A DNA stretch of 64,000 bases. It comes from Pikeienuella piscinae. Lineage in GTDB: Bacteria; Pseudomonadota; Alphaproteobacteria; Rhodobacterales; Rhodobacteraceae. Numbering within the stretch: the stretch's first letter is position 1; each line of letters starts with the position of its first letter. Of this stretch, positions 1 through 64,000 are shown piece by piece. The translations under genes were made by a program, and so were the position numbers. The notes beneath the pieces were generated by a model that was given only the letters and a program-made list of their open reading frames with translations, was not told the DNA's origin and ran no database searches. The stretch lies in NCBI RefSeq assembly GCF_011044155.1, contig NZ_CP049056.1, forward strand, positions 1,612,001 through 1,676,000, given 5' to 3'.

Positions 1-1562
1 AGACCGCCGCCTTCACCGCGACCGCGGACGAGGAGACGCGCGCCGAGATCGCAGCGAAACTCTTCGCCGCGCCGCCGCGGGTGTTCCTGCGCGGCTTCGA
101 TCGGCCGAACATCCACCTCGCCTTCGCGGCAAAGGACGGGCCGCGTCGGCAGCTTCTCGATTTCGTCACCGCGCGAAAGGGCCGATCCGGCATCGTCTAC
201 GCGTCCTCGCGAAACAAGACCGAAGTGCTGGCCGGGGCGCTGCGCCACGCCGGCCTCCCGGCCCTCCCCTATCACGCGGGGCTGGACCCGGAAACGCGGC
301 GCGACCATCAGGAACGCTTCCAGCTTGAAGACGGCGTGGTGATGTGCGCGACGATCGCCTTCGGCATGGGTGTCGACAAGCCGGATATTCGCTATGTCGT
401 CCACGCCGATCTGCCGAAATCCATGGAGAGCTATTATCAGGAGATCGGCCGCGCCGGGCGCGACGGCGCGCCCGCCGAAACGCTGACGCTCTACGGGCTC
501 GACGACATCCGTCTGCAACGGATGCGGATCGACGAAAGCCCGGCGCCGAATGACAGGAAGCGCGCCGATCACGCGCGGCTGAACGCGCTGCTGGCGCTGG
601 CCGAAGCGCCGCGCTGCCGCCGCCAGATCCTGCTTGGCTATTTCGGCGAACAGTCCGAACCATGCGGCAATTGCGACCTCTGCGACCGGCCGCCGGCGCT
701 CTTCGACGGCACCGAGGCGGCGCAGATGGCGCTCTCCGCGATCTACCGCACCGAAGAGCGCTACGGCCAGGATCACATCATCGCCGTCCTGAGGGGCGAG
801 GCGACGGAGAAGGCGACGCGCGCCGGCCACGACCAGTTGGCGGTATTCGGCAAGGGCGCAGACAAGGCGAAAGGCTGGTGGCGGGGCGTGATGCGGCAGA
901 TCTACGCGCTCGGCCTCGTCCGGATCGACGCCGAACGCCACGGCGCCTGGCGGTTGACCGACGCGGCGCGCCCGGTTCTGCGCGGCGAGGAGCGGATCGA
1001 GATACGCGAGGACACGCTGCGCGCGAAGGCGAAGCGCGCCGACCGCGCCGTCCCCGCCGCACTGGTCGCCGAAGAGGATGAAGCGCTGTTCAGCCGTCTC
1101 CGCGCGCTTCGCGCCCGCTTGGCGCAGGAGCAGGGCGGGCCGGCCTATATCGTCTTTTCCGACCGTTCGCTGATCGATATGACGGCGCGAAAACCACACG
1201 ATCTCGACCAGTTCGCCGCCTGTCACGGCGTCGGCGCGCAAAAGCTGGCGCGCTACGGCGCGGCGTTTCTCGCCGCGATCAACGAAACTGCGGAGGAACC
1301 CGCGCATCCCGCCCGCCGCCGGGCGGCGACAAACGGCGACGGCGCGCTTTTCGCGGCGCTGGAGGAAGCGCAGATCGCGCTCTCGCGGGGCGTCGAGGGC
1401 CGGGACAAATTCCTCGCCTGCACAAGGCCGACCCTCGCGAAAATCGCCGAGGCGCGGCCACGCAGCCTTGAGGCGCTGGCGCAAATTTCGGGCGTAGGGC
1501 CACAAAAATCCGACCGGTTCGGCGCGGTTTTTCTTTCGATCATCTCAAGCGCGGACGCCTGA
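1..1562 (+). CDS. recQ: ATP-dependent DNA helicase RecQ (5' truncated by window edge)
   Basis: This is the C-terminal part of a RecQ 3'-5' DNA helicase acting in recombination and fork repair. The reading frame is open from base 3 and begins inside the helicase core (TATADEETR), so the true start lies upstream of the window. Visible are the second helicase lobe (GIVYASSRNKTE, FGMGVDKPDIRYVVHADLPKS, YYQEIGRAGRDG), the four-Cys zinc cluster (CRRQ...CGNCDLC), the winged-helix domain, and an HRDC domain (FSDRSLIDMTARKP...GVGAQKLARYG). A second HRDC-like block follows at the C-terminus (TLAKIAEARPRSLEALAQISGVGPQK). The family assignment is certain. The number of HRDC units is read from motif similarity. 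Confidence 0.96.
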   Translation, partial: TAAFTATADEETRAEIAAKLFAAPPRVFLRGFDRPNIHLAFAAKDGPRRQLLDFVTARKGRSGIVYASSRNKTEVLAGALRHAGLPALPYHAGLDPETRRDHQERFQLEDGVVMCATIAFGMGVDKPDIRYVVHADLPKSMESYYQEIGRAGRDGAPAETLTLYGLDDIRLQRMRIDESPAPNDRKRADHARLNALLALAEAPRCRRQILLGYFGEQSEPCGNCDLCDRPPALFDGTEAAQMALSAIYRTEERYGQDHIIAVLRGEATEKATRAGHDQLAVFGKGADKAKGWWRGVMRQIYALGLVRIDAERHGAWRLTDAARPVLRGEERIEIREDTLRAKAKRADRAVPAALVAEEDEALFSRLRALRARLAQEQGGPAYIVFSDRSLIDMTARKPHDLDQFAACHGVGAQKLARYGAAFLAAINETAEEPAHPARRRAATNGDGALFAALEEAQIALSRGVEGRDKFLACTRPTLAKIAEARPRSLEALAQISGVGPQKSDRFGAVFLSIISSADA

Positions 1563-1692
1563 ATCCCGGCGCGCCTCATCCCGGTTCCAAAACGAGAAAC
1601 CGTCAGCAAGCCGTCACATCTTCCTGTTACGCACACACCCCGAGGACAACAGCCCTGCGCGGAACGCGGGGCGGTGAGCGGGCGGTCTCGAC

Positions 1693-2631
1693 ATGGCGAC
1701 ATATGGCGCCTTCGCGGGTGTGGCGGCGACCTTGCGGACCGCATCGAGCGGCTATTTCTGGGCTCGGCTCTGCTTCGGCGCGTTCAGCCGGATCGCGCCC
1801 GGCGCTGCGGCCTGGGCGCTTCATGCGCTCTATCGCCGCCCGGCGCTCACCCGTCGCTACAGTCGGCGTGAGCGCGCGCTTCTGCGTGATGCGGCCACGC
1901 TATTGAAGGGCGCGGAGCGGCTCGACACGCCGGTCGTCACCCGAACCGGACGCGGCGTTCTTCGCGCCTATCATTTCCGCTCCGACGGCCAGACGCGCGG
2001 CCTCGCGCTGCTCCTTCATGGCTGGACCGCAGACGCCCGCGCCATGGCCGCGTTCATCGGCCCGCTGGTCGCGGCGGGTTATGACGCGCTTGTGGTCGAT
2101 CTTCCTGCGCATGGCGGATCGTCCGGCGTCGTCACCGACGCAGAGAGCGGGGCCGATGCGGTCGCCTCCATGCTGGCGGCGCGCGGGCTCACGCCGGATC
2201 ATGTGATCGGCCACAGTTTCGGCGGCGCCGTGTCAAGCGTGCTCGCCGCCGCCGGGGCGACGCCGCGCTCGGTCGTTTCGATCGCCGCGCCATCGGCGAT
2301 GGCCGCCGCGCTCGACGAACTCGCCCTCGCCTACGCCCTCAGCGACGCCGCGCGCGCCAGGCTCCTGGCGCGGGCCGGGCGGCTCTCCGGGCGGCCGCTC
2401 GACGAATATGACGTGCGGCGAATCTGGCGGGCGAGAGATTCCGCAATCCTGGTCATTCATGCCCCGGAGGACGATTCGGTCTCCTACACACATGCGGAGC
2501 GGTTTCGCGCATTGCCGAACGCCCGGCTGGCGCCGACGCATGGCGTCGGCCATCGCGAGATCGTGCGTCATCAGGCCTGCATCGAAGCGACGATGGCGCA
2601 TATCACGTCGGTTGACCGCGTAGCGATCTGA
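1693..2631 (+). CDS. alpha/beta hydrolase
   Basis: A 312-residue alpha/beta-hydrolase-fold protein of unknown substrate. The oxyanion-hole region LLLHGWTADA, the nucleophile elbow GHSFGG (Ser), the acid loop VIHAPEDD and the terminal His in GVGHREIV give a complete Ser-Asp-His triad. The N-terminal ~90 residues carry a hydrophobic, Arg-rich stretch that may associate with the membrane. The gene lies 130 bases after recQ and 86 bases before xth on the same strand. Related proteins are often annotated as lysophospholipase-like or esterase, but the sequence does not decide the substrate. Confidence 0.88.
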   Translation: MATYGAFAGVAATLRTASSGYFWARLCFGAFSRIAPGAAAWALHALYRRPALTRRYSRRERALLRDAATLLKGAERLDTPVVTRTGRGVLRAYHFRSDGQTRGLALLLHGWTADARAMAAFIGPLVAAGYDALVVDLPAHGGSSGVVTDAESGADAVASMLAARGLTPDHVIGHSFGGAVSSVLAAAGATPRSVVSIAAPSAMAAALDELALAYALSDAARARLLARAGRLSGRPLDEYDVRRIWRARDSAILVIHAPEDDSVSYTHAERFRALPNARLAPTHGVGHREIVRHQACIEATMAHITSVDRVAI

Positions 2632-2717
2632 GCGCGCCGAGGCCCGCCCTCTCGCGACAGGACGGCCCCGTCCGCGCCCGCTTGCCGCGCCTTGAGCGCG
2701 CCCCTAATGTCGCACGC

Positions 2718-3500
2718 ATGCGGATCGCAAGTTTCAACATCAACGGGGTGAGGGCGCGGCTGCCGGCGCTTCTCGACTGGCTTGGAACCGCGGCGCCCGA
2801 CGTCGCGCTGCTGCAAGAGATCAAGTGCGTCGATGAGACCTTCCCGCGCGAACCGATCGAGGACCTCGGCTACAATATCGAGACCCACGGGCAGAAAGGG
2901 TTCAACGGCGTCGCGATCCTCTCCAAACGCCCTATCGAGGATGTCTCGCGCGGCCTGCCCGGCGACGAAGCGGATGAACAGGCCCGCTGGATCGAGGCGA
3001 CGATCCCCGGCGATTCAGGCGCGGCGCGGGTCTGCTGCCTCTATCTTCCGAACGGCAACCCGGCGCCGGGGCCAAAGTACGACTACAAGCTCGGCTGGAT
3101 GCGCCGCCTCGAAACCCGCGCCGCCAAACTGGTCGCAGCGGAGGAGACCGCGATTCTCGCCGGCGACTACAACGTCATCCCGCAGGAGGAGGACGCTCAC
3201 AATCCCGAGGCCTGGCTCGACGACGCGCTCTATTTGCCGCAGACCCGCGCTGCGTGGCGGCGCCTCCTCGCGCTCGGCATCACCGATGCGTTCCGAGCGC
3301 TGAACGCCGCGCCGATGAATTATACGTTTTGGGATTATCAGGCCGGCGCCTGGGCGAAGAACAACGGCATCCGGATCGATCACCTGCTGTTGACGCCGGA
3401 GGCCGCGGACCGACTGACGGCCTGCGAAATCGACCGCCGACCACGCGGCGGCGAGAAACCGTCCGATCACACACCGATCTGGGCGGATATCGACATATGA
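2718..3500 (+). CDS. xth: exodeoxyribonuclease III (AP endonuclease)
   Basis: A 260-residue EEP-family nuclease that cleaves DNA at abasic sites and removes 3' blocking groups in base-excision repair. The ATG at 2718 gives the standard start MRIASFNINGVRARL. An in-frame start 36 bases upstream would add residues not seen in the family. Motifs are the catalytic Glu in LLQEIKC, the Asp/Asn pair in ILAGDYNVIP, the WDYQAGAWAKNNGIRIDHLL block and the C-terminal SDHTPIWADI. All catalytic residues are present. The stop overlaps the start of the next small open frame as ATGA. Confidence 0.96.
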   Translation: MRIASFNINGVRARLPALLDWLGTAAPDVALLQEIKCVDETFPREPIEDLGYNIETHGQKGFNGVAILSKRPIEDVSRGLPGDEADEQARWIEATIPGDSGAARVCCLYLPNGNPAPGPKYDYKLGWMRRLETRAAKLVAAEETAILAGDYNVIPQEEDAHNPEAWLDDALYLPQTRAAWRRLLALGITDAFRALNAAPMNYTFWDYQAGAWAKNNGIRIDHLLLTPEAADRLTACEIDRRPRGGEKPSDHTPIWADIDI

Positions 3501-3832
3501 CAGCGCCCACCCGGCGCGTCCCGGCCGCAATCGCCTACCTGCTCCCGGTCTCCAACACCGCCGCCGGCGTCTATGACGCGCGCGCAGTCGCCGCCTCGTC
3601 GTGGAGTTGGCGGCGTGGCTACGAAAGCTATATGCGGGCTGGAAACGCCACTGCGTCCGCACGGCCGGACACGCCCGCGCGCCGGCGCGCCTCCCACCCC
3701 CACGCCTATCTGATCGGCGCGCGCCGCGCCCTCGTCCCGGCGCAGAGGATTCGCGAGGTCTCGCCCATCCTCGCCCCGCTCGGACGACCGGGGGACGACG
3801 CGGCGTTCTGGACTCAGGCGTTGCCAGCGTGA
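3497..3832 (+). CDS. small hypothetical protein
   Basis: A possible 111-residue protein starting MTAPTRRVPAAIAYLLPVSN, with its ATG overlapping the xth stop codon (ATGA). It has a short hydrophobic stretch near the N-terminus and an Arg-rich middle, and I recognise no domain. The coupled start supports a real gene. The frame also runs 19 bases into the 3' end of the convergent lipoprotein gene, and GC-rich DNA generates such frames by chance, so the call is tentative. Confidence 0.4.
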   Translation: MTAPTRRVPAAIAYLLPVSNTAAGVYDARAVAASSWSWRRGYESYMRAGNATASARPDTPARRRASHPHAYLIGARRALVPAQRIREVSPILAPLGRPGDDAAFWTQALPA

Positions 3833-4479
3833 AGCGCGGCGACGATCTCGGCAAGCTTCGCGCGCATTCCCGCGGCCTCCTGCCGCTCGCCGCGCCGGCT
3901 GATCAACGTCACGACGGTCATCCGGTCGTCGATTTCTGTGAAGGCGCGGCAAATCAGATCGCCCGCGAACGCCGGGCCGAACTCGCTCCGGTCCTCGACA
4001 ACGGCGTAGAGCGCGCGCGGCCCTGTCATCGTCTCCACCATAGAGACGTCGGCCCTATCGCCGCCGTAGCCGAGCCCGATCACCCCTTTCGGGGAGTCGA
4101 AGAACCTCTCGAGGGCGGGCAATCCACCGGCGAGCGGCATCCTGGAGACCGAGATGCTCAGAACGCCGCCCAGCCCGGCCCGGGGCGCGCCGGGGCATTC
4201 GGCGAAGATCATGAAGACCGACTCCGGCCCGGTCTGAATCGAATCGAGCGGAATGCAGAGCCCGTCCGGCGGCGTCACGCGCACGACGTTTCCGGCGGCG
4301 TCGACCTCCACCAGATCCGGCGCGACCGAGACGATCTGAAGATAGTCCGGCGAGAGCGGCTGCTGGAGGCGCGAGATATCAGGCGCCCCCGGCGCCGGCT
4401 CGGGCGCGCAGGCGGCGAGCGCCGCGAGAAGGGCCCCGGCGAAGGCCGCCCGCCTCGCCCGCTTCCATATTGTGTTCAT
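3814..4479 (-). CDS. putative lipoprotein of unknown function
   Basis: A 221-residue protein with a lipoprotein signal: a basic N-terminus (MNTIWKRARR), a hydrophobic core and the lipobox LAAC, so Cys at about position 23 would be lipidated and the protein anchored in an envelope membrane. The mature part is globular, with no recognised domain. It is divergent from the CPBP protease gene, with a 71-base gap that must hold both promoters. Length and signal make it a convincing gene, but its function is not deducible. Confidence 0.8.
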   Translation of the reverse strand: MNTIWKRARRAAFAGALLAALAACAPEPAPGAPDISRLQQPLSPDYLQIVSVAPDLVEVDAAGNVVRVTPPDGLCIPLDSIQTGPESVFMIFAECPGAPRAGLGGVLSISVSRMPLAGGLPALERFFDSPKGVIGLGYGGDRADVSMVETMTGPRALYAVVEDRSEFGPAFAGDLICRAFTEIDDRMTVVTLISRRGERQEAAGMRAKLAEIVAALHAGNA

Positions 4480-4550
4480 GCGCCCTGCGTTTCGCTGCCC
4501 CGCCGAAGATCGCAGGCAAGAGGGCGCGGCGCAAGCGCCCTGGACGCGCG

Positions 4551-5426
4551 ATGAAGGCCGCGCTCGACGCGTTCATCGCGCCCGCCAAGCCCCGCGCGGC
4601 GCTCTGGCGGCTGGCTGCGGGGCTTTGTCTCATCGCCGCGCTCCTGATCGGCGGGGCGCTGGCGTTCGGCTTGGCGCTGAGCCGGCTCGACTATCCGCCC
4701 CCGGCGAACCCGGTCGCCGCGCTGAACACGCAGGCTGGCGCGCTTTTCGCGCTCTCGACCTTCGTGCTCTGGTGGCTGGCGCTTGTCATTGCGCTGCGGC
4801 TTTTCCACCGGCGCGGGCTCGGCACGCTCCTTGGCCCGGCTCGAAGCGGTCGGGGCCGGCGGTTCGCTTACGGGCTGCTCGCGGCGGGTCTGTTCTCCGG
4901 CCTCGGGCTACTGGCGGGCGCGTTTCTCGTCGGCGCGCCAATGGCGGGTGCAGCGGATCCCGGCGTCTGGGCGCTCGGCGCCGCAGCGGGTATTCCGCTC
5001 ATTCTGATCCAGACCGGGGCGGAAGAAGCGCTGTTTCGCGGCTACGTCCTGCAGCAACTGGCGGCGCGGTATCGGTCTCCGCTGATCTGGGCGGGCGCAC
5101 CCTCACTCCTCTTCGGGCTCCTGCATTGGAATCCGGCCGCGCCGGGCGGCGCAGTTCTGACGGTTCTGGCGACCGGGATCTCGGGCGTAATCCTCGCTCT
5201 TGTCACCGCGCGCACGGGCGATCTCTTCGCCGCCTGGGGGCTGCATTTCGGCGTCAACCTTGCCGCGATCCTGCTGGTATCGCCGCCGGATTATTTCGCC
5301 GGCCTCGCGCTTTTTCGCTGGCCGGAGGGCGGAAGCGCCGGCGACCTCGCCTGGCTCGACATCGCGCTGATGGCGGCGCTCGCGCTACTCGCGCTCAGGC
5401 TCAGCCGATCTCGGCGAGACGGCTGA
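4551..5426 (+). CDS. CPBP family intramembrane glutamic endopeptidase
   Basis: A 291-residue polytopic membrane protein with the ABI/CPBP domain (Rce1-related). Several hydrophobic helices precede the diagnostic EEALFRGY motif (the EExxxR active-site glutamates) at about residues 155-162. A second His-containing helix (SLLFGLLHW) and a third (GLHFGVNLAA) follow. Such proteins cleave within membranes or process prenylated and bacteriocin-like peptides. The ATG at 4551 is chosen because upstream in-frame codons would add an Arg-rich, non-family leader. The last 26 bases overlap the 3' end of the convergent valS gene. Confidence 0.9.
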   Translation: MKAALDAFIAPAKPRAALWRLAAGLCLIAALLIGGALAFGLALSRLDYPPPANPVAALNTQAGALFALSTFVLWWLALVIALRLFHRRGLGTLLGPARSGRGRRFAYGLLAAGLFSGLGLLAGAFLVGAPMAGAADPGVWALGAAAGIPLILIQTGAEEALFRGYVLQQLAARYRSPLIWAGAPSLLFGLLHWNPAAPGGAVLTVLATGISGVILALVTARTGDLFAAWGLHFGVNLAAILLVSPPDYFAGLALFRWPEGGSAGDLAWLDIALMAALALLALRLSRSRRDG

Positions 5427-8361
5427 GCGCCGCTTCGAGCTTCGCCGCGGCGCCCTCCGCCGCCTCGAGGCGCTCGCGCTGCTCCTCGATCACCTCTTCC
5501 GGCGCGTTGGCGAGGAATTTCTGGTTGCCGAGCTTGCCCTTCAGCCCACCGATCTCCTTGGCGGCCTTCGCGGAAGCCTTCTCAAGCCGCGCGCGCTCCG
5601 TGGCGATGTCGATCACCCCCGCGAGCGGCAGCGCCAGGACCGCGCCCGCCAGCGTCAGCGTGACCGCTCCCTTGGGCGCCGGGCCCGCGTCCATGCGCTC
5701 AATCCGCGCGAGCCGCCGGATCAGCGCCGCGTTGCGGGCGAGGCGCTCCTCGGCCGCCGCGTCAGCCTCGACGATCACGAGCGGCAGCTTGGCTCCGGGG
5801 CTGACATTCATCTCCGCGCGCACGGAGCGCACCTGCTCGATCAGCCCGATCACCCAGTCGATCTCCGCCGAAGCCGCGGCGTCCATCAGCTCCGTGCCGT
5901 AAACCGGCCAGTCGCCATGCACGAGCGGCTTCTCACGCGGCGCGATGGCGGACCAGAGCGCCTCGGTCACGAAAGGCGCGATCGGATGCAGCATCAGCAG
6001 GATCTGGTCGAGCGCCCAGGCCATCACCGCGCGGGTCTCGCCCTGTGCCGCCTCGTCCTCGCCCTGCAGAAGCGGCTTCGAAAACTCGACATACCAGTCG
6101 CAGAACACCCGCCAGGTGTGCGCGTAGAGCCCGTTGGCGGCGTCGTTGAAGCGATATTCCTCCAGCGCCCTGTCGACCACCAGCCGGGTCTTCGCCGTCT
6201 CGCCGACAATCCATCGGTTGAGCGCCTGCGTCGCGCCGGCAGGGTCGAAATCCGGATCGGGGACGCATTGGTTCATTTCGGCGAAGCGGGCGGCGTTCCA
6301 GAGCTTGGTGACGAAGTTCCGCCCGCCCTCGACGGTGGATTCCGCCAGCCGGATTTGCCGGCGCCCCTGCGCCTCCTGGCTCGCCAGCGTGAAGCGCACC
6401 GCGTCGGCGCCATAGCGGTCGATCAGGTCGAGCGGGTCGATGACGTTGCCGATCGACTTCGACATCTTCTTGCCCTTGGCGTCGGTGACGATGGAGTTGA
6501 TGTAGACGGTGTGGAACGGCACCTCGTCCAGAAACTCCAGCCCCATCATCATCATCCGGGCGACCCAGAAGAAGATGATGTCATTGCCGGTGATGAGGAC
6601 GTCGGTCTTGTAATAGCGGGCGAGCTCCGGCGTTTCCTCGGGCCAGCCAAGGGTCGAGAAGGGCCAGAGCGCGGAGGAGAACCAGGTGTCGAGCACGTCG
6701 GGGTCGCGACCGACAAATACGTTGATCGTTTCACCACCTTCGACCTGCCCCGTCGCCGCCAGATTCTGTCCGCCGGGCGCTGCATGGGCGATCCCAAGCG
6801 GTGTGCTTTGAACGATGATCTTTTTTCCGGGATGCGTTTCTTCCCAGCGAGATTGCACTTTTTTGAACGCTTCGTCTTCCGACATCGCGCAGTACATCTC
6901 GCCGCTATCGTCATACCAGACCGGGATCTGATGCCCCCACCAGAGCTGGCGGGAGATGCACCACGGCTCGATATTCTCCATCCAGTGGAAATAGGTCTTT
7001 TCCCAGTTCTCCGGCGCAAACCGCGTCCGCCCGTCCTTCACCGCCTCCAGCGCCGGACCGGCCAGTTTTTCGGCGTCCACGAACCATTGATCGGTCAGCA
7101 TCGGCTCGATCACGACCTTGGAGCGATCGCCGAACGGTTGCATGATCTTCTTCGCCTCGACGAGGGGGATCGCGTTTCCATCCCCATCCTCGACCGTGAC
7201 CGCCAGTCCTTCGGCGGTGATGTCGGCGATGACGCGCCTGCGCGCCTCGAACCTATCGAGCCCGCGATACTCGTCGGGAACGAGATTGATCGCGTCGATC
7301 TCCGCCTCGGAAAGCTGGGCGCCGGCGACGATCCCCTGCGCCTTCGCCGTCTCCTCGACGTAAGGCGCGCCATCGGCGCGAAGCGCGCCCTTCGTGTCCA
7401 TCAGCCGATAACAGGGAATGCCGTTCCGTTTGGCGACGCCGTAATCGTTGAAATCATGCGCGCCGGTGATCTTCACCGCGCCGGAGCCGAATTCCGGATC
7501 GGGATATTCGTCGGTGATGATCGGAATCAGGCGTCGATGCGCCTTCGGCCCGACCGGGATCTCGCAGAGCTTGCCGACGATGGGCGCGTACCGCTCATCC
7601 GACGGGTGGACCGCGACGGCGCCGTCGCCGAGCATCGTCTCCGGGCGCGTGGTGGCGATGGAGATATAATCGCGCGTCTCACGCAGGGTGACGTTTCCCT
7701 CCTCGTCCTTCTCGACATATTCATAGGTCTCGCCACCGGCGAGCGGGTATTTGAAATGCCACATGTGGCCGTCAACTTCGACATTCTCGACCTCGAGATC
7801 GGAGATCGCGGTCTCGAAATGCGGATCCCAGTTCACCAGCCGCTTGCCGCGATAGATCAGGCCCTTGTCGTAGAGCGTGACGAAGACCTTGAGCACCGCG
7901 TCAGACAGCCCCTCGTCCATCGTGAAACGATTGCGCGACCAGTCGCAGGAGGCGCCGAGGCGTTTCAACTGGCCGATGATCGTGTCGCCGGATTCGGCCT
8001 TCCACTCCCAGACCTTCCCGACGAACTCCTCCCGAGAGAAATCGGTGCGTCGCTGGCCGGCCTCGCCCAGCTTGCGCTCCACCACCATCTGTGTCGCGAT
8101 GCCGGCATGGTCCTGCCCCGGCTGCCAGAGCACGTCGAACCCCTGCATCCGCTTCCAGCGAACGAGTATGTCTTGCAGAGTGTTGTTCAGCGCATGCCCG
8201 ATATGGAGCGAACCAGTGACATTCGGCGGCGGGATGACGATGCAGAAGCTCTCCGCTCCCGCGCGGGCGTTGGCGCCGGCGGCGAAGGCGCCGGTGGCGT
8301 CCCAGGCCGCGTTGATACGGGGCTCGGCCGTGGCCGGGTCGAAGGATTTCTCAAGTGTCAT
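5401..8361 (-). CDS. valS: valyl-tRNA synthetase
   Basis: A 986-residue class I aminoacyl-tRNA synthetase charging tRNA-Val in the cytoplasm. The HIGH signature appears as NVTGSLHIGHALN near residue 55 and the KMSKS loop as KGKKMSKSIGN near residue 630. Between them lie the long CP1 editing insertion (SIATTRPETMLGD, the threonine-rich editing site) and the WCISRQLWWGHQIPVW block. A C-terminal coiled-coil arm (ARLEKASAKAAKEIGGL) is typical of ValRS. The protein is full length with no lesions. It lies downstream of the popZ-like gene on the same strand, separated by 94 bases. Confidence 0.99.
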   Translation of the reverse strand: MTLEKSFDPATAEPRINAAWDATGAFAAGANARAGAESFCIVIPPPNVTGSLHIGHALNNTLQDILVRWKRMQGFDVLWQPGQDHAGIATQMVVERKLGEAGQRRTDFSREEFVGKVWEWKAESGDTIIGQLKRLGASCDWSRNRFTMDEGLSDAVLKVFVTLYDKGLIYRGKRLVNWDPHFETAISDLEVENVEVDGHMWHFKYPLAGGETYEYVEKDEEGNVTLRETRDYISIATTRPETMLGDGAVAVHPSDERYAPIVGKLCEIPVGPKAHRRLIPIITDEYPDPEFGSGAVKITGAHDFNDYGVAKRNGIPCYRLMDTKGALRADGAPYVEETAKAQGIVAGAQLSEAEIDAINLVPDEYRGLDRFEARRRVIADITAEGLAVTVEDGDGNAIPLVEAKKIMQPFGDRSKVVIEPMLTDQWFVDAEKLAGPALEAVKDGRTRFAPENWEKTYFHWMENIEPWCISRQLWWGHQIPVWYDDSGEMYCAMSEDEAFKKVQSRWEETHPGKKIIVQSTPLGIAHAAPGGQNLAATGQVEGGETINVFVGRDPDVLDTWFSSALWPFSTLGWPEETPELARYYKTDVLITGNDIIFFWVARMMMMGLEFLDEVPFHTVYINSIVTDAKGKKMSKSIGNVIDPLDLIDRYGADAVRFTLASQEAQGRRQIRLAESTVEGGRNFVTKLWNAARFAEMNQCVPDPDFDPAGATQALNRWIVGETAKTRLVVDRALEEYRFNDAANGLYAHTWRVFCDWYVEFSKPLLQGEDEAAQGETRAVMAWALDQILLMLHPIAPFVTEALWSAIAPREKPLVHGDWPVYGTELMDAAASAEIDWVIGLIEQVRSVRAEMNVSPGAKLPLVIVEADAAAEERLARNAALIRRLARIERMDAGPAPKGAVTLTLAGAVLALPLAGVIDIATERARLEKASAKAAKEIGGLKGKLGNQKFLANAPEEVIEEQRERLEAAEGAAAKLEAALSRLAEIG

Positions 8362-8455
8362 GTCGGTTTCCGCGATCGGATCGTCATTCGGGTCGCGGGG
8401 TGCATAGCGCGACGGCGGGCGCGTGAAAAGCGCCGGACCGCGCGGGAGGTCGGAT

Positions 8456-8962
<507 letters not shown>

Positions 8963-8990
8963 GGCTTCATCTTCCGCCGGCAAGCGCCCT

Positions 8991-10376
8991 TCAGGGGGCG
9001 ATCGGAGATCTCCACTCCGTCAATTCGTCCGCGTCGAATCCGAAACGCCTGTCATTCACATCGGCGTAATTCACGTTCGGATCGTAGATCGCGACATCGA
9101 CACCAAGGCCGCTCACCGTAAGCCGGCCCATCGCCGCAAGGACAGAATAAGCCGCGACATATTCGTCTCGCTCGGAAGCGACGAGGTTGGTCCGCGCGTT
9201 CAGCAATTCCTGCTCCGCGTCGAGCACGTCGAGAGTGGTGCGCGCGCCGAGCTTCGCCTCCTCGGTGACGCCCTCATAGGCGAGTTGGGAGGCCTCGACC
9301 TGTTCGCGCCCGGCCTGAATGGTGATCCGCGCGGTCATCAGACTGGTCCAGGCGTTCTCCACGTTTTCCTGAACGGCGCGCGTGATCTCATGAATCTGCG
9401 AAACGCGCTGGCTCTGCACCGCCTGCGCGCGGCGAATGTCGGAATAGGCCGCGCCGCTCTGATAAAGCGGGATCGAAGCCCGAAGCTGCACGGTCGCCGT
9501 GCTCTGACCATTGGAGAAACTGGCGCTCAAATTCTCGCCATAACTGACGGACCCGGTAAGCGCGACCGTCGGCAGAAGCGCGCCCTGGGCGGTCGCGATG
9601 TCGCTGCGGGACTGTTCCTCGTCATAGCGTGCGGCGCGCACGGCGGGATGGCGATCCAGCGCTTCCGCGACGGCCTCCGCCAGCGTCGCTGGCAGGGGCG
9701 GATACGGCGGCGGCGCCGACAGATCGCCCGGGGGCGCGCCGACAACGCGCGCATAGGACTGAAAGGACTGCGCGAGATTTCCTTCACGCGCTGCGAGCGA
9801 GGCGCGCGACTGGGCGAGGCGCGCGCTCGCCTGGCTCACGTCGGTCCGCGTGACCTCACCGACAGCGAAACGGTCGTTGGCGGCGCGGAGTTGCTCGCTG
9901 ATGACGCGAACATTATTCCGCCCCAGCGCGACGAATTGCTGGTCACGGCGCACATTCATGTAGCTGGTGACGACCTGCAAAAGCACGTTCTGTTCCGTAT
10001 CGATCAACCGCGAGCGGGCGGCGTCTACTCCGGAAACCGCCGCGTCCACGGAATTCCAGGTTCGCCCGCCATCGTAAAGAACCTGCGCCGCGTTCAACGA
10101 GACAGAGCGCGGCTGATTGCTGTCGGCGGGAGTCGATCCGTTGATCTCGGTATAGCTGGCCCCGACCGTCGCCGTCGCGTTGACATTCGGCAGCATGCCG
10201 GCGCGGGCGCTCGGCACGCCTTCGTCCACCGCCTTCACGCCGGCGCGCGCCGCAATCAGCGTCGGATTGGTTGCGTAAGCCGTCGCGAACGCCTGCTCCA
10301 ACGTCTCCGCTCCGGCGCCCGTGGCTGCGAACGCTATCGCCGCCGCAGTCACTATTTTAGTTGAATGTCGGCCCAT
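8991..10376 (-). CDS. tolC: TolC family outer-membrane efflux protein
   Basis: A 461-residue outer-membrane channel that forms a trimeric duct for type I secretion and RND or ABC efflux. A Sec signal peptide (TKIVTAAAIAFAATGAGA) is followed by the two OEP repeats. The first includes ATNPTLIAARAGVKAVDEGVPSARAGMLP cut at its conserved positions, and the second includes LDRHPAVRAARYDEEQSRSD. Extended alpha-helical coiled coil is evident. The ATG at 10376 is preferred over a GTG six codons upstream because it places the signal peptide normally and follows a purine-rich GAGGCGATAG. It lies 73 bases after pcm and may be co-transcribed with it. No inner-membrane partner is adjacent. Confidence 0.94.
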   Translation of the reverse strand: MGRHSTKIVTAAAIAFAATGAGAETLEQAFATAYATNPTLIAARAGVKAVDEGVPSARAGMLPNVNATATVGASYTEINGSTPADSNQPRSVSLNAAQVLYDGGRTWNSVDAAVSGVDAARSRLIDTEQNVLLQVVTSYMNVRRDQQFVALGRNNVRVISEQLRAANDRFAVGEVTRTDVSQASARLAQSRASLAAREGNLAQSFQSYARVVGAPPGDLSAPPPYPPLPATLAEAVAEALDRHPAVRAARYDEEQSRSDIATAQGALLPTVALTGSVSYGENLSASFSNGQSTATVQLRASIPLYQSGAAYSDIRRAQAVQSQRVSQIHEITRAVQENVENAWTSLMTARITIQAGREQVEASQLAYEGVTEEAKLGARTTLDVLDAEQELLNARTNLVASERDEYVAAYSVLAAMGRLTVSGLGVDVAIYDPNVNYADVNDRRFGFDADELTEWRSPIAP

Positions 10377-10449
10377 AAACCTATCGCCTCTCACGATTTC
10401 TCGCAGTCACAAATTACCTGAAATCGGCGCAAAGGCAATCTTTTTCGTG

Positions 10450-11103
10450 CTAGAGGGCGAATTCCTCGGCCACCTCGAACCCCGGCAGCACGGGCGCTGT
10501 CGCGTTGAAGAGCGGTCGAGAGTAGAGTTGATCGCCGTTGCGGATATAGGCGACCGCCTTCCCATTCGCGCCTTCCATCTCGATCGCAACGATCTTTCCG
10601 CCCTCTTTCAGTTGCGAAAGCAGCGACTTCGGCGTCCCCCCGACCGCGCCGTTGATGAAAATCGCGTCGTATGGTCCGTGCGCCGGATCGCCCGCAGCCG
10701 GCTCGCCCTCGCTCACAATGGCGTTATCGACCTCCTCGGCGTTCAGGATCTCGGTCGCGGCTGCGGCCATCTCGGACGACGGCTCGATCGCGATCACCGC
10801 CGCCGCCATCCGCGCGATGACGGCGGTGGAATAGCCGTAGCCCGGCGCGAGATCGAGCACCAGATCGTCCGGCCCGATATCGGCGCCATCCAGCATCTTC
10901 GCGAACGTGCGCGGGTCCAGCATCTCCCGTCCCGGCCCGAGAGCCAGCGGCGCATCGGCGTAGGCGACGGCGCGAAGCGCGGCCGGCGCATAACGCTCAC
11001 GCGGAATTTTCAGCATCGCTTCAATGATCGGATAACTGGTGACGTCGGAAGGTCGGACCTGCCGGTCGACCATCGCGACGCGGGATTTCGCGAAATCGCT
11101 CAT
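10450..11103 (-). CDS. pcm: protein-L-isoaspartate O-methyltransferase family protein
   Basis: A 217-residue SAM-dependent methyltransferase of the PCMT family. Its classical role is to methylate isoaspartyl residues so that damaged proteins can be repaired. Motif I is DLVLDLAPGYGYSTAVIARM near residue 80, and the acidic end of strand 2 is AVIAIEPSSEM. The N-terminal VDRQVRPSDVTSYPIIEAML segment is typical of alphaproteobacterial members. Many of these lie beside tolC, as here, and their true substrate is uncertain. The gene is divergent from the aminotransferase gene, with a 229-base spacer. Confidence 0.9.
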   Translation of the reverse strand: MSDFAKSRVAMVDRQVRPSDVTSYPIIEAMLKIPRERYAPAALRAVAYADAPLALGPGREMLDPRTFAKMLDGADIGPDDLVLDLAPGYGYSTAVIARMAAAVIAIEPSSEMAAAATEILNAEEVDNAIVSEGEPAAGDPAHGPYDAIFINGAVGGTPKSLLSQLKEGGKIVAIEMEGANGKAVAYIRNGDQLYSRPLFNATAPVLPGFEVAEEFAL

Positions 11104-11239
11104 CGCCTGCTATCGCCTCCTTGGCGCCCGAGCGGCGCGGTTGCATTCGACGGCCCTATTGCCACAGGGCGCCGGCGCCCGCAACGCCGCGCCGGCGCCG
11201 CGGGAGGGCGCGGCGTCGCACAAATTACACTCTCATCAG

Positions 11240-11249
11240 ATCACGTGAT
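11240..11249. promoter_or_regulatory. perfect 10-bp palindrome in a divergent spacer
   Basis: The palindrome ATCACGTGAT lies between pcm (minus) and the serine-glyoxylate aminotransferase gene (plus), 84 bases before the latter's start, in a locally AT-richer stretch. It could be an operator for either gene. A single 10-bp palindrome is weak evidence. Confidence 0.25.
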
Positions 11250-11332
11250 TTCTACGATCACCATATCCGGGCTTTCCGCCGCCCGCCGCCATGCTAAAGG
11301 AAGTTCCGAACTCTCGTATCGGAGCACTTCGC

Positions 11333-12517
11333 ATGCCTCTCGCCAACGGTCGCCATTTCCTTTCCATTCCCGGGCCTTCGGTCATGCCCGACGAGGTGCT
11401 GCGCGCTATGCACCGGCCGGCGACGAATATCTACGAGGGCGCCCTGATCGAGATGACCCACGGGATCGTCCCCGATCTGAAACGCGTCGCCCGGACCGAA
11501 AGCCGCGCGATGACCTTCATCGGCAACGGGCACGCCGTCTGGGAGGCGGTGATCGTCAACACGCTCGATGCGGGCGAAAAGGCGCTGGTGCTCGAGTCCG
11601 GCCGTTTCGCCGTCGGTTGGGGCGAAGTGGCGAAGGCGCTCGGCGTCGAGATCGAGGTTCTGAACGCTCCAGACCGCGGGGGCGTCGACCCGCAAATGGT
11701 CGAGGATCGGCTTCGCACCGATACGAAACACGAGATCAAGGCCGTGCTGGTTGTACAGATCGACACCGCTTCCGGCGTCTGGAACGACATCGCCGCGATC
11801 CGCCGCGCCATCGACGCCGCCGGCCATCCGGCGCTCTACATGGTCGATTGCATGGCCTCGATCGGCTGCGTTCCCTACGAGATGGACGCCTGGGGCGTCG
11901 ACGTCACCACCGCCGGCTCGCAGAAAGGGCTGATGACCCCGCCGGGGCTGGGCTTCGCCTGGGCGTCGCAGAAAGCCTGGGACAAGACAAAGACGCTGAC
12001 GCGCGGCCGCGCTCATTGGGCGTGGGAGTTGCGGGCGGAGCCGGAGGTATTCTACCAGCTCTTTCACGGCACCGCGCCGGTCCAGCACCTCTACGCGCTC
12101 CGCCAGGCGCTCGACATGATCTTCGCCGAAGGGCTGGAGGCGGTCTGGGCGCGCCACGCCGCCATCGGCCGGGGCGTGCGTGCGGCGGTGTCGCGTTGGG
12201 GCGAAAACGGTCCGCTGGAGCTGAATATCCTTGATCCGGACGCCTGTTCGGACTCGGTGACGACGATACGCACCGGCGCGATCGACGCGCAGGCGTTGCG
12301 CGCATGCACGGAGACAAAGCTGAACGTGACTCTCGGCACCGGTCTCGGCGAGTTGCAGGGCATCACGTTCCGGATCGGGCATATGGGTCACGTGAACGCG
12401 CCGATGATCCTCGGCACGCTCGGCTCCATCGAACTCGCGCTCGCCCATATGGGCGCGCCCTACGCGCCCGGCGGCGTCGAGGCGGCGATCGCGGCGATGA
12501 AGGACGACGTGGCCTAG
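11333..12517 (+). CDS. serine-glyoxylate aminotransferase (class V PLP aminotransferase)
   Basis: A 394-residue class V aminotransferase that most likely transfers the amino group of serine to glyoxylate, giving hydroxypyruvate and glycine. This is the serine-cycle and photorespiratory type. The start FLSIPGPSVMPDEVL, the THGIVPDL block, the AGSQKGLMTPPGL segment with the PLP-binding Lys, and IRTGAI near the C-terminus match this family. ATG at 11333 is chosen because CGGAG lies 9 bases upstream and it matches the family's N-terminus. An in-frame ATG at 11291 would add 14 atypical residues. Alanine-glyoxylate specificity cannot be excluded. Confidence 0.92.
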   Translation: MPLANGRHFLSIPGPSVMPDEVLRAMHRPATNIYEGALIEMTHGIVPDLKRVARTESRAMTFIGNGHAVWEAVIVNTLDAGEKALVLESGRFAVGWGEVAKALGVEIEVLNAPDRGGVDPQMVEDRLRTDTKHEIKAVLVVQIDTASGVWNDIAAIRRAIDAAGHPALYMVDCMASIGCVPYEMDAWGVDVTTAGSQKGLMTPPGLGFAWASQKAWDKTKTLTRGRAHWAWELRAEPEVFYQLFHGTAPVQHLYALRQALDMIFAEGLEAVWARHAAIGRGVRAAVSRWGENGPLELNILDPDACSDSVTTIRTGAIDAQALRACTETKLNVTLGTGLGELQGITFRIGHMGHVNAPMILGTLGSIELALAHMGAPYAPGGVEAAIAAMKDDVA

Positions 12518-12799
12518 CGATCCGGTCGGAACGGAAGCGTTCGGCCCCGACCCCGGCTTCCCTCGAGGCGGGGTGAAGCGTCACAAGGACGCGGCCCGCT
12601 AAGAGGCTCGACATTGACCGTCCGGAATGATGGAGTCGATCCACGGTGGACGCCGCGCGCTTCCGACCGCCGCGCTCTTCGGACGCGCTCGCATCGGACG
12701 CCAAGGAACCGAAGCGCGCCTGAGGGCGTTGCGTTCTCCGACACCGTCGCGACCGGTGCGCACCTCAGCGCCCGGAGAAGCAATGGAGAACCGGACCGG

Positions 12800-13693
12800 A
12801 TGATCAGCAGAACCAGCATTTCGAACGGCGCAGGCAGCCCGTCAGTCACCGGCTTTTATGAAGCGGACACCGGCAGCATACAGTATGTCGTCGCGGATGA
12901 GGACACCGGCAAGGTGGCGCTCATCGACGTGGTGAAAGGCTTCGATCCCGCCTCCGCATCGACGAATGAGGATGCAGCGGAGGAGATTCTCGGCTTTGTC
13001 GCCCGGAAGGGCTACGAGGTGGAGTGGATACTCGACACCCACCCCCATGCCGATCATCTCATGGCCTCGGCCTCGCTCCGCGACCGGCTCGGAGCGCCGA
13101 ACGCGATCGGCGCGCATGTCGAGGATGTCGCGAAACTCTGGCGGGAGATCTACAATGAGCCCGACGCGTTCGCGCCAGAGCGCGACTTCAACCGGCTGTT
13201 TCGCGACGGCGACGAGTTCCGGATCGGAAATCTCCCCGCGCGCGTCATCCACTCGCCCGGCCACACCCTTGCGTCGATCACCTATGTCGTCGGCGACGCC
13301 GCCTTTGTTCACGACACGTTAATGCAACCGGATTTCGGCACCGCGCGCGCGGATTTTCCAGGCGGCTCCGCGCATGAGCTCTATCGCACGATCCAGACCA
13401 TTCTCGCGCTGCCGGAGGAGACCCGTCTCTTCATCGGTCATGATTACGGAACCGAGGCGCGCAAGGAGCCGGCCTGGGAGGCGACCGTCGCCGAACATCG
13501 CGAAAAGAACGTCCATGTCGGCGGCGGCGTCGGCGAGGAGGAATACGTCAAGCTGCGCGAGAAGCGCGACGCGGGACTCGGGCTTCCCGATCGCATGCTC
13601 TTCGCACTGCAATTCAACCTGCGGGGCGGCCGCCTGCCGCCGGCCGACTCAAACGGATCAAGCTATTTCCGTATCCCGGCGAACCATTTCTGA
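12800..13693 (+). CDS. MBL-fold metallo-hydrolase, persulfide dioxygenase-like (ETHE1/Blh type)
   Basis: A 297-residue metallo-beta-lactamase-fold protein. The metal motif THPHADHLMAS (H81, H83, D85, H86), HSPGHTLAS, and DTLMQPDFGTARADFPGGS are characteristic of persulfide dioxygenases, which oxidise glutathione persulfide to sulfite using Fe(II) and O2. A glyoxalase II role is less likely given the DTLMQPDFGTARADF block. A rhodanese follows 12 bases downstream, matching known sulfide-detoxification pairs. The start at 12800 has GGAG about 12 bases before it. The 282-base spacer before it holds no recognised gene. Confidence 0.88.
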   Translation: MISRTSISNGAGSPSVTGFYEADTGSIQYVVADEDTGKVALIDVVKGFDPASASTNEDAAEEILGFVARKGYEVEWILDTHPHADHLMASASLRDRLGAPNAIGAHVEDVAKLWREIYNEPDAFAPERDFNRLFRDGDEFRIGNLPARVIHSPGHTLASITYVVGDAAFVHDTLMQPDFGTARADFPGGSAHELYRTIQTILALPEETRLFIGHDYGTEARKEPAWEATVAEHREKNVHVGGGVGEEEYVKLREKRDAGLGLPDRMLFALQFNLRGGRLPPADSNGSSYFRIPANHF

Positions 13694-13705
13694 AAGAGAG
13701 ACGAC

Positions 13706-14068
13706 ATGGCCGACAGCGACCTTGAAGACTGGAGCCCCGAAGAGGTGAAGGCTGCGCTCGACCGGGGCGAGATCGTTCTGATCGATGTGCGCACGCCGCA
13801 GGAATTCCTGCTGGAGCGCATTGAAGGCGCGCTTCTCGCGCCGATGGCGGACTTCACCGCGACGAGTCTTCCGACCCAGACCGACAAGCGCATCGTGCTG
13901 CATTGCGGGTCGGGCGTCAGATCGAAAAAAGTCGGCGACAGCTGCATCGCCGCGGGGGTCGCGCCTATGGCGCACATGGCGGGCGGCTTCGCCGCATGGA
14001 AGGCGCGCAAACTCCCCTATATCGGGACCGACATGGCGACCGGCGCGCCGAAAAAAGTGACGCCCTGA
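13706..14068 (+). CDS. rhodanese-like sulfurtransferase
   Basis: A single-domain rhodanese of 120 residues. The CH2-type element LIDVRTPQEF and the active-site loop LHCGSGVRSKK with nucleophilic Cys67 are intact. It probably moves sulfane sulfur to or from glutathione or thiosulfate. It sits 12 bases after the persulfide dioxygenase-like gene and is preceded by an AAAGAGAG ribosome binding site, so the two are almost certainly co-expressed. A strong inverted repeat follows the stop. Confidence 0.92.
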   Translation: MADSDLEDWSPEEVKAALDRGEIVLIDVRTPQEFLLERIEGALLAPMADFTATSLPTQTDKRIVLHCGSGVRSKKVGDSCIAAGVAPMAHMAGGFAAWKARKLPYIGTDMATGAPKKVTP

Positions 14069-14090
14069 GCAGTTTGCGGCGCTTCGGGCG

Positions 14091-14127
14091 TCAGAAGGCC
14101 GCCCGGCACAGGCGTGCGGCCTTCTGA
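14091..14127. terminator. bidirectional hairpin terminator between rhodanese gene and ndk
   Basis: A perfect 12-bp inverted repeat (TCAGAAGGCCGC at 14091-14102 and its complement at 14116-14127) with a 13-base loop sits between two convergent genes. There is no long T tract on either side, but the position and symmetry support a shared terminator. Confidence 0.75.
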
Positions 14128-14141
14128 AGTTCGCAGGATAT

Positions 14142-14564
14142 TCAGCCGACGAGTTCGAGCCCCGAAAAGAAATAGGCGATCTCGACCGCCGCCGTCTCCG
14201 GCGCGTCGGAGCCATGGACGGAATTCTCGCCGATCGAAAGCGCGAATTCCTTACGGATGGTGCCTTCGGCCGCTTCCGCCGGGTTCGTCGCGCCCATCAC
14301 TTCGCGGTTCTTCGCGATCGCGTCCTCGCCCTCAAGCACCTGTGCGACGATCGGCGCGGAGGACATGAACGAGCAGAGTTCGTCATAGAACGGGCGCGCC
14401 TCGTGCACCTTGTAAAATTCGCCGGCCTGGGCCTTGGTCAGGTGGATGCGTTTCTGCGCGACGATGCGCAGGCCCGCTTCCTCGAATTTCGCGTTGATCG
14501 CACCGGTGAGGTTGCGCGCCGTCGCGTCCGGCTTGATGATGGAGAAAGTGCGCTGGATCGCCAT
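14142..14564 (-). CDS. ndk: nucleoside diphosphate kinase
   Basis: A 140-residue enzyme that balances nucleoside triphosphate pools by phosphotransfer through a phospho-His. The start [18 protein letters not shown], the [14 protein letters not shown] segment and the active-site NSVHGSD with the catalytic His are all canonical, and the length is standard. An AAGGACGG ribosome binding site precedes the ATG at 14564. The gene is convergent with the rhodanese gene, with a shared hairpin between them. Confidence 0.98.
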
Positions 14565-14638
14565 TTGGGTCCGTCCTTGATTTCTGGGCCTCACGCCCGT
14601 TCCGGTTCGGCGCGTCGCCTAGCATGGGAGACGGCACC

Positions 14639-15136
14639 GTGAAAGCGCATTTCGAGATGTTCGCGGCCTATAACGCTTGGGCGAACAGACGGCTTTACGC
14701 TGCGGCGGCCGGATTGCCCGAGGCCGCGCGCAACGCCCCCGCCGGCGCGTTTTTCGGCTCGCTCCACGCGACGCTGAACCATCTCCTTGTCGCGGACCGG
14801 ATCTGGATGCGCCGATTTACCGGCGAAGGCGAGACGCATGAGCGGCTGGACGAGGTCCCGTTCGACGGGTTCGCGGCGCTCCGCGAAGCGCGCGGGGCGA
14901 TGGATGCGCGTATCGAAAACTACGTCACCGGACTTTCCGAAGCCGGCATCGCGGCGGATTTCTCCTATGTCCGGGTGACGGCGCCGGAGCCGATCACCCA
15001 GAAGCTGGCCCCAGCGCTGGCGCATTTCTTCAACCATCAGACCCATCACCGCGGCCAGTGCCATCAGATGCTGACCGCGGCGGGCGCGACCGCGCCGCCG
15101 CTCGATCTGCTGTTCTTTCAACGCGAGGCGGCATGA
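14639..15136 (+). CDS. DinB family protein
   Basis: A 165-residue four-helix-bundle DinB/YfiT-type protein with the putative metal-binding histidines: HATLNHLLVADRIW and HFFNHQTHHRGQ. Some members are bacillithiol- or mycothiol-dependent transferases, while most proteobacterial members are uncharacterised. I choose GTG at 14639 because GGGAG lies 8 bases upstream and the resulting start VKAHFEMFAAYNAWANRRL fits the family. An ATG 15 bases earlier lacks a ribosome binding site. The stop overlaps the next gene's ATG (ATGA), indicating translational coupling with the glyoxalase-like gene. Confidence 0.88.
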   Translation: MKAHFEMFAAYNAWANRRLYAAAAGLPEAARNAPAGAFFGSLHATLNHLLVADRIWMRRFTGEGETHERLDEVPFDGFAALREARGAMDARIENYVTGLSEAGIAADFSYVRVTAPEPITQKLAPALAHFFNHQTHHRGQCHQMLTAAGATAPPLDLLFFQREAA

Positions 15137-15558
15137 AACCGGGCGCCATCCTTGAAGCCGCGCTCTACGCCGACGACCTCGACGCGGCGGAGGCGTTCTA
15201 TGGCGGCGTTCTGGGGCTGGAGCGCATTCTTCGGGCCGGGAATCGCCACGTCTTCTATCGCTGCGGCGGCGTGATCCTCCTGATCTTCAATCCAGACAAG
15301 ACTGAAGAGCCGGGTTCCGGCCCGCTCCCGGTCCCCGCCCATGGCGCGCGCGGGCCGGGGCATCTCTGCTTCAGCGCGACGGCGACGGAGATTGACGCAT
15401 GGCGCGCGGCGCTCGAAGCGGCGAATGTCGCGATCGAAGCGGATTTCAGATGGCCGAACCGGGCGCGGTCGATCTATTTTCGCGACCCGGCCGGCAATTC
15501 TCTGGAATTCGCCGAGCGAGCGCTCTGGTTTGAAGACGCGGATCCGCAAGACTGCTGA
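15133..15558 (+). CDS. glyoxalase/bleomycin resistance (VOC) family protein
   Basis: A 141-residue vicinal-oxygen-chelate protein. Two beta-alpha-beta-beta-beta units are visible: ALYADDLDAAEAFYGGVLGL near the start and the C-terminal SIYFRDPAGNSLEFAE, which carries the metal-binding Glu. The fold supports lyase, isomerase or dioxygenase chemistry, often on glutathione or aldehyde adducts, but the substrate is unknown. The start codon overlaps the DinB stop. It heads a run of small catabolic or detoxification genes. Confidence 0.85.
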   Translation: MKPGAILEAALYADDLDAAEAFYGGVLGLERILRAGNRHVFYRCGGVILLIFNPDKTEEPGSGPLPVPAHGARGPGHLCFSATATEIDAWRAALEAANVAIEADFRWPNRARSIYFRDPAGNSLEFAERALWFEDADPQDC

Positions 15559-15631
15559 ACGGGAACCCCGCGCGGCGAAGACCCGTCATTCTGACGGCGC
15601 CGGACCGCGCCGGAACGGAAGGAAGAATGGC

Positions 15632-15928
15632 ATGGCGAAAGGTTACATCATCGTCCGGGTGAACGTCACCGACCCGGAGCAATACGCGAAGTATCGCGCC
15701 GTGAGCGGAGACGCGATCGCCGCATTCGACGGCAAGTTCATCATTCGCGCCGGGCGGAGCGAGGTGATCGAGGGGGAGCCGGACGGACTCCGCCTCGTCG
15801 TGATCGAGTTTCCTTCCTACGAAGCCGCCGTCGAATGCTATCATTCGGACGTCTACCAGGCCGCGAAGAAGCTCCGCGATGGCGCCGGCGACGCGCAGTT
15901 CACGGTGATCGAGGGTTACGACCCATGA
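15632..15928 (+). CDS. DUF1330 family protein
   Basis: A 98-residue protein of the DUF1330 (dimeric alpha-beta barrel) family. Visible are the family start KGYIIVRVNVTDPEQYAKY, FIIRAGRSEVIEGE and the strongly conserved LVVIEFPSYEAAVECYHS block. No reaction has been established for the family. Its ferredoxin-like fold resembles monooxygenases and muconolactone isomerases. A GGAAGAATGG element precedes the ATG, and the stop overlaps the ATG of the next SDR gene (ATGA), so the two are coupled. Another DUF1330 gene occurs at about 45.7 kb. Confidence 0.9.
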   Translation: MAKGYIIVRVNVTDPEQYAKYRAVSGDAIAAFDGKFIIRAGRSEVIEGEPDGLRLVVIEFPSYEAAVECYHSDVYQAAKKLRDGAGDAQFTVIEGYDP

Positions 15929-16650
15929 GCGAACGGGCTGTGGTGGTCATCGGGGCGGGCGACGCGACCGGCGGCGCCGTCGCCAGGCGTTTCGCGCGCG
16001 AAGACTACATCGCCTGTCCGGTGCGGCGCAGCGAGGAAGCGCTGGCGCCGCTCATCGCCGACATCGAGGCCGCCGGCGGGCGCGCCCACCCCTTCGGTTG
16101 CGACGCGCGCGTCGAATCGGAGGTCGTCGCGCTTTTCGAGACCATCGAGCGCGAGGTCGCGCCGATCGAGGTCTGCGTCTTCAACATCGGCGCCAACGCC
16201 CGCTTTCCCTTCCTCGAACTGGAGGAAAAGAAATTCCGCAAGATCTGGGAGATGGCGGCCTATGCCGGCTATCTGACCTGCCGGCAGGCGGCGCTGCGGA
16301 TGGCGGCGCGCGGCCAGGGGACGATTCTCGTCACCGGCGCTTCGGCCAGCGTCAAAGGCTACGCCAACGGCGCCGCATTCGCCTCCGCCAAGTTCGCGCT
16401 CCGCGGCATGACTCAGGCGATGGCGCGCGAGCTTGGACCACTGGGCGTTCATGTCGCGCATGTGGTGATTGACGGCGCGATCGACACCGCCTTCATTCGC
16501 GACATGTTTCCCGAACGCTATGCGCTGAAGGCCGACGATGGCATCCTGAACCCCGATAGCATCGCGGAAACCTACTGGATGCTGCACAATCAGCCACGCG
16601 ACGCCTGGACGCTCGAGATGGATATTCGCCCCTGGAGAGAGGAGTTCTGA
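15925..16650 (+). CDS. SDR family protein lacking the catalytic tyrosine
   Basis: A 241-residue short-chain dehydrogenase/reductase-fold protein. The dinucleotide-binding start is VVVIGAGDATGGAVARRF and the NNAG equivalent is NIGANA. The segment that should read YxxxK is FASAK (Phe152, Lys156), so the usual catalytic Tyr is Phe. A Tyr at 146 lies close by. The protein may be a reductase with altered chemistry or a non-catalytic binder. It is coupled to the DUF1330 gene upstream and is followed one base later by the isomerase gene, so all three probably share a pathway. Confidence 0.85.
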   Translation: MSERAVVVIGAGDATGGAVARRFAREDYIACPVRRSEEALAPLIADIEAAGGRAHPFGCDARVESEVVALFETIEREVAPIEVCVFNIGANARFPFLELEEKKFRKIWEMAAYAGYLTCRQAALRMAARGQGTILVTGASASVKGYANGAAFASAKFALRGMTQAMARELGPLGVHVAHVVIDGAIDTAFIRDMFPERYALKADDGILNPDSIAETYWMLHNQPRDAWTLEMDIRPWREEF

Positions 16651-16651
16651 G

Positions 16652-17230
16652 ATGCGGATCGAGTTTTTTTTCGACTTCGGCAGCCCCGCTTCCTATCTCG
16701 CCTGGACCCAGCTTGCGAAGCTGGAGGCGGCCGGCGAGGTCGCGCTGCGCCCCTTCCTGCTTGGCGGCGTCTTCAAGGCGACCGGCAACAATTCTCCCGT
16801 CACCGTCCCCGCCAAGGGAAAATGGATGACGGAGGATCTGCATCGCTGGGCCGACGCCTATGGCGTTCCGCTGAAGTTTCCCCGGAGTTTCCCCCTCAAC
16901 ACCATCGCGCCGATGCGCGGCGCCGCCGCACTGGAGGGGGACGCGCGCTTCCCGACCTATGTGCAGGCCGTCTACGAGGCGATGTTCGGCCGGGGCGAAG
17001 ACATATCCGATCCTGAAACCCTACGCGCCGCGCTGAAGGGCGCCGGGCTCGACGCGAAGGCGATTCTCGGCTCGATGACCGAGGAGCCGGTGAAAGCGAA
17101 GCTGAAAGCGACGACCGAAGAAGCCATCGCTCGCGGCGCCTTCGGCGCGCCGACCTTCTTCGTCGCCGATCAGATGCATTTCGGAAATGACCGCATCGAC
17201 TGGGTGATCAGGGCGGCGAAGCCCGCCTGA
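16652..17230 (+). CDS. 2-hydroxychromene-2-carboxylate isomerase-like (DsbA/GST kappa family)
   Basis: A 192-residue thioredoxin-fold protein of the HCCA isomerase / GST kappa family. It begins with the family signature FFFDFGSPASYLAW and contains the SFPLNTIAPMRGA helix and the GAFGAPTFFVADQMHFGNDRIDWV C-terminal signature in two adjacent parts. Known members are glutathione-dependent isomerases in naphthalene or other aromatic breakdown. Adjacent glyoxalase-like and SDR genes fit a glutathione-linked catabolic route. The substrate is inferred, not shown. It starts one base after the SDR stop codon. Confidence 0.9.
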   Translation: MRIEFFFDFGSPASYLAWTQLAKLEAAGEVALRPFLLGGVFKATGNNSPVTVPAKGKWMTEDLHRWADAYGVPLKFPRSFPLNTIAPMRGAAALEGDARFPTYVQAVYEAMFGRGEDISDPETLRAALKGAGLDAKAILGSMTEEPVKAKLKATTEEAIARGAFGAPTFFVADQMHFGNDRIDWVIRAAKPA

Positions 17231-17239
17231 GGGGACGCC

Positions 17240-18163
17240 ATGCCCGCGGAACGCTGGGGGGCCTATTCCGTCGTCGATCACAAGGACGCGCTGAAGATCG
17301 CGCGCGACCTGATCCTCTTTGACCGCCTGCTTCTTCCCAGTCCCGAAAGCGGCGCGCCCTGGAAGCCGGAATGGGACCAGCAGGGAATGCTCAACCGGCT
17401 TGCGCAGCTTGGAGAGCGGGCGATTCACGCGCGCTGGACGCCGGAGCGCCGCGCCGACTGGGCGGCGACCTTCGCCGACCTCCAGCGCGACGCCGAGGAC
17501 GTGAACGACCCGGACCTGGCCTACGCCGCCACCCGCCGCGTGCTGATCGAGCAGGCGCGGGCGTTCCGCCCCGCCGGCGTGCCGCTCGTGGAGACCTATG
17601 AGGGCTTCCAGTCCGAGGCCGCCTTTGTCGCCCATTCCTCCGCCGCCAACGCGGAGCCGCGTGCTACGGGGCGGGAGGAGACGGTCCTCCTCGTGATCGC
17701 GCAGCGGCTCGCCGTCCCGGTGGCGGAGGCTCCGGAAGAGGCGTTGAAACGCACGCTCGAGATGACCGATGCGGATTCATTCCGCCAGTCCCGCGCCGCG
17801 CTCTACGACTGGCAGCGCGATCTTGTCGCTCGCGGCCATCGCCCGCGCGATATCGTTGAAGCGACGCGCGGCCTCGCCGCGGAAGCGGAGCGGGCGGCGG
17901 GCGCCCGTGGCCGCGAATTCGGCCTGATGACGGCCGCCACGGCGATCTCGATCACCATCGAGACCACAGCGCAGTTCGCCGATCTCGGCGACGCCGCCGG
18001 CGCTTTCGGGCTCGGCGTCTTCGCGTTCGGAACCTTCATGACGCTCAGGGACTGGTTCGCCGCGCGAGAGGCGGCCGGCGCGCCGTCCGGGCCGACGCCG
18101 GAGGCCGCAGTCGGCGCGATGTTCCATGAAGTGAAGACGCGGCTCGGCTGGGAGATCGGCTGA
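17240..18163 (+). CDS. hypothetical protein
   Basis: A 307-residue protein I do not recognise. It begins 9 bases after the isomerase stop with a GGGGACGCC ribosome binding site, so it belongs to the same transcription unit. The sequence is mainly helical and charged, with many Arg and Glu residues. A more hydrophobic segment of about 30 residues near position 230-262 (TAATAISITIETTAQF, GAFGLGVFAFGTFMTL) could form one or two membrane helices or a buried core. No catalytic motif is evident. Typical codon use and tight spacing support a real gene. Confidence 0.75.
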   Translation: MPAERWGAYSVVDHKDALKIARDLILFDRLLLPSPESGAPWKPEWDQQGMLNRLAQLGERAIHARWTPERRADWAATFADLQRDAEDVNDPDLAYAATRRVLIEQARAFRPAGVPLVETYEGFQSEAAFVAHSSAANAEPRATGREETVLLVIAQRLAVPVAEAPEEALKRTLEMTDADSFRQSRAALYDWQRDLVARGHRPRDIVEATRGLAAEAERAAGARGREFGLMTAATAISITIETTAQFADLGDAAGAFGLGVFAFGTFMTLRDWFAAREAAGAPSGPTPEAAVGAMFHEVKTRLGWEIG

Positions 18164-18265
18164 CCGGCGCCAAAGTCTTCGCCCGCAAGGGGCGAACCTC
18201 TTGCTATTCTCGTCGCCTGAAAAGCGAGTCGGCGCAAAGCTGACCCGAAGAGGAGGAGACCGCCC

Positions 18266-20056
18266 ATGGACGCCCATTCCCCGACAGGAAAGATCACAGC
18301 CTGGCTCGCCCAACTCGACGCTGCGCTCACCGCGGGCGACGGGGCGGCGGCGGCGAAGCTTTTCGCTCCAACCAGTTTCTGGCGCGATTTCGTCAGCTTC
18401 ACCTGGAACCTCAAGACGATGGAGGGACCAGAAGAGATCGAGGCGATGCTGAAGGCCACGCTCCCGGCGGTGAAGCCGCGAAACTGGCGGCTGGAGGGCG
18501 ACGCCACCGAAGCCGATGGCGTGACCGAGGGCTGGATCGCCTTCGAGACCGAGGCGGGGCGCGGCGAGGGGCATCTGCGGATCAACGCCGATGGCGGCTT
18601 CACGCTTCTCACCACGCTGCGCGAACTCAAGGGTTTCGAGGAAAAGAAGGGCGCGAGCCGCGAAAAGGGCGTCCTCCACGGTGCCGATCCGAACCGGCGG
18701 ACATGGAAGGAACGGCGCGAAGACGAAGCGGCGACGCTCGGTTACACCGAACAGCCCTATGTGGTGATCGTAGGCGGCGGTCAAGGCGGGATCGGGCTTG
18801 GCGCGCGCCTCCGTCGGCTCGGCGTACCGACGATCATCGTCGAGAAGAACCCGCGCCCCGGCGACAGCTGGCGCAACCGTTACAAGTCGCTCTGCCTGCA
18901 TGATCCGGTCTGGTACGACCACATGCCCTACCTGCCCTATCCCGAGCACTGGCCGGTCTTCGCCCCGAAGGACAAGATCGGCGACTGGCTGGAAAGTTAC
19001 ACGAAGATCATGGAGCTGAACTACTGGGGCGCCACGACCTGTGAAAGCGCCAGCTACGACGCGGCGAAAGGCGAATGGACGGTGAAGGTGGTGCGGGAGG
19101 GGAAACCCGTCACCCTCCGCCCGAAACAACTCATCCTCGCCACCGGCATGTCCTCGGTGCCGAACATCCCGGACATTCCCGGCGCGCAGGATTTCAAGGG
19201 AACCCTGCACCATTCCTCCAAACACAAGGGCGGCGACGGCTGGGAGGGCAAGCGCTGCGTCGTCATCGGCTCCAACAACTCGGCGCACGACATCTGCGCC
19301 GATCTCTGGGAGCATGGCGCCGACGTCACCATGGTCCAGCGCTCCTCGACCCATATCGCCAGATCGGACTCGCTGATGGATCTGGCGCTTGGCGCGCTTT
19401 ATTCGGAGGAGGCGCTGGCGAACGGAATCACGACGCACAAGGCGGACATGATCTTCGCCTCGCTCCCCTACCGAATTCTTCCCGGCACGCAGATCCCCGT
19501 CTACGCCGAGATGAAAGAACGCGACAAGGATCTCTACGAGCGCCTTGAGGAGCGGGGGTTCCTTCTCGATTTCGGCGAGGACGGCTCGGGGCTTTTCTGC
19601 AAGTATCTCCGGAGGGGCTCGGGCTATTACATCGATGTCGGCGCATCCGAACTGGTCGCCGACGGCAAGATCAAGCTGAAGGTCGGCGCGACGGAGCGCA
19701 TCACGCCGAACGGCGTCGTAGTGGCGGGGGAGGAGATCCCCGCCGACCTGATCGTCCTCGCGACCGGCTACGCATCGATGAACGGATGGGCCGCCCAGCT
19801 GATCAGCCAGGAGGTCGCCGACAAGGTCGGCAAATGCTGGGGCATGGGGTCGGGCACCACGAAGGACCCGGGTCCGTGGGAAGGCGAGTTGCGCAACATG
19901 TGGAAGCCCACGCAGCAGGAGGGGCTCTGGTTCCACGGCGGAAACCTCCACCAGTCGAGGCATTACTCGATCTATCTCTCGCTGCAGATCAAGGCGCGGA
20001 TGGAAGGATTGGCGACCCCCGTCTACGCGCTGCAGGAGACGCATCACAAATCGTGA
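18266..20056 (+). CDS. flavin-containing monooxygenase with N-terminal NTF2-like domain
   Basis: A 596-residue FAD- and NADPH-dependent oxidoreductase. Residues 1-125 resemble an NTF2/SnoaL-like domain (WLAQLDAALTAGDGAAAAKLF). The FAD Rossmann motif VVIVGGGQGGIGLGARL starts near 165 and the NADPH motif CVVIGSNNSAHDICADL near 331. LHDPVWYDHMPYLPYPEHWPVF and LATGYASMNGWAAQL complete the class B monooxygenase pattern. Plant YUCCA-like and bacterial Baeyer-Villiger or N-oxidising relatives share this layout. The substrate is unknown. AGGAGGAG precedes the ATG. The gene converges on the KpsC-like gene, with a 32-base gap. Confidence 0.92.
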   Translation: MDAHSPTGKITAWLAQLDAALTAGDGAAAAKLFAPTSFWRDFVSFTWNLKTMEGPEEIEAMLKATLPAVKPRNWRLEGDATEADGVTEGWIAFETEAGRGEGHLRINADGGFTLLTTLRELKGFEEKKGASREKGVLHGADPNRRTWKERREDEAATLGYTEQPYVVIVGGGQGGIGLGARLRRLGVPTIIVEKNPRPGDSWRNRYKSLCLHDPVWYDHMPYLPYPEHWPVFAPKDKIGDWLESYTKIMELNYWGATTCESASYDAAKGEWTVKVVREGKPVTLRPKQLILATGMSSVPNIPDIPGAQDFKGTLHHSSKHKGGDGWEGKRCVVIGSNNSAHDICADLWEHGADVTMVQRSSTHIARSDSLMDLALGALYSEEALANGITTHKADMIFASLPYRILPGTQIPVYAEMKERDKDLYERLEERGFLLDFGEDGSGLFCKYLRRGSGYYIDVGASELVADGKIKLKVGATERITPNGVVVAGEEIPADLIVLATGYASMNGWAAQLISQEVADKVGKCWGMGSGTTKDPGPWEGELRNMWKPTQQEGLWFHGGNLHQSRHYSIYLSLQIKARMEGLATPVYALQETHHKS

Positions 20057-20088
20057 CCGCGCCCGCGCGCGCCCCCGGCGATCTGGAT

Positions 20089-21597
20089 TCAGTCGCCGGG
20101 TTCGGCGCGATAGACTGCGCGCCCCTCGTCGCGGCCAAACCGCAGGTAGTGAACGAGCGCGTTCATGCCCGACGCCCTGACATCGGCGTTCGCGGCGTAG
20201 TATTTGGCGGTGGAGAACGCCGCGCTCGGATCGCGCCCCTCCGCGCAGCCGTGACGAAGGTAATGCAGACGGGGCGAAGCGCCGGCGGCCGCAACATCCG
20301 GATAACGCGCCAGGTAGTACGCGTCGTCAAACAGATCGCTACGCCGCAACAGCCATTCATCCTTCCTTAGAGCGATGAAGGATTCCAGCCCGCCGGCGTT
20401 CTCCGGGGCGGAAGAAGCGCCCGAATCCGCAGGTTCGGGCGTCTCGACCTCTGCGATCGGCGCGACCGGCCGGTTCCGCTCCACGAATTCGAGCGCGTCC
20501 GCCAGTTCGACCGGGGAGTCGCCGCCCGGAAGATGGTAGATCGGATACCAGACGCAGAATGCGTCGAAGAGTTCTTCGAGCGTGCGCGTCCGGCGCCGAT
20601 GAGGAACGGGCTGACGGTCATCGGTCAGCCCCCATCCCGCGTAGAACGGCGCGCCAAAACAGATCACTTTCTTGCCGGCAAACAGCGCCTCGAACCCGAC
20701 CTGGCTGGAGCCGACATAGACGGTATCGACGAGATCGAAGAGCGCGAAAGGGTTGATCGCCTCGCGAATCACCCGAATCCGGCCCTCGTCGCGCAGTTGG
20801 GCGAAATACGCTGCGCGGCGCCGGTTCTTCGACCATATCGTGTCGGGATGTGTCTTCACGATGATCGCGGCGTCAGGGTTCTCGGCGCAGGCCGCCCGAA
20901 GCATGGCGTCGAACGAATCCGCGTCCAGCCGCCCGAAATGCACCGAGGCGTCGCCGACGGTCTGGTCCGCGACCAGGACGGCCCTCGCGTATCCCGTCGG
21001 CATGGACGGCCCCTTCAGCGACTGGGCGTTGTATTTGGTGATCCGCGACGAAACGATCCGCCGCATCGACGCGCGCGCCATCTCCCGCGCCGCGATCGAG
21101 AGGGTCTGACGCTCGTTCAGATGCGCGATCAGACGGCTCGGGTAATCCGTCATGTAGTAGAATGCGCGGTCGTCATAGACCGTTCCCAGGCAGCCCGCGA
21201 CATCCGGCGCCTCGCTGAATTTCAGGTGGCTGTGGGTGGAGGCGATAAAGGCGGTTTCGGCAAAGAGGATTTCGCTTTCCCCAAGCCCGCGCTTCATCGC
21301 CAGCATGGCGCCGGGATGCGACATTTTCGGCTCAGGCAGAATGGCGCCGAAGAGGATCTTCGTCGCCGGCGCTGCGTATTCCCTGCTCTCCACCGACACG
21401 GCGCCGGGAAAGAGCGGCTGAACCGGCTGAATGAAGCCCCGCCGGAGCGCCGCCGTCCGCACGCAGAGCGTCATCGGCTCTCCACGGGCCGCCAGGACGC
21501 GCGCGCGCGGAGCAGCGTCCGCCAGGGGGCGCGCCTGCGCTGCGCTGAGGACCGACATGAAGCGGCCGTAGTATTCACGGCCTTCGTCGTCTTTCAT
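20089..21597 (-). CDS. capsular polysaccharide (KpsC-like) glycosyltransferase with C-terminal repeats
   Basis: A 502-residue protein. The central region AIIVKTHPDT, DTVYVGSSQVGFEALFAGKK and the FGAPFYAGWGLTDDR block is the signature of KpsC/LipB capsule proteins, which are beta-Kdo transferases building the lipid-linked primer of group 2 capsules. The last ~90 residues contain two repeats of a YLARYPDVAAAG ... HYLRHGCAEGRDP pattern often appended to glycosyltransferases. ATG at 21597 has GGAGG 10 bases upstream and is preferred over longer in-frame starts. No other capsule gene is adjacent. It is divergent from fliF, so a role in glycosylating surface structures is possible but inferred. Confidence 0.82.
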   Translation of the reverse strand: MKDDEGREYYGRFMSVLSAAQARPLADAAPRARVLAARGEPMTLCVRTAALRRGFIQPVQPLFPGAVSVESREYAAPATKILFGAILPEPKMSHPGAMLAMKRGLGESEILFAETAFIASTHSHLKFSEAPDVAGCLGTVYDDRAFYYMTDYPSRLIAHLNERQTLSIAAREMARASMRRIVSSRITKYNAQSLKGPSMPTGYARAVLVADQTVGDASVHFGRLDADSFDAMLRAACAENPDAAIIVKTHPDTIWSKNRRRAAYFAQLRDEGRIRVIREAINPFALFDLVDTVYVGSSQVGFEALFAGKKVICFGAPFYAGWGLTDDRQPVPHRRRTRTLEELFDAFCVWYPIYHLPGGDSPVELADALEFVERNRPVAPIAEVETPEPADSGASSAPENAGGLESFIALRKDEWLLRRSDLFDDAYYLARYPDVAAAGASPRLHYLRHGCAEGRDPSAAFSTAKYYAANADVRASGMNALVHYLRFGRDEGRAVYRAEPGD

Positions 21598-21769
21598 CGC
21601 GCAGCCGCCTCCCGCCGCCATTCCACCCGCCGGCGCGAGTCCTGTTCCGGCGCGCCGCGACATCTCGCGCCAGGCGATCGACACCGACAGTTAGAGCAAT
21701 GCGGCCCGCCGGTCCATCGGGGGGAGTCTCCGGCGGCGCGCGAAAACTCTCCGGCGCAATTCTTTGCGA

Positions 21770-21784
21770 CTAACCTAAAATTAA
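21770..21784. promoter_or_regulatory. candidate CtrA-binding box upstream of fliF
   Basis: The sequence CTAA-N7-TTAA starts 48 bases before the fliF ATG. It matches seven of eight positions of the CtrA half-sites TTAA-N7-TTAA, in an AT-rich island within GC-rich DNA. CtrA controls flagellar genes in many alphaproteobacteria. The match is visible; the function is inferred. Confidence 0.5.
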
Positions 21785-21817
21785 GCGACAGCGGCGCATC
21801 GTCCCCCTGCTCCCAGA

Positions 21818-23404
21818 ATGGCGAGTGGCGGGAATGGTCGCGACGTGAACACGATTCTATCCAGATTGACGCTGTCATGGGGGGCGATGGAGCCTCGTCG
21901 CCGCGCCATGCTGGCGGTTGGCGCGATCGCGCTCGTCATCGTGCTCGGGCTTTTCGCCCGCATCGTCTCGCAGCCGACCATGGCGCTTCTCTATTCCGGG
22001 CTCGACAGCGCGGCGGCGAGCGGCGTGATCGAGGGCTTGGAGCGGCAGGGCGTTTCCTACGAAGTGCGCGGCGATGCGATCTACGTCGCCTCCGACGTCC
22101 GGGACCGGGTGCGAATTACGCTTGCCGGCGAGGGCCTGCCGGCCGCCGGCGAGGCGGGCTACGAGCTTCTCGACGGGCTCTCGGGTTTCGGCACGACGGC
22201 TGAAATGTTCGACGCCGCCTATTGGCGCGCAAAGGAAGGAGAACTCGCGCGGACGATTCTCGCGTCGCACCGGGTGATCCGCGCCCGCGTCCATATCGCG
22301 CAAGCCAAGCGCCGCCCGTTCGAGCGCGAGAAACCGGTGACCGCCTCCGCCACCGTCACGACCTCCAGCGGCGCGCTCGGACGCAAGCAGGCGGAGGCGA
22401 TCCGCTATCTCGTCGCTTCGGCCGTGTCCGGACTTTCGATCCAGAATGTCGCCGTGATCGACCAGGAGAACGGTGTGATCCTGCGCTCCGGAGAAACCGA
22501 ATCCGACGCCGGGGACGATACCGACGCGCGCGCGCGCGCCCTGCAGGAAAGCGTCACAAGGTTGCTCGAAGCGCGCGTCGGGGCGGGCGGCGCCATCGTG
22601 GAGGTGGCGCTGGAGACCCAGCGCGCGAGCGAGACCCTGCGCGAACGGCTGCTCGACCCCGAGAGCCGGGTCGCGATCCACACGGACACCGAGGAGAGCA
22701 CCGACAGCGCGAACGGCGCCGCCGGCGCGGTCACCGTCGCCTCCAACCTGCCGGACGGCGATGTCGAGGGGGGCGACGACAAATCGACGCGCGAATCGGC
22801 GAAAACCCGCGAGCGCGTGAATTTCGAGGTCTCAGAAACCGTGCGCGAAACCGTGCGCCCGGCGGGCGCCGTCAGCCGAATCACCGTCGCGGTCATGGTG
22901 GACGGGGTGCGCTCGGACGACGGTTGGGAGCCGCGCCCGGCCGAGGAGCTCGATGCGTTGCGCGATCTCGTCGAAAGCGCCGTCGGTTACGACGAGGCGC
23001 GCGGCGACCGGGTGACGATCGAAAGCATGGAGTTCGTCGAAACGGCGCCGCTTGGCACGGTCGCCGAGGCCGGGATCACCGACGTTCTGGCCGCGAACGC
23101 GATGTCGCTGATCCAGATCGCGACGCTCGCGCTCGTCGCCCTGATGCTCGGCCTGTTCGTCGTCAGGCCGATCCTCTCCGTCGCCGGCCCGGTGCGCGGC
23201 GAGGACGAGGACTTCCCGCTGCTCTCGGTCGGCCAGCCAGGCGAAGCCCTGTCGATTCCACCGGGTGAAATGATCGACGCCGACGCACTGAGCGTCGACG
23301 GGCGCGCGCTCCTCGAAAGCGTGGTCGCGGAAAAGCCTGAAGAAGCGATCCGGCTTCTCGGCCTATGGCTCGACGACGATTCGACCGCGACTGAGGGCGC
23401 ATGA
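21818..23404 (+). CDS. fliF: flagellar MS-ring protein FliF
   Basis: A 528-residue inner-membrane protein that builds the MS ring, the base on which the flagellar rod, switch and export gate assemble. TM1 lies near residues 30-48 (AMLAVGAIALVIVLGLF). The ring-building domains follow, with ALLYSGLDSAAASGVIEGL, GYELLDGLSGFGTT and the YWRAKEGELARTI helix. TM2 is near 430-450 (IQIATLALVALMLGLFVV), with the FliG-binding tail at the end. ATG at 21818 is used; a GTG nine codons later is also possible. The stop overlaps the next ATG (ATGA). A CtrA-like box lies upstream. Confidence 0.97.
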   Translation: MASGGNGRDVNTILSRLTLSWGAMEPRRRAMLAVGAIALVIVLGLFARIVSQPTMALLYSGLDSAAASGVIEGLERQGVSYEVRGDAIYVASDVRDRVRITLAGEGLPAAGEAGYELLDGLSGFGTTAEMFDAAYWRAKEGELARTILASHRVIRARVHIAQAKRRPFEREKPVTASATVTTSSGALGRKQAEAIRYLVASAVSGLSIQNVAVIDQENGVILRSGETESDAGDDTDARARALQESVTRLLEARVGAGGAIVEVALETQRASETLRERLLDPESRVAIHTDTEESTDSANGAAGAVTVASNLPDGDVEGGDDKSTRESAKTRERVNFEVSETVRETVRPAGAVSRITVAVMVDGVRSDDGWEPRPAEELDALRDLVESAVGYDEARGDRVTIESMEFVETAPLGTVAEAGITDVLAANAMSLIQIATLALVALMLGLFVVRPILSVAGPVRGEDEDFPLLSVGQPGEALSIPPGEMIDADALSVDGRALLESVVAEKPEEAIRLLGLWLDDDSTATEGA

Positions 23405-24024
23405 GCGCGCGCGCAGTCCGATACGAGGATTTCGCCGACGGCGCCGCCCTGCGGAAGCGCCGCGCAAGCGACCGACCGGAGGAGGCGGTGGAGATCATGC
23501 TCGCGCGCGCCCGCGGCCAGGCCCGCGCCGATGGTTTCGCCGATGGCGTGACGCAGACCGAAGCGCGGATCGACCGTGAACTTGAAGCCCGGATCGACGC
23601 GGTGCTGGCCGCGCTCGACGAAGCGCGCGCTGCGCGGGCCGCGGCGAAGCGGGAAGCCGCCGAAGAAGCGACGACGATCCTCAAGACCTTCCTCGACGCC
23701 GTCGCGCCGCGGCTCGCCGAGTTTAACCTCGCACGAGAGATCGTCGCCGCGCTGGACGCCGCGTTCGCCGCCGCGCCCGAAATCTGCCCCAAGGTCGAGA
23801 TCGCGCCGGCGCGGCGCGATCAACTCACGGTCGAGCTCGGGCCCCGCGCGGCCGATATCGAAATCGTCGCCGCGCCCGATCTTGGCGAATCCGAAGCCAG
23901 GGTCTCATGGCGCGGCGGATTCGACCTGATCGACACCGCCGCCGCCATCCGCCGCGCGCTCGATGTTCTCGACGCCCATCTCGCCGCCGCTGAGCGGCCC
24001 TCGTCGGCCGAAACCATGGAGTAG
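23401..24024 (+). CDS. fliH: FliH-like flagellar assembly protein
   Basis: A 207-residue Ala- and Glu-rich protein coupled to fliF by ATGA. The central part (residues ~45-110) is a long amphipathic helix and coiled coil (ARIDRELEARIDAVLAALDEARAARAA cut at conserved heptads), followed by a small C-terminal domain. This layout matches FliH, which regulates the export ATPase FliI. Sequence similarity to FliH is weak, as is usual for the family, so the name rests on position between fliF and fliN and on architecture. No fliI is in the window. Confidence 0.7.
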   Translation: MSARAVRYEDFADGAALRKRRASDRPEEAVEIMLARARGQARADGFADGVTQTEARIDRELEARIDAVLAALDEARAARAAAKREAAEEATTILKTFLDAVAPRLAEFNLAREIVAALDAAFAAAPEICPKVEIAPARRDQLTVELGPRAADIEIVAAPDLGESEARVSWRGGFDLIDTAAAIRRALDVLDAHLAAAERPSSAETME

Positions 24025-24029
24025 AACCG

Positions 24030-24410
24030 ATGAACGACCAGCCAGAACCACGGACCGAGGCCCCCCGGAAATCCGACGCGCGGACGCACTCCACCCCCGA
24101 TGTCGGCGATCTCGTGCCGCTCGCCGAACCGGACGCCCCCGCCCCCCCCGCCGACCGGCGGCGCAAGGCGGTCCTGAGCGTCCCGATCGAGGTGGTGATC
24201 TCCGTCGGCAAGGCGCGCCCGCTCCTGAGCGATCTGGTCGCCCTGCGCCGCGACAGCGTCATCGCGCTGGACAGCAAGGTCGAGGACCCGGTCGAGATCA
24301 TGATCGGCGATCGCGTCATCGCCCGCGGCGAGTTGCAGGAGATCGACGGGGAAACCGGCCGGCTCGGCGTCAGGCTGACCGAAGTCGCCGACCTCTCGCA
24401 ATCGCTCTGA
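24030..24410 (+). CDS. fliN: flagellar motor switch protein FliN
   Basis: A 126-residue switch-complex protein. The N-terminal ~45 residues are a charged, Pro-rich linker. The C-terminal SpoA domain is intact: VLSVPIEVVISVGKARPLLSDL, DSVIALDSKVEDPVEIMIGDR and VIARGELQEIDGETGRLGVRL, each cut here at conserved boundaries. FliN forms the lower C ring with FliM and takes part in export and rotational switching. The gene is 5 bases after the fliH-like gene and 5 bases before fliP. The partner fliM lies at 32.5 kb. Confidence 0.95.
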   Translation: MNDQPEPRTEAPRKSDARTHSTPDVGDLVPLAEPDAPAPPADRRRKAVLSVPIEVVISVGKARPLLSDLVALRRDSVIALDSKVEDPVEIMIGDRVIARGELQEIDGETGRLGVRLTEVADLSQSL

Positions 24411-24415
24411 ACGCG

Positions 24416-25162
24416 ATGACCCTGCGCCGCCTCAGCATCTTCGCCACCGCCTTCCTCGGCGCGGCCGGCTTCGCCGGGGCGGCGGCGGCGCAGGCGCTGA
24501 GCGTCGATCTCGGCGGCGAAGGGGCGCTGACGCTCCAGGTCGTGCAACTCTTCCTGATGCTGACCGTGCTCAGCCTCGCGCCGGGCATCGCCATCATGGT
24601 GACGTGCTTTCCGTTCATGGTCACCGTGCTTTCGATCCTGCGCCAGGCGGTCGGCGTGCAGCAGGCGCCGCCGAACATGCTGATCGTCAGCCTCGCGCTC
24701 TTTCTCACCTATTTCGTCATGGCGCCGACATTCGACGCCGCCTGGCGCGGCGGCGTCGGCCCGTTTCTCGACGGCGAGCTGACCGCCGAAGCGGCCTTCA
24801 CCGAGACGCTCACCCCGTTTCGCGGCTTCATGGAGGGCCGCGTCGACCCGATGACGATCGACGCGCTCCGCGAAGCGGCGCCGATGCGGGCCGAAACCGC
24901 GCCGCCGGAGACCGAAACGCCGCTCTCGCTCCTCATTCCGAGCTTCCTGCTGAGCGAGATTAAGCGTGCGTTCGAGATCGGCTTCCTCATCTTCATCCCT
25001 TTTCTCATCATCGACCTCGTCGTCGCCTCGATCCTCATGGCCATGGGCATGATGATGGTGCCGCCGGCGATCGTCTCGCTGCCATTCAAGCTCGCCTTCT
25101 TCGTCCTCGCCGATGGCTGGACGCTGCTGGCGGGCGCGCTCGTGAGGGGCTACGGAACATGA
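24416..25162 (+). CDS. fliP: flagellar type III export gate protein FliP
   Basis: A 248-residue membrane protein of the flagellar export gate, working with FliQ and FliR. It has the cleavable signal peptide typical of FliP (TLRRLSIFATAFLGAAGFAG). The helix TVLSLAPGIAIMVTCFPFMV, the QAPPNMLIVSLALFLTYFVM block and the C-terminal pair FEIGFLIFIPFLIIDLVVAS and MGMMMVPPAIVSLPFKL follow. The ATG at 24416 fits the signal peptide and lies 5 bases after the fliN stop. The stop codon overlaps the fliG start (ATGA). fliQ and fliR are not in the window. Confidence 0.96.
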   Translation: MTLRRLSIFATAFLGAAGFAGAAAAQALSVDLGGEGALTLQVVQLFLMLTVLSLAPGIAIMVTCFPFMVTVLSILRQAVGVQQAPPNMLIVSLALFLTYFVMAPTFDAAWRGGVGPFLDGELTAEAAFTETLTPFRGFMEGRVDPMTIDALREAAPMRAETAPPETETPLSLLIPSFLLSEIKRAFEIGFLIFIPFLIIDLVVASILMAMGMMMVPPAIVSLPFKLAFFVLADGWTLLAGALVRGYGT

Positions 25163-26268
25163 CCGAAACGGAGACCGCGCTCGCGACAGTCGCGCCCGGC
25201 GCGATTGCGAAATCCACCGGGACCGCGCTTACCGCAGCGGGCGCCGATCACGCCGGCGCCCACCCGGCCGACCGGCTGGAGCAGGCGGAGAAAGCGGCGA
25301 TCGTTCTCGTCGCGCTCGGCCCCGAGACCGCCGCGCGGCTTCTCGCCGGTATCGGCGAGCGCCGGCTCCACCGGTTCGCGCGCATCGTCAACGGGCTCTC
25401 CGAAGTGCCTGCGGACGTGGTCGAACGGGTGATCGCGGAGTTCCTGCACAAGATCGAGGACACGCGCTCGGTCGGCGGCGGCGCGGTCGAGGCGCGGCGC
25501 TTCCTTTCTGAAGTGCTGGACAAGGATCAGGTCAACCGGATCATGGGCGATCTCAACACGAAGGGCCGCTCTGTCTGGAGCATGCTCGGCGACGTGCCGG
25601 ACGTGCGCATCGCGAACTGGCTCCGCTCGGAGCATCCCCAGGTGGCGGCGATCGCGCTCTCGCGGCTCTCACCGGTAAAGGCCGCGCGCGTGCTGGAGCG
25701 GCTCGGCCAGGCGGAGGCGGAGGATATCGTCATGCGGATGGGTCCGGCGGCGATCGCCGATCCCGGCGTCACGGCGCGGATCGGCGACGTGATCGCACGC
25801 GATTTCCTGCCTGCGGCGATCTCACAGCGGAACCGGCCGGAACCGGCCGACCTGATCGCCGGGGTGATGAACCATGTCTCCGCCGCGGTACGCGACCGGC
25901 TCCTGGCGGCGATGGTCGACGCCGCGCCAAAACTCGCGGAAGCGGTGAGAAAGGTGATGTTCACGTTCGAGCATATCCCAGAGCGGATCAATCCGCGCGA
26001 TGTCGGCCTGATCACCAAGTCTGTCGATGAGGCGGTGCTTCTTCGCGCGTTGAAAGCCGGCGGCGAACGCGGCCGCGCGACCGCCGATTTCATCTTCGCC
26101 AATATTTCGAAACGCCTCGCAGAGCGCCTGCGTGAGGATCTGGAGGCGCTGCCGCAGCCCACCCGCAAGGAGGGCGAAGAGGCGCAGACCGCGCTGGTCG
26201 CCGCCATCGTCGATCTGCGCGAAAGCGGGGCGCTGAAGATAATCGTGACCGAGTCCGGCGAGGATTGA
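25159..26268 (+). CDS. fliG: flagellar motor switch protein FliG
   Basis: A 369-residue switch protein that contacts FliF, FliM and the stator. The N-terminal domain has AEKAAIVLVALGPETAARLL, the middle domain has LRSEHPQVAAIALSRLSPVKAARVLERL in two adjoining parts (the EHPQ motif), and the C-terminal torque domain includes VMFTFEHIPERINPRDVGLI and VLLRALKAGGERGRA with its charged helix. The first ~40 residues are a non-conserved Ala/Thr-rich extension. fliG is usually next to fliF; here it follows fliP, to which it is coupled by ATGA. It converges on flgI across a 160-base gap. Confidence 0.95.
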   Translation: MTETETALATVAPGAIAKSTGTALTAAGADHAGAHPADRLEQAEKAAIVLVALGPETAARLLAGIGERRLHRFARIVNGLSEVPADVVERVIAEFLHKIEDTRSVGGGAVEARRFLSEVLDKDQVNRIMGDLNTKGRSVWSMLGDVPDVRIANWLRSEHPQVAAIALSRLSPVKAARVLERLGQAEAEDIVMRMGPAAIADPGVTARIGDVIARDFLPAAISQRNRPEPADLIAGVMNHVSAAVRDRLLAAMVDAAPKLAEAVRKVMFTFEHIPERINPRDVGLITKSVDEAVLLRALKAGGERGRATADFIFANISKRLAERLREDLEALPQPTRKEGEEAQTALVAAIVDLRESGALKIIVTESGED

Positions 26269-26428
26269 CGCCGGCGCGCCCCGTCCCCCCCCCGATCGAG
26301 CGAAGGGCGCAACCCGCACGGCCATGCGATAGCTTGTCTGGTGCTCGTCGAACCGTCCTGCGCGCCGAAGCGTCTCGGCAAGGATCGCTTTCGCGCCGAC
26401 CCTCGATGCGCAACCGGCGAAGCGCGCG

Positions 26429-27538
26429 CTATTGCAGCACGAACTCGGCGTGCAACGCGCCGGCGGCCTTCACGGCGCTCAGAATGTCGATCATCTGGCG
26501 CGTTGAGACGCCGAGCGCGTTAAGCCCCTCGACCAGGTTGGCGAGCGAGATCGATTCCGGCACGATCGCCATGCGATCGACCTGCTCCTCGATGCCGACC
26601 TCGGTGCGAGGAACCACCACCGTCTCGCCGTCGCCGAACGGGCTCGGCTGCGAGACGACAGGCGTCTCACGCACCCGGAGCGTCAGATCCCCCTGAGCGA
26701 TGGCGACGCGGCTGATGCGCACGTCATCGCCAAGAACGATGGTGCCGGAGCGCTGGTCGATCACCACGCGGGCCTTCTGCTCCTTGTCGATGCGGATATT
26801 CTCGATCCGCGCGATGGTTTGCGCCGCGCCCGCAACCGCGACCTGCGAGGAGTCGATCAGCACGGTGCCGGAATCCTGCATCCGCGCCACATTGGCGCCG
26901 AGCTTGCGATTGATGCTCCGCGCGATGCGCGAGGCGGTGGTGAAATCCGGGTCGCGCAGTGCGAGGCGCAGGTCGTTCAACGCCTCCATCTCGAAATCGA
27001 TCTCCAGTTCGACCCGCGCGCCATCGGGGATCACCCCGCCGGTTGGCACGCCGCGCGTGATCGAGGCGGCGTCGCCCTCGACGGTGACGCCGCCGGCCAG
27101 CACCGGCCCCTGAGCGACAGCGTAGATCCTGCCGTCGGCGGCGTTGAGCGGCGTCATGATCAGCGTGCCGCCCCTGAGCGACTCCGCGTCGCCGATGGCG
27201 GAGACGGAAACGTCGATCCGGCGTCCCGCGCGGGCGAAGGCCGGCAGTTCCGCCGTCACCAGCACCGCCGCCACGTTCTTCGGCCGGATCTGCTCGCCAT
27301 TGATGTTGATGCCGAGCCGCTCGAGGAGGTTCGCCAGCGCCTCTTCCGTGAAGGGCGAGTTCCGGATGCCGTCGCCGGTACCCGGCAGGCCGACGACCAG
27401 CCCGTAACCCACCAGATCGTTGCCGCGCACGCCATCGAACTCCACCAGATCCTTGATCCGTACATCGGCGTTCGCGGCCTGCGCCGCCAGCATCAGTGCG
27501 GACAAGCCGGTGAGAATCGCGCGCACAAAGCCGCTCAC
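26429..27538 (-). CDS. flgI: flagellar P-ring protein FlgI
   Basis: A 369-residue periplasmic protein forming the P ring around the flagellar rod in the peptidoglycan layer. A signal peptide (AILTGLSALMLAAQAANA) precedes the family start VRIKDLVEFDGVRGNDLVGYG, with GLPGTGDGIRNSPFT close behind. Downstream are PKNVAAVLVTAELPAFAR and the C-terminal NLVEGLNALGVSTRQMIDIL. The start codon is GTG, overlapping the flgL stop (GTGA), so translation is probably coupled. It is the last gene of the flgE-flgK-flgL-flgI run. flgH and flgA are not present here. Confidence 0.96.
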   Translation of the reverse strand: MSGFVRAILTGLSALMLAAQAANADVRIKDLVEFDGVRGNDLVGYGLVVGLPGTGDGIRNSPFTEEALANLLERLGININGEQIRPKNVAAVLVTAELPAFARAGRRIDVSVSAIGDAESLRGGTLIMTPLNAADGRIYAVAQGPVLAGGVTVEGDAASITRGVPTGGVIPDGARVELEIDFEMEALNDLRLALRDPDFTTASRIARSINRKLGANVARMQDSGTVLIDSSQVAVAGAAQTIARIENIRIDKEQKARVVIDQRSGTIVLGDDVRISRVAIAQGDLTLRVRETPVVSQPSPFGDGETVVVPRTEVGIEEQVDRMAIVPESISLANLVEGLNALGVSTRQMIDILSAVKAAGALHAEFVLQ

Positions 27539-28542
27539 AGGAAGTTCGTCAGATTGAGCGACGAGAGCCGCGCCGTGACCGACAGGATCGTCTCGAGCTG
27601 CGTCTCCAGCGAGGTGAAGGCGACCGCCGCCTCGAACGGATCCTTGGCGATGACCGCGTTGCGCGACTCCTGCAGAAAGGTCCGCTCCGAGGATATGCGG
27701 ATCTTGGCGGTTTCGAGCCGCGCCTCCGCGATGCCGATCTCGCCCCTCAGGCTGACCACCTCGTCGATCGCAGAGAGACCGCGCTGCGCCGCCTCGCCCA
27801 TCACGATCATCCGGTTCTCGTTCGTCGCGCCCGGGTATCCGCCCTCCACGCCGATCACGCCGAGCGCGAGCGCGGTCAGCGCCTGGACGATCTCCTCCCG
27901 GTCGGCCCGTAGCGCGAAATCGACGCGCTGGCCGGTTTCGACCTCGGCCGCGGCGGCGTCGGTGAGCGAGCCGAGATAACCCGTCGCGGCGAAACCGGCA
28001 GGGTCGCTGAAATAGTCGTCGACCGCGGCGATCGCGCCGGCCGCGTCGGTCGCCGGGGCCACGCGGGCGGCGATCTGAGCCAGAATTTCATCCCCCGGCG
28101 CCAGCGCCGCGCCATCGGTCGCGGCGCCGGAAAACAGCATCCTGTCGCCGAATCTCGTGTTGAGGGCGGACACGGCCTCTTCGAATGCGCCGCGCGCGGC
28201 CCCAGCCTCCTGCTCGGCCGAGGCCACATCGCCGATAGAGACCGCCGCCGCCAGACGCACGCCGACCGTGCCGGTGGCGTTCTGCAGCCGCTCCAGCGCG
28301 GTCTGCGTCGCCCCGATACGCCCGATCGCGACATCGATCGAGATCGCGCGCTCCGCGTTCAGCGCCAGTTCGCGCTCCAGCGCATAGAGCTTGATCGGAT
28401 CGCCACCCGAAGCCTCGATGACATCGGCCTTCCGGCCGGTGGTCACCTCCTCGGAGGCGCGGGCGAAATCGGTCTGGACCTGCGCCAGAAGCCGCGCGCT
28501 TCTCAAATTCGACATCAGGTCGGGCGTTCCGGTGGCGTACAT
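27535..28542 (-). CDS. flgL: flagellar hook-filament junction protein FlgL
   Basis: A 335-residue flagellin-like hook-associated protein 3. It begins with the coiled N-terminal helix (NLRSARLLAQVQTDFARASEEVTTGRKAD, split at conserved positions) and ends with a flagellin-like C-terminal helix (AVAFTSLETQLETILSVTARL). The middle (ALNTRFGDRMLFSGAATDG) is typical. It joins FlgK to the flagellin filament. It is between flgK (26-base gap) and flgI (4-base overlap). Flagellin genes are absent from this window. Confidence 0.92.
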   Translation of the reverse strand: MYATGTPDLMSNLRSARLLAQVQTDFARASEEVTTGRKADVIEASGGDPIKLYALERELALNAERAISIDVAIGRIGATQTALERLQNATGTVGVRLAAAVSIGDVASAEQEAGAARGAFEEAVSALNTRFGDRMLFSGAATDGAALAPGDEILAQIAARVAPATDAAGAIAAVDDYFSDPAGFAATGYLGSLTDAAAAEVETGQRVDFALRADREEIVQALTALALGVIGVEGGYPGATNENRMIVMGEAAQRGLSAIDEVVSLRGEIGIAEARLETAKIRISSERTFLQESRNAVIAKDPFEAAVAFTSLETQLETILSVTARLSSLNLTNFL

Positions 28543-28568
28543 GGGCGGCGCTCCTTGCTGGAGGAAGG

Positions 28569-30023
28569 TCAGAGATTGATCAGGCGTGCGAGAAGCTCAT
28601 CGACGACCGAGATCACCCGCGCATTGGCCGCGAACGCCTGCTCGACCACCAGAAGCCGCGCCAGTTCCTGATCGGTATCGACCCCGGTTCGCGCGAGCTG
28701 GGCGTCGGAGAATTCGTCCGCCCGACCGCGCTGATAGACGGCCTCGCTTTCGGCGGAGGCGGCGCGCGTGAGCAACTGCGCGCTGATCTCGGCGGCGAAA
28801 CCGGCGGCGCTGCGCGAGCCGCTGAGCCCGGAACCCGACGGCGCCGCCACCTGAGCGACCAGCGCGTCCTGCAGGCCGCGCAGGACCGCCGACGCGCCGA
28901 CGTCGCCCTCGGTCGCCGCGCCGATCCCGTCGCGGAGCCGAAAGAGCTCCCCGCCCCGATCGGGGTCGACCGCCGGATTGACGTCAAGACGCAGGGCTAC
29001 ACCGATCAGGTCGGCGGGGTCGTAGGCCGCGCCGCCATCGGTGAAGAGCCCCGCGTCGCCCGGCGCCAGCGTCGGATCGGCCGCCAGCCCCTGCGTCCGC
29101 TGGATCAGGTCGGCGGCCAGATCGTCCAACCCTGCGGCGATGCCCGGAATGATCCGGTCGCGCAGCTCGAACGCCGCGCTGAGCGTGCCGCCATCCATCA
29201 AGCCGGTTCCGTCGCCCTCGCCGATGCGCACCGGCAGGCCGTTGACGACCAGCCCGGAGACGCCGCCATTCGCGATGGTTCGGTCCGGCGTGACCAGCAC
29301 CGTGGTCTGGAAGCTGAGTTCGAAAATCTTGCCGTCGAGCAGTTGCGCGCCGTTCCGCGCGAAAAGCGCGATGGCGCCGTTATCGCGTTGCACGACCTTC
29401 AGCGGCACCATGTCGGAAATGGTGCGGACCAGCCCGTCGCGCCGGTCTTCCAGCGTCGAGATGTCCCCACCGGCGACCACGCGTGAGCGGATCTCCTGGT
29501 TCAGCGCCTCGATCCGCCTGATTGCATCGTTGATCGCCGCCACCTGCCGGGCGATCGAGGCGTCGGCGTCGGTCCTGAGCGCCATCGTCTCGCCGGCGGT
29601 CTCGTTGATCTTTCCGGCGTATTCATCCGCGGCGACGAACGCGGCGGAGATCAGCTGGGCGCTCTCCGGCGTGTTGGCGGCGGCCGCGAACGCGGCGTCG
29701 AGCGCGTCGGCGGCGGTCGCCAGCGCGCCCTCGGCGCCCGGCTCGCCGATCGCGGCGGCGATCCGCGTCAGCGCGTCGGCGCGGCTGCCGGCGTCTCCGG
29801 CGACGGCTCCGGCAAGCCTGAGCGCGTCCGTGATCGCCGGCGCGATGGCGCGGGTCACGCCCTCCACCCGGACTCCGCCGATGGCGGAGGCGGAAACCGC
29901 GACATCGCGGCGCGCATAGTCTTCGCTCAGCGCGTTCGAGACATTGTTCGAGATCACCTCGGTCTGCGCGGTCGTCGCGCGCAGACCGGTCACCGCGTTC
30001 GAGAGAGCCAAAGAGAGGGTCAT
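28569..30023 (-). CDS. flgK: flagellar hook-associated protein FlgK
   Basis: A 484-residue secreted hook-cap junction protein. The N-terminal rod-type motif LSNAVTGLRATTAQTEVISN and NNVSNALSEDYARRDV match the family. AALDAAFAAAANTPESAQLI lies in the helical part, and the C-terminus has the FlgK signature EELARLLVVEQAFAANARVI (first residue approximate) followed by VVDELLARLINL. Length is within the usual range for alphaproteobacteria. It follows flgE by 52 bases in the same direction and precedes flgL, the standard order. Confidence 0.95.
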   Translation of the reverse strand: MTLSLALSNAVTGLRATTAQTEVISNNVSNALSEDYARRDVAVSASAIGGVRVEGVTRAIAPAITDALRLAGAVAGDAGSRADALTRIAAAIGEPGAEGALATAADALDAAFAAAANTPESAQLISAAFVAADEYAGKINETAGETMALRTDADASIARQVAAINDAIRRIEALNQEIRSRVVAGGDISTLEDRRDGLVRTISDMVPLKVVQRDNGAIALFARNGAQLLDGKIFELSFQTTVLVTPDRTIANGGVSGLVVNGLPVRIGEGDGTGLMDGGTLSAAFELRDRIIPGIAAGLDDLAADLIQRTQGLAADPTLAPGDAGLFTDGGAAYDPADLIGVALRLDVNPAVDPDRGGELFRLRDGIGAATEGDVGASAVLRGLQDALVAQVAAPSGSGLSGSRSAAGFAAEISAQLLTRAASAESEAVYQRGRADEFSDAQLARTGVDTDQELARLLVVEQAFAANARVISVVDELLARLINL

Positions 30024-30075
30024 CGTTCCAGCTTCCCTTGTTCAGACCGCCGCGCTCATCCGCCGCCGGCGCGCC

Positions 30076-31386
30076 TCATCGCTTGATGTTCGTTGTTTCC
30101 TGCAACATCTCGTCCACAGTGCGGATCACCGTGGCGTTGGAGGAATAAGCGCGCTGCGTGGTGATTAGCGATGTCAGCTCCGCCGCGATGTCGGAGGCGG
30201 AGCCTTCCTGCGCGAAGCTCACCACCGAGCCGGTCGGCCCGTCGCCAGCGTCCCAGAGATACATCGCACCGCTTTCCAGCGAAGCGATGAAAGACTGCCC
30301 GTCAGCCGCCTTCAGCCCGTTGAGATTGGGGAAATCGGCCAGCGGAATCTGGTAGAGCGTTCGCGTGAATCCACCCTCGAACACGCCCTGGACGAGCCCG
30401 TTCTCATCTACGCTGACATCCGTGAGCACGCCGACGGGCGAGCCATTCTTGCTCACCCCGGTCGGCCCGAACGCGGTCGCCAATTGGGTGAGACCAGCGT
30501 TATCTCCCGGCGTCCCGATATCGAGATCGATCGGGCCTCCGCCGGTGCTGAAGGTGAAGATGCCGGTCGCCGCGTCATAGGCGCCGCCGGCCGCCCCCGT
30601 CACCGTGGCGATGGACCCGCCCGCAGCGGCGGTGGTGTCGAAGCCGACGACGAAGCTCGCCACAGGGTTGGACGCCGGATCGGTTTGCGAATCACTGATC
30701 TCCACCGTCCATTCGTTGGAGGCGCCCGCTGCGGGAATCGTCGGCGTGAAGGTGAGGTCGAGCGACTGCGACGCGCTCAGATTGTCGAAATACTCGATCG
30801 TGAGCGGAATTGGATCGCCGCTCGCCCCGGCCTGCGCCTCCGCCGCCGGGAGGTTGACGCCGAGGCCGATCTCAGTCGTCGGCGAGCCGAAGAGCGCACC
30901 GGTGTTGATCTGCACCGGCGACAGCGCGCTGGTCGAATCGCGCGGGAAACTCGGCACCGCTCCGTCGCGGTTCGCCGGCCAGCCGAGCAACGCGAACCCC
31001 GAGGCGGTGGTCATGAAGCCGTTCTCGTCCACCCGGAAAGAGCCGGTGGAGACGAACCGCGTCGGTGTCGCGCCATCGGGATTGTCGAGCGACGATATCG
31101 TCGTCACGGGTATCAGGCCGCGGCCGCCGATCGCAATGTCGGTGGCGTTGTCGGTGGAGATCAGCCCACCCTTCTCGTCCACCAGGCGAAACGAGGTCGA
31201 GGTGACGCCGCCAGCGGCGTATTTGCCGGCGCCCGATTCGGAGATGACGAGCGAAGCGAACTCGGTTCCGGCCCGCTTGTATCCGGCGGTCTGCGAATTC
31301 GCGATATTGTCGGAGATCGTGCCAAGCTTGCTCGCGTTGACATTGAGTCCCGCCACGCCGGCGTTCAGTGAGGATGAAAGCGTCAT
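30076..31386 (-). CDS. flgE: flagellar hook protein FlgE
   Basis: A 436-residue hook subunit. The N-terminal LNAGVAGLNVNASKLGTISD and NIANSQTAGYKRAGTEFASL show the rod/hook signature ANSxTxGYK. Central domains form the hook surface. The C-terminal block SDIAAELTSLITTQRAYSSN and ATVIRTVDEMLQETTNIKR is the conserved helix that forms the inner tube. It is exported without a cleaved signal peptide. A 166-base spacer separates it from motB upstream and contains an inverted repeat, so it may have its own promoter. Confidence 0.96.
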   Translation of the reverse strand: MTLSSSLNAGVAGLNVNASKLGTISDNIANSQTAGYKRAGTEFASLVISESGAGKYAAGGVTSTSFRLVDEKGGLISTDNATDIAIGGRGLIPVTTISSLDNPDGATPTRFVSTGSFRVDENGFMTTASGFALLGWPANRDGAVPSFPRDSTSALSPVQINTGALFGSPTTEIGLGVNLPAAEAQAGASGDPIPLTIEYFDNLSASQSLDLTFTPTIPAAGASNEWTVEISDSQTDPASNPVASFVVGFDTTAAAGGSIATVTGAAGGAYDAATGIFTFSTGGGPIDLDIGTPGDNAGLTQLATAFGPTGVSKNGSPVGVLTDVSVDENGLVQGVFEGGFTRTLYQIPLADFPNLNGLKAADGQSFIASLESGAMYLWDAGDGPTGSVVSFAQEGSASDIAAELTSLITTQRAYSSNATVIRTVDEMLQETTNIKR

Positions 31387-31529
31387 CGCCGTTCCTTCTT
31401 CGGTGAAGCGCCATGATGGCGCGCCGCGCTATCCGCCCATACGCGCCGTTCGGGCGCGGAGTGGGCCGGGGCCTTGCTGACCTCATCCGACTTTGCGCCC
31501 GGATTTCTTTCGCTCGCGTAAAGTGTTGC

Positions 31530-31542
31530 GTTCAATTTGAAC
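31530..31542. promoter_or_regulatory. inverted repeat between motB and flgE
   Basis: GTTCAA-T-TTGAAC is a perfect 6-bp inverted repeat with a one-base spacer, in the only AT-rich patch of the motB-flgE gap. It may be a regulator site for flgE, whose start is about 144 bases downstream on the minus strand. Evidence is symmetry and position only. Confidence 0.25.
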
Positions 31543-31552
31543 GAATTGCGCG

Positions 31553-32410
31553 CTACCTGTCGGAGCGCAGAAGCGTCACCGTCACCCGGCGGTTTCGCGG
31601 GTCGAGCGGTGCGTTCGGCAGCGCCAGGTCGCGATCCGCCTCGCCGGTGATCCGCAGGAACCGCGCCGGCTCCACCTCCGCCGCCAGCAGCGCGCGCCGC
31701 GCCGAATCGGCGCGTGCGGAGGAAAGCCGCCAGTTGTCGTTGGCGGCGTCGGGGCCGGCGTCCGCAAACGGGGCGGCGTCGGTATGGCCGCTGATCGTGA
31801 TGGCGTTCGAGACCAACCCGATCACGTCGCCGATCATCGCGAGAATCGCCCGCATCCGCGCCGTCGGCAGGTCGGAGCCGCTGGCGAAGAGCGGCCTCCC
31901 CTCCTTGGCGAAAATATCGATCACCAGCCCCTCGTCGGTCACGCGCGTGACGATATGGCTGAGCAGATCGTCCGCGACCTCGCTTTCGCCGGACTTGCCA
32001 AGAAGAAGCGATTCGAGCTCCGCCAGCGGTTTCTCGGCCTCGGCCGGCGCGCCGCCGGATTTCGTCTCGCGGCCCTTGTCGACGGGAACGACGCCCACCG
32101 CGCCGCCAAGCCCGTCCCGCGCCAGCGTATCCTTCGCGAGCATTGTATCGCCCTCCAGCACCCCGTCGCCGCCGCCGGAGATCGGGGAGATCGGGATGCT
32201 CGGGGTGAAATAGTCGGCGATGCCCTTGCGCTGGCTCTCCGTCGTCGCGTTGAGCAGCCACATCAACAGGAAGAACGCCATCATCGCGGTCACGAAATCG
32301 GCATAGGCGACCTTCCACGCCCCGCCGTGATGACCGTCGGCCGCGACAACCTTCTTGCGCTTGATGATCGGCCGCGCCTCTTTCGTACCGTCCGCCATCG
32401 CGTCCTCCAT
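31553..32410 (-). CDS. motB: flagellar stator protein MotB
   Basis: A 285-residue stator subunit that anchors the proton channel to peptidoglycan. The single N-terminal membrane helix WKVAYADFVTAMMAFFLLMW carries the proton-carrying Asp38. A linker of ~90 residues leads to the OmpA-like peptidoglycan-binding domain (LVIDIFAKEGRPLFASGSDL, ITISGHTDAAPF, NWRLSSARADSARRAL). The ATG at 32410 has AAGGA 7 bases upstream. The gene is divergent from fliM, with a 134-base spacer. motA is not in the window. Confidence 0.95.
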   Translation of the reverse strand: MEDAMADGTKEARPIIKRKKVVAADGHHGGAWKVAYADFVTAMMAFFLLMWLLNATTESQRKGIADYFTPSIPISPISGGGDGVLEGDTMLAKDTLARDGLGGAVGVVPVDKGRETKSGGAPAEAEKPLAELESLLLGKSGESEVADDLLSHIVTRVTDEGLVIDIFAKEGRPLFASGSDLPTARMRAILAMIGDVIGLVSNAITISGHTDAAPFADAGPDAANDNWRLSSARADSARRALLAAEVEPARFLRITGEADRDLALPNAPLDPRNRRVTVTLLRSDR

Positions 32411-32544
32411 CGCCGTTCCTTCGTCTTATGGCCGGTTCACGCCTAAGAAAGGGTTTCGGTGGGACGCGGGCGGGCGCGGTTAAAGGAATGGCAATAAGCG
32501 GCGGCGATAGATCGCCCTGAACACGGCGACGGGAGCGGAACGAG

Positions 32545-33525
32545 ATGCGCGGAGTTTCCCATGCAACCCTCAGACGGAAGATCGAGGAGGCGCGCGTCAG
32601 CCACCCGCCGCTTCGCGATCCGGAATTCGTCGGCGACCTTTTCGCGCGGCTGCTGGAGGAACGCCTGCGCGTCGCTTTTCGCAGCCCCGTCGCAGCCAGC
32701 GTCGGTGCGGCCCGGATGGCGAAACTCTCGGACGCGCTGAGAGAGGCCGAAAACCCGGCGCTTTACGGCGTGGCGGAGACTCCGGCCGGTCAACTGGGCG
32801 GCGTCCTGACGCTGACCGCGCCGCTCGTTCACGAATCGATAGAGGCGATGACCGGCGCGCACGGAGCCGAAGCAGCGCCTGACCGCATGCCGACCGCGAT
32901 CGACGAGGCGCTTGTCGCCGGCTTCGCGGAGGATGTGATCGATTGTTTCGAGCACGCGGTGATCTCCGGGCCGCGGCCCGGGCGCGGCGTCGCCATGGGC
33001 TTCGCCCGGTTCACGCGCAAGGCCTCCGCGCTGGCGGAAGCGCCCGACGCGATCGATACGCTGGCGTTCCGGCTTTCGCTGAGCATCGGCGACGGCGGGC
33101 CCGCGCCGCTCTCCTTCATCGTTCCGCTCGGCGTACTCGACATGTATCGGGCGGCGGAAAAGGCGGAAAGCGCGAAACGGCCGCTGATCGCCGGGCCCTC
33201 GGCGCCGGAGGCGATCTGGACGTCGACCATGCTCGCCGCGGTGCAGATGGCGGAGTTCCGGCTTATCGCCGTCCTCAATGAAATGACCCTGACGGTGAGC
33301 GAGATCGGCGAACTGGTTCCCGGCTCGATCATCCCGCTGCCGGTCGAACAACGCATGGAGGTCGGCCTCCGGCTCGATACGCGCAAGGGCGTCGCCGGCG
33401 CGCCCGAGATCGCCGCCGGCGCGCTCGGCGTCGCAGGCGGACGGCGCGCGGTGAAGATCGGCACACCGCCGGAGCACGCCTTCATCGAAAACCTGCGGCC
33501 CTATGCGACCGCGCCTGCCAGCTGA
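32545..33525 (+). CDS. fliM: flagellar motor switch protein FliM
   Basis: A 326-residue switch protein. The middle CheC-like domain contains VDRMPTAIDEALVAGFAED-type sequence (residues ~110-135) and FRLSLSIGDGGPAPLSFIVP. The C-terminal SpoA domain has VQMAEFRLIAVLNEMTLTVS and GELVPGSIIPLPVEQRMEVG. The N-terminal LRRKIEEARV region is where CheY-P would bind, but the usual LSQxEIDxLL motif is not obvious. FliM transmits chemotaxis input to FliG and FliN. It is separated from the other switch genes by 6 kb and is divergent from motB. Confidence 0.88.
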   Translation: MRGVSHATLRRKIEEARVSHPPLRDPEFVGDLFARLLEERLRVAFRSPVAASVGAARMAKLSDALREAENPALYGVAETPAGQLGGVLTLTAPLVHESIEAMTGAHGAEAAPDRMPTAIDEALVAGFAEDVIDCFEHAVISGPRPGRGVAMGFARFTRKASALAEAPDAIDTLAFRLSLSIGDGGPAPLSFIVPLGVLDMYRAAEKAESAKRPLIAGPSAPEAIWTSTMLAAVQMAEFRLIAVLNEMTLTVSEIGELVPGSIIPLPVEQRMEVGLRLDTRKGVAGAPEIAAGALGVAGGRRAVKIGTPPEHAFIENLRPYATAPAS

Positions 33526-33541
33526 GCCGCCGCCGCGAGAC

Positions 33542-33570
33542 TTGCGCCCCGGCGCGCCTTCACCTATAGC
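33542..33570 (+). promoter_or_regulatory. candidate sigma-70 promoter for rpmI-rplT
   Basis: TTGCGC and TATAGC hexamers with exactly 17 bases between them lie 79 bases before the rpmI start, just after the fliM stop. This would leave a leader of about 70 bases, where ribosomal-protein autoregulation could act. Hexamers match the consensus at only seven of twelve positions. Confidence 0.4.
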
Positions 33571-33648
33571 CCCATCCTTCGAGCGGAACCGCCGGCGAAA
33601 GGGCTGCCGAGGGGTTCCTGAACGCTCTTCACCAGAGAGGAGACCGAA

Positions 33649-33846
33649 ATGCCCAAGATGAAGACCAAGTCGAGCGTCAAGAAACGCTTCAGGCTCACGG
33701 CCAGCGGCCTCGTCCGCGGCCAGCAGGCGGGCAAACGCCACGGGATGATCAAGCGGACGAACAAGTTCCTCCGCAATGCGCGCGGAACGACGATCCTGTC
33801 GGAGCCGGATGCGAAGATCGTCAAGAAAATGATGCCCTACGGCTGA
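33649..33846 (+). CDS. rpmI: 50S ribosomal protein L35
   Basis: A 65-residue basic ribosomal protein. The sequence [19 protein letters not shown] and [19 protein letters not shown] is canonical, and the length is standard. The AGAGAGGAGACC ribosome binding site is strong. It is followed 17 bases later by rplT, the usual pair in the infC-rpmI-rplT operon. infC is not upstream here, where fliM lies instead. Confidence 0.99.
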
Positions 33847-33863
33847 CACGGGAGCGCTGAGAC

Positions 33864-34226
33864 ATGTCACGAGTAAAACGCGGCGTCACCACGCACGCCC
33901 GCCACGCCAAGATCCGCAAGGCCGCCGCCGGTTATTACGGTCGGCGCAGCAACGTCATCCGCGTCGCCAAGCAGGCGGTGGACAAGGCGCAGGAATACGC
34001 GACGCGCGACCGCAAGGTCCGCAAGCGGAACTTCCGCGCGCTCTGGATCCAGCGGATCAACGCCGCCGTCCGCGCGCATGACGACAGCTTGACCTATTCG
34101 CGCTTCATCAACGGCCTCGCGATCGCGGGGATCGAGGTGGACCGCAAGGTGCTTGCCGATCTCGCGGTGCACGAGCCGGCGGCGTTCAACACCATCGTCG
34201 ATCAGGCGAAGGCCGCGCTGGCCTGA
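33864..34226 (+). CDS. rplT: 50S ribosomal protein L20
   Basis: A 120-residue ribosomal assembly protein that binds 23S rRNA and often represses its own operon. The start [20 protein letters not shown], the [19 protein letters not shown] helix and [20 protein letters not shown] are family-defining, and the length is standard. It is co-transcribed with rpmI and ends before a strong intrinsic terminator, so pheS is on a separate transcript here. Confidence 0.99.
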
Positions 34227-34250
34227 CGTCTTTCGGAATCGCAGACAGGG

Positions 34251-34288
34251 CGCCCGCGACGGAACTCCGTCGCGGGCGTTTTCTTTTC
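34251..34288 (+). terminator. intrinsic terminator of rpmI-rplT
   Basis: A perfect 13-bp stem (CGCCCGCGACGGA at 34251-34263 and its complement at 34266-34278) is followed by TTTTCTTTT. This is a textbook rho-independent terminator 24 bases after the rplT stop. Confidence 0.93.
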
Positions 34289-34339
34289 CGGCGCGGCGGA
34301 TAGGGTCAGGCGCAAACGATTCGGAAAAGGAGCCCCAAC

Positions 34340-35782
34340 ATGGCCTATGAAACAATCGAGATGCTGATCGACGGCGCCTGGCGGGGAAAGGATGGCGGCG
34401 ACGGCGGCGGCGAAGACATCATCAACCCGGCGACCGGCGAAGTTCTCGGCGTCTGCCCGCACGCCTCCGCCGCCGAACTCGACATGGCGCTGGCGGCGGC
34501 CGAAAAAGGCTTCGAGATCTGGCGCAACACCAGCCCTCTCGCGCGGCAGAAGGTGATGGAGGGCGCGGCGCGCATCCTCGAGGACCGGATCGACGCGGTC
34601 GCCGAGACGCTGACCCGCGAACAGGGCAAACCCTTCGGCGAATCGAAGTTGGAGGTCGGCTTCGTTATCGACATGTTCCGCTGGTATGGGGAGGAGGGAA
34701 AGCGCGTCTACGGACGCATCGTTCCCAGTCGCGTCCCCGGCGCGCGGCAGATGGTGGTGAGGGAGCCCGTGGGCCCGGTGGCCGCATTCGTCGCCTGGAA
34801 CTTCCCCGGCACCAATGTCATCCGCAAGATTTCCGGGGCGCTCGGCGCCGGCTGTTCGATCATCATCAAGCCCTCAGAGGAAACCCCCGGGACCGCCGTC
34901 GCCATCGCCCGCGCGCTGCAGGACGCGGGCCTGCCTGACGGCGTTCTCAACATGGTGTTCGGCGTTCCCGACACGGTCTCCCGGCATCTTCTGGCGTCCC
35001 CGGTCTGCAAGAAACTCTCCTTCACCGGCTCCGTTCCGGTCGGCAAACACCTGCAAAAGCTCGCCGCCGACACGCTGAAGCGCTGCACGATGGAACTCGG
35101 CGGCCACGCGCCGGTCGTGGTTTTCGACGACGCCGACGTGGAGAAGGCCGTGAAGACCATGGGCGGCTTCAAGTTCCGCAACGCCGGGCAGGTTTGCATC
35201 TCGCCGACCCGCTTCTTCGTGCAGGAGAAGGTCTATCCGCATTTCGTCGAAGGTCTGACCGAAGTCGCCAAATCACTGAAGGTCGGCAACGGCATGGACA
35301 AGGGCGTCGAGATGGGTCCGCTGATCGCCGAACGCCGGATCGAGGTGATGGAGACCTTCCTCAACGACGCGCGCGAGCACGGCGCCAGGATCACCACCGG
35401 CGCCGAACGGATCGGCAATGTCGGCTCCTTCTTCGCACCGACCGTGCTTTCCGATGTGCCGGACGACGCGATGATCATGAACGAGGAGCCTTTCGGCCCG
35501 CTCGCCCCGGTCGCTCCCTTCAAGGGGATCGACGACGTGCTGGAGCGCGCGAACGCCCTGTCCTTCGGCCTCGCCTCCTATGTCTGGACCTCGAACGGAG
35601 CGACGGCGCGGGCGATGTCGGACGGGCTGAATTCCGGCATGGTCGGCGTCAACAACCCGGCCGTCTCCACCCCCGAAACCCCGTTCGGCGGCGTCAACGA
35701 GAGCGGCTACGGCTCCGAGGGCGGAATCGAGGGGCTCGAAGCCTATCAGCGGGTGAAGTTCGTCACCGAAGTCGGCGTCTGA
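34340..35782 (+). CDS. NAD-dependent aldehyde dehydrogenase (succinate-semialdehyde dehydrogenase-like)
   Basis: A 480-residue ALDH-superfamily enzyme oxidising an aldehyde to an acid. Visible are INPATGEVLG, the AFVAWNFPGTNVIRKISGAL block, the cofactor loop LSFTGSVPVGKHL, the catalytic Glu in TMELGGHAPVVVFDDAD, the nucleophilic Cys in NAGQVCISPTRFFV, and NEEPFGPLAPV. The pattern resembles SSADH / ALDH5-type enzymes, though substrate choice is not certain. The gene is bounded by the rplT terminator and a hairpin before pheS, so it is its own unit inserted in a normally translational gene block. Confidence 0.92.
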   Translation: MAYETIEMLIDGAWRGKDGGDGGGEDIINPATGEVLGVCPHASAAELDMALAAAEKGFEIWRNTSPLARQKVMEGAARILEDRIDAVAETLTREQGKPFGESKLEVGFVIDMFRWYGEEGKRVYGRIVPSRVPGARQMVVREPVGPVAAFVAWNFPGTNVIRKISGALGAGCSIIIKPSEETPGTAVAIARALQDAGLPDGVLNMVFGVPDTVSRHLLASPVCKKLSFTGSVPVGKHLQKLAADTLKRCTMELGGHAPVVVFDDADVEKAVKTMGGFKFRNAGQVCISPTRFFVQEKVYPHFVEGLTEVAKSLKVGNGMDKGVEMGPLIAERRIEVMETFLNDAREHGARITTGAERIGNVGSFFAPTVLSDVPDDAMIMNEEPFGPLAPVAPFKGIDDVLERANALSFGLASYVWTSNGATARAMSDGLNSGMVGVNNPAVSTPETPFGGVNESGYGSEGGIEGLEAYQRVKFVTEVGV

Positions 35783-35790
35783 CGCCTTGC

Positions 35791-35818
35791 GGCCGGGGCG
35801 CCCTTGCGCGCCCCGGCC
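35791..35818 (+). promoter_or_regulatory. strong hairpin between aldehyde dehydrogenase gene and pheS
   Basis: An 11-bp perfect GC-rich stem (35791-35801 with 35808-35818) and a 6-base loop lie 39 bases before the pheS start. No T tract follows, so it may be a rho-assisted terminator of the upstream gene or a structured pheS leader. Confidence 0.5.
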
Positions 35819-35856
35819 CGGCCCGGTAACTCCGCGTCGAAACCTGACGAGAGGGC

Positions 35857-36939
35857 ATGATGGACCGGCTGGACGATCTGCGCGAAAAATATCTCGGTCG
35901 GATCGCCGCCGCCGGCGACGAAGCGGAGCTGGAGGAGGCGCGCCTCGCCGCGCTCGGCAAGAAGGGAGAGATCAGCCTCGCGATGCGCGCGCTCGGCGCG
36001 ATGTCGCCAGAGGAGCGCAAGACCGCCGGCCCCGCCCTCAATGCGCTGAAGGACGAGATCGCCGCCGCGATCGCCGCCGGCCGCGCCGCCCTCGCCGACG
36101 CCGCGCTGGCCGAGCGGCTCAGGACGGAATGGCTCGACGTCACCCTCCCCCCCCGCCCCGCCCCGCAGGGTTCGATCCACCCCGTCAGCCAGGTCACCGA
36201 GGAAGTCACTGCGATCTTCGCCGAACTTGGTTTCGCGGTCGAGGAAGGCCCGCAGATCGAAACCGACTGGCACAATTTCGACGCGCTCAACATCCCGCCC
36301 GAGCACCCGACCCGGACCGAGATGGACACCTTCTACATGGCGCGAGCGGAGGGCGACGAGCGGCCGCCGCATGTCCTCAGGACCCACACCTCGCCGGTGC
36401 AGATCCGCGGGCTGCTGGAGGGCGGCGCCCCGGCGCGGTTCATCTGCCCGGGCCGGGTCTACCGCGCCGATTACGACCAGACCCACACGCCCATGTTCCA
36501 TCAACTCGAAGGTCTGGCGATCGATCGCGACATCTCGATGGCGAACCTGAAATGGTGCCTCGAGGAATTCTTCTCCGCCTTCTTCGGCGCGTCGGTGAAG
36601 ACGCGCTTTCGGGCCTCCCATTTCCCGTTCACCGAACCCTCGGCCGAAGTCGACATCCAGTGCTCATGGGCCGGCGGCCAGCTCCGCATCGGCGAGGGCG
36701 ACGACTGGATGGAGGTTCTCGGCTCCGGCATGATCCACCCGCATGTCCTGCGGTCAGGCGGAATCGATCCGGATGCGTGGCAGGGCTTCGCCTTCGGCAT
36801 GGGCATCGACCGGCTGGCGATGCTGAAATACGGCGTGCCCGATCTCCGCGCCTTCTTCGACAGCGATCTCAGATGGCTCCGTCATTTCGGCTTCGCCGCG
36901 CTCGACATCCCGACCGCGCATGGCGGGCTGAGCGCCTGA
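35857..36939 (+). CDS. pheS: phenylalanyl-tRNA synthetase alpha subunit
   Basis: A 360-residue class II synthetase subunit that pairs with PheT to charge tRNA-Phe. The N-terminal coiled coil ([11 protein letters not shown]) is followed by motif-containing sections [29 protein letters not shown], the [18 protein letters not shown] motif 2 area and [18 protein letters not shown] motif 3. The length is slightly above E. coli PheS. The start shows two tandem ATGs (35857 and 35860). pheT, usually the next gene, is absent; a convergent amino-acid dehydrogenase gene follows instead. Confidence 0.98.
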
Positions 36940-36967
36940 GCGTCAGCGCCGCCGGCGCACGCCGCCC

Positions 36968-38188
36968 TCAGTTCGTCTTCGGGTAAGCCCCCGCCACTGC
37001 TTCGGCGACGATCCGCGCCGTCGCCGACGAGAGCGTCCAGCCGAGATGGCCGTGGCCGGTGTTGAAGAAGACGCCCTTCACCTTTCCGGCCCCGACACGC
37101 GGCAGCATCGACGGCATCATCGGCCTGAGCCCCGCCCAGGGCTTCACATGCTCGGTCGAGACGCCGGGAAAGTAGGCCTCGGTCCATTTCGTCAGCGGCG
37201 CGATCCGGTCGGCGCGGATATCGCGGTTGTAGCCATTGAACTCGGCCGTCCCGGCGATGCGCAGCCGCCCCTCGCCCAGCCGGCTGGCGACGATCTTCGC
37301 GCGGTCGTCCAGCAGGCTGACCCACGGCGCGGCGGCTCGGCTCTGCTCGTCGTCGAGCGGAATGGTGATCGAATAGCCCTTCACCGGATAGATATTCACC
37401 TCGTCGCCCAGCGATTTTGCGAATTCCGGGCTGGAGACGCCGGCGCAGATCACCACCCCGTCGAAACGATGGATCTCTCCCGTTCGCGTCGTGAACCGCA
37501 GGCCGCCGCCGTCGCGTCTGGCGTCGGTCACCGTCGTCTCGAAGCGAAAGGTCACGCCGGCCTTCTCGCAGGCGCGCGCAAGGCCCATGGTGAAGTCGTG
37601 CACGTCGCCGGTGCTGTCGGACGGGGTGAAGAAACCGCCGATGAAATCGCCCGCGAGCGCCGGCTCGATCTGCCGCAATTCATGTCCAGCCAGCTGGCGG
37701 CGCTCCAGCCCGCCCTCGGCCAGCATCAGGTCGACCTTCTTCGCATGGGCGAAATCGGCCTCGGTCGAATAGAAATGCAGGATGCCGCGCTTTTCCAGGT
37801 TGAAGTCGATTCCTTCGCGCTCCGCCGTCTCGAAAAGCGCCTCGCGGGCCTTCAGCGCCAGGCGCACGGTCTCGATCGTGTTCGCGCGATAGTTCGGGAT
37901 CTGCCCGAGAAACGCCGCCATCCATTTCAGCTTCCGCCATTCCGGCTTCGGGTTGACGAGGAGCGGCGCATCGCGCCGGAGCATCCATTTCAGCCCCTTC
38001 AGCACCGTCCCCCATTGCGTCCATGTCTCGGCGTTGGAGGCGGAAAGCTGGGCGCCGTTGGCGAAACTGCTCTCCATCGCGGCGTAGCGCTGACGGTCGA
38101 ACACCGTCACCTCGAAACCGAGTCGGGAAAGCTCGTAAGCAGTGGTCACGCCGGTCACGCCGGCGCCGATCACGGCGATATGCGTCAT
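36968..38188 (-). CDS. FAD-dependent D-amino acid dehydrogenase (DadA family), glycine-riboswitch controlled
   Basis: A 406-residue FAD oxidoreductase of the DAO/DadA family, membrane-associated, passing electrons from D-amino acids or glycine-type substrates to the respiratory chain. The FAD motif IAVIGAGVTGVTTAYELSRL is at the start, with FANGAQLSASNAETWTQWG, PSDSTGDVHDFTMGLA and the C-terminal AGLRPMMPSMLPRVG and FNTGHGHLGWTLSS motifs of DadA. GAGGAG lies 7 bases before the ATG. A tandem glycine riboswitch lies upstream, so glycine itself, or an amino acid degraded through it, is a likely substrate. That inference is from regulation, not from the active site. Confidence 0.93.
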   Translation of the reverse strand: MTHIAVIGAGVTGVTTAYELSRLGFEVTVFDRQRYAAMESSFANGAQLSASNAETWTQWGTVLKGLKWMLRRDAPLLVNPKPEWRKLKWMAAFLGQIPNYRANTIETVRLALKAREALFETAEREGIDFNLEKRGILHFYSTEADFAHAKKVDLMLAEGGLERRQLAGHELRQIEPALAGDFIGGFFTPSDSTGDVHDFTMGLARACEKAGVTFRFETTVTDARRDGGGLRFTTRTGEIHRFDGVVICAGVSSPEFAKSLGDEVNIYPVKGYSITIPLDDEQSRAAAPWVSLLDDRAKIVASRLGEGRLRIAGTAEFNGYNRDIRADRIAPLTKWTEAYFPGVSTEHVKPWAGLRPMMPSMLPRVGAGKVKGVFFNTGHGHLGWTLSSATARIVAEAVAGAYPKTN

Positions 38189-38227
38189 ATTGAGACTCCT
38201 CGGGCATCAGCGGCCTCCGGCCGCCCG

Positions 38228-38410
38228 CCCCCTCCGTCTTCGGGCCTGAGAGTTTGCCCCGCGGACGGCCCATGCCGGTCGGGGATGCTCCTTCGGCGGG
38301 CCTTTCGGCCACTCTTCGGAGTGTTGACGCCGCGCCGGTCCCTGGCGCCTGAGAGATTCCGGGGCGGTTGCTCCTTCGGCGGCGGGCCACCGCCCGCTCT
38401 CTCCCGTCGC
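38228..38410 (-). promoter_or_regulatory. tandem glycine riboswitch (two aptamers)
   Basis: On the minus strand two successive aptamers are seen. The first has GGGAGAG (38399-38405), CCGAAGGAGCAA (38368-38379) and CTCTCAGGC (38347-38355). The second has CCGAAGGAGCAT (38285-38296) and CTCTCAGGC (38244-38252). These are the hallmark conserved elements of the gcvT-type glycine riboswitch. It ends about 40 bases before the DadA-family start. A small GC hairpin (38210-38224) and the GAGGAG Shine-Dalgarno lie in that interval. No U-run follows, so control of translation initiation seems likelier than termination. Confidence 0.93.
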
Positions 38411-38427
38411 GACGTGTCTGCGCGGCC

Positions 38428-38456
38428 CGGATACGCGAGGGCGCGAAGTTTCGCAA
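38428..38456 (-). promoter_or_regulatory. candidate promoter of the glycine riboswitch transcript
   Basis: On the minus strand, TTGCGA (38451-38456) and TATCCG (38428-38433) are separated by 17 bases. Transcription would begin around 38421, just before the first aptamer, which fits the riboswitch boundary. Confidence 0.45.
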
Positions 38457-38495
38457 TGAAAATTCCGCCTCGGGGGTGGGGCGCCGTCCCTCGCC

Positions 38496-38524
38496 TTGAC
38501 CTCGTCCGAGGGGGCGGCTAGGCG
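38496..38524 (+). promoter_or_regulatory. possible promoter of leuB
   Basis: TTGACC at 38496-38501 is a good -35 element. The -10 at the right distance (TAGGCG, 17 bases later) is poor. It lies 30 bases before leuB, the only space available for that gene's promoter between it and the divergent riboswitch transcript. Confidence 0.3.
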
Positions 38525-38553
38525 ATCTGCAATCCCAATCAGAGGAAGCCCCA

Positions 38554-39657
38554 ATGTCCAAACCCTCCCTTCTCATCCTGCCCGGCGACGGGATCGGCCC
38601 CGAAGTGATGACCGAGGTCCGCCGCGTGATCGACTGGCTGGAAAAGGAAAAGGACATCAGCTTCGACGTCACCGAGGATATCGTCGGCGGCGCCGCCTAT
38701 GACGCGCACGGAACGCCGCTCCATGACGACACGATGGCGAAAGCGCAGGAGGTGGACGCCGTCCTCCTCGGCGCGGTCGGCGGCCCGAAATACGACGCGC
38801 TCGATTTCAACGTGAAGCCGGAGCGCGGGCTCTTGCGGCTCAGGAAGGAGATGGACCTCTTCGCCAATCTCCGTCCCGCCGTCTGTTTCGACGCGCTCGC
38901 CGCCGCCTCCTCGCTCAAGCATGACGTGATCGCCGGGCTCGACATCATGATCGTGCGCGAGCTGACCTCCGGCGTCTATTTCGGCGAGCCGCGCGGCGTC
39001 TTCACCGAAGGCAATGAGCGGGTCGGGATCAACACCCAGCGCTACACCACCTCCGAGATCCAGCGCGTCGCCCGCGCCGCTTTCGAGCTGGCGAAGAAAC
39101 GCAACGGCAAGCTCTGCTCGATGGAGAAGGCCAATGTGATGGAATCGGGCGTTCTCTGGCGCGAGGAGGTGCAGAAGATCGCCGATGCCGAATATCCGGA
39201 GATCGAGACCAGCCACATGTACGCCGACGCCGGCGCCATGCAGCTCGTGCGCGCCCCGAAGCAGTTCGACGTGATCGTGACCGACAATCTCTTCGGCGAT
39301 CTTCTCTCCGACATCGCGGCGATGCTCACCGGCTCGCTCGGCATGCTGCCCTCGGCTTCGCTCGGCCTGCCGATGGCGAACGGGCGTCCCAAGGCGCTTT
39401 ACGAGCCGGTGCACGGCTCGGCGCCCGACATCGCCGGTCAGGGCCTCGCCAACCCGATCGCCTGCATCCTCTCCTTCGCGATGGCGCTGCGCTATTCCTT
39501 CGACATGGGCGAGGCGGCGGCGCTGGTCGAGGGCGCGGTCGAGGCGGCGCTCGCCGACGGGCTGCGCACGCCCGACCTGATGACCGTCGAGGGCGGAACG
39601 AAGGTCGGCACGACCGAGATGACTGACGCCATTCTCGCGAAGATGGCCGCCGCCTGA
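38554..39657 (+). CDS. leuB: 3-isopropylmalate dehydrogenase
   Basis: A 367-residue enzyme of leucine biosynthesis that oxidatively decarboxylates 3-isopropylmalate using NAD+. [20 protein letters not shown] at the start, [33 protein letters not shown] and [19 protein letters not shown] are conserved. The [20 protein letters not shown] block and [20 protein letters not shown] with the NAD-discriminating region are family-typical. The AGAGGAAG ribosome binding site is good. leuC and leuD are not adjacent. A GNAT gene starts 4 bases after the stop. Confidence 0.98.
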
Positions 39658-39661
39658 TCCG

Positions 39662-40246
39662 GTGACGACGCCCAGGCTACGCGTCGGCTTGCCTGAAGCG
39701 TTGCGGGCGGAGGCGGCGCGGCTCTTCTTTCAGGGCTTCGCGCCGATGCTCGGCCCGGCGCTCGGGCGTGACGCGCGGGCGGAAAGCTTCCTCGCGCGCG
39801 TCATCCGCCCCGCTTACGGCGTCGCGGCGCTGGACGAGGCGGGCGGGCTTCTCGGTCTCGCTGGCTTCCAGGACGGAACCGGCGGGCTCTTCGGCGGCGA
39901 AACCGACGATTTCTGGACGATCTACGGGCCTGGCGCGCTATGGCGCGCGCCGCTCTTCCAGCTTTTCGCGCGACCGGTGGGTCCGGGGCGCTTTCTTCTC
40001 GACGGGATCGTCGTGCGCGCCGACGCGCGCGGTCACGGGATCGGCGCCGCGCTGATCGAACGCGTTGCGGCGCTGGCGCGTGAGCGTGGGGCGCGCGAAC
40101 TTCTTCTCGACGTCGCGCTCGGCAACGATCGCGCGCGCGCGCTCTACGAGCGGCGCGGCTTTCGCGTCGTCGGGATGCGCGGCGGCGTCCTGGCGTCGGT
40201 CTTTCTCGGCCCGCCGCGCGCGGCGGTGATGGCGCGTGCGGTCTGA
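39662..40246 (+). CDS. GNAT family N-acetyltransferase
   Basis: A 194-residue acetyltransferase. The acetyl-CoA-binding motif A is LDGIVVRADARGHGIGAALI (R/Q-x-x-G-x-G/A as RGHGIG), followed by the beta-5/alpha-4 region ELLLDVALGNDRARALYERRGF and the final GMRGGVLAS. The acceptor substrate is unknown. The start codon is GTG, 4 bases after the leuB stop, so it is co-transcribed with leuB. It converges on the SDR gene after 36 bases. Confidence 0.9.
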   Translation: MTTPRLRVGLPEALRAEAARLFFQGFAPMLGPALGRDARAESFLARVIRPAYGVAALDEAGGLLGLAGFQDGTGGLFGGETDDFWTIYGPGALWRAPLFQLFARPVGPGRFLLDGIVVRADARGHGIGAALIERVAALARERGARELLLDVALGNDRARALYERRGFRVVGMRGGVLASVFLGPPRAAVMARAV

Positions 40247-40282
40247 ACCGGTTCGACCCGGCGCCTCCCGGAGCGGCGCGGC

Positions 40283-41041
40283 TCAGATCGTCCCCGCATC
40301 GACGATGAAATCCTGCGCCGTGCAGCCCGCCGCAGCATCGGAGGCGAGAAACAGCGCCATCGCCGCGACATGGCCGCCGTTCAACTCGAGCGGCAGGCAT
40401 TGCCGCGCGACCACCGCGTCGATCGCGGCCTGATCCCGAAACCAGAGTTTTCGCTGCCGCTCGGTCAGGATCGCGCCCGGCAGGATGCTGTTGACGCGCA
40501 CGCCAAACCCGCCGAGATCGCGCGCGAGCGAGCGGGTCAATCCCCGCACCCCCGCCTTGCAGATATTATAGACGGCGAGGTCGGGAACCATCGCCTCCGG
40601 CGCAATGGATGCGAAATTGACGATCACGCCGCGCCCGCGCGCCTTCATCCAGGGCGCGGCGGTCTGCGCCGCGACGAATTGATGGCGAAGATTCACATCG
40701 ACCGCGCGCCGCCATGTTTCGGCGTCGACTTCCTCCAGCTTGCGGCGGGTGTCGTTGGCCGCATTGTTGATCAGAACGTCGAGGCCGCCACCCTCCTCCG
40801 CCGCCTCCAGCGCCGCCTTGAGCGCCGCTTCGTCGGTGACGTCGCATTCGGTGAAACGCGGCGGCGCGCCATTTGCGGCCAGCGCATCACACAACCGCTC
40901 GCCCGCCGCGCGGTCGATATCGACGAAAAACACCTCCGCCCCCTGCCCGTGGAAGGCGGCGACCAGATCGGCGCCGATGCCCGTCGCCCCACCGGAGATG
41001 AACACGGTGCGGCCCGCGAGATCCTCATAGCGCGCGCTCAC
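40283..41041 (-). CDS. SDR family oxidoreductase, probable sugar dehydrogenase
   Basis: A 252-residue classical SDR. The cofactor motif is FISGGATGIGADLVAAF with an Asp after strand 2 (VDIDRA), favouring NAD. NNAAND, the catalytic Ser in NFASIAPEAM and the YNICK catalytic pair are intact. ILPGAILTERQRKLWF suits sugar 1-dehydrogenases of this class. The start codon is GTG. It is divergent from a lactonase-like gene, and together they could oxidise an aldose to the lactone and then the acid. The sugar is not identified. Confidence 0.88.
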   Translation of the reverse strand: MSARYEDLAGRTVFISGGATGIGADLVAAFHGQGAEVFFVDIDRAAGERLCDALAANGAPPRFTECDVTDEAALKAALEAAEEGGGLDVLINNAANDTRRKLEEVDAETWRRAVDVNLRHQFVAAQTAAPWMKARGRGVIVNFASIAPEAMVPDLAVYNICKAGVRGLTRSLARDLGGFGVRVNSILPGAILTERQRKLWFRDQAAIDAVVARQCLPLELNGGHVAAMALFLASDAAAGCTAQDFIVDAGTI

Positions 41042-41292
41042 TTGGCGCCCCCGGCCGCAGACGCGTCGCCAGCGGTCTTCGATGGCTTTGTTTCGGCGCT
41101 TCGCTCCACATCTGACATCCGGCGATCTCCTCCTGGCGAACTGTATCGCACCCTAACGCATGATGCGCGCGACCTCCGCGCATGAAATTCTTCAGAATAT
41201 AGTATGGCGCGCGCGGCGGCCCGGAACGGGTGGCGGACGTCGCCGACAAGGCTATTCTGTCGAAATCATTCTCGGAGAAAGCCGGAGCGGGC

Positions 41293-42171
41293 ATGAAAGC
41301 GGAACTTCTGGTCGATGCGAAATGCGTTCTCGGCGAGGGCGTGCAATGGAACCCGGACCACGCCCGCATCTGGTGGACCGACATACAGGGCCACGCGCTC
41401 TGGTCCTGCGACGCGGATGGCGGGTCGGTCGAGCGGATCGAAACGCATGAGCGGCTCGGCAGCTTCGCCTTCGACCCCGAGAACCGCATCCTCGCCGCGT
41501 TCGAGAGCGGCCTTTTCGCTTGGGACACCGAGCGCAACCGGCTGGAGCGGCTGACGGAGTTCGAGCCGGATCACAAGAGCAGCCGCCTCAATGACGGGCG
41601 CTGCGACCGACAGGGCCGCTTCATTGTCGGCGGGATGGACGAGGGCGGGATGAAGCCGACCTCTTCGCTGATCCGCTATGACGGCGCGGTCGGGGTGCTG
41701 GAAACCGGAATCGGCGTCTCCAATTCGATCTGCTTCTCGCCGGACGGGCGCTGGATGTATTTCGCCGACACGCCGACGAAGATCATCCGCCGCTATCCCT
41801 ATGACCCGGAGAGCGGCGCGCTCGGCCCCGCCGAGACCTTCTTCACCTGCCAGGATCGGTCCGGCTTCCCCGACGGCTCCTGCGTCGACGCCGAGGGCGC
41901 GCTCTGGAACGCCCGGTTCTGGGGCGGACGGGTGCAGCGGATCATGCCGGACGGGACCGAGGGCGCGCGCATCGACGTACCGGCGCCGCAGGTCACCCTC
42001 GCCTGCTTCGGCGGCGAGAAGCTCGACCGGCTCTACATCACAACCGCGCGCGAAAACCTTAGCGATGCGCAGGCGCGCGAAGCGCCGCTCTCCGGCGGGC
42101 TGTTCATCGCCGAGCCGGGGGTTACGGGCCTTCCCGAAGATCGCTACGCGAAACGGCTGTTTCCCGACTGA
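41293..42171 (+). CDS. SMP-30/gluconolactonase family lactonase
   Basis: A 292-residue six-bladed beta-propeller of the SMP-30/regucalcin family, hydrolysing sugar lactones with a divalent metal. The metal-ligand Glu is in CVLGEGVQWNPDHARIWWTD, and the Asn/Asp ligands are in RLNDGRCDRQGRFIVGGMDE, SNSICFSPDGRWMYFADTP and FPDGSCVDAEGALWNARFW. ATG at 41293 gives the family's usual N-terminus; a longer start is possible but atypical. It is divergent from the sugar dehydrogenase, with a 251-base spacer that holds no recognised gene. Confidence 0.92.
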   Translation: MKAELLVDAKCVLGEGVQWNPDHARIWWTDIQGHALWSCDADGGSVERIETHERLGSFAFDPENRILAAFESGLFAWDTERNRLERLTEFEPDHKSSRLNDGRCDRQGRFIVGGMDEGGMKPTSSLIRYDGAVGVLETGIGVSNSICFSPDGRWMYFADTPTKIIRRYPYDPESGALGPAETFFTCQDRSGFPDGSCVDAEGALWNARFWGGRVQRIMPDGTEGARIDVPAPQVTLACFGGEKLDRLYITTARENLSDAQAREAPLSGGLFIAEPGVTGLPEDRYAKRLFPD

Positions 42172-42174
42172 ACG

Positions 42175-42744
42175 TCAACGCCCGCTGATCATCCGGGTCA
42201 GCACATTGTCGCGGTCGATGAAATGGTGCTTCAGCGCCGCGCCCGCATGGCCGATCAGCATGATGGTGAGCGCGAGCGCGCACCAGAAATGAACCGCTCT
42301 CAGCCACTCTTCCAGCGTCTTGTCGCCGGGCTGGAACGGATCCGGCAATTCGAAGAGGCCGAAAACCATGTTGCGGATGCCGTACATCTCCTGCAGCTCG
42401 GAGGCGGAAGCCATCAACCAGCCCGATAGCGGCAACGCGAGCATCAGCGCGTAGAGGGCGTAGTGACCGAGACGCGCGAATGTCCTCTCCGCGGCGCCGG
42501 CATGCGGTGGCGCGTCCGGCGTGCGGTTCATCAGCCGCCAGACGATCCGGATCAGCACGAGCACGAAAACCGTGAAGCCCCAGCTCTTGTGGAGCTGCAC
42601 CAGCGCGAACTGCTCGTAGATGTCGGAGACGAGCTCGGCCATGTAGAATCCGAGCCCGAGCATGAAGAAGATCAGCGCCGCAATCGCCCAATGCAACAGC
42701 CGCGCAGGCCAGCCCCAGGCTGTAGCGGTGTTGCGAAGCGACAT
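42175..42744 (-). CDS. cytochrome b561
   Basis: A 189-residue four-helix membrane cytochrome of the bacterial b561 (CybB) family. Helices include LLHWAIAALIFFMLGLGFYM, LHKSWGFTVFVLVLIRIVWR, LYALMLALPLSGWLMAS and HFWCALALTIMLIGHAGAAL. The haem-ligating His residues are in LHW, LHKSWG, VHFW and IGHAGAALKHH. It probably passes electrons from quinol to a periplasmic partner. It is the last gene of a minus-strand run behind three YceI genes (9-base gap), an association also known from E. coli yceJ-yceI. Confidence 0.94.
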   Translation of the reverse strand: MSLRNTATAWGWPARLLHWAIAALIFFMLGLGFYMAELVSDIYEQFALVQLHKSWGFTVFVLVLIRIVWRLMNRTPDAPPHAGAAERTFARLGHYALYALMLALPLSGWLMASASELQEMYGIRNMVFGLFELPDPFQPGDKTLEEWLRAVHFWCALALTIMLIGHAGAALKHHFIDRDNVLTRMISGR

Positions 42745-42753
42745 GCGCTCTCC

Positions 42754-43323
42754 TCACTTCACCGGGTGTGCGATCAGGTCGTATTCGACCGCGACCGTGT
42801 CGCCCACATCGACAAACAAGGCGGTGAAACCCACGCCGACGCCATAAAGACTGCGCGCGAACTCCGCCCCGCCGGCGGCTTCGGCGACGCCCGCGGAAAA
42901 GGCGACGGTCAGTTCGCCCACGACCGTGTGCTCCACGCCGCGCATCGTAAGCCGCCCGGTCGCCCGGTATTGACCCTCGCCGACCGGCTCCATCCGGTCC
43001 AGCACATATCTTCCTGTCGGATATTCGGACACGAAGAACCAGTCGACCGTCTTGACGATGGCGGTGCCGAATGGATCCCCGACATCGACGCTGGCCATGT
43101 CGATCTCCAGCTCCATCTCGGCCGACTCCGGATCGTCGGCGTCAAGGCGCGCCCACCCCGTGAATCGTCCGATTTCGCCCCGGCGCGGCGCGCCGTTGAT
43201 CAGATAGGTGATGGCGAGTCGCGAGGCGTCCGCGTCGATCCGCCAGGCCCTGGGCTCCGCCTCGCCCGGCCCGCCCGCCAGCACGTAGGCGAGCGGAAAC
43301 AGCGCGGCGACAGGCCGGATCAT
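42754..43323 (-). CDS. YceI family protein (divergent paralogue 1)
   Basis: A 189-residue secreted protein of the YceI lipocalin-like family, which binds isoprenoid or quinone-type lipids in the periplasm. A short signal peptide precedes AWRIDADASRLAITYLINGA. EIGRFTGWARLDADDPESAE and GRLTMRGVEHTVVGELTVAF are recognisable YceI strands, but the sequence is clearly more diverged than its two neighbours. It lies 9 bases upstream of the cytochrome b561 gene and 21 bases downstream of the second paralogue, indicating an operon. Confidence 0.88.
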   Translation of the reverse strand: MIRPVAALFPLAYVLAGGPGEAEPRAWRIDADASRLAITYLINGAPRRGEIGRFTGWARLDADDPESAEMELEIDMASVDVGDPFGTAIVKTVDWFFVSEYPTGRYVLDRMEPVGEGQYRATGRLTMRGVEHTVVGELTVAFSAGVAEAAGGAEFARSLYGVGVGFTALFVDVGDTVAVEYDLIAHPVK

Positions 43324-43344
43324 CGCCGCGCTCCCGCCATTTCG

Positions 43345-43926
43345 TCACCCCGCCGGGCTGATTTCCGTGTCGATACGGATCGGAATCGTCGCGCCGATCG
43401 CCGGCGCGCCGAAATCGACGCCGTATTCCGTCCTGTCGATCTCACCCTCGATGGCGAGACCGGCGATCTGAATATCCGGGTTGAACGGCGAAGGGCCGAT
43501 GCGCCGAAGCGTGGCGACGAAAGTCTCTTCGCGCGTCTCGCCCTTGATCGTGACGTCCCCGGTGATTTCCGCCGTGTTCGGCCCGGTCAACCGCACCTGT
43601 TTCGAGGTGAAGGTGATTTCCGGATGCGCCTCCACGTCGAGGAAATCGCCGCTCCTGAGGTGCTTGTCGCGGGCCTCCCAGAAGGTATCCACGCTCGCCG
43701 CGCGAATGGTGAAGGAGACAGACGCCGTCTCCATATTCTCGGGGTCGAAATCGACCGTCGCGTCGAACTCGCGGAAAACGCCGTTCACCAGGGAAAACCC
43801 GAGATGGTCGACGCTGAATGCGACGGCCGTATGGGCCTTGTCGATCGTCCAGGGCGCGGCCGCGAGCGGCGCGGCAGTCAGCGTAAGCGCCGCGGCGAAG
43901 GCGGTGGCGATGGAAGATGCTCGCAT
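43345..43926 (-). CDS. YceI family protein (paralogue 2)
   Basis: A 193-residue periplasmic YceI protein. The signal peptide (SSIATAFAAALTLTAAPLAA) ends before the classic start WTIDKAHTAVAFSVDHLGFS. DATVDFDPENMETASVSFTI, VDTFWEARDKHLRSGDFLDV and HPEITFTSKQVRLTG are family signatures. The ATG at 43926 has CGGAG 8 bases upstream, and longer in-frame starts lack a signal peptide. It is strongly similar to paralogue 3, which suggests tandem duplication. Confidence 0.94.
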   Translation of the reverse strand: MRASSIATAFAAALTLTAAPLAAAPWTIDKAHTAVAFSVDHLGFSLVNGVFREFDATVDFDPENMETASVSFTIRAASVDTFWEARDKHLRSGDFLDVEAHPEITFTSKQVRLTGPNTAEITGDVTIKGETREETFVATLRRIGPSPFNPDIQIAGLAIEGEIDRTEYGVDFGAPAIGATIPIRIDTEISPAG

Positions 43927-44045
43927 ACTGAAGCTCCGGTTCCTGTCACTGTCAGCATTGGACATGGGGCCGCTTGCCGGCATGACAATGACCCCGCCGC
44001 AAACAGATTGTCCACTGCCGGTCGTCCATTCGGGGAGCCGGGCGA

Positions 44046-44624
44046 TCACGATTCCGGATTCATCTGGATGTCGATGCGGATCGGAACCTTGGCGCCAATC
44101 GCCGGCACGCCGTAGGAGACGCCGTAATCGGTGCGGTCCAGTTCGCCTTCGACATAAAAACCGGCGATCGTGTCCTCTGCGTTGAAGGGCGACGGGCCGA
44201 TACGGACGAGATGCGCGGTGAACACCTCCTCTTGCGTCACGCCCTTCATCGACATCTCGCCGGTGATCTCCGCCGTCCGGTCGTCGACAAGACGCACCTT
44301 CGTGGAGCGGAAGACGATCTCGGGGAAGTTCTTGACGTCTAGGAACTCCTTGCTCTTCACATGATTGTCACGCGATTTTGAATTGGTGTCGACGCTATCG
44401 GACTTGAGCGTGAAGGTGACCGAGGCGGCCTCGATATTCTCGGGGTCGAAATCGATCTCGGCGTCGAAATCACGGAACTGGCCCTGCGTTGTGGAAAAGC
44501 CGATATTGTCCACCGTGAACGTGACATGGACATGATCCTTGTCGAGCTTCCACGGTTCCGCCGCGAGCGGCGCCGCCGTCAGCAGAGTCGCCGCGCCCAC
44601 CACGCTGAGTATCGTTCTCATCAT
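44046..44624 (-). CDS. YceI family protein (paralogue 3)
   Basis: A 192-residue periplasmic YceI protein, first gene of the YceI-cytochrome b561 run. The signal peptide (TILSVVGAATLLTAAPLAA) is followed by WKLDKDHVHVTFTVDNIGFS. AEIDFDPENIEAASVTFTLK and VKSKEFLDVKNFPEIVFRST match the family. It shares long identical stretches with paralogue 2, such as RIGPSPFN and VPIRID. Two tandem ATGs (44624, 44621) follow a GGAG. The 119-base gap to paralogue 2 shows no clear terminator. Confidence 0.94.
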   Translation of the reverse strand: MMRTILSVVGAATLLTAAPLAAEPWKLDKDHVHVTFTVDNIGFSTTQGQFRDFDAEIDFDPENIEAASVTFTLKSDSVDTNSKSRDNHVKSKEFLDVKNFPEIVFRSTKVRLVDDRTAEITGEMSMKGVTQEEVFTAHLVRIGPSPFNAEDTIAGFYVEGELDRTDYGVSYGVPAIGAKVPIRIDIQMNPES

Positions 44625-44728
44625 CGGCCATCTCCAAAATCGAAAGAGACATCCCGCACGATTCAACCGGCCCGCGCAACCCCCTGGAGCGGGTCGCGCT
44701 GGCGGAGGCCGTTCGCCGAGAAACGCCG

Positions 44729-45604
44729 TCAGCGGGTGGGAACCGGGTGCTCGCCCCTGTAATCGTAGAAGCCGCGGCTCGTCTTGCGGCCCAGCCACCC
44801 GGCCTCGACATATTTGGTCAGCAGCGGACAGGGCCGATATTTCGTATCCGCCAACCCCTCATGCAGCACGTTCATGATCGCGAGGCAGATGTCGAGTCCG
44901 ATGAAATCCGCAAGCGCCAGCGGCCCCATCGGGTGATTGGCGCCGAGCTTGAGCGAGGTGTCGATGCTCTCCACCGTGCCGACGCCCTCATAAAGCGTGT
45001 AGATCGCCTCGTTGATCATCGGCATCAGGATGCGATTGACGATGAACGCGGGGAAATCCTCCGCCGTCGCGTAGGTCTTGCCGAGCGTATCAACGACGCC
45101 TTTCAGCGTTTCGAAAGTCTGCTCGTCGGTGGCGATGCCTCGGATAAGTTCGACCAGTTGCATCAGCGGGACCGGATTCATGAAATGAAAGCCCATGAAC
45201 CGCTCGGGCCGGTCCGTGCCGGAGGCGAGCCGGGTGATCGAGATCGAGGACGTGTTGGTGGTGAGGATCGTCTCCGGCTTCAGGTCCGGCAGCAGCGTCT
45301 TGAAGATCTCGCGCTTCACGGCCTCGTTCTCGGTCGCGGCCTCGATCACCAGGTCGGTGCGGGCGATGTCGCCAAGCGCCTCGACAGGCGTGATACGCGC
45401 CAGCGCCGCCTCCCGGTCGGCCTCCTCGATCAGGCCCTTGCCGACCTGGCGGCCGAGATTCTCACCAATGAAAGTGACCGCATTCCGTGCGACCTCAGGG
45501 TCGATATCGTTGAGTAGAACCTCATATCCGGCGAGGGCGAATACATGGGCGATGCCATTGCCCATCTGCCCGGCCCCGATCACGCCGACCGTCTTGATCG
45601 TCAT
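44729..45604 (-). CDS. 3-hydroxybutyryl-CoA dehydrogenase
   Basis: A 291-residue NAD(P)-dependent 3-hydroxyacyl-CoA dehydrogenase of butanoate or fatty-acid metabolism. The Rossmann start [20 protein letters not shown], the catalytic His in [16 protein letters not shown] and the [19 protein letters not shown] block are all present. The C-terminal [20 protein letters not shown] and SRGFYDY close the family pattern. It lies near etfBA, a frequent association because acyl-CoA dehydrogenases upstream in the pathway use ETF. It is preceded by the DUF1330 gene on the same strand (106 bases). Confidence 0.96.
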
Positions 45605-45710
45605 CCATATCCCCTGCGCGGGCCGCAGCGCCCGCCTGTGCTTATATTGCGCTGCGACAAACTAGGCGCGACGGCCGACCGGGGCAAGGGGCGCTGCGCG
45701 CCCCGCGCGT

Positions 45711-46121
45711 TCATCCGAAGCCGCCGCCGCCCGCGAGATCGCCCATGCGGATCAGCCTGCTGTCCTCAACCGCCGCCTGCCGATGGATCACCGCTTTCTG
45801 ATAGTCCGGGTCGGTGACCATGGCGAGGAAGGCGCCGGCGGTCGGATACCGGGCGATGAAGGCGATATGCCAGGTCTCCGTCTCCGGCCCGATCAGCATG
45901 CATTCCGGCGCGCCGCGCCAGATGATCTCGCCGCCGACCTTCGCCAGGACCGGCTTGCTCTCGCGGCCATAGGCGGCGTAGGCCACGGCGCCCGTCGCGG
46001 CGCGCCCGTCCGCATAGCGCGCTTTCTCGCGCAGTTTCACCAGGTTGAGCATGTTCACCGGGCGGTTGCGCGGCAGCACCTTGAAGGCTTCGAACTGCGG
46101 TCGTGTCGGGTCGATATTCAT
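45711..46121 (-). CDS. DUF1330 family protein
   Basis: A 136-residue protein with the DUF1330-type alpha-beta barrel: NRPVNMLNLVKLREKARYAD, YGRESKPVLAKVGGEIIWRG and WHIAFIARYPTAGAFLAMVT with PDYQKAVIHRQAAVEDSRLI following. No activity is established for the family. It is divergent from the truncated haemoglobin gene (145 bases) and upstream of the 3-hydroxybutyryl-CoA dehydrogenase gene. It is distant in sequence from the shorter DUF1330 protein at 15.6 kb. Confidence 0.88.
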   Translation of the reverse strand: MNIDPTRPQFEAFKVLPRNRPVNMLNLVKLREKARYADGRAATGAVAYAAYGRESKPVLAKVGGEIIWRGAPECMLIGPETETWHIAFIARYPTAGAFLAMVTDPDYQKAVIHRQAAVEDSRLIRMGDLAGGGGFG

Positions 46122-46266
46122 CGGGCTTATCCTCTTCTTCGCGCCAGTCTAACGGCGCGCGCCCCCGAGCGTAAGGCGCGGTCAGGCGTCCCTGCGACGA
46201 AAACACCGCTTTCAATCGGCGCCTCGGCGCTCCGATAGTCGGGGGCAAGGTTTCAATGGGGACCAC

Positions 46267-46692
46267 ATGAGCGCGCCAAAACCCTCGAAAGCCGGTATCA
46301 CGCGGGAAGATATCCGCCGCCTGATCGAACCGTTCTACAAGCGCGTCCGGGCCGATGCGCGTCTCGGCCCGATCTTCGAGGGCGAGATCGGCGTAACCGA
46401 TGAGGAATGGGCGGCGCATCTGGACAAGATCGAGGCGTTCTGGGCCAACGTGATGCTCCATGAACGAAGCTACCAGGGTAACCCGATGCAGGCGCATCTG
46501 GCGGTGCCGGAGATACAGGGCGAGGATTTCGCCATCTGGCTCGATCATTTCGAAAAGACGGCGAGGCGGGTTCTGCCCGAAGAGAAGGCCGACGCCTTCG
46601 CGTTTCTGTCGCGGCGAATCGGCGCCAGCCTCAGGATGGGTATCGAACAGGCCCGCGGCGGCGTTCCGCGTCTGCGCGCCTGGGCCAGATGA
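46267..46692 (+). CDS. group III truncated haemoglobin
   Basis: A 141-residue globin of the truncated HbP (group III) class. The family start DIRRLIEPFYKRVRADARLG with PIFEG, the HLDKIEAFWANVMLHERSYQ helix and the GNPMQAHLAV segment carrying the proximal His are conserved. FAIWLDHFEKTARRVL is the H-helix region. Such proteins bind O2 or NO and have been linked to NO or peroxide defence and microaerobic life. It is the only plus-strand gene in this 17 kb stretch and converges on etfA across a hairpin. Confidence 0.92.
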   Translation: MSAPKPSKAGITREDIRRLIEPFYKRVRADARLGPIFEGEIGVTDEEWAAHLDKIEAFWANVMLHERSYQGNPMQAHLAVPEIQGEDFAIWLDHFEKTARRVLPEEKADAFAFLSRRIGASLRMGIEQARGGVPRLRAWAR

Positions 46693-46698
46693 GATGAA

Positions 46699-46725
46699 GA
46701 AGGCCGCCCCCGGAAGGGCGGCTTC
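46699..46725. terminator. hairpin between truncated haemoglobin gene and etfA
   Basis: GCCGCCC (46703-46709) pairs with GGGCGGC (46716-46722), extended by A-T pairs around one bulged G. On the minus strand it is followed by TTCTTCATCTC, so it most likely ends the etfB-etfA transcript and may serve both convergent genes. Confidence 0.45.
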
Positions 46726-46737
46726 CAATGCCCCGTC

Positions 46738-47667
46738 TCAGTCGAGCGCCGCCTCAAGTTCCGGCACCGCCTTGAAGAGATCGGCGACAAGCCCGTAATC
46801 GGCGACCTGGAAGATCGGCGCCTCCTCGTCCTTGTTGATCGCCACGATCACCTTCGAATCCTTCATCCCCGCGAGATGCTGGATCGCGCCGGAGATGCCG
46901 ACCGCGATGTAAAGCTCTGGCGCGACGACCTTGCCGGTCTGCCCGACCTGCCAGTCATTCGGCGCATAGCCCGAATCGACCGCGGCGCGCGAGGCGCCGA
47001 CGGCGGCGCCGAGCTTGTCCGCGACCTTCTCGATGATCGCGAAATTCTCTTTCGAGCCGATGCCGCGCCCGCCGGAGATGATGACCTTCGCCGAGGTCAG
47101 TTCCGGCCGGTCGGATGACGCGACGGTGTCCTCGACCCATTCGGACAGGCACGGATTCTCGGCGGCGGAGACCGTCTCGACCGAAGCCGAGCCACCGGTT
47201 CCGGCCGCATCGAAAGCCGAGGTGCGGATCGAGACGACCTTCTTGGCGTCGCCCGATTTCACCGTCTGGACCGCGTTTCCGGCGTAGATCGGCCGCTCGA
47301 ACGTCTCGTTATCGACGATTGCGGAGACATCGGAAATCACCATCACATCGAGGAGCGCGGCGACGCGCGGCAGGATGTTCTTGGCGTCGGTCGTCGCCGG
47401 GGCGCAGATATGCTCGTAATCATCGGCGAGAGAGACGATCAGCGCCGCTGTCGACTCCGCGAGACGATGGCCGAGCGAGTCGTCCTCCGCCACCAGCACT
47501 TTCGCGACGCCATCGATCGTCGCCGCCGTTTCGCCCGCCTTCGCGGCGCTGGCGCCGGCGCAAAGCAGCGTGACGTCGCCGAGCGATTTCACCGCGGTCA
47601 CCGCTTTCGCGGTGGCGTCGACGCCCAGTTCTCCGCCGGTCACTTCCGCGAGAAGAAGAACAGCCAT
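46738..47667 (-). CDS. etfA: electron transfer flavoprotein alpha subunit
   Basis: A 309-residue ETF alpha subunit carrying FAD, moving electrons from acyl-CoA dehydrogenases to ETF-quinone oxidoreductase. The C-terminal FAD domain has [40 protein letters not shown], and the defining [20 protein letters not shown] with [16 protein letters not shown] place the start at the ATG 47667, which overlaps the etfB stop by one base (TGATG). An in-frame TTG just before it is less likely. A hairpin follows the stop. Confidence 0.97.
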
Positions 47668-48428
47668 CAAATCACCCCCGCTTCATTTTTCAGTTTCGAG
47701 ACAAGTTCGGCGACATCGGCGACCATCACGCCGGCCTTGCGCGCTTCGGGCTCCACCGTCTTCACCACGGTGAGGCGCGGCGAGACGTCAACGCCGTAAT
47801 CCTCCGGCGTCTTCTGGTCCATCGGCTTCTTCTTCGCCTTCATGATGTTCGGCAGCGAAGCGTAGCGCGGCTCGTTCAGCCGCAGGTCTACGGTGACGAT
47901 GGTCGGCATCTTCACCTTGATGGTCTGCAACCCGCCATCGACCTCGCGCGTCACGTTCGCGCTGTCGCCCTCGATCTCCAGCTTGGAGGCGAAGGTCGCT
48001 TGGCTCCAGCCAAGGAGCGCGGCGAGCATCTGCCCGGTCGCGTTCATGTCGTTGTCGATCGCCTGCTTTCCGCAGAGGACGAGGCCGGGTTTCTCCTCAT
48101 CGACCACCGCCTTCAACAGCTTGGCGACAGCGAGCGGCTCAATATCTGTATTCACGTCCTCCGAAGCGACGATCAGAATCGCACGGTCGGCGCCCATGGC
48201 GAGCGCGGTGCGAAGGGTCTCCTGCGCCTGTTTCACGCCGATGGAGACGGCGACGATCTCGTCCGCCTGTCCGGCCTCCTTCAGCCGGATCGCCTGTTCG
48301 ACGGCGATCTCGTCAAAGGGGTTCATCGACATCTTCACATTTGCGAGATCGACGCCCGTGCCATCCGCCTTCACACGGACCTTCACGTTATAGTCGATCA
48401 CGCGTTTGACAGGCACCAGCACTTTCAT
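47667..48428 (-). CDS. etfB: electron transfer flavoprotein beta subunit
   Basis: A 253-residue ETF beta subunit binding AMP. The start [20 protein letters not shown], the [20 protein letters not shown] block and [20 protein letters not shown] are diagnostic. [20 protein letters not shown] contains the ETF beta signature region. It is the first gene of the etfB-etfA pair. The 185-base upstream spacer contains TTAA repeats but no recognised gene. Confidence 0.98.
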
Positions 48429-48613
48429 TGCGCGTCTCTCCGTTCTTGCTGTTCCCGGGCCGACGCAATGCGACGGACCCGGAGCGATTCACGTCCGGCC
48501 GGTTCTACGCTCGATCGGCGGCCGGGTCATCGCCTGATTGCGACCTCCCGGCCTCCGAATCGCCGCAACGGGGCGCGTACGGCCAAAATGCTGACGTTAA
48601 CGTAAAGGTTAAT

Positions 48614-50935
48614 TCAGCGCTCGTCACCCCCATCAGGCGAATCCGGAACGTCATAATCCAGCGATTTCTCGGCACGGACGGTCTGCTCCGTTTTTTCCGC
48701 CGGCGCGCCGTCATCAACATGCGGCGCGCTGGACGCGATATGCAGGGGCGGCGCGTCGCCCTTCTTGTCCACGCCGAAGAAGATCGTCTGGTGCGGGAAC
48801 GGTATCTCGATCCCGCGCTCGTCGAAGATCCGCTTGACGATCTCGTTATACGCGCGCCCGACGCCCCATTGCGTGCCCGGCGCGCATTTGATCCGCGCGC
48901 GCAGCACCACGGCGCTGTCCGCGAGGGCCTGCAAGCCGAACCATTCCAGCGGGCCGAGGATGTTGGCGCCATGCCCCTCCATCGCCTTCAACTCGTCGAA
49001 GGCGTCGTGCATCGCCGCCTTCGCCTCGGACACGTCCTCGCGATAAGCGATGCCCATGTCGCAGACGAAGTTCCCGTACTCGCGGGTGTAATTGGAGACC
49101 ATCTCCACCGACGAGAACGGGATGATGTGAAAGCAGCCCTCGACATCGCGAAGGCTGACCGAGCGGATCGTGAGCTTCTCGACCACGCCGGTCGTCCCGT
49201 TCAGCGTCACCACGTCGCCGACATTCAGCGCGTTCTCGAACTGGATGAAGACGCCGGTGATGATGTCCTGGACCATCTTCTGCGCGCCAAAACCGATGGC
49301 GAGGCCGAACACCCCGGCCGAAGCGATCAGCGGCGCGATGTTCACCCCGATCTCCGAAAGGATGAACATCATCGTCATGACGATGATTAGGATCGTCACG
49401 GCGTTCTTCAGGAGGGAGAGCAGGGTCTGCTCGCGCGCCGTCGCCGCGACGCCGCGCACCGGGCTCAGCCTGAAATCGACCCATGAGGCGAGCGCGATCC
49501 AGACCGAAAACGCGAGAAGGGCGATGAGCGTGATCGTAATCAGCACCTGCACCACGTCGCCGCCCGCGCCGCTCGCCAGCCATCCGCCCACGTCGAAAGC
49601 CCCAAGCGCGTCGAGGGAGAAGCCGATCACCACAACGACGATCAGCACGCGCACGATGGTCAACGCGCGCGGCACGAACCGGTTAAGCCGCCGCTCCAGC
49701 ATCGGCAGGCGTTTGCTGACCGACTCCGGCAGCGTGACGCCGCGCGCGCTCGACCGGGTGATGACGCCCGAAAGGACAACCCCCGCGATGATCGCCGCCA
49801 GCACCTCGGCCGAGCGGATCATCACCGGCCAGAACACCCCATCGGGCCGCGTCGCCACGATGACGAAAAGTCCGATTAGATAAAGCAGAACCGGAATGAA
49901 CCAGTTCGAGTAGAGAAACCCGATAAACCCGCCGGTCTCGGCGTCCCCCGCAAGCCACCGCGCGACGGGGCGGCGGCCATAGAGCGTCAGCCCCGCGGCG
50001 ATCAGGATCGCGACCAGCGCCAGCAGGATCGAAACGCCCTCTCCCGCCTGCGACGAGATCTGCCGCGACACGATCGGCGTGATGAGAAGCTGGCCGTAAC
50101 CGAGCACCCCGACGATCAGGCCGAACCAGAGCGCCATGATCCGCGCCCCGCGATCCGGGATCGAGACGAGGCGCAGCTCCGCCGCGTTCGGCGAGAGAAT
50201 CGCGCGAATGGCCACCCGGATCAGCCCGACGACCACGAAAGCGTTGAGATAGAGCGCCTGGCGGACGCCGATTCCACCCGGCGCGGCGTCAAAAAGCAGC
50301 GCGGTGAGATACCCCGCGGCCGCGGCGACCAGCACCCCGCAGGCGTCCAGCGCCACCGACGCGGCGACGATGGCGATGGCGCGCGCCATCGAATCGCCGC
50401 GCATCCGCGCGCCCAGCCGCACATAATACCACTTCAGCCAGAACCGCAGCGCCGCGAAGACCACCATGGTGACGACGATCACCAGCGCGAGATCCCGGAG
50501 CGCCTCGACGATGCCGTCGATCGCTTCCGGCGAGAGGTTGGAGATCGCGGCCGGCGCAGCGAGGGTCTGATCGCGGAGCGCGACGACCGTCTCGACGGCG
50601 CCGTCGACCACCGATTTGCTGACCTCGGCGACGCGGGCTCCGAGGGCGCGCGAAGCCTCCTCCTCTTCGGTCTCCGCCTCGCCGGTCCCATCGCCGCCGG
50701 CGCGTTCGAGCTGCGCGATCAGCGCCGCGCGCTTTTCGTCATCCTTCAGAAGATCGGCGAGAAGCTTCGCCTCGTCAGGCGGCAATTCGCTCGACGCCTC
50801 CTCCTCGGCCGGCGCCGTCGGCGCGAATTGCGCGCTGGCGGAAAGCGGCGAGAGAACCGGCGCCGCCACCATCGCGAGCGCCATGATGAGCGCCGCGAAG
50901 CGAACGAAACGTTGCGGGAAGGTTTCAGAGGTCAA
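48614..50935 (-). CDS. large MscS-family mechanosensitive ion channel
   Basis: A 773-residue inner-membrane channel. A signal-like segment (FAALIMALAMVAAPVLSPLS) leads to an acidic extracytoplasmic domain with a predicted coiled region. About ten hydrophobic helices follow, and then the MscS pore and beta domain: SAGVFGLAIGFGAQKMVQDI, FIQFENALNVGDVVTLNGTT and GVVEKLTIRSVSLRDVEG. It protects cells from hypo-osmotic shock by releasing solutes. I choose the TTG at 50935, which has AAGGA 6 bases upstream; a TTG at 50968 lacks a ribosome binding site. It resembles YbiO/MscM-type large members. Confidence 0.9.
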   Translation of the reverse strand: MTSETFPQRFVRFAALIMALAMVAAPVLSPLSASAQFAPTAPAEEEASSELPPDEAKLLADLLKDDEKRAALIAQLERAGGDGTGEAETEEEEASRALGARVAEVSKSVVDGAVETVVALRDQTLAAPAAISNLSPEAIDGIVEALRDLALVIVVTMVVFAALRFWLKWYYVRLGARMRGDSMARAIAIVAASVALDACGVLVAAAAGYLTALLFDAAPGGIGVRQALYLNAFVVVGLIRVAIRAILSPNAAELRLVSIPDRGARIMALWFGLIVGVLGYGQLLITPIVSRQISSQAGEGVSILLALVAILIAAGLTLYGRRPVARWLAGDAETGGFIGFLYSNWFIPVLLYLIGLFVIVATRPDGVFWPVMIRSAEVLAAIIAGVVLSGVITRSSARGVTLPESVSKRLPMLERRLNRFVPRALTIVRVLIVVVVIGFSLDALGAFDVGGWLASGAGGDVVQVLITITLIALLAFSVWIALASWVDFRLSPVRGVAATAREQTLLSLLKNAVTILIIVMTMMFILSEIGVNIAPLIASAGVFGLAIGFGAQKMVQDIITGVFIQFENALNVGDVVTLNGTTGVVEKLTIRSVSLRDVEGCFHIIPFSSVEMVSNYTREYGNFVCDMGIAYREDVSEAKAAMHDAFDELKAMEGHGANILGPLEWFGLQALADSAVVLRARIKCAPGTQWGVGRAYNEIVKRIFDERGIEIPFPHQTIFFGVDKKGDAPPLHIASSAPHVDDGAPAEKTEQTVRAEKSLDYDVPDSPDGGDER

Positions 50936-51008
50936 AGGCGATCCTTCTTTTCCGAACTGGCCGCGCAACCTATCGGAGACCCGGCGCGGTTTCCAGTTTC
51001 GGCCCCGC

Positions 51009-51950
51009 TCATCCCGCCTCGGCGCCTTTCAGCGCCGCAGCGAGGCGCGGCCAGAAAATCTCGACGAAGACCGATCCGGTCACGACCAGGATCGCGAGCA
51101 TCTGCAGAAGCGTCGGCTCTTCGGCCAGGATCAGGACAGCGAGCACCGCCGCAATCACCGGCTTCAGGAAAAAGAGATAGGAGGCGCGGGTGATGTCCGG
51201 CGCCGCCGCCAGCCCGCCGAACCACAGCACCTGCGTGATGGTGGTGTTGAGGATCGCCAGCGCCAGAAGCGACCACATCGCCAGCGGCGGCATCGCGGTC
51301 AGCTGAAGAGGGTCGACCCATGTCCCCCAGCCGAGCCCGACGATGACGAAAAGCCCCGCCGCCCCGATCAGAAGCGCGAGCGTGGTGATGCGAATCCCGC
51401 CATGGCGCGCCATATAGGGCTTCGCCAGCACCGCGTATCCTGAGCCGAGCGCGGCGCAGCAGATCGCGAGCATCACGCCGTAGATCGTCCTGCCGTCGCC
51501 CGCCAGCGCGCCGAGATAACCGTCGGTCAGAAGAAAGGCGACGCCGGCCACCGCCATCGCGCCGGTGATCATCTTGACGGTGGAGATCCGCTCGCCGCTG
51601 ACCACGCGGTTTATCAGGCCGATGAAGATCGGCATCGTCGTCACCACGGTCGCGACCTGGATCACGGTGGCGAAATCCAGCGCCCAGTGAAAGGCGAGAT
51701 AGGCGCCCGAGACACCGACCAGCGCCAGCGGAACGAAGCCGCGCCATTCCGCCTTCAGCGGCGACCAGAGATCGCGGGTCTCCGGCAGCGCGAGCGCGAA
51801 CAGGAGGAGCCCGAACGCCCCGATCATGTAGCGCCAGACCGAGACCTCCGGTCCCGAGACACCCGAAAGCACCGCGAAGAACTCCGACGACGCGTGGCCG
51901 CATACGCCGATAAAGACCGCGAGATAGGCCCACCGCGCCGATATGTTCAC
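51009..51950 (-). CDS. DMT/EamA family transporter
   Basis: A 313-residue membrane protein with ten hydrophobic helices in two EamA halves. The first half contains VSGAYLAFHWALDFATVIQV and ATVVTTMPIFIGLINRVV; the second contains IDILNTTITQVLWFGGLAAA-like sequence and ASYLFFLKPVIAAVLAVLIL. Such proteins usually export amino acids or other small metabolites. The GTG at 51950 overlaps the stop of the hydrolase gene (GTGA) and is followed at once by a hydrophobic helix. It is upstream of the MscS gene by 73 bases. Confidence 0.92.
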   Translation of the reverse strand: MNISARWAYLAVFIGVCGHASSEFFAVLSGVSGPEVSVWRYMIGAFGLLLFALALPETRDLWSPLKAEWRGFVPLALVGVSGAYLAFHWALDFATVIQVATVVTTMPIFIGLINRVVSGERISTVKMITGAMAVAGVAFLLTDGYLGALAGDGRTIYGVMLAICCAALGSGYAVLAKPYMARHGGIRITTLALLIGAAGLFVIVGLGWGTWVDPLQLTAMPPLAMWSLLALAILNTTITQVLWFGGLAAAPDITRASYLFFLKPVIAAVLAVLILAEEPTLLQMLAILVVTGSVFVEIFWPRLAAALKGAEAG

Positions 51951-52759
51951 GCTTCGATTTCCCGGGCGAACCGGATCAGGCTTTCCCCCAGCCGCTCCGG
52001 CCGCTCCAGCGGGACGAGATGGCCGCAATCGTCCCAGTCCTCCCGCCGCGCGTCGGGCAGAAGGGCGAAAAGCTCGTCGATCACCTCCGGGTCGCGGAAC
52101 ACCCGGTCATGCTCCCCCGTGATCGAGAGGACGGGCAGGTCGAGGCTCGCCCAGTCGAAATCCCAGTCGGCGGCGGGCGAGTTGCGCATGAGGTTCATGT
52201 GCCCGTGCGCCGGGTCGATCGGCTGATAGCCGCCCTTGAGGAAACTCGGCCGCGCGGCGGCGGCGAATTCCGGGTTCACGATCAGCGGAAAGGTCGCGTC
52301 CATGAACATCTGCACGCCGCCCTCCGCAACGACTGTCGGCAGCGCGTCGTTGATCCAGGCGATGCGCGGGCCGATCCGTCGCAGCGTGTTGAGAAACACC
52401 AGCCCGGCGGCGTCCAGCCCTTTCGCCCGCGCCTGCGCCGCGAAAAGCCCGCCGATGGAAAGCCCGACAAGGATCGGCGTCGAAGGCTTCAACGCCCCGT
52501 AAAGCGTCAGGATATCCTCGACAATCACCTCGTTGGTCAGTTCCAGCGACGGCGCGAACGCGCTTCCGGTCTGACCGCGAAAATTGTAGCTGAGCGTGCC
52601 GAAGCCGGCATCCCTGAGCGCCGGGGCGACCGCGGCCTCCCAGTGATCGGTCGAGCCGGTGAGCGCGTTGACGAAAAAGAAGGTCGGCGCGCCCTCTCTC
52701 GCCGGCGGTTCGTAAAGATGAAACAGGCTGTTCTCGGCGTCGATCTGGTAAACGGTCAT
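51947..52759 (-). CDS. alpha/beta hydrolase
   Basis: A 270-residue hydrolase with FFFVNALTGSTDHWEAAV at the oxyanion region, the nucleophile elbow LVGLSIGGLFAAQA (Ser), an acid in ITGEHDRVF and the terminal His in DDCGHLVPLERPERL. The layout resembles small esterases, lactonases and acyl-transfer enzymes. The substrate is unknown. The stop overlaps the start of the EamA transporter gene, so the two may act on the same compound. It lies 44 bases downstream of the cobalamin adenosyltransferase gene. Confidence 0.9.
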   Translation of the reverse strand: MTVYQIDAENSLFHLYEPPAREGAPTFFFVNALTGSTDHWEAAVAPALRDAGFGTLSYNFRGQTGSAFAPSLELTNEVIVEDILTLYGALKPSTPILVGLSIGGLFAAQARAKGLDAAGLVFLNTLRRIGPRIAWINDALPTVVAEGGVQMFMDATFPLIVNPEFAAAARPSFLKGGYQPIDPAHGHMNLMRNSPAADWDFDWASLDLPVLSITGEHDRVFRDPEVIDELFALLPDARREDWDDCGHLVPLERPERLGESLIRFAREIEA

Positions 52760-52803
52760 GTGTCGGCGTTCCTCGAAAATGGGGCGCGAATGGCGACCGG
52801 CCC

Positions 52804-53376
52804 TCAGCGGTTCGCGCCGGGAACCCAGAGCACGTCGTCGGCGCCGTTACCGTTGGCGACCCGGCCGGCGACGAAAAACCAGTCGGAAAGACGGTTCAGG
52901 TATTTCAACGCCGCCGGATTCACTTCCTCCAGCGTCGCCAGTTCGGTCGCGCCGCGCTCCGCCCTCCGGCAGGTCGTGCGGCAAAGATGGAGATACGCGG
53001 CCAACGCCGTCCCCCCCGGCAGAATGAAGCTTCGCAGCGGCGCCAGCGCGCGGTTCATCTCGTCGATTTCCGCCTCCAGCCGGGCGACCTGCGCGGCGTT
53101 CATCCGAAGGCGCGGATATTCCGCGTCGGCGTCGGACGCCATGTCGGGCACGCAAAGATCGGCCCCGAGATCGAAGAGATCGTTCTGGATGCGCGCCAGA
53201 GCCGCATCCATCTCGCCTTCGGCATGCAGCCGCGCCAGCCCGATCGCAGCATTGGTCTCGTCCGACGCGCCATAGGCGGCGACGCGCGGCGCGTGTTTTG
53301 GAACCCTCGCGCCGTCGCCCAGCGCCGTGTCACCGCCGTCGCCGGTGCGGGTGTAGATCTTGTTGAGGACGACCAC
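52804..53376 (-). CDS. cob(I)yrinic acid a,c-diamide adenosyltransferase (PduO type)
   Basis: A 190-residue ATP:corrinoid adenosyltransferase that forms adenosylcobalamin. The ATP-binding N-terminus KIYTRTGDGGDTALGDGARV, the helix YGASDETNAAIGLARLH, the IQNDLFDLGADLCVP block and the C-terminal YLNRLSDWFFVAGR signature are intact. The start codon is GTG, 3 bases after the HIG1-like stop. In related genomes this gene is often near etf genes. Adenosylcobalamin would serve methylmalonyl-CoA or ethylmalonyl-CoA mutase, neither of which is in this window. Confidence 0.95.
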   Translation of the reverse strand: MVVLNKIYTRTGDGGDTALGDGARVPKHAPRVAAYGASDETNAAIGLARLHAEGEMDAALARIQNDLFDLGADLCVPDMASDADAEYPRLRMNAAQVARLEAEIDEMNRALAPLRSFILPGGTALAAYLHLCRTTCRRAERGATELATLEEVNPAALKYLNRLSDWFFVAGRVANGNGADDVLWVPGANR

Positions 53377-53379
53377 GCC

Positions 53380-53583
53380 CTACCCCCCCATTTTCGCCGC
53401 CAGCACCGCGGCCAGGATCAGAATCACTGCGATGGCCTGCGTCAGGATGCGCAACCGCATGATCTTATTGGCGTATTTTCGATTGAATTCCCCGCCGCGC
53501 GCAAACGAGAAGATGCCGAACGCGAGCACCGCGAGGACCACAAGGCAAGCGACGATCGCCGCGTAGAAGAGAAGTTCCGACAT
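53380..53583 (-). CDS. twin-transmembrane protein, HIG1-like
   Basis: A 67-residue protein with two membrane helices (LLFYAAIVACLVVLAVLAFG and ILTQAIAVILILAAVLAAK) joined by the short cytosolic loop FARGGEFNRKYANKIMRLR. This loop resembles the HIG1/RCF1 hypoxia-induced family, members of which associate with respiratory complexes. The gene is between the transglutaminase-like gene (10-base gap) and the adenosyltransferase gene (3-base gap), so it is translated as part of the same unit. The functional assignment is inferred from the loop motif. Confidence 0.85.
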   Translation of the reverse strand: MSELLFYAAIVACLVVLAVLAFGIFSFARGGEFNRKYANKIMRLRILTQAIAVILILAAVLAAKMGG

Positions 53584-53593
53584 GAACGAATGT

Positions 53594-54451
53594 CTATCGC
53601 GCCGCCGCCGCCATGACCAGCGTCGCGGCGGGCGCCGCGCTGCGAATGGCGATCTCGTCGATCCAGACGAGGAATGCGGTCAGTTCGTTCGGCCCGAAGG
53701 TATGCGTCAACGGCGCGTCGGCCGCGTCCCGGCCCTGCGCGATCAGCACGCGGCCGACGCGCCTGGAGTTGTTGCGCGGGTCGAAAACATGCCAGCGCCC
53801 GCCGAGATAAACTTCCATCCACGCCGCGAAATCCACCGACTCATCGGTCTCGCCCAGACCGATATCGCTGATATAGCCGGTGCAATAGCGCGCGGGGATG
53901 TTCATGCAGCGGCAGAAGGCGATGGCGAGATGGGCGAAGTCGCGGCAGACTCCGCGCGCCTCCTGGCAGGCTTCGGCCGCGGTCCGCGTCGGGCGCGAAT
54001 GCTCGTAGCCGAATTCGATGTGCTCATGGACGAAATCGCAGATCGCCTGCACCCGCGCCCAGCCTTCGGGCGCGCCGCCGAAAAGCCGCCAGGCGTCGTC
54101 TGAAAGCTGATCGGTCTCGCAATAGCGGCCGCCCAGCAGATAGACCAGCGAATCCGGCGGCAGCTCCGCCACATCACGTTGCGACGACTCCGGCTCAAGC
54201 GGGTCGAGCGCGCCATTGTCGCGAAGCACGCCATCGGTCCTCAGCGTGAACGCGCCCGCCGGCGCGAGCAGCCGGCAACAGCGGTTGCCGAAGCCATCCG
54301 CGTACTCCTCGACCGGAACGATCGGGTCAGTGACGACGGTGTCGGGCGCCTCCAGGTCCGGGCGCCGCGACGGATGCACGTTCAGCATCACGATCATCGG
54401 CGTCGGGGCTGGAAGGCGATTGGTCAGTTCGCAACCCAATCCGATCCGCAT
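53594..54451 (-). CDS. transglutaminase-like family protein lacking the expected catalytic His
   Basis: A 285-residue bacterial transglutaminase-like protein. It has the N-terminal beta region and a core with TAAEACQEARGVCRDFAHLA, giving the nucleophile Cys169, followed by GYISDIGLG and HVFDPRNN with Asp224. The position where the family usually has His (DFHAW) reads DFAAW here (Ala209), so the Cys-His-Asp triad appears incomplete. It could be a non-catalytic binder, or another His (such as His221) may substitute. It lies 105 bases after the glutamate dehydrogenase gene and begins a tight run with the HIG1-like and adenosyltransferase genes. Confidence 0.87.
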   Translation of the reverse strand: MRIGLGCELTNRLPAPTPMIVMLNVHPSRRPDLEAPDTVVTDPIVPVEEYADGFGNRCCRLLAPAGAFTLRTDGVLRDNGALDPLEPESSQRDVAELPPDSLVYLLGGRYCETDQLSDDAWRLFGGAPEGWARVQAICDFVHEHIEFGYEHSRPTRTAAEACQEARGVCRDFAHLAIAFCRCMNIPARYCTGYISDIGLGETDESVDFAAWMEVYLGGRWHVFDPRNNSRRVGRVLIAQGRDAADAPLTHTFGPNELTAFLVWIDEIAIRSAAPAATLVMAAAAR

Positions 54452-54556
54452 GTCGCGCGCCTTTCCGGGGAGGCCGGCCCCAACATACGGGCCGTCTCCG
54501 TCTTACGCGGGTAACCGGCTTTGGTTGCCCTGCGACCATGCCGTGGCGGCGCGGGC

Positions 54557-55975
54557 TCAGAGGCCGAGCGACCGGTACGCGCCCGCGATCCGCCCGATGG
54601 AGACGAGGTAAGCCGCGGTGCGGAGGTCGCCAGCCTCGGGGCGGGAGCGCCAGACTTCGGCCATCGACTGATAGGCCCCGCGCATCGTGTCTTCCAGGCC
54701 GGAGCGCACCAGCGTCAACTCGTCCGCGCCCTGCGTGTATTTCTCTGCGAAAGAGCGTGAAACCTCATTACCGGTCAGGCGCTCCAGCTCCTCGATCAGG
54801 AGCCGGTTCCGCGCCTCCTCCTGCCGGCGCTGCATCCGTCCGAAGCGGATATGGCTGAGGTTCTTGACCCATTCGAAATAAGACACCGTCACGCCGCCCG
54901 CGTTGGCGTACATGTCGGGAATGATAACGCAGCCTTTCTTGCGCAGGATCTCATCCGCGCCCGCGGTGACCGGCCCGTTCGCCGCCTCAATGATCAGCGC
55001 CGCCTGAATCCGCCGGGCGTTCGAGAGGTTGATCGCCGCCTCGAAAGCCGCCGGGATCAGGATGTCGCAATCCCCTTCCAGCAACGACGCGCCGTCGGCG
55101 ATGTATTTGGCGCCCGGAAACCCCCTGACGCCGCCATGCTCCATCATGTGCTGGCGCACCCGCTCGATCGGCAGGCCGTTCGGATCATGGATCGCGCCGT
55201 CGCGCTCGATGACGCCGACGATCTTGCAGTCGTCCTCCTCCCCCAGGAATTTCGCCGCGTGATAGCCGACATTGCCGAGGCCCTGAACGATCACCCGCTT
55301 TCCGGAGAGCCCGCCCGTCAGGCTCGATTTCGCCACATCCTCGGGATGGCGGAAAAACTCCTGCAGCGCATATTGCACGCCGCGCCCCGTGGCCTCGACC
55401 CGGCCGGCGATGCCGTGGGCCGAGAGCGGTTTCCCCGTGACGCAGGCGCGGGCGTCGATCTCGGTAGTGTTCATCCGGTTGAACTGGTCGGCGATCCAGG
55501 CCATCTCGCGCTCGCCGGTGCCCATGTCGGGGGCGGGCACGTTCTGGCTCGGGTGGATCAGGTCGCGTTTGATCAACTCGAACGCGAAGCGCCGGGTGAT
55601 CCGCTCAAGCTCGTCCTCCTCCCATTCCGAGGGGTTAATCCGAAGACCGCCCTTGGAGCCGCCAAACGGCGCCTCGACCAGCGCGCATTTGTAGCTCATC
55701 AGCGCGGCGAGCGCCTCCACCTCGTCCTGATTCACGCTCATCGCATAGCGGATGCCGCCCTTCACCGGCTCCATATGCTCGGAATGGACGGAGCGGTAGC
55801 CGGTGAAGGTGTGAATGCTCCCACGGAGCTTCACGCCGAAGCGCACCGTGTAAGTCGAGTTACAGACACGGATTTTTTCCTCCAGCCCCGGCGAGAGGTC
55901 CATCAGCGACACCGCGCGCGTGAACATCATGTCGACAGACTGGCGGAATGTCGGCTCGGTCGTGGACTGCAGCAT
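54557..55975 (-). CDS. Glu/Leu/Phe/Val dehydrogenase (glutamate dehydrogenase)
   Basis: A 472-residue amino-acid dehydrogenase, most likely glutamate dehydrogenase, interconverting glutamate with 2-oxoglutarate and ammonia. YRSVHSEHMEPVKGGIRYAM, the catalytic-Lys block YKCALVEAPFGGSKGGLRI, PAPDMGTGEREMAWIADQFN and the NAD domain VIVQGLGNVGYHAAKFLGEE are canonical. ANGPVTAGADEILRKKGCVI and the C-terminal helices complete the fold. ATG at 55975 has AAAGGG 9 bases before it, and a longer frame start lacks this. It is divergent from the adenylate cyclase gene. Confidence 0.94.
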   Translation of the reverse strand: MLQSTTEPTFRQSVDMMFTRAVSLMDLSPGLEEKIRVCNSTYTVRFGVKLRGSIHTFTGYRSVHSEHMEPVKGGIRYAMSVNQDEVEALAALMSYKCALVEAPFGGSKGGLRINPSEWEEDELERITRRFAFELIKRDLIHPSQNVPAPDMGTGEREMAWIADQFNRMNTTEIDARACVTGKPLSAHGIAGRVEATGRGVQYALQEFFRHPEDVAKSSLTGGLSGKRVIVQGLGNVGYHAAKFLGEEDDCKIVGVIERDGAIHDPNGLPIERVRQHMMEHGGVRGFPGAKYIADGASLLEGDCDILIPAAFEAAINLSNARRIQAALIIEAANGPVTAGADEILRKKGCVIIPDMYANAGGVTVSYFEWVKNLSHIRFGRMQRRQEEARNRLLIEELERLTGNEVSRSFAEKYTQGADELTLVRSGLEDTMRGAYQSMAEVWRSRPEAGDLRTAAYLVSIGRIAGAYRSLGL

Positions 55976-56214
55976 ATCTGATATCCCTTTACCTGCGGGC
56001 CCGCATCTCATGGCGACGCCTCGCCGACACTAGAACACAAGTGCATCGCATTTTTGAAGGGGCGGCCGGCGCAACTATTGAGAGAAAACCGTGAATGCGT
56101 TACACCAAAAGAAAATATTGCTGTTTACTTCGCTTTCCGATCCGGCGAACGGTTGGCGCGAAATTCATCGAGAGGGCGTTCGGCGGGCAAGCCGATTGGG
56201 GGCGGTGTGAGACG

Positions 56215-58380
56215 ATGACCGATACGGCGAAGCCCGCGCGAAAAAGGGGCCGCGTGTCGCTGCGCGTGAGCCTGATCGCAATCATGCTCGGCACCGTAGC
56301 GCTGACCTCGGCCGCGGTGCATATCCCGTGGCTGCTGGTCAGCAGGCAGAATGTCGCCGACATCGCCGGTCAGCTCAACGCGGAGATCATCGGCGGCGTC
56401 AACCGCGAAGTCTCGTCGATGCTCGATTCAGCCATCGCGGCGCAGAGCGCGCTGCATGACACGCTCATCGCCGGCGGCGTCGACTTCGAGGACAAGTCGA
56501 CCCGCGACCGCCTGCTTTTCGCGTTCCTGAAGGCGCATCCGCATTTCTCCTGGGTCAGCTTCGGGGCGCCGAACGGCGATTTCTTCGGCGCGCAGCGGCG
56601 CGACGACATCCATCTGCGCCTGGTCGAGAGCCGTTGGAACGAAGCGCTGGGCGAGGCCGCACGCACCGAGGTCATGTATCTCAAGGATGGCGCGGAATTT
56701 ACGCGGACCGGCGCGGAACTGAAGCAGAACAAGTATTATGCGCCTGATCGCGCCTGGTACAAGCGCGCGGTCTGGGCGCCCGGCCACCATGTGTGGACCG
56801 ACATCTACATTTTCAGCGACTCGCGCAAGCCTGGCCTCAACTCCGCGATAACCCTGGAAAACCTCGTGACCGGCGAACTCCTCGGGGTCATAACCATAGC
56901 GATCGAGCTTGAACAGATCTCGCTCTATCTCTCGGAACTGTCGTCGGTCAGAAGCGGCGCCGCCTTCATCATCGACAGAAGCGGAGACCTGATCGCGTTC
57001 TCCGATCCCGGGGAACTGGTCCAGCGCAGTCGACTCTATGACGAATCGGACCTTCAGCCGTTGGCGCAGAGCCGGCATCCCATGCTTCAGCTGGCCCAGG
57101 CCGGGTTCGTGGAGAACGGGGTCGAGACCGACAACGTCACCGGCCGTCAGCAAATGACGGTGAAGGCGGCGAATGGCGAGCGCTATTTCCTGACCGTAGC
57201 GCCGACGGTGCGCGAAGGATGGTTGCTCGGCACGCTCATACCCGAAGCGGATTTCATGGGTGCGATCGAGGCCAACTACATCCGGCTGGCGCTGATCGTG
57301 GCGGCTGCGCTCTTCGTCGTCGGGCTGATCGCGCTCCTCGTCTCCCGCCATCTTCTCGTCCGCCCGCTCCAGCGGCTGGCGGTCGAGACCGGCAAGATCG
57401 CCGGTTTCAATCTTGACGACGTGCGCATGATCAGCAGTCCCCTGATCGAGATTCAGGCGCTCGCCGACGCCGTCGAGCAGATGAGTCACGGGCTCCGCTC
57501 TTTCCGGCGCTACATCCCGACCGATCTGGTCAGGACCCTGCTGCAACACGGCGGCGCCGCGGAGATCGGCGGCGAGCGGCGGACGATGACCATCGTATTC
57601 ATGGATCTTCAGGGCTTCACCACGGTCTCCGAACGTCTGGGACACCGCGTGCTGCCAGTTCTCGGCGACTATTTCGGCGCCATGACCACCGCGATCCGGG
57701 CGCAGCGCGGCACCATCGACAAGTTCATCGGCGACGGCGTGATGGCGTTCTGGGGCGCCCCGGCCCATGAGGAGGATCACCCGGCTCTGGCCTGCCGCGC
57801 CGCGCTCGACTGTCAGGCCGCGATGGACAAGCTCCGCGCCGAATGGACCGAACGCGGCCTGCCGCAGCTTCATCTCAGGATCGGCGTGAATTCCGGCCGG
57901 GTCGTGGTCGGCAATGTCGGCAGCGAGGAACGCCTGAACTACACGGTGATCGGCGACCCGGTGAACCTCGCCGCACGGCTGGAGGGGATGAACCGGCAGT
58001 TCGGCACCGGGATCCTCATCAGCCAGTACACCTACGAGATGGTCAAGTACGACATGCTCGCGCGCCCGCTCGAAAGCGTGCGGGTGAAGGGCAAGGAAGA
58101 AGCGGTGATGGTCTACGAGCTTCTCGCCGCGCGCGACGACGATGGCGTGGTGGCCGGCTTTGAATGGGTCCAGCATTACGAGGCCGGCTTCAAACGCTAC
58201 GCCGAGGGCGACTGGTCGGAAGCCGCCCGTCATTTCCGTCTCGCCATCGAGCAGCGCGGCGGCGACACCGTCAGCGAAGATTACCTTGAGCGGACCGAGC
58301 ACCACATGGCGGTCGATCCCGCCCCCCGCATTCTCGCCATCGGCAGCGATAGTGGCGACGGGGAAAGGGAGCCGGACTAG
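56215..58380 (+). CDS. membrane-bound class III adenylate cyclase with Cache and HAMP domains
   Basis: A 721-residue sensor cyclase. TM1 lies near residues 15-42. An extracytoplasmic dCache-type domain follows to about 350 (FLKAHPHFSWVSFGAPNGDF, YYAPDRAWYKRAVW). TM2 is near 355-380 and HAMP near 380-430. The cyclase domain starts near 455 with both metal Asp residues (VFMDLQGFTTVSERLG and KFIGDGVMAFWG). The LNYTVIGDPVNLAARLEGM segment has the purine-selecting Asp and the transition-state Asn-Arg pair, favouring ATP. It would convert an external ligand signal into cAMP. The ATG at 56215 is preferred over a longer start that adds 40 Arg/Cys-rich residues. Confidence 0.93.
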   Translation: MTDTAKPARKRGRVSLRVSLIAIMLGTVALTSAAVHIPWLLVSRQNVADIAGQLNAEIIGGVNREVSSMLDSAIAAQSALHDTLIAGGVDFEDKSTRDRLLFAFLKAHPHFSWVSFGAPNGDFFGAQRRDDIHLRLVESRWNEALGEAARTEVMYLKDGAEFTRTGAELKQNKYYAPDRAWYKRAVWAPGHHVWTDIYIFSDSRKPGLNSAITLENLVTGELLGVITIAIELEQISLYLSELSSVRSGAAFIIDRSGDLIAFSDPGELVQRSRLYDESDLQPLAQSRHPMLQLAQAGFVENGVETDNVTGRQQMTVKAANGERYFLTVAPTVREGWLLGTLIPEADFMGAIEANYIRLALIVAAALFVVGLIALLVSRHLLVRPLQRLAVETGKIAGFNLDDVRMISSPLIEIQALADAVEQMSHGLRSFRRYIPTDLVRTLLQHGGAAEIGGERRTMTIVFMDLQGFTTVSERLGHRVLPVLGDYFGAMTTAIRAQRGTIDKFIGDGVMAFWGAPAHEEDHPALACRAALDCQAAMDKLRAEWTERGLPQLHLRIGVNSGRVVVGNVGSEERLNYTVIGDPVNLAARLEGMNRQFGTGILISQYTYEMVKYDMLARPLESVRVKGKEEAVMVYELLAARDDDGVVAGFEWVQHYEAGFKRYAEGDWSEAARHFRLAIEQRGGDTVSEDYLERTEHHMAVDPAPRILAIGSDSGDGEREPD

Positions 58381-58542
58381 CGCGCCCGGCCGGCGCGCGG
58401 CCCATCATTTCCGAAGATCAAATGGCGCCGACGCGAAATCGGGTCGCCCTTGGACGAAGCGCCGCTCCCGGTAGGAACGACGACGGTCGTTTCCGGCCAG
58501 GCGAACCCTACGCGCTGCGGCGCAGGGGCGGGCCGGCGGAGG

Positions 58543-59136
58543 TCAGTGCGCGGCGTTGCGATATTGCAGGGCCTGCATGCCGATCGCCATCGCCGGCCCG
58601 ATGCCCACTGCAAAGAAGATCGTGCCGAGGCCAAGCGTGCCGCCCAGCGCCCAACCGATGGCGACAACACCCACCTCAAGACACATGCGCACGAGCGCGA
58701 CGGGCTGATCGGTGACCGCCTGAAGCCCGGTCATGAGGCCGTCTCGGGGCCCGGGGCCAAGATTCGCGATCAGGTATATCGCCCCGCCGAAACCGGTCAC
58801 CATCACGCCTGTCAACGCCAGAAGGATGTTGGCGGCGTAACTCTCGAATGACGGCAGAAGCGGCAGCACGTACTCCAGCACCAACGCGATCACGATCGCG
58901 TTGAGGATCGTGCCCATGCCGGGCGTCTGCCTGAGTGGGATCCACAACAGCAGGACGGATACGCTGATAACGAAGGTCGCGCCGCCCAGGCTCCAGCCTG
59001 TGACGTTGGTCAGGCCTTGCGCGAAGACGGTCCATGGACTTACGCCCACGCTTGCGGTGACGAGCAACGCCTCTCCCAGGCCGAATACGATCAGGCCGAC
59101 GATGAGGAAGAAAAGAGACGCCAAAGGCGGCTTCAT
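58543..59136 (-). CDS. YczE/YitT-type integral membrane protein
   Basis: A 197-residue membrane protein with five to six hydrophobic helices. LFFLIVGLIVFGLGEALLVT, the conserved GVSPWTVFAQGLTNVTGWSL, TPGMGTILNAIVIALVLEYV and ANLGPGPRDGLMTGLQAVTD match the YczE/YyaS family, whose function is unknown and which is often transcribed beside a regulator gene. No regulator is seen next to it. ATG at 59136 is chosen because upstream in-frame codons add a Lys/Ser-rich leader. It converges on the cyclase gene across 162 bases with no clear terminator. Confidence 0.88.
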   Translation of the reverse strand: MKPPLASLFFLIVGLIVFGLGEALLVTASVGVSPWTVFAQGLTNVTGWSLGGATFVISVSVLLLWIPLRQTPGMGTILNAIVIALVLEYVLPLLPSFESYAANILLALTGVMVTGFGGAIYLIANLGPGPRDGLMTGLQAVTDQPVALVRMCLEVGVVAIGWALGGTLGLGTIFFAVGIGPAMAIGMQALQYRNAAH

Positions 59137-59544
59137 GGTGAAAGCCTTTGGCGAACTCCATTTGAGCTTTGGAACCGACTTGATCGACAGAAAACTCAAA
59201 GCGGAACCCGGTTGAAAGGGTTGGTTTGCTGGAGTTCGCGACGGCTTGACGAGTGCACGGATATCCCAGCCTTACGATTGAGCAAGCCTGCAAACCAGGG
59301 TGGAGCGGTCGGCGTTCATCCGAACCTAATGGCTCTTACTCTTCGGGCTGGAGCGTCGCAACCCGGCGGCGGCGATCAGGCGGAACATGCCGTAATTCGC
59401 GGAATCGAGCCGAAGCGGCCACCCGAAACTTTCCGTAAGTCTCCGGCTACGCCCCGCGCGACGAATGTCCACCGGGCCGCTTCGTCCCGCGCATGGCCCC
59501 GGGCCGAACGCGCACGAACCCGCTCCAGCCGGATGGGTTCCGCC
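59137..59544. other. 408-base gene-free interval, visibly less GC-rich
   Basis: This is the longest stretch without a gene call. Its first half has more A and T than anything nearby. It contains only short open frames with no recognisable product, none with a convincing ribosome binding site. It must carry the promoter of the YczE-type gene on its left side and the end of the minus-strand sensor-transporter operon on its right. It may also hold a decayed gene. Confidence 0.6.
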
Positions 59545-60726
59545 TCAGTCGCCCCCGCGCGCCACGTCGCGCCCGTTGACCCGCGCCAGCGCGCCCTTCG
59601 CGTCATAGACATATGACGCCGTCTCGAAGAACGAGAACGGCACTTTCATCCCGACCGCCCGGGCGCGGAGGAAATTCACCGCGATGTCGGGCGGCGAGAC
59701 GAGGCCGACCGGCAGCTCCGCCGCCGCGCGCCGCCCGGAAAGGATCTCCGCCCCGTAGACCGCCGCCAGCTGCGCGTTGGATTCGAAGCTCACCCCGATC
59801 GAGAGAAGCGCGCTCGCGGCCCCCTCCTGAACCACGTCGGGCACGACGGAGAGCACCGGCGCCCGGTCGCTATGCGCGTTGATTTCGGCGATCTCGGTGA
59901 AGACGCTGGTCGAGCCGGTGATCCAGAATAGGCTGTTCTCCAGCGTCGGGTCGGTCAGCCGCATCCGGGCCACCGCCGCGGGCGTCAGCGCCGCGAGCTC
60001 ATCGCGGGCCTTCGCCGCGTCGGTCACCGCAACCTCGAACGCGTTGACGCCGGCCGCGCGCATCGCCGCCTCGATCGGCCGCGCCTGGGTCTCCACCGCG
60101 CTGGTGTTGCCGGCATCCACCAGGATCGCGAGGTTCTTCAACCCCGGCTTCAACTCGCGCAGGTATTCGACCTGCACGTCGATGCGGAGGTTGAGCGAGG
60201 TGAAGGCGATCGAATCGCCGCTCCCGGAGGTGTAATCCGGCATCTGGCCAAGCTGCACCGGGTCCTTCGCGCAGACCGTCACCACCGGCGTCCGAAGATC
60301 GCCGCGCAGCCCGTTGATCCACTCGACGGTTTCGGAGCCCATCGCGTAAACCAGCGCGTAGCCCTCGCGCGCCGCCTCCGCCAGCAGCGCGTCGCCGCGC
60401 GCCGGATCCTGCCTGAAATTCACCGCGACAAATTCGAGATCGAGCGCCCGGTTCGCGAATTCGTCGAGCAGCGTCGTCATGGCGACGTCATAGGCGCTGG
60501 AGCGGCGCGGATAGATCACCATCACCCGGCGCGCATCCGCCGAACCCGGCGCCTTCGGGCGGATCAGGATGCGGCCGTCCGCGTCGGGCGGCTCGACCCG
60601 CCACTCGGCCAGCGCGGCCGCGCCAAGGTCGAACCAGTCGGCGATTCGGTCCTGCGCGTCATCGCCTCCGCGCGCCGGCCCGGCGGCGACGATGAGGCAG
60701 GCGGCGAGCATGATCAGCGTCCGCAT
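59545..60726 (-). CDS. ABC-type substrate-binding protein (ABC_sub_bind / TrpX-like), orphan
   Basis: A 393-residue secreted binding protein. A signal peptide (RTLIMLAACLIVAAGPARG) precedes two Rossmann-like lobes of the PF04392-type family: VMVIYPRRSSAYDVAMTTLL, VTVCAKDPVQLGQMPDY, LKNLAILVDAGNTSAVETQA, and VLSVVPDVVQEGAASALLSI with GVSFESNAQLAAVYGAEIL. Relatives bind tryptophan or other aromatic or nucleobase-like ligands. No ABC permease or ATPase gene is adjacent. It starts one base after the stop of the sensor-MFS gene, so it may deliver ligand to that protein rather than to an ABC pump. Confidence 0.9.
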   Translation of the reverse strand: MRTLIMLAACLIVAAGPARGGDDAQDRIADWFDLGAAALAEWRVEPPDADGRILIRPKAPGSADARRVMVIYPRRSSAYDVAMTTLLDEFANRALDLEFVAVNFRQDPARGDALLAEAAREGYALVYAMGSETVEWINGLRGDLRTPVVTVCAKDPVQLGQMPDYTSGSGDSIAFTSLNLRIDVQVEYLRELKPGLKNLAILVDAGNTSAVETQARPIEAAMRAAGVNAFEVAVTDAAKARDELAALTPAAVARMRLTDPTLENSLFWITGSTSVFTEIAEINAHSDRAPVLSVVPDVVQEGAASALLSIGVSFESNAQLAAVYGAEILSGRRAAAELPVGLVSPPDIAVNFLRARAVGMKVPFSFFETASYVYDAKGALARVNGRDVARGGD

Positions 60727-60727
60727 C

Positions 60728-63037
60728 TCACCCCTCCTCCGCTCTGCGCCGGCCCGGTCCGGGCGCGCCGAAAAGCAGCGTGAAAACCAGCAGCAGCCCG
60801 CCGATCCAGAGGAACGCCATCCCCCCGCCCCCAGCGGCGGTGAAGATCAGGCCGACAAGCACCGGGCCGGCGACATGGCCGATCCTCTCCATCAGCCGAT
60901 AGATCGCGGTCGCCGCCGGGCGGCCAAGCTTCTCCGCCGCGTCGGTGTCGCCGATGTGAGAGACGATCGGCGCGTTGACGCAGCCATGGGCGAGCCCGGT
61001 GATGAAGACCCCGCCCGCCGCGATGGCGAACTCCACCGGCGGCGCCAGCCCCGCGAAGCTGCTTCCACCGATCATCGCCAGCCCGAGCGCGGAGCCGACG
61101 CCGCCGAGCATCAGGACGCCCCGGCTGTCCCCGGTCCGGTCGACATGGCGCGACGCCGCCCCCGTCGATAGCAGGACGCCCGAGGCGTAGAGCATAATGA
61201 TCTGGCCGATATCCTCGGCCGTCCAGCCCTGATTGCTGAGAAAGAGCGGCGCGGCGAAGACGATCACGCCGGTCAGCACCGCTTTCGCCGGCGCGCCGAC
61301 CAGAAGGAATGCGCGCATGAAACCGAAGCTGCCGATGGCGCGGGCGCCGTGGCGGAGAAGGCCGACGAAGCTGGCCGCTCCCTCGCCTTCCGGCGCGCCT
61401 CCCCGGATCAGACGCGCCGCGTAGAGCGCCAGCAGCAACGCCGCGAGAGACGAAAGCGCGAAAACTCCCTCCGCCGTCAGGTCGTCGACCAGGAGCGAGC
61501 CGATCGCCGCGCCGGAGATCATCCCGCCATTGAAGCCAATGACGATGATCGCCGTGGCGCGGGTCCGCTCGCGCGCCGACGCGTTGGCGAGAATGGCGCT
61601 CTGCACCCCGATCAGCAGCAGCCCTTGCCCGATTCCGGCCAGCGCCCGCGACGCGACCAGCGTCTGAAACTCCATCGTCAGCGCCGGCAGCGCGCCGGCG
61701 GCGGCGACCAGCACCGCGCCTGTCACCACCGGCGCGCGCGGCCCGCGTCGCTCCACCCACACGCTGGCCGGCAGCAGCGCGGCGACGAATGTCGCGAAAT
61801 AGGCGGTGAAGGCCAGCGACGTCGCGCTCTGGCCCAGTCCCAGCGCCGCCGCCTCGTCGCGCAGAAGTTGCGGCAGAAATCCCGCCGAAAGGAAATCCGC
61901 GAAAATCGCGACGAAGAAGATCGGCCGCATCAGCGTCAGCATCCGCGCCCCCGCGCTCGTGGCCCCGCCGCCGAGCGAACGCGCGACATTGAGAAACACC
62001 GCCGCGAAAAACCCCGACGCGAGCAAGAGCGCCGCGAAATTCTTGACGCTCCGCCCGACCGCCTTCCAGACCACCTCCGCCGGGAGCGCGACGCCGACCT
62101 GAATCTCCTCGCCCGCCCCCGCGGGGTTTACTTTCACGATGAATTCATAGGCGCCCGGCGCCGCCCGCCAAGGCGCCCCCATCATCGCCGGATCGGTATG
62201 GACGGAGACCAAGCCGTCGCGCATCAGCCCGACGGCGGCGATATCACTGTTGCGCCGTTCATAATCCGCCAGCACCCGGTCCAGCCCGTCGACATCGTCC
62301 AGCGTCAGCCCGTAGTCGAGCAACGGTCGGATACGCTGCGCGAGTGAATCGGAGATCGCCTCGGCCTTCGCCTGCGCGCCTTCGGCGTAGAGCGAGACCA
62401 GACTGGCCGCGACCGCGGTCGCGGCGATGACGAAGACCAGCCCATAGACGCCGACGGTGCGCGCCGCGAGCCCGCCGCGCGCCGCACGCGGCGCGGCCCA
62501 GAAGGCGAAACCGCCGAACGCGAGGACAAGCCCGCCGGCCAGCGCGATCAGCGCCGGCAGCATCGCGTCGATCCGCGCATCGATGACGGCGCGGGCCATC
62601 GTCACCTCGAGTTGCCCGACCCGCTCGAAACGATTGCGCATCGCCAAAGCGACCTGCACCCAGCCGTCCTGCTGGCTCAGCGCGAAGCGCGCGTCCGCCT
62701 CCGGACCGGGCGGGCGGGGAACCGCCGCCTCACCGACGCTGAAGACCGCCGCCCCGTCCGCCCCCCGCACGACGATGGCGGCGACGGTCGGGTCGGCCAC
62801 ACGGATCGGCTCCGCGATGCGTCGGAAGCCGGGAAACTCCCCGACCGGCAGGCCGGCGCGCAAATGCCCGTCCATCGCGCTCTGCACGATCTCGCCTTGC
62901 GCCGCCAGCTTGTCGAAAATGAACTTCGGATAGGTCCGCTTCGCCTCGCCCCAGCCGACGAACACCAGAAGCGCGAGCGAGAGCGCCGCGACGAGACTCA
63001 GGAGCAGCGCGCTTCGCAACCTCGCGCCCATGCTCAT
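60728..63037 (-). CDS. MFS transporter fused to extracytoplasmic sensor-like domains
   Basis: A 769-residue protein with an unusual layout. TM1 (residues ~8-28) is followed by a ~130-residue extracytoplasmic domain, two closely spaced helices near 160-215, a second extracytoplasmic domain to about 335, and another helix near 345. From ~375 to the end it has the 12 hydrophobic helices of the major facilitator superfamily (LASRALAGIGQGLLLIGVQ, ILANASARERTRATAIIVIG, YASGVLLSTGAASRHVDRTG). The N-terminal half resembles sensor histidine kinase or chemoreceptor input modules, but no kinase follows. It is flanked by the ATP-grasp and binding-protein genes in one operon. The transported substrate is unknown. 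Confidence 0.85.
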   Translation of the reverse strand: MSMGARLRSALLLSLVAALSLALLVFVGWGEAKRTYPKFIFDKLAAQGEIVQSAMDGHLRAGLPVGEFPGFRRIAEPIRVADPTVAAIVVRGADGAAVFSVGEAAVPRPPGPEADARFALSQQDGWVQVALAMRNRFERVGQLEVTMARAVIDARIDAMLPALIALAGGLVLAFGGFAFWAAPRAARGGLAARTVGVYGLVFVIAATAVAASLVSLYAEGAQAKAEAISDSLAQRIRPLLDYGLTLDDVDGLDRVLADYERRNSDIAAVGLMRDGLVSVHTDPAMMGAPWRAAPGAYEFIVKVNPAGAGEEIQVGVALPAEVVWKAVGRSVKNFAALLLASGFFAAVFLNVARSLGGGATSAGARMLTLMRPIFFVAIFADFLSAGFLPQLLRDEAAALGLGQSATSLAFTAYFATFVAALLPASVWVERRGPRAPVVTGAVLVAAAGALPALTMEFQTLVASRALAGIGQGLLLIGVQSAILANASARERTRATAIIVIGFNGGMISGAAIGSLLVDDLTAEGVFALSSLAALLLALYAARLIRGGAPEGEGAASFVGLLRHGARAIGSFGFMRAFLLVGAPAKAVLTGVIVFAAPLFLSNQGWTAEDIGQIIMLYASGVLLSTGAASRHVDRTGDSRGVLMLGGVGSALGLAMIGGSSFAGLAPPVEFAIAAGGVFITGLAHGCVNAPIVSHIGDTDAAEKLGRPAATAIYRLMERIGHVAGPVLVGLIFTAAGGGGMAFLWIGGLLLVFTLLFGAPGPGRRRAEEG

Positions 63038-63078
63038 CAGATCGGCCTCATCAGCGCCACCTCATCGGATCGTCCGCA

Positions 63079-64000
63079 TCAGAGCAGCGCCGCGATATGC
63101 TGGACGACGGTCGGGCGGTGCCTGAGATAATGCCCGAGCCGGTCGAGAAGAAGCGAGAGCAGCAGATCCTCGTAGCACATGCCCTCTGCTTCCAGCCCGG
63201 CGCAGACCAGGCTGATCTTCTCGCCGTCCGGTCGCTTCAGATCCGGTTTCGGATTGGCTTCGAGGATCGAAAGCCGCCCGTCGGTATCGGCGCGGATGTC
63301 GAGCCGCACCAGCGCGCGCAACTGAAAATCGTCATGGACCCGGCGCGCCAGATCGACCAGCCCGGCATGGGCGGGGTCGTCCGCCGTCAAGAGCCGCACC
63401 CGGTCCGCGGTGATCGGCCGGATATCCATCGAGGTAAAGATCGGCTCGCCATCGTCGACCAGCCGCTCCAGCACCGAAAACGCGAACGGCGCTTTGAGCA
63501 ACGACGGCGCCCCGTCCCGAACGACGAGCGGGCCGGAGATGGCGACGCAATATTCCGGCCCGCCCATGAACGTCTCGATCTGAACCTGATCGAGCGATTC
63601 GGCGTAGACCCGGTCGACGATCTCGGAAAGCCCGGCGCGATCGGGAACGAAGAACACGTTCTGCGAGGCTCGGCCGACGACCGGCTTGACCACATAGGCG
63701 CCCTGATGGCCCCCGAAGATCGCCTGAAAGCGCGGGTCGGTTTCCGGCTCCAGCCGCCCGCGCACGCCATCCCAGACCATGAAAGGCGGCGTGGGCAGCC
63801 CGACCGCCTGGCATTCGCGCTTGAATACATGTTTGGAATCAAGGGTCAGAGACAGAAGCGGACGATGGCCGATATAGGGCACCCCGCTCAGCTCCAGCAT
63901 CGACGGCGTGTGCGCGATGGCGTCATAGCCCTGCACCCCGGCGGTGTTGAGCCAGGCGAGGTCGATCTCCTCCTCGCGCAGCCGTCCGGGCAGCGTCAGA
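63079..64000 (-). CDS. ATP-grasp ligase, D-alanine-D-alanine ligase-like (5' end beyond window)
   Basis: At least 306 residues of an ATP-grasp enzyme; the frame is open to the right edge, so the start is outside. Motifs seen are LELSGVPYIGHRPLLSLTLD with SKHVFKRECQAVGLPTPPF (the substrate-domain/hinge region), GAYVVKPVVGRASQNVFFVP (ATP-binding loop), QVQIETFMGGPEYCVAISGP (catalytic loop start), RALVRLDIRADTDGRLSILE and EANPKPDLKRPDGEKISL (metal-binding Glu and Asn). Members join a carboxylate to an amine through an acyl phosphate, making dipeptides or amino-acid conjugates. It is 41 bases upstream of the sensor-MFS gene on the same strand. Confidence 0.9.
   Translation of the reverse strand, partial: LTLPGRLREEEIDLAWLNTAGVQGYDAIAHTPSMLELSGVPYIGHRPLLSLTLDSKHVFKRECQAVGLPTPPFMVWDGVRGRLEPETDPRFQAIFGGHQGAYVVKPVVGRASQNVFFVPDRAGLSEIVDRVYAESLDQVQIETFMGGPEYCVAISGPLVVRDGAPSLLKAPFAFSVLERLVDDGEPIFTSMDIRPITADRVRLLTADDPAHAGLVDLARRVHDDFQLRALVRLDIRADTDGRLSILEANPKPDLKRPDGEKISLVCAGLEAEGMCYEDLLLSLLLDRLGHYLRHRPTVVQHIAALL

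Follow-up and report, generated by a model that had tools for sequence, protein, structure and literature searches.

In the 64,000-nucleotide stretch of DNA analysed here (the window), three ORFs on the minus strand are transcribed in the order ATP-grasp ligase, MFS protein and binding protein. The first encodes a Ddl-fold ATP-grasp ligase of 389 aa at 63079..64000 and runs on past the window; its complete ORF (L004:7079-8248) starts 248 bases beyond the window edge. The second, at 60728..63037, encodes a membrane protein of 769 aa made up of two TM-Cache-TM modules and an MFS domain, as judged from Pfam, a structure model and an alignment. The third, at 59545..60726, encodes an ABC_sub_bind/TrpX-like binding protein of 393 aa (Pfam and structure model). 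The gaps are 41 bases between the ligase and MFS genes and 1 base between the MFS and binding-protein genes; the ORF coordinates agree with the first-pass annotation, which had described three same-strand genes with these gaps. A plus-strand gene at 56095..58380, which encodes a dCache domain joined to a class III adenylate/guanylate cyclase (Pfam dCache_1 and Guanylate_cyc), converges on the trio. The genome is a single 4.37-Mb contig, and the next 8 kb past the window edge, upstream of the ligase, contain a gene for an Exo_endo_phos protein (Pfam) together with ORFs identified by eye as leuC, leuD and unrelated membrane proteins. A 218-aa protein with no Pfam match lies downstream of the trio. 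An ABC permease or ATPase that might partner the binding protein was not seen in these 8 kb or between position 54000 and the trio, mostly by eye; the first-pass annotation had held that a complete ABC transporter just outside the window would speak against the unit, and none was seen in the adjacent 8 kb. A promoter and terminator scan gave 0 promoter-like sites and 7 terminator-like sites (3.9 expected).

The ligase matched the Pfam family Dala_Dala_lig_C (E 1.4e-7, 31.7 bits, cut-off 24), and the 306-aa part inside the window scored 51.9 bits against TIGR01205 (D-Ala-D-Ala ligase), for which the cut-off is 245.65. At E ≤ 1e-5, the PDB gave 36 sequence matches, every one a small-molecule Ddl/Van ligase. 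Residues R315, D317, E330 and N332 were invariant in 12 aligned sequences and aligned with Arg255, Asp257, Glu270 and Asn272 of DdlB, the Mg/ATP residues of that enzyme. The D-Ala site of DdlB includes Glu15 and the segment that follows Asn272; Glu15 aligned with the invariant R53 of the ligase, and the segment was replaced, reading NPKPDLKRP in most sequences and containing an insertion of 5 residues. From this residue pattern we infer that the protein is probably active and ligates a carboxylate to an amine, with a substrate that differs from that of Ddl and may be acidic. A housekeeping Ddl was ruled out by the score far under the family cut-off and by the replaced D-Ala-site residues. The same two observations, together with the conservation of the ligase alongside the MFS and binding-protein genes described below, make it extremely improbable that the gene is a spare D-Ala-D-Ala ligase beside unrelated transport genes, even though D-Ala-D-Ala ligases are its closest named families. 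Relatives of the ligase were absent from phages at E ≤ 1e-10 and present in six plasmid records, all from Vibrio; one Vibrio ligase gene gave no DNA match in E. coli genomes.

The membrane protein comprises TM-Cache-TM modules at about residues 1–185 and 190–359 and an MFS domain at about residues 365–760. The latter matched MFS_1 in Pfam (E 1.4e-29, 103.5 bits, cut-off 33.4), the better of two stretches covering residues 374–559. The extracytoplasmic part gave no Pfam match at E ≤ 0.001 and no PDB sequence match at E ≤ 1. The structure model of residues 1–364 (mean pLDDT 88.4) consists of two modules, each with a PDC-type domain between helices. The PDB fold matches of this N-terminal part at E ≤ 0.001 were limited to a WalK model and the dCache chemoreceptor MkcA (E 6.1e-4). 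Among the 50 matches listed, the best target-normalised TM values were those of 3cwf (0.69, but E 0.13) and DcuS 3by8 (0.63, with a weak E of 0.069). The transporter is therefore predicted, from the model, to carry two extracytoplasmic Cache/PDC domains. In the MFS half, the charged residues K585, H684, R714, E717, R718 and H721 were conserved in 28 or more of 30 sequences, which fits a working, specific transporter. The exporter-like TM5 motif was only partially present, and no solved MFS structure was close to this half at E ≤ 0.1. A search for the sensor-MFS elsewhere in the window's family matched 3 of 100 genomes, one of which was the window genome itself; the two others were weak matches, at E 1.3e-4 and 8e-4, from short loci that on inspection by eye encoded other proteins.

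The binding protein matched ABC_sub_bind (PF04392; E 2.9e-6, 27.2 bits, cut-off 25.9), and its score against the TrpX equivalog, 35.9, was far below the cut-off of 390. The closest solved folds to its model (pLDDT 92.8) were CD0873 (6hnj and 6hni), the Trp-bound 3lft and 3lkv from V. cholerae, with TMt values of 0.69–0.73, those of CD0873 and 3lft being 0.69–0.72; LuxP (1jx6) also appeared among the fold matches, at rank 26. The model indicates that the protein has the TrpX/CD0873 fold. The KDPV, TSLN and PPDI stretches were nearly fixed across 30 sequences, and Lys154 was invariant, whereas Ser or Thr occupies this position in the three PDB relatives. At the level of fold or profile (Pfam, PDB and models), the three names given in the first-pass annotation, ATP-grasp ligase, sensor-MFS and orphan binding protein, thus hold.

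Relatives of the locus were gathered through the ligase, and the sample is silent on MFS and binding-protein genes that occur without it. Scanning contigs with the ligase identified 21 loci. Ligase profile searches at E ≤ 1e-60 matched 10 of 385 genomes in the alphaproteobacterial class sample and 4 of 398 in the "phylum" sample, of which two had also appeared in the class sample. Among 369 genomes from the class that includes Moritella, the one match was the Moritella genome itself. The V. penaeicida family gave 21 of 121 (eight examined besides V. penaeicida), the genus of the window gave 3 of 4, and the phylum of a MAG labelled cyanobacterial gave 8 of 174, that MAG among them. The trio was found in identical order on one strand at 41 of 51 loci, the window included; these loci are partly dependent, L022-L024 being three contigs of one genome. 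The 41 trio loci comprise 15 alphaproteobacterial loci, one in the MAG labelled cyanobacterial, and 25 in Vibrionaceae and Moritella. Because 41 of 51 loci share both order and strand, the arrangement is more than chance, and the three genes are a real conserved unit. The co-conservation that the first-pass annotation had proposed to look for in other genomes is thus observed.

Ten loci are without the full trio. Two of them (L050 and L051) belong to one draft genome and lie near contig ends, where the MFS and binding-protein genes were not judged. V. proteolyticus (L017) has the ligase alone inside a T6SS cluster, and the seven cyanobacterial loci (L099-L105) have the ligase without the other two genes; absence here refers to the locus stretch, which in L102 ends 1.6 kb behind the ligase. 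At five of the seven cyanobacterial loci, an EamA transporter gene (assigned by Pfam for three) lies directly ahead of the ligase on the same strand. Over all 51 loci, the MFS and binding-protein genes were both present at 41 and both missing at 8, and 2 loci were at contig ends. The gaps within the trio were small or overlapping in the window and in 10 relatives measured with starts picked by hand; between the MFS and binding-protein genes they ranged from -4 to 12 in these relatives. The distance correlations over 28 loci, which include shared species history, were 0.95 for binding protein and MFS protein, 0.94 for ligase and MFS protein, and 0.89 for ligase and binding protein. The values in the same order were 0.95, 0.90 and 0.87 for the 15 alphaproteobacterial loci and lower (0.85, 0.75 and 0.55) among 12 gamma loci.

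These values bear on the main rival to the reading that we favour below, namely a binding-protein-dependent MFS uptake system in which the binding protein docks on the Cache domains and hands an amino-acid-like solute to the MFS protein, and the ligase acts on the solute once it has been taken up. The overlapping or nearly abutting MFS and binding-protein genes, their joint presence or joint absence, their correlation as the tightest of the three pairs and the conserved charged residues of a specific, working transporter all fit this explanation, which by itself leaves the linked cyclase or kinases and the T6SS setting described below unexplained. Bacterial EamA proteins are known as exporters, and the EamA partners of the cyanobacterial ligases point away from uptake. 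The MFS, moreover, is not known as an elevator-type family. Coupling to a binding protein may need an elevator mechanism, as the authors suggest in the available text of PMC12344293. Taken together, we regard uptake as rather unlikely; if true, it would itself be new, a secondary transporter with a binding protein outside the TRAP, TTT and TAXI-GltS classes.

In Vibrionaceae and Moritella, which account for 25 of the 41 trio loci, the trio lies inside one type of T6SS cluster. The gene order is clpV, trio, an SBP_bac_3-like gene (scoring below the Pfam cut-off), fha, tssJ and tssK, followed by tssL where the stretch reaches; these genes were assigned by Pfam at L027 and by BLAST at the other loci. 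One or two extra ORFs separate clpV from the ligase at L011, L013, L014 and L018, and a 1.4-kb gap does so at L072. The annotated V. crassostreae and V. tubiashii plasmids have the same clpV/trio/fha order. In V. proteolyticus, the T6SS3 cluster is described, in the available text of PMC5666596, as having two genes between clpV and fha that are unlike those of T6SS2. The V. proteolyticus locus L017 (contig BATJ01000001) has just two ORFs between clpV and fha, the ligase and the SBP_bac_3-like gene, and we take it to be T6SS3 because these two ORFs fit the published layout. According to the available text of PMC9545535, macrophages receive effectors from T6SS3, and clusters resembling it are reported in V. 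crassostreae and V. anguillarum. The portions of PMC5666596 and PMC9545535 available give no role for the trio genes in T6SS clusters; if the product of the ligase is a signal, the trio would offer a first handle on these genes in the T6SS3-type clusters of marine vibrios.

VipB had no match in the window genome or in 12 of the 14 other ligase genomes outside the vibrios and Moritella, several of which are drafts. A universal T6SS accessory is therefore unlikely, and this distribution suggests that the T6SS is one setting of the trio and not its core function. The ligase that stays in the T6SS cluster of V. proteolyticus without the MFS and binding-protein genes would fit a further explanation, in which the ATP-grasp enzyme adds amino acids to a protein (a T6SS component, the cyclase or a receptor) under the control of an MFS-binding protein sensor. 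In the available text of PMC4431377, protein modification is proposed for another ATP-grasp clade, one with a partial link to T6SS toxin loci. Against this, every one of the 36 PDB matches is a small-molecule ligase and the pairing with EamA points to a soluble product, and we consider protein modification improbable.

The relation of the trio to the neighbouring cyclase was examined in the same 385 alphaproteobacterial genomes, with at most two candidates scored per genome. Cyclase matches at E ≤ 1e-90 occurred in 16 genomes. Six of these, including the window genome, had matches of at least 41% identity, and all six carry the ligase; the other ten reached at most 39% identity and none carries it. 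Four of the six (G301, G192, G467 and G179) have near-full-length relatives of 42–58% identity, and in G164 the match (41%) covers the dCache half only and belongs to a histidine kinase. The three drafts G192, G467 and G179 have the cyclase and the trio on different contigs. A cyclase relative at E ≤ 1e-90 was missing in four of the nine non-query ligase genomes. With the query left out, the near-full-length cyclase and the ligase were both present in 4 genomes, the ligase alone in 5, the cyclase alone in 0 and neither in 375 (Fisher p 1.4e-7, with the cut set after seeing the list and phylogeny uncorrected). When all matches at E ≤ 1e-90 were counted, the corresponding numbers were 5, 4, 10 and 365 (Fisher p 5e-6, phylogeny uncorrected). 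In a separate set, a near-full-length relative was found in 8 of 13 trio genomes vs 0 of 22 genomes without the trio, most of the latter from one family; shorter cyclase-domain matches were found in many genomes both with and without the trio. These results indicate that the cyclase is the probable output partner of the trio and a likely fourth member. The three-gene unit of the first-pass annotation therefore stands as regards the trio itself (41 of 51 loci), and the cyclase had been overlooked.

A signalling gene lies within about 1.2 kb of the trio at 12 of the 15 alphaproteobacterial loci, a count given with no random control. This gene encodes the cyclase in the window and at L008, L009, L042 and L065, a dCache-histidine kinase at L045, GAF/PAS-histidine kinases at L043, L044 and L048, and GGDEF-EAL proteins at L047, L052 and L053. 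No signalling gene was seen near the trio at L049; L046 is cut 0.9 kb behind the binding-protein gene, and L064, which was searched with known proteins only, is cut 1.5 kb behind it. The T6SS loci showed no cyclase relative. Nearby signalling genes are common in such genomes. The trio-type receptors have in common R-x-W-Y, which we take to be the dCache amino-acid motif, but the usual Asp is missing and some non-trio cyclases have similar residues; for both reasons no ligand is deduced from it. A PADLOC scan of the trio and cyclase gave no match in the trio and PycC matches that cover the cyclase domain only, whereas a Pycsar system would pair PycC with its effector; on these results a defence system was not favoured.

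The trio could also be a nutrient-response operon, in which an environmental solute is sensed by the binding-protein and Cache modules and the MFS protein and ligase just move and assimilate it. Nutrients, amino acids among them, are ligands of the fold relatives, and the scattered distribution (10 of 385 alphaproteobacteria) is in line with such a role. A Ddl-like ligase, however, would be an odd enzyme for assimilation, and the ligase occurs without the binding-protein and MFS genes nearby in cyanobacteria and V. proteolyticus. We consider a nutrient-response operon unlikely.

The reading that we favour, tentatively and at somewhat less than even confidence, is a self-contained small-molecule signalling or self-sensing cassette. 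The cytosolic ligase would join a carboxylate and an amine, both possibly amino-acid-like, into a small conjugate, which the MFS protein would move out under the gating of its own two extracytoplasmic Cache domains. Once outside, the conjugate may be captured by the periplasmic binding protein, which would dock on the Cache domains, on a dCache receptor or on both, in the manner of LuxP with LuxQ. The readout would be cAMP or cGMP in the window genome, a histidine kinase or c-di-GMP enzymes in other genomes, and perhaps T6SS activity in Vibrionaceae. The first-pass annotation had suggested that the unit may make, export and monitor a metabolite; this reading is helped by the pairing of the ligase with EamA at five of seven cyanobacterial loci and by the linkage of the trio to Cache receptors and second-messenger enzymes. 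Since the ligase occurs with either transporter family, the binding protein with the Cache-bearing one and receptors around them, the simplest account is that a conjugate is made, moved and read. The loci of V. proteolyticus and the seven cyanobacteria, where the ligase has no MFS or binding-protein gene nearby, indicate that the "make" and "monitor" parts can be uncoupled. If the product is a signal, the trio would be a compact synthesis-export-sensing cassette common to alphaproteobacteria, vibrios and the MAG labelled cyanobacterial. It is possible, though doubtful, that the trio represents a new class of transport-and-sense system, in which an MFS protein cooperates with its own periplasmic binding protein by way of built-in Cache domains and handles a small signal made by the neighbouring Ddl-like ligase, with outputs through cyclic nucleotides, c-di-GMP, kinases or the T6SS.

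No description of the trio was found in the open-access PMC literature, including the available text of PMC12824646, PMC6863884, PMC5666596, PMC13249269, PMC9545535, PMC4431377 and PMC12344293. The trio is a real conserved cassette whose function we infer; its parts belong to known families, and what is apparently undescribed is their combination and the coupling of a binding protein to a Cache-MFS architecture. In LuxP/LuxQ, a periplasmic binding protein is read by a periplasmic sensor domain, and the trio likewise has a type I binding protein and a PAS/Cache-like extracytoplasmic domain; in the trio, however, the sensor domains are on an MFS protein and not on a kinase, a ligase is part of the unit, and LuxP is a distant fold match only. 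BacD/BacE of bacilysin pair an ATP-grasp amino-acid ligase with an MFS exporter and are not known to have a binding protein or Cache domains. The trio resembles them in having an ATP-grasp ligase beside an MFS protein, and differs in its binding protein and Cache domains. The T6SS3-type clusters of V. proteolyticus and the vibrio loci share the position between clpV and fha, which is occupied by the trio or, in V. proteolyticus, by the ligase alone; the window genome differs from them in having no VipB match. The binding protein shares its fold and the PF04392 family with TrpX and CD0873 and is distinguished from them by Lys154 in place of Ser/Thr and by the lack of an ABC permease or ATPase seen nearby. 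From the TAXI-GltS, TRAP and TTT systems the trio differs in its MFS, which is not elevator-type, in the family of its binding protein and in its additional Cache domains and ligase. It resembles these systems, as described in the available text of PMC12344293, in that a binding-protein gene is coupled to a secondary transporter with no ABC parts. Before that report, according to the same text, no secondary transporters other than TRAP and TT were known to use a soluble binding protein. If the binding protein truly serves the MFS protein, the trio would bear on whether an elevator mechanism is needed and on why binding proteins are used by so few types of secondary transporter, a question raised in 2025 in the available text of PMC12344293.

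Between the convergent dCache-cyclase gene and the trio (ATP-grasp ligase, Cache-bearing MFS protein, here sensor-MFS, and ABC_sub_bind binding protein), the window encodes a 218-aa ORF (58543-59199) that appears membrane-like by eye. The ORF gave no match in Pfam, and relatives were absent from the 21 other loci compared.

Signalling proteins adjoin the trio elsewhere. The histidine kinases and GGDEF-EAL proteins beside it at five alphaproteobacterial loci (L043, L044, L048, L052, and L053) carry a PAS region that is very alike by eye (GVVYQR...RYTYI), as if these proteins were tuned to a single cue. At locus L012, a 714-aa dCache protein (13768-15912) is encoded downstream of the trio; Pfam assigned Cache-type domains only, and its C-terminal half, judged by eye, resembles a Cys-loop ligand-gated channel.

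One draft alphaproteobacterial genome possesses two divergent ligase copies (L050 and L051), both close to contig ends. One frame behind the first copy appears to encode a membrane segment plus additional sequence and differs from the start of the sensor-MFS. Among the seven cyanobacterial loci (L099-L105), an EamA-type transporter gene lies immediately ahead of the trio-family ligase in five, and the same ligase family occurs without an adjoining EamA-type gene in the other two. No relatives of the MFS or binding protein were found within the stretch read at each of these loci.

In the V. proteolyticus T6SS3-type cluster (L017, 5238-10792), the MFS and ABC_sub_bind genes are absent at that place, and the ligase and SBP_bac_3-like genes are retained, their ORFs overlapping by 4 bases. 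The 231-aa SBP_bac_3-like protein (L027, 12463-13158, and equivalents), whose assignment scored under the Pfam cut-off, was present in all 26 T6SS loci compared, including that of V. proteolyticus. The annotated Vibrio plasmid T6SS clusters at L062 and L063 each contain, per annotation, a tandem pair of large-sheath (TssC) genes (7077-9965 and 5164-8046, respectively).
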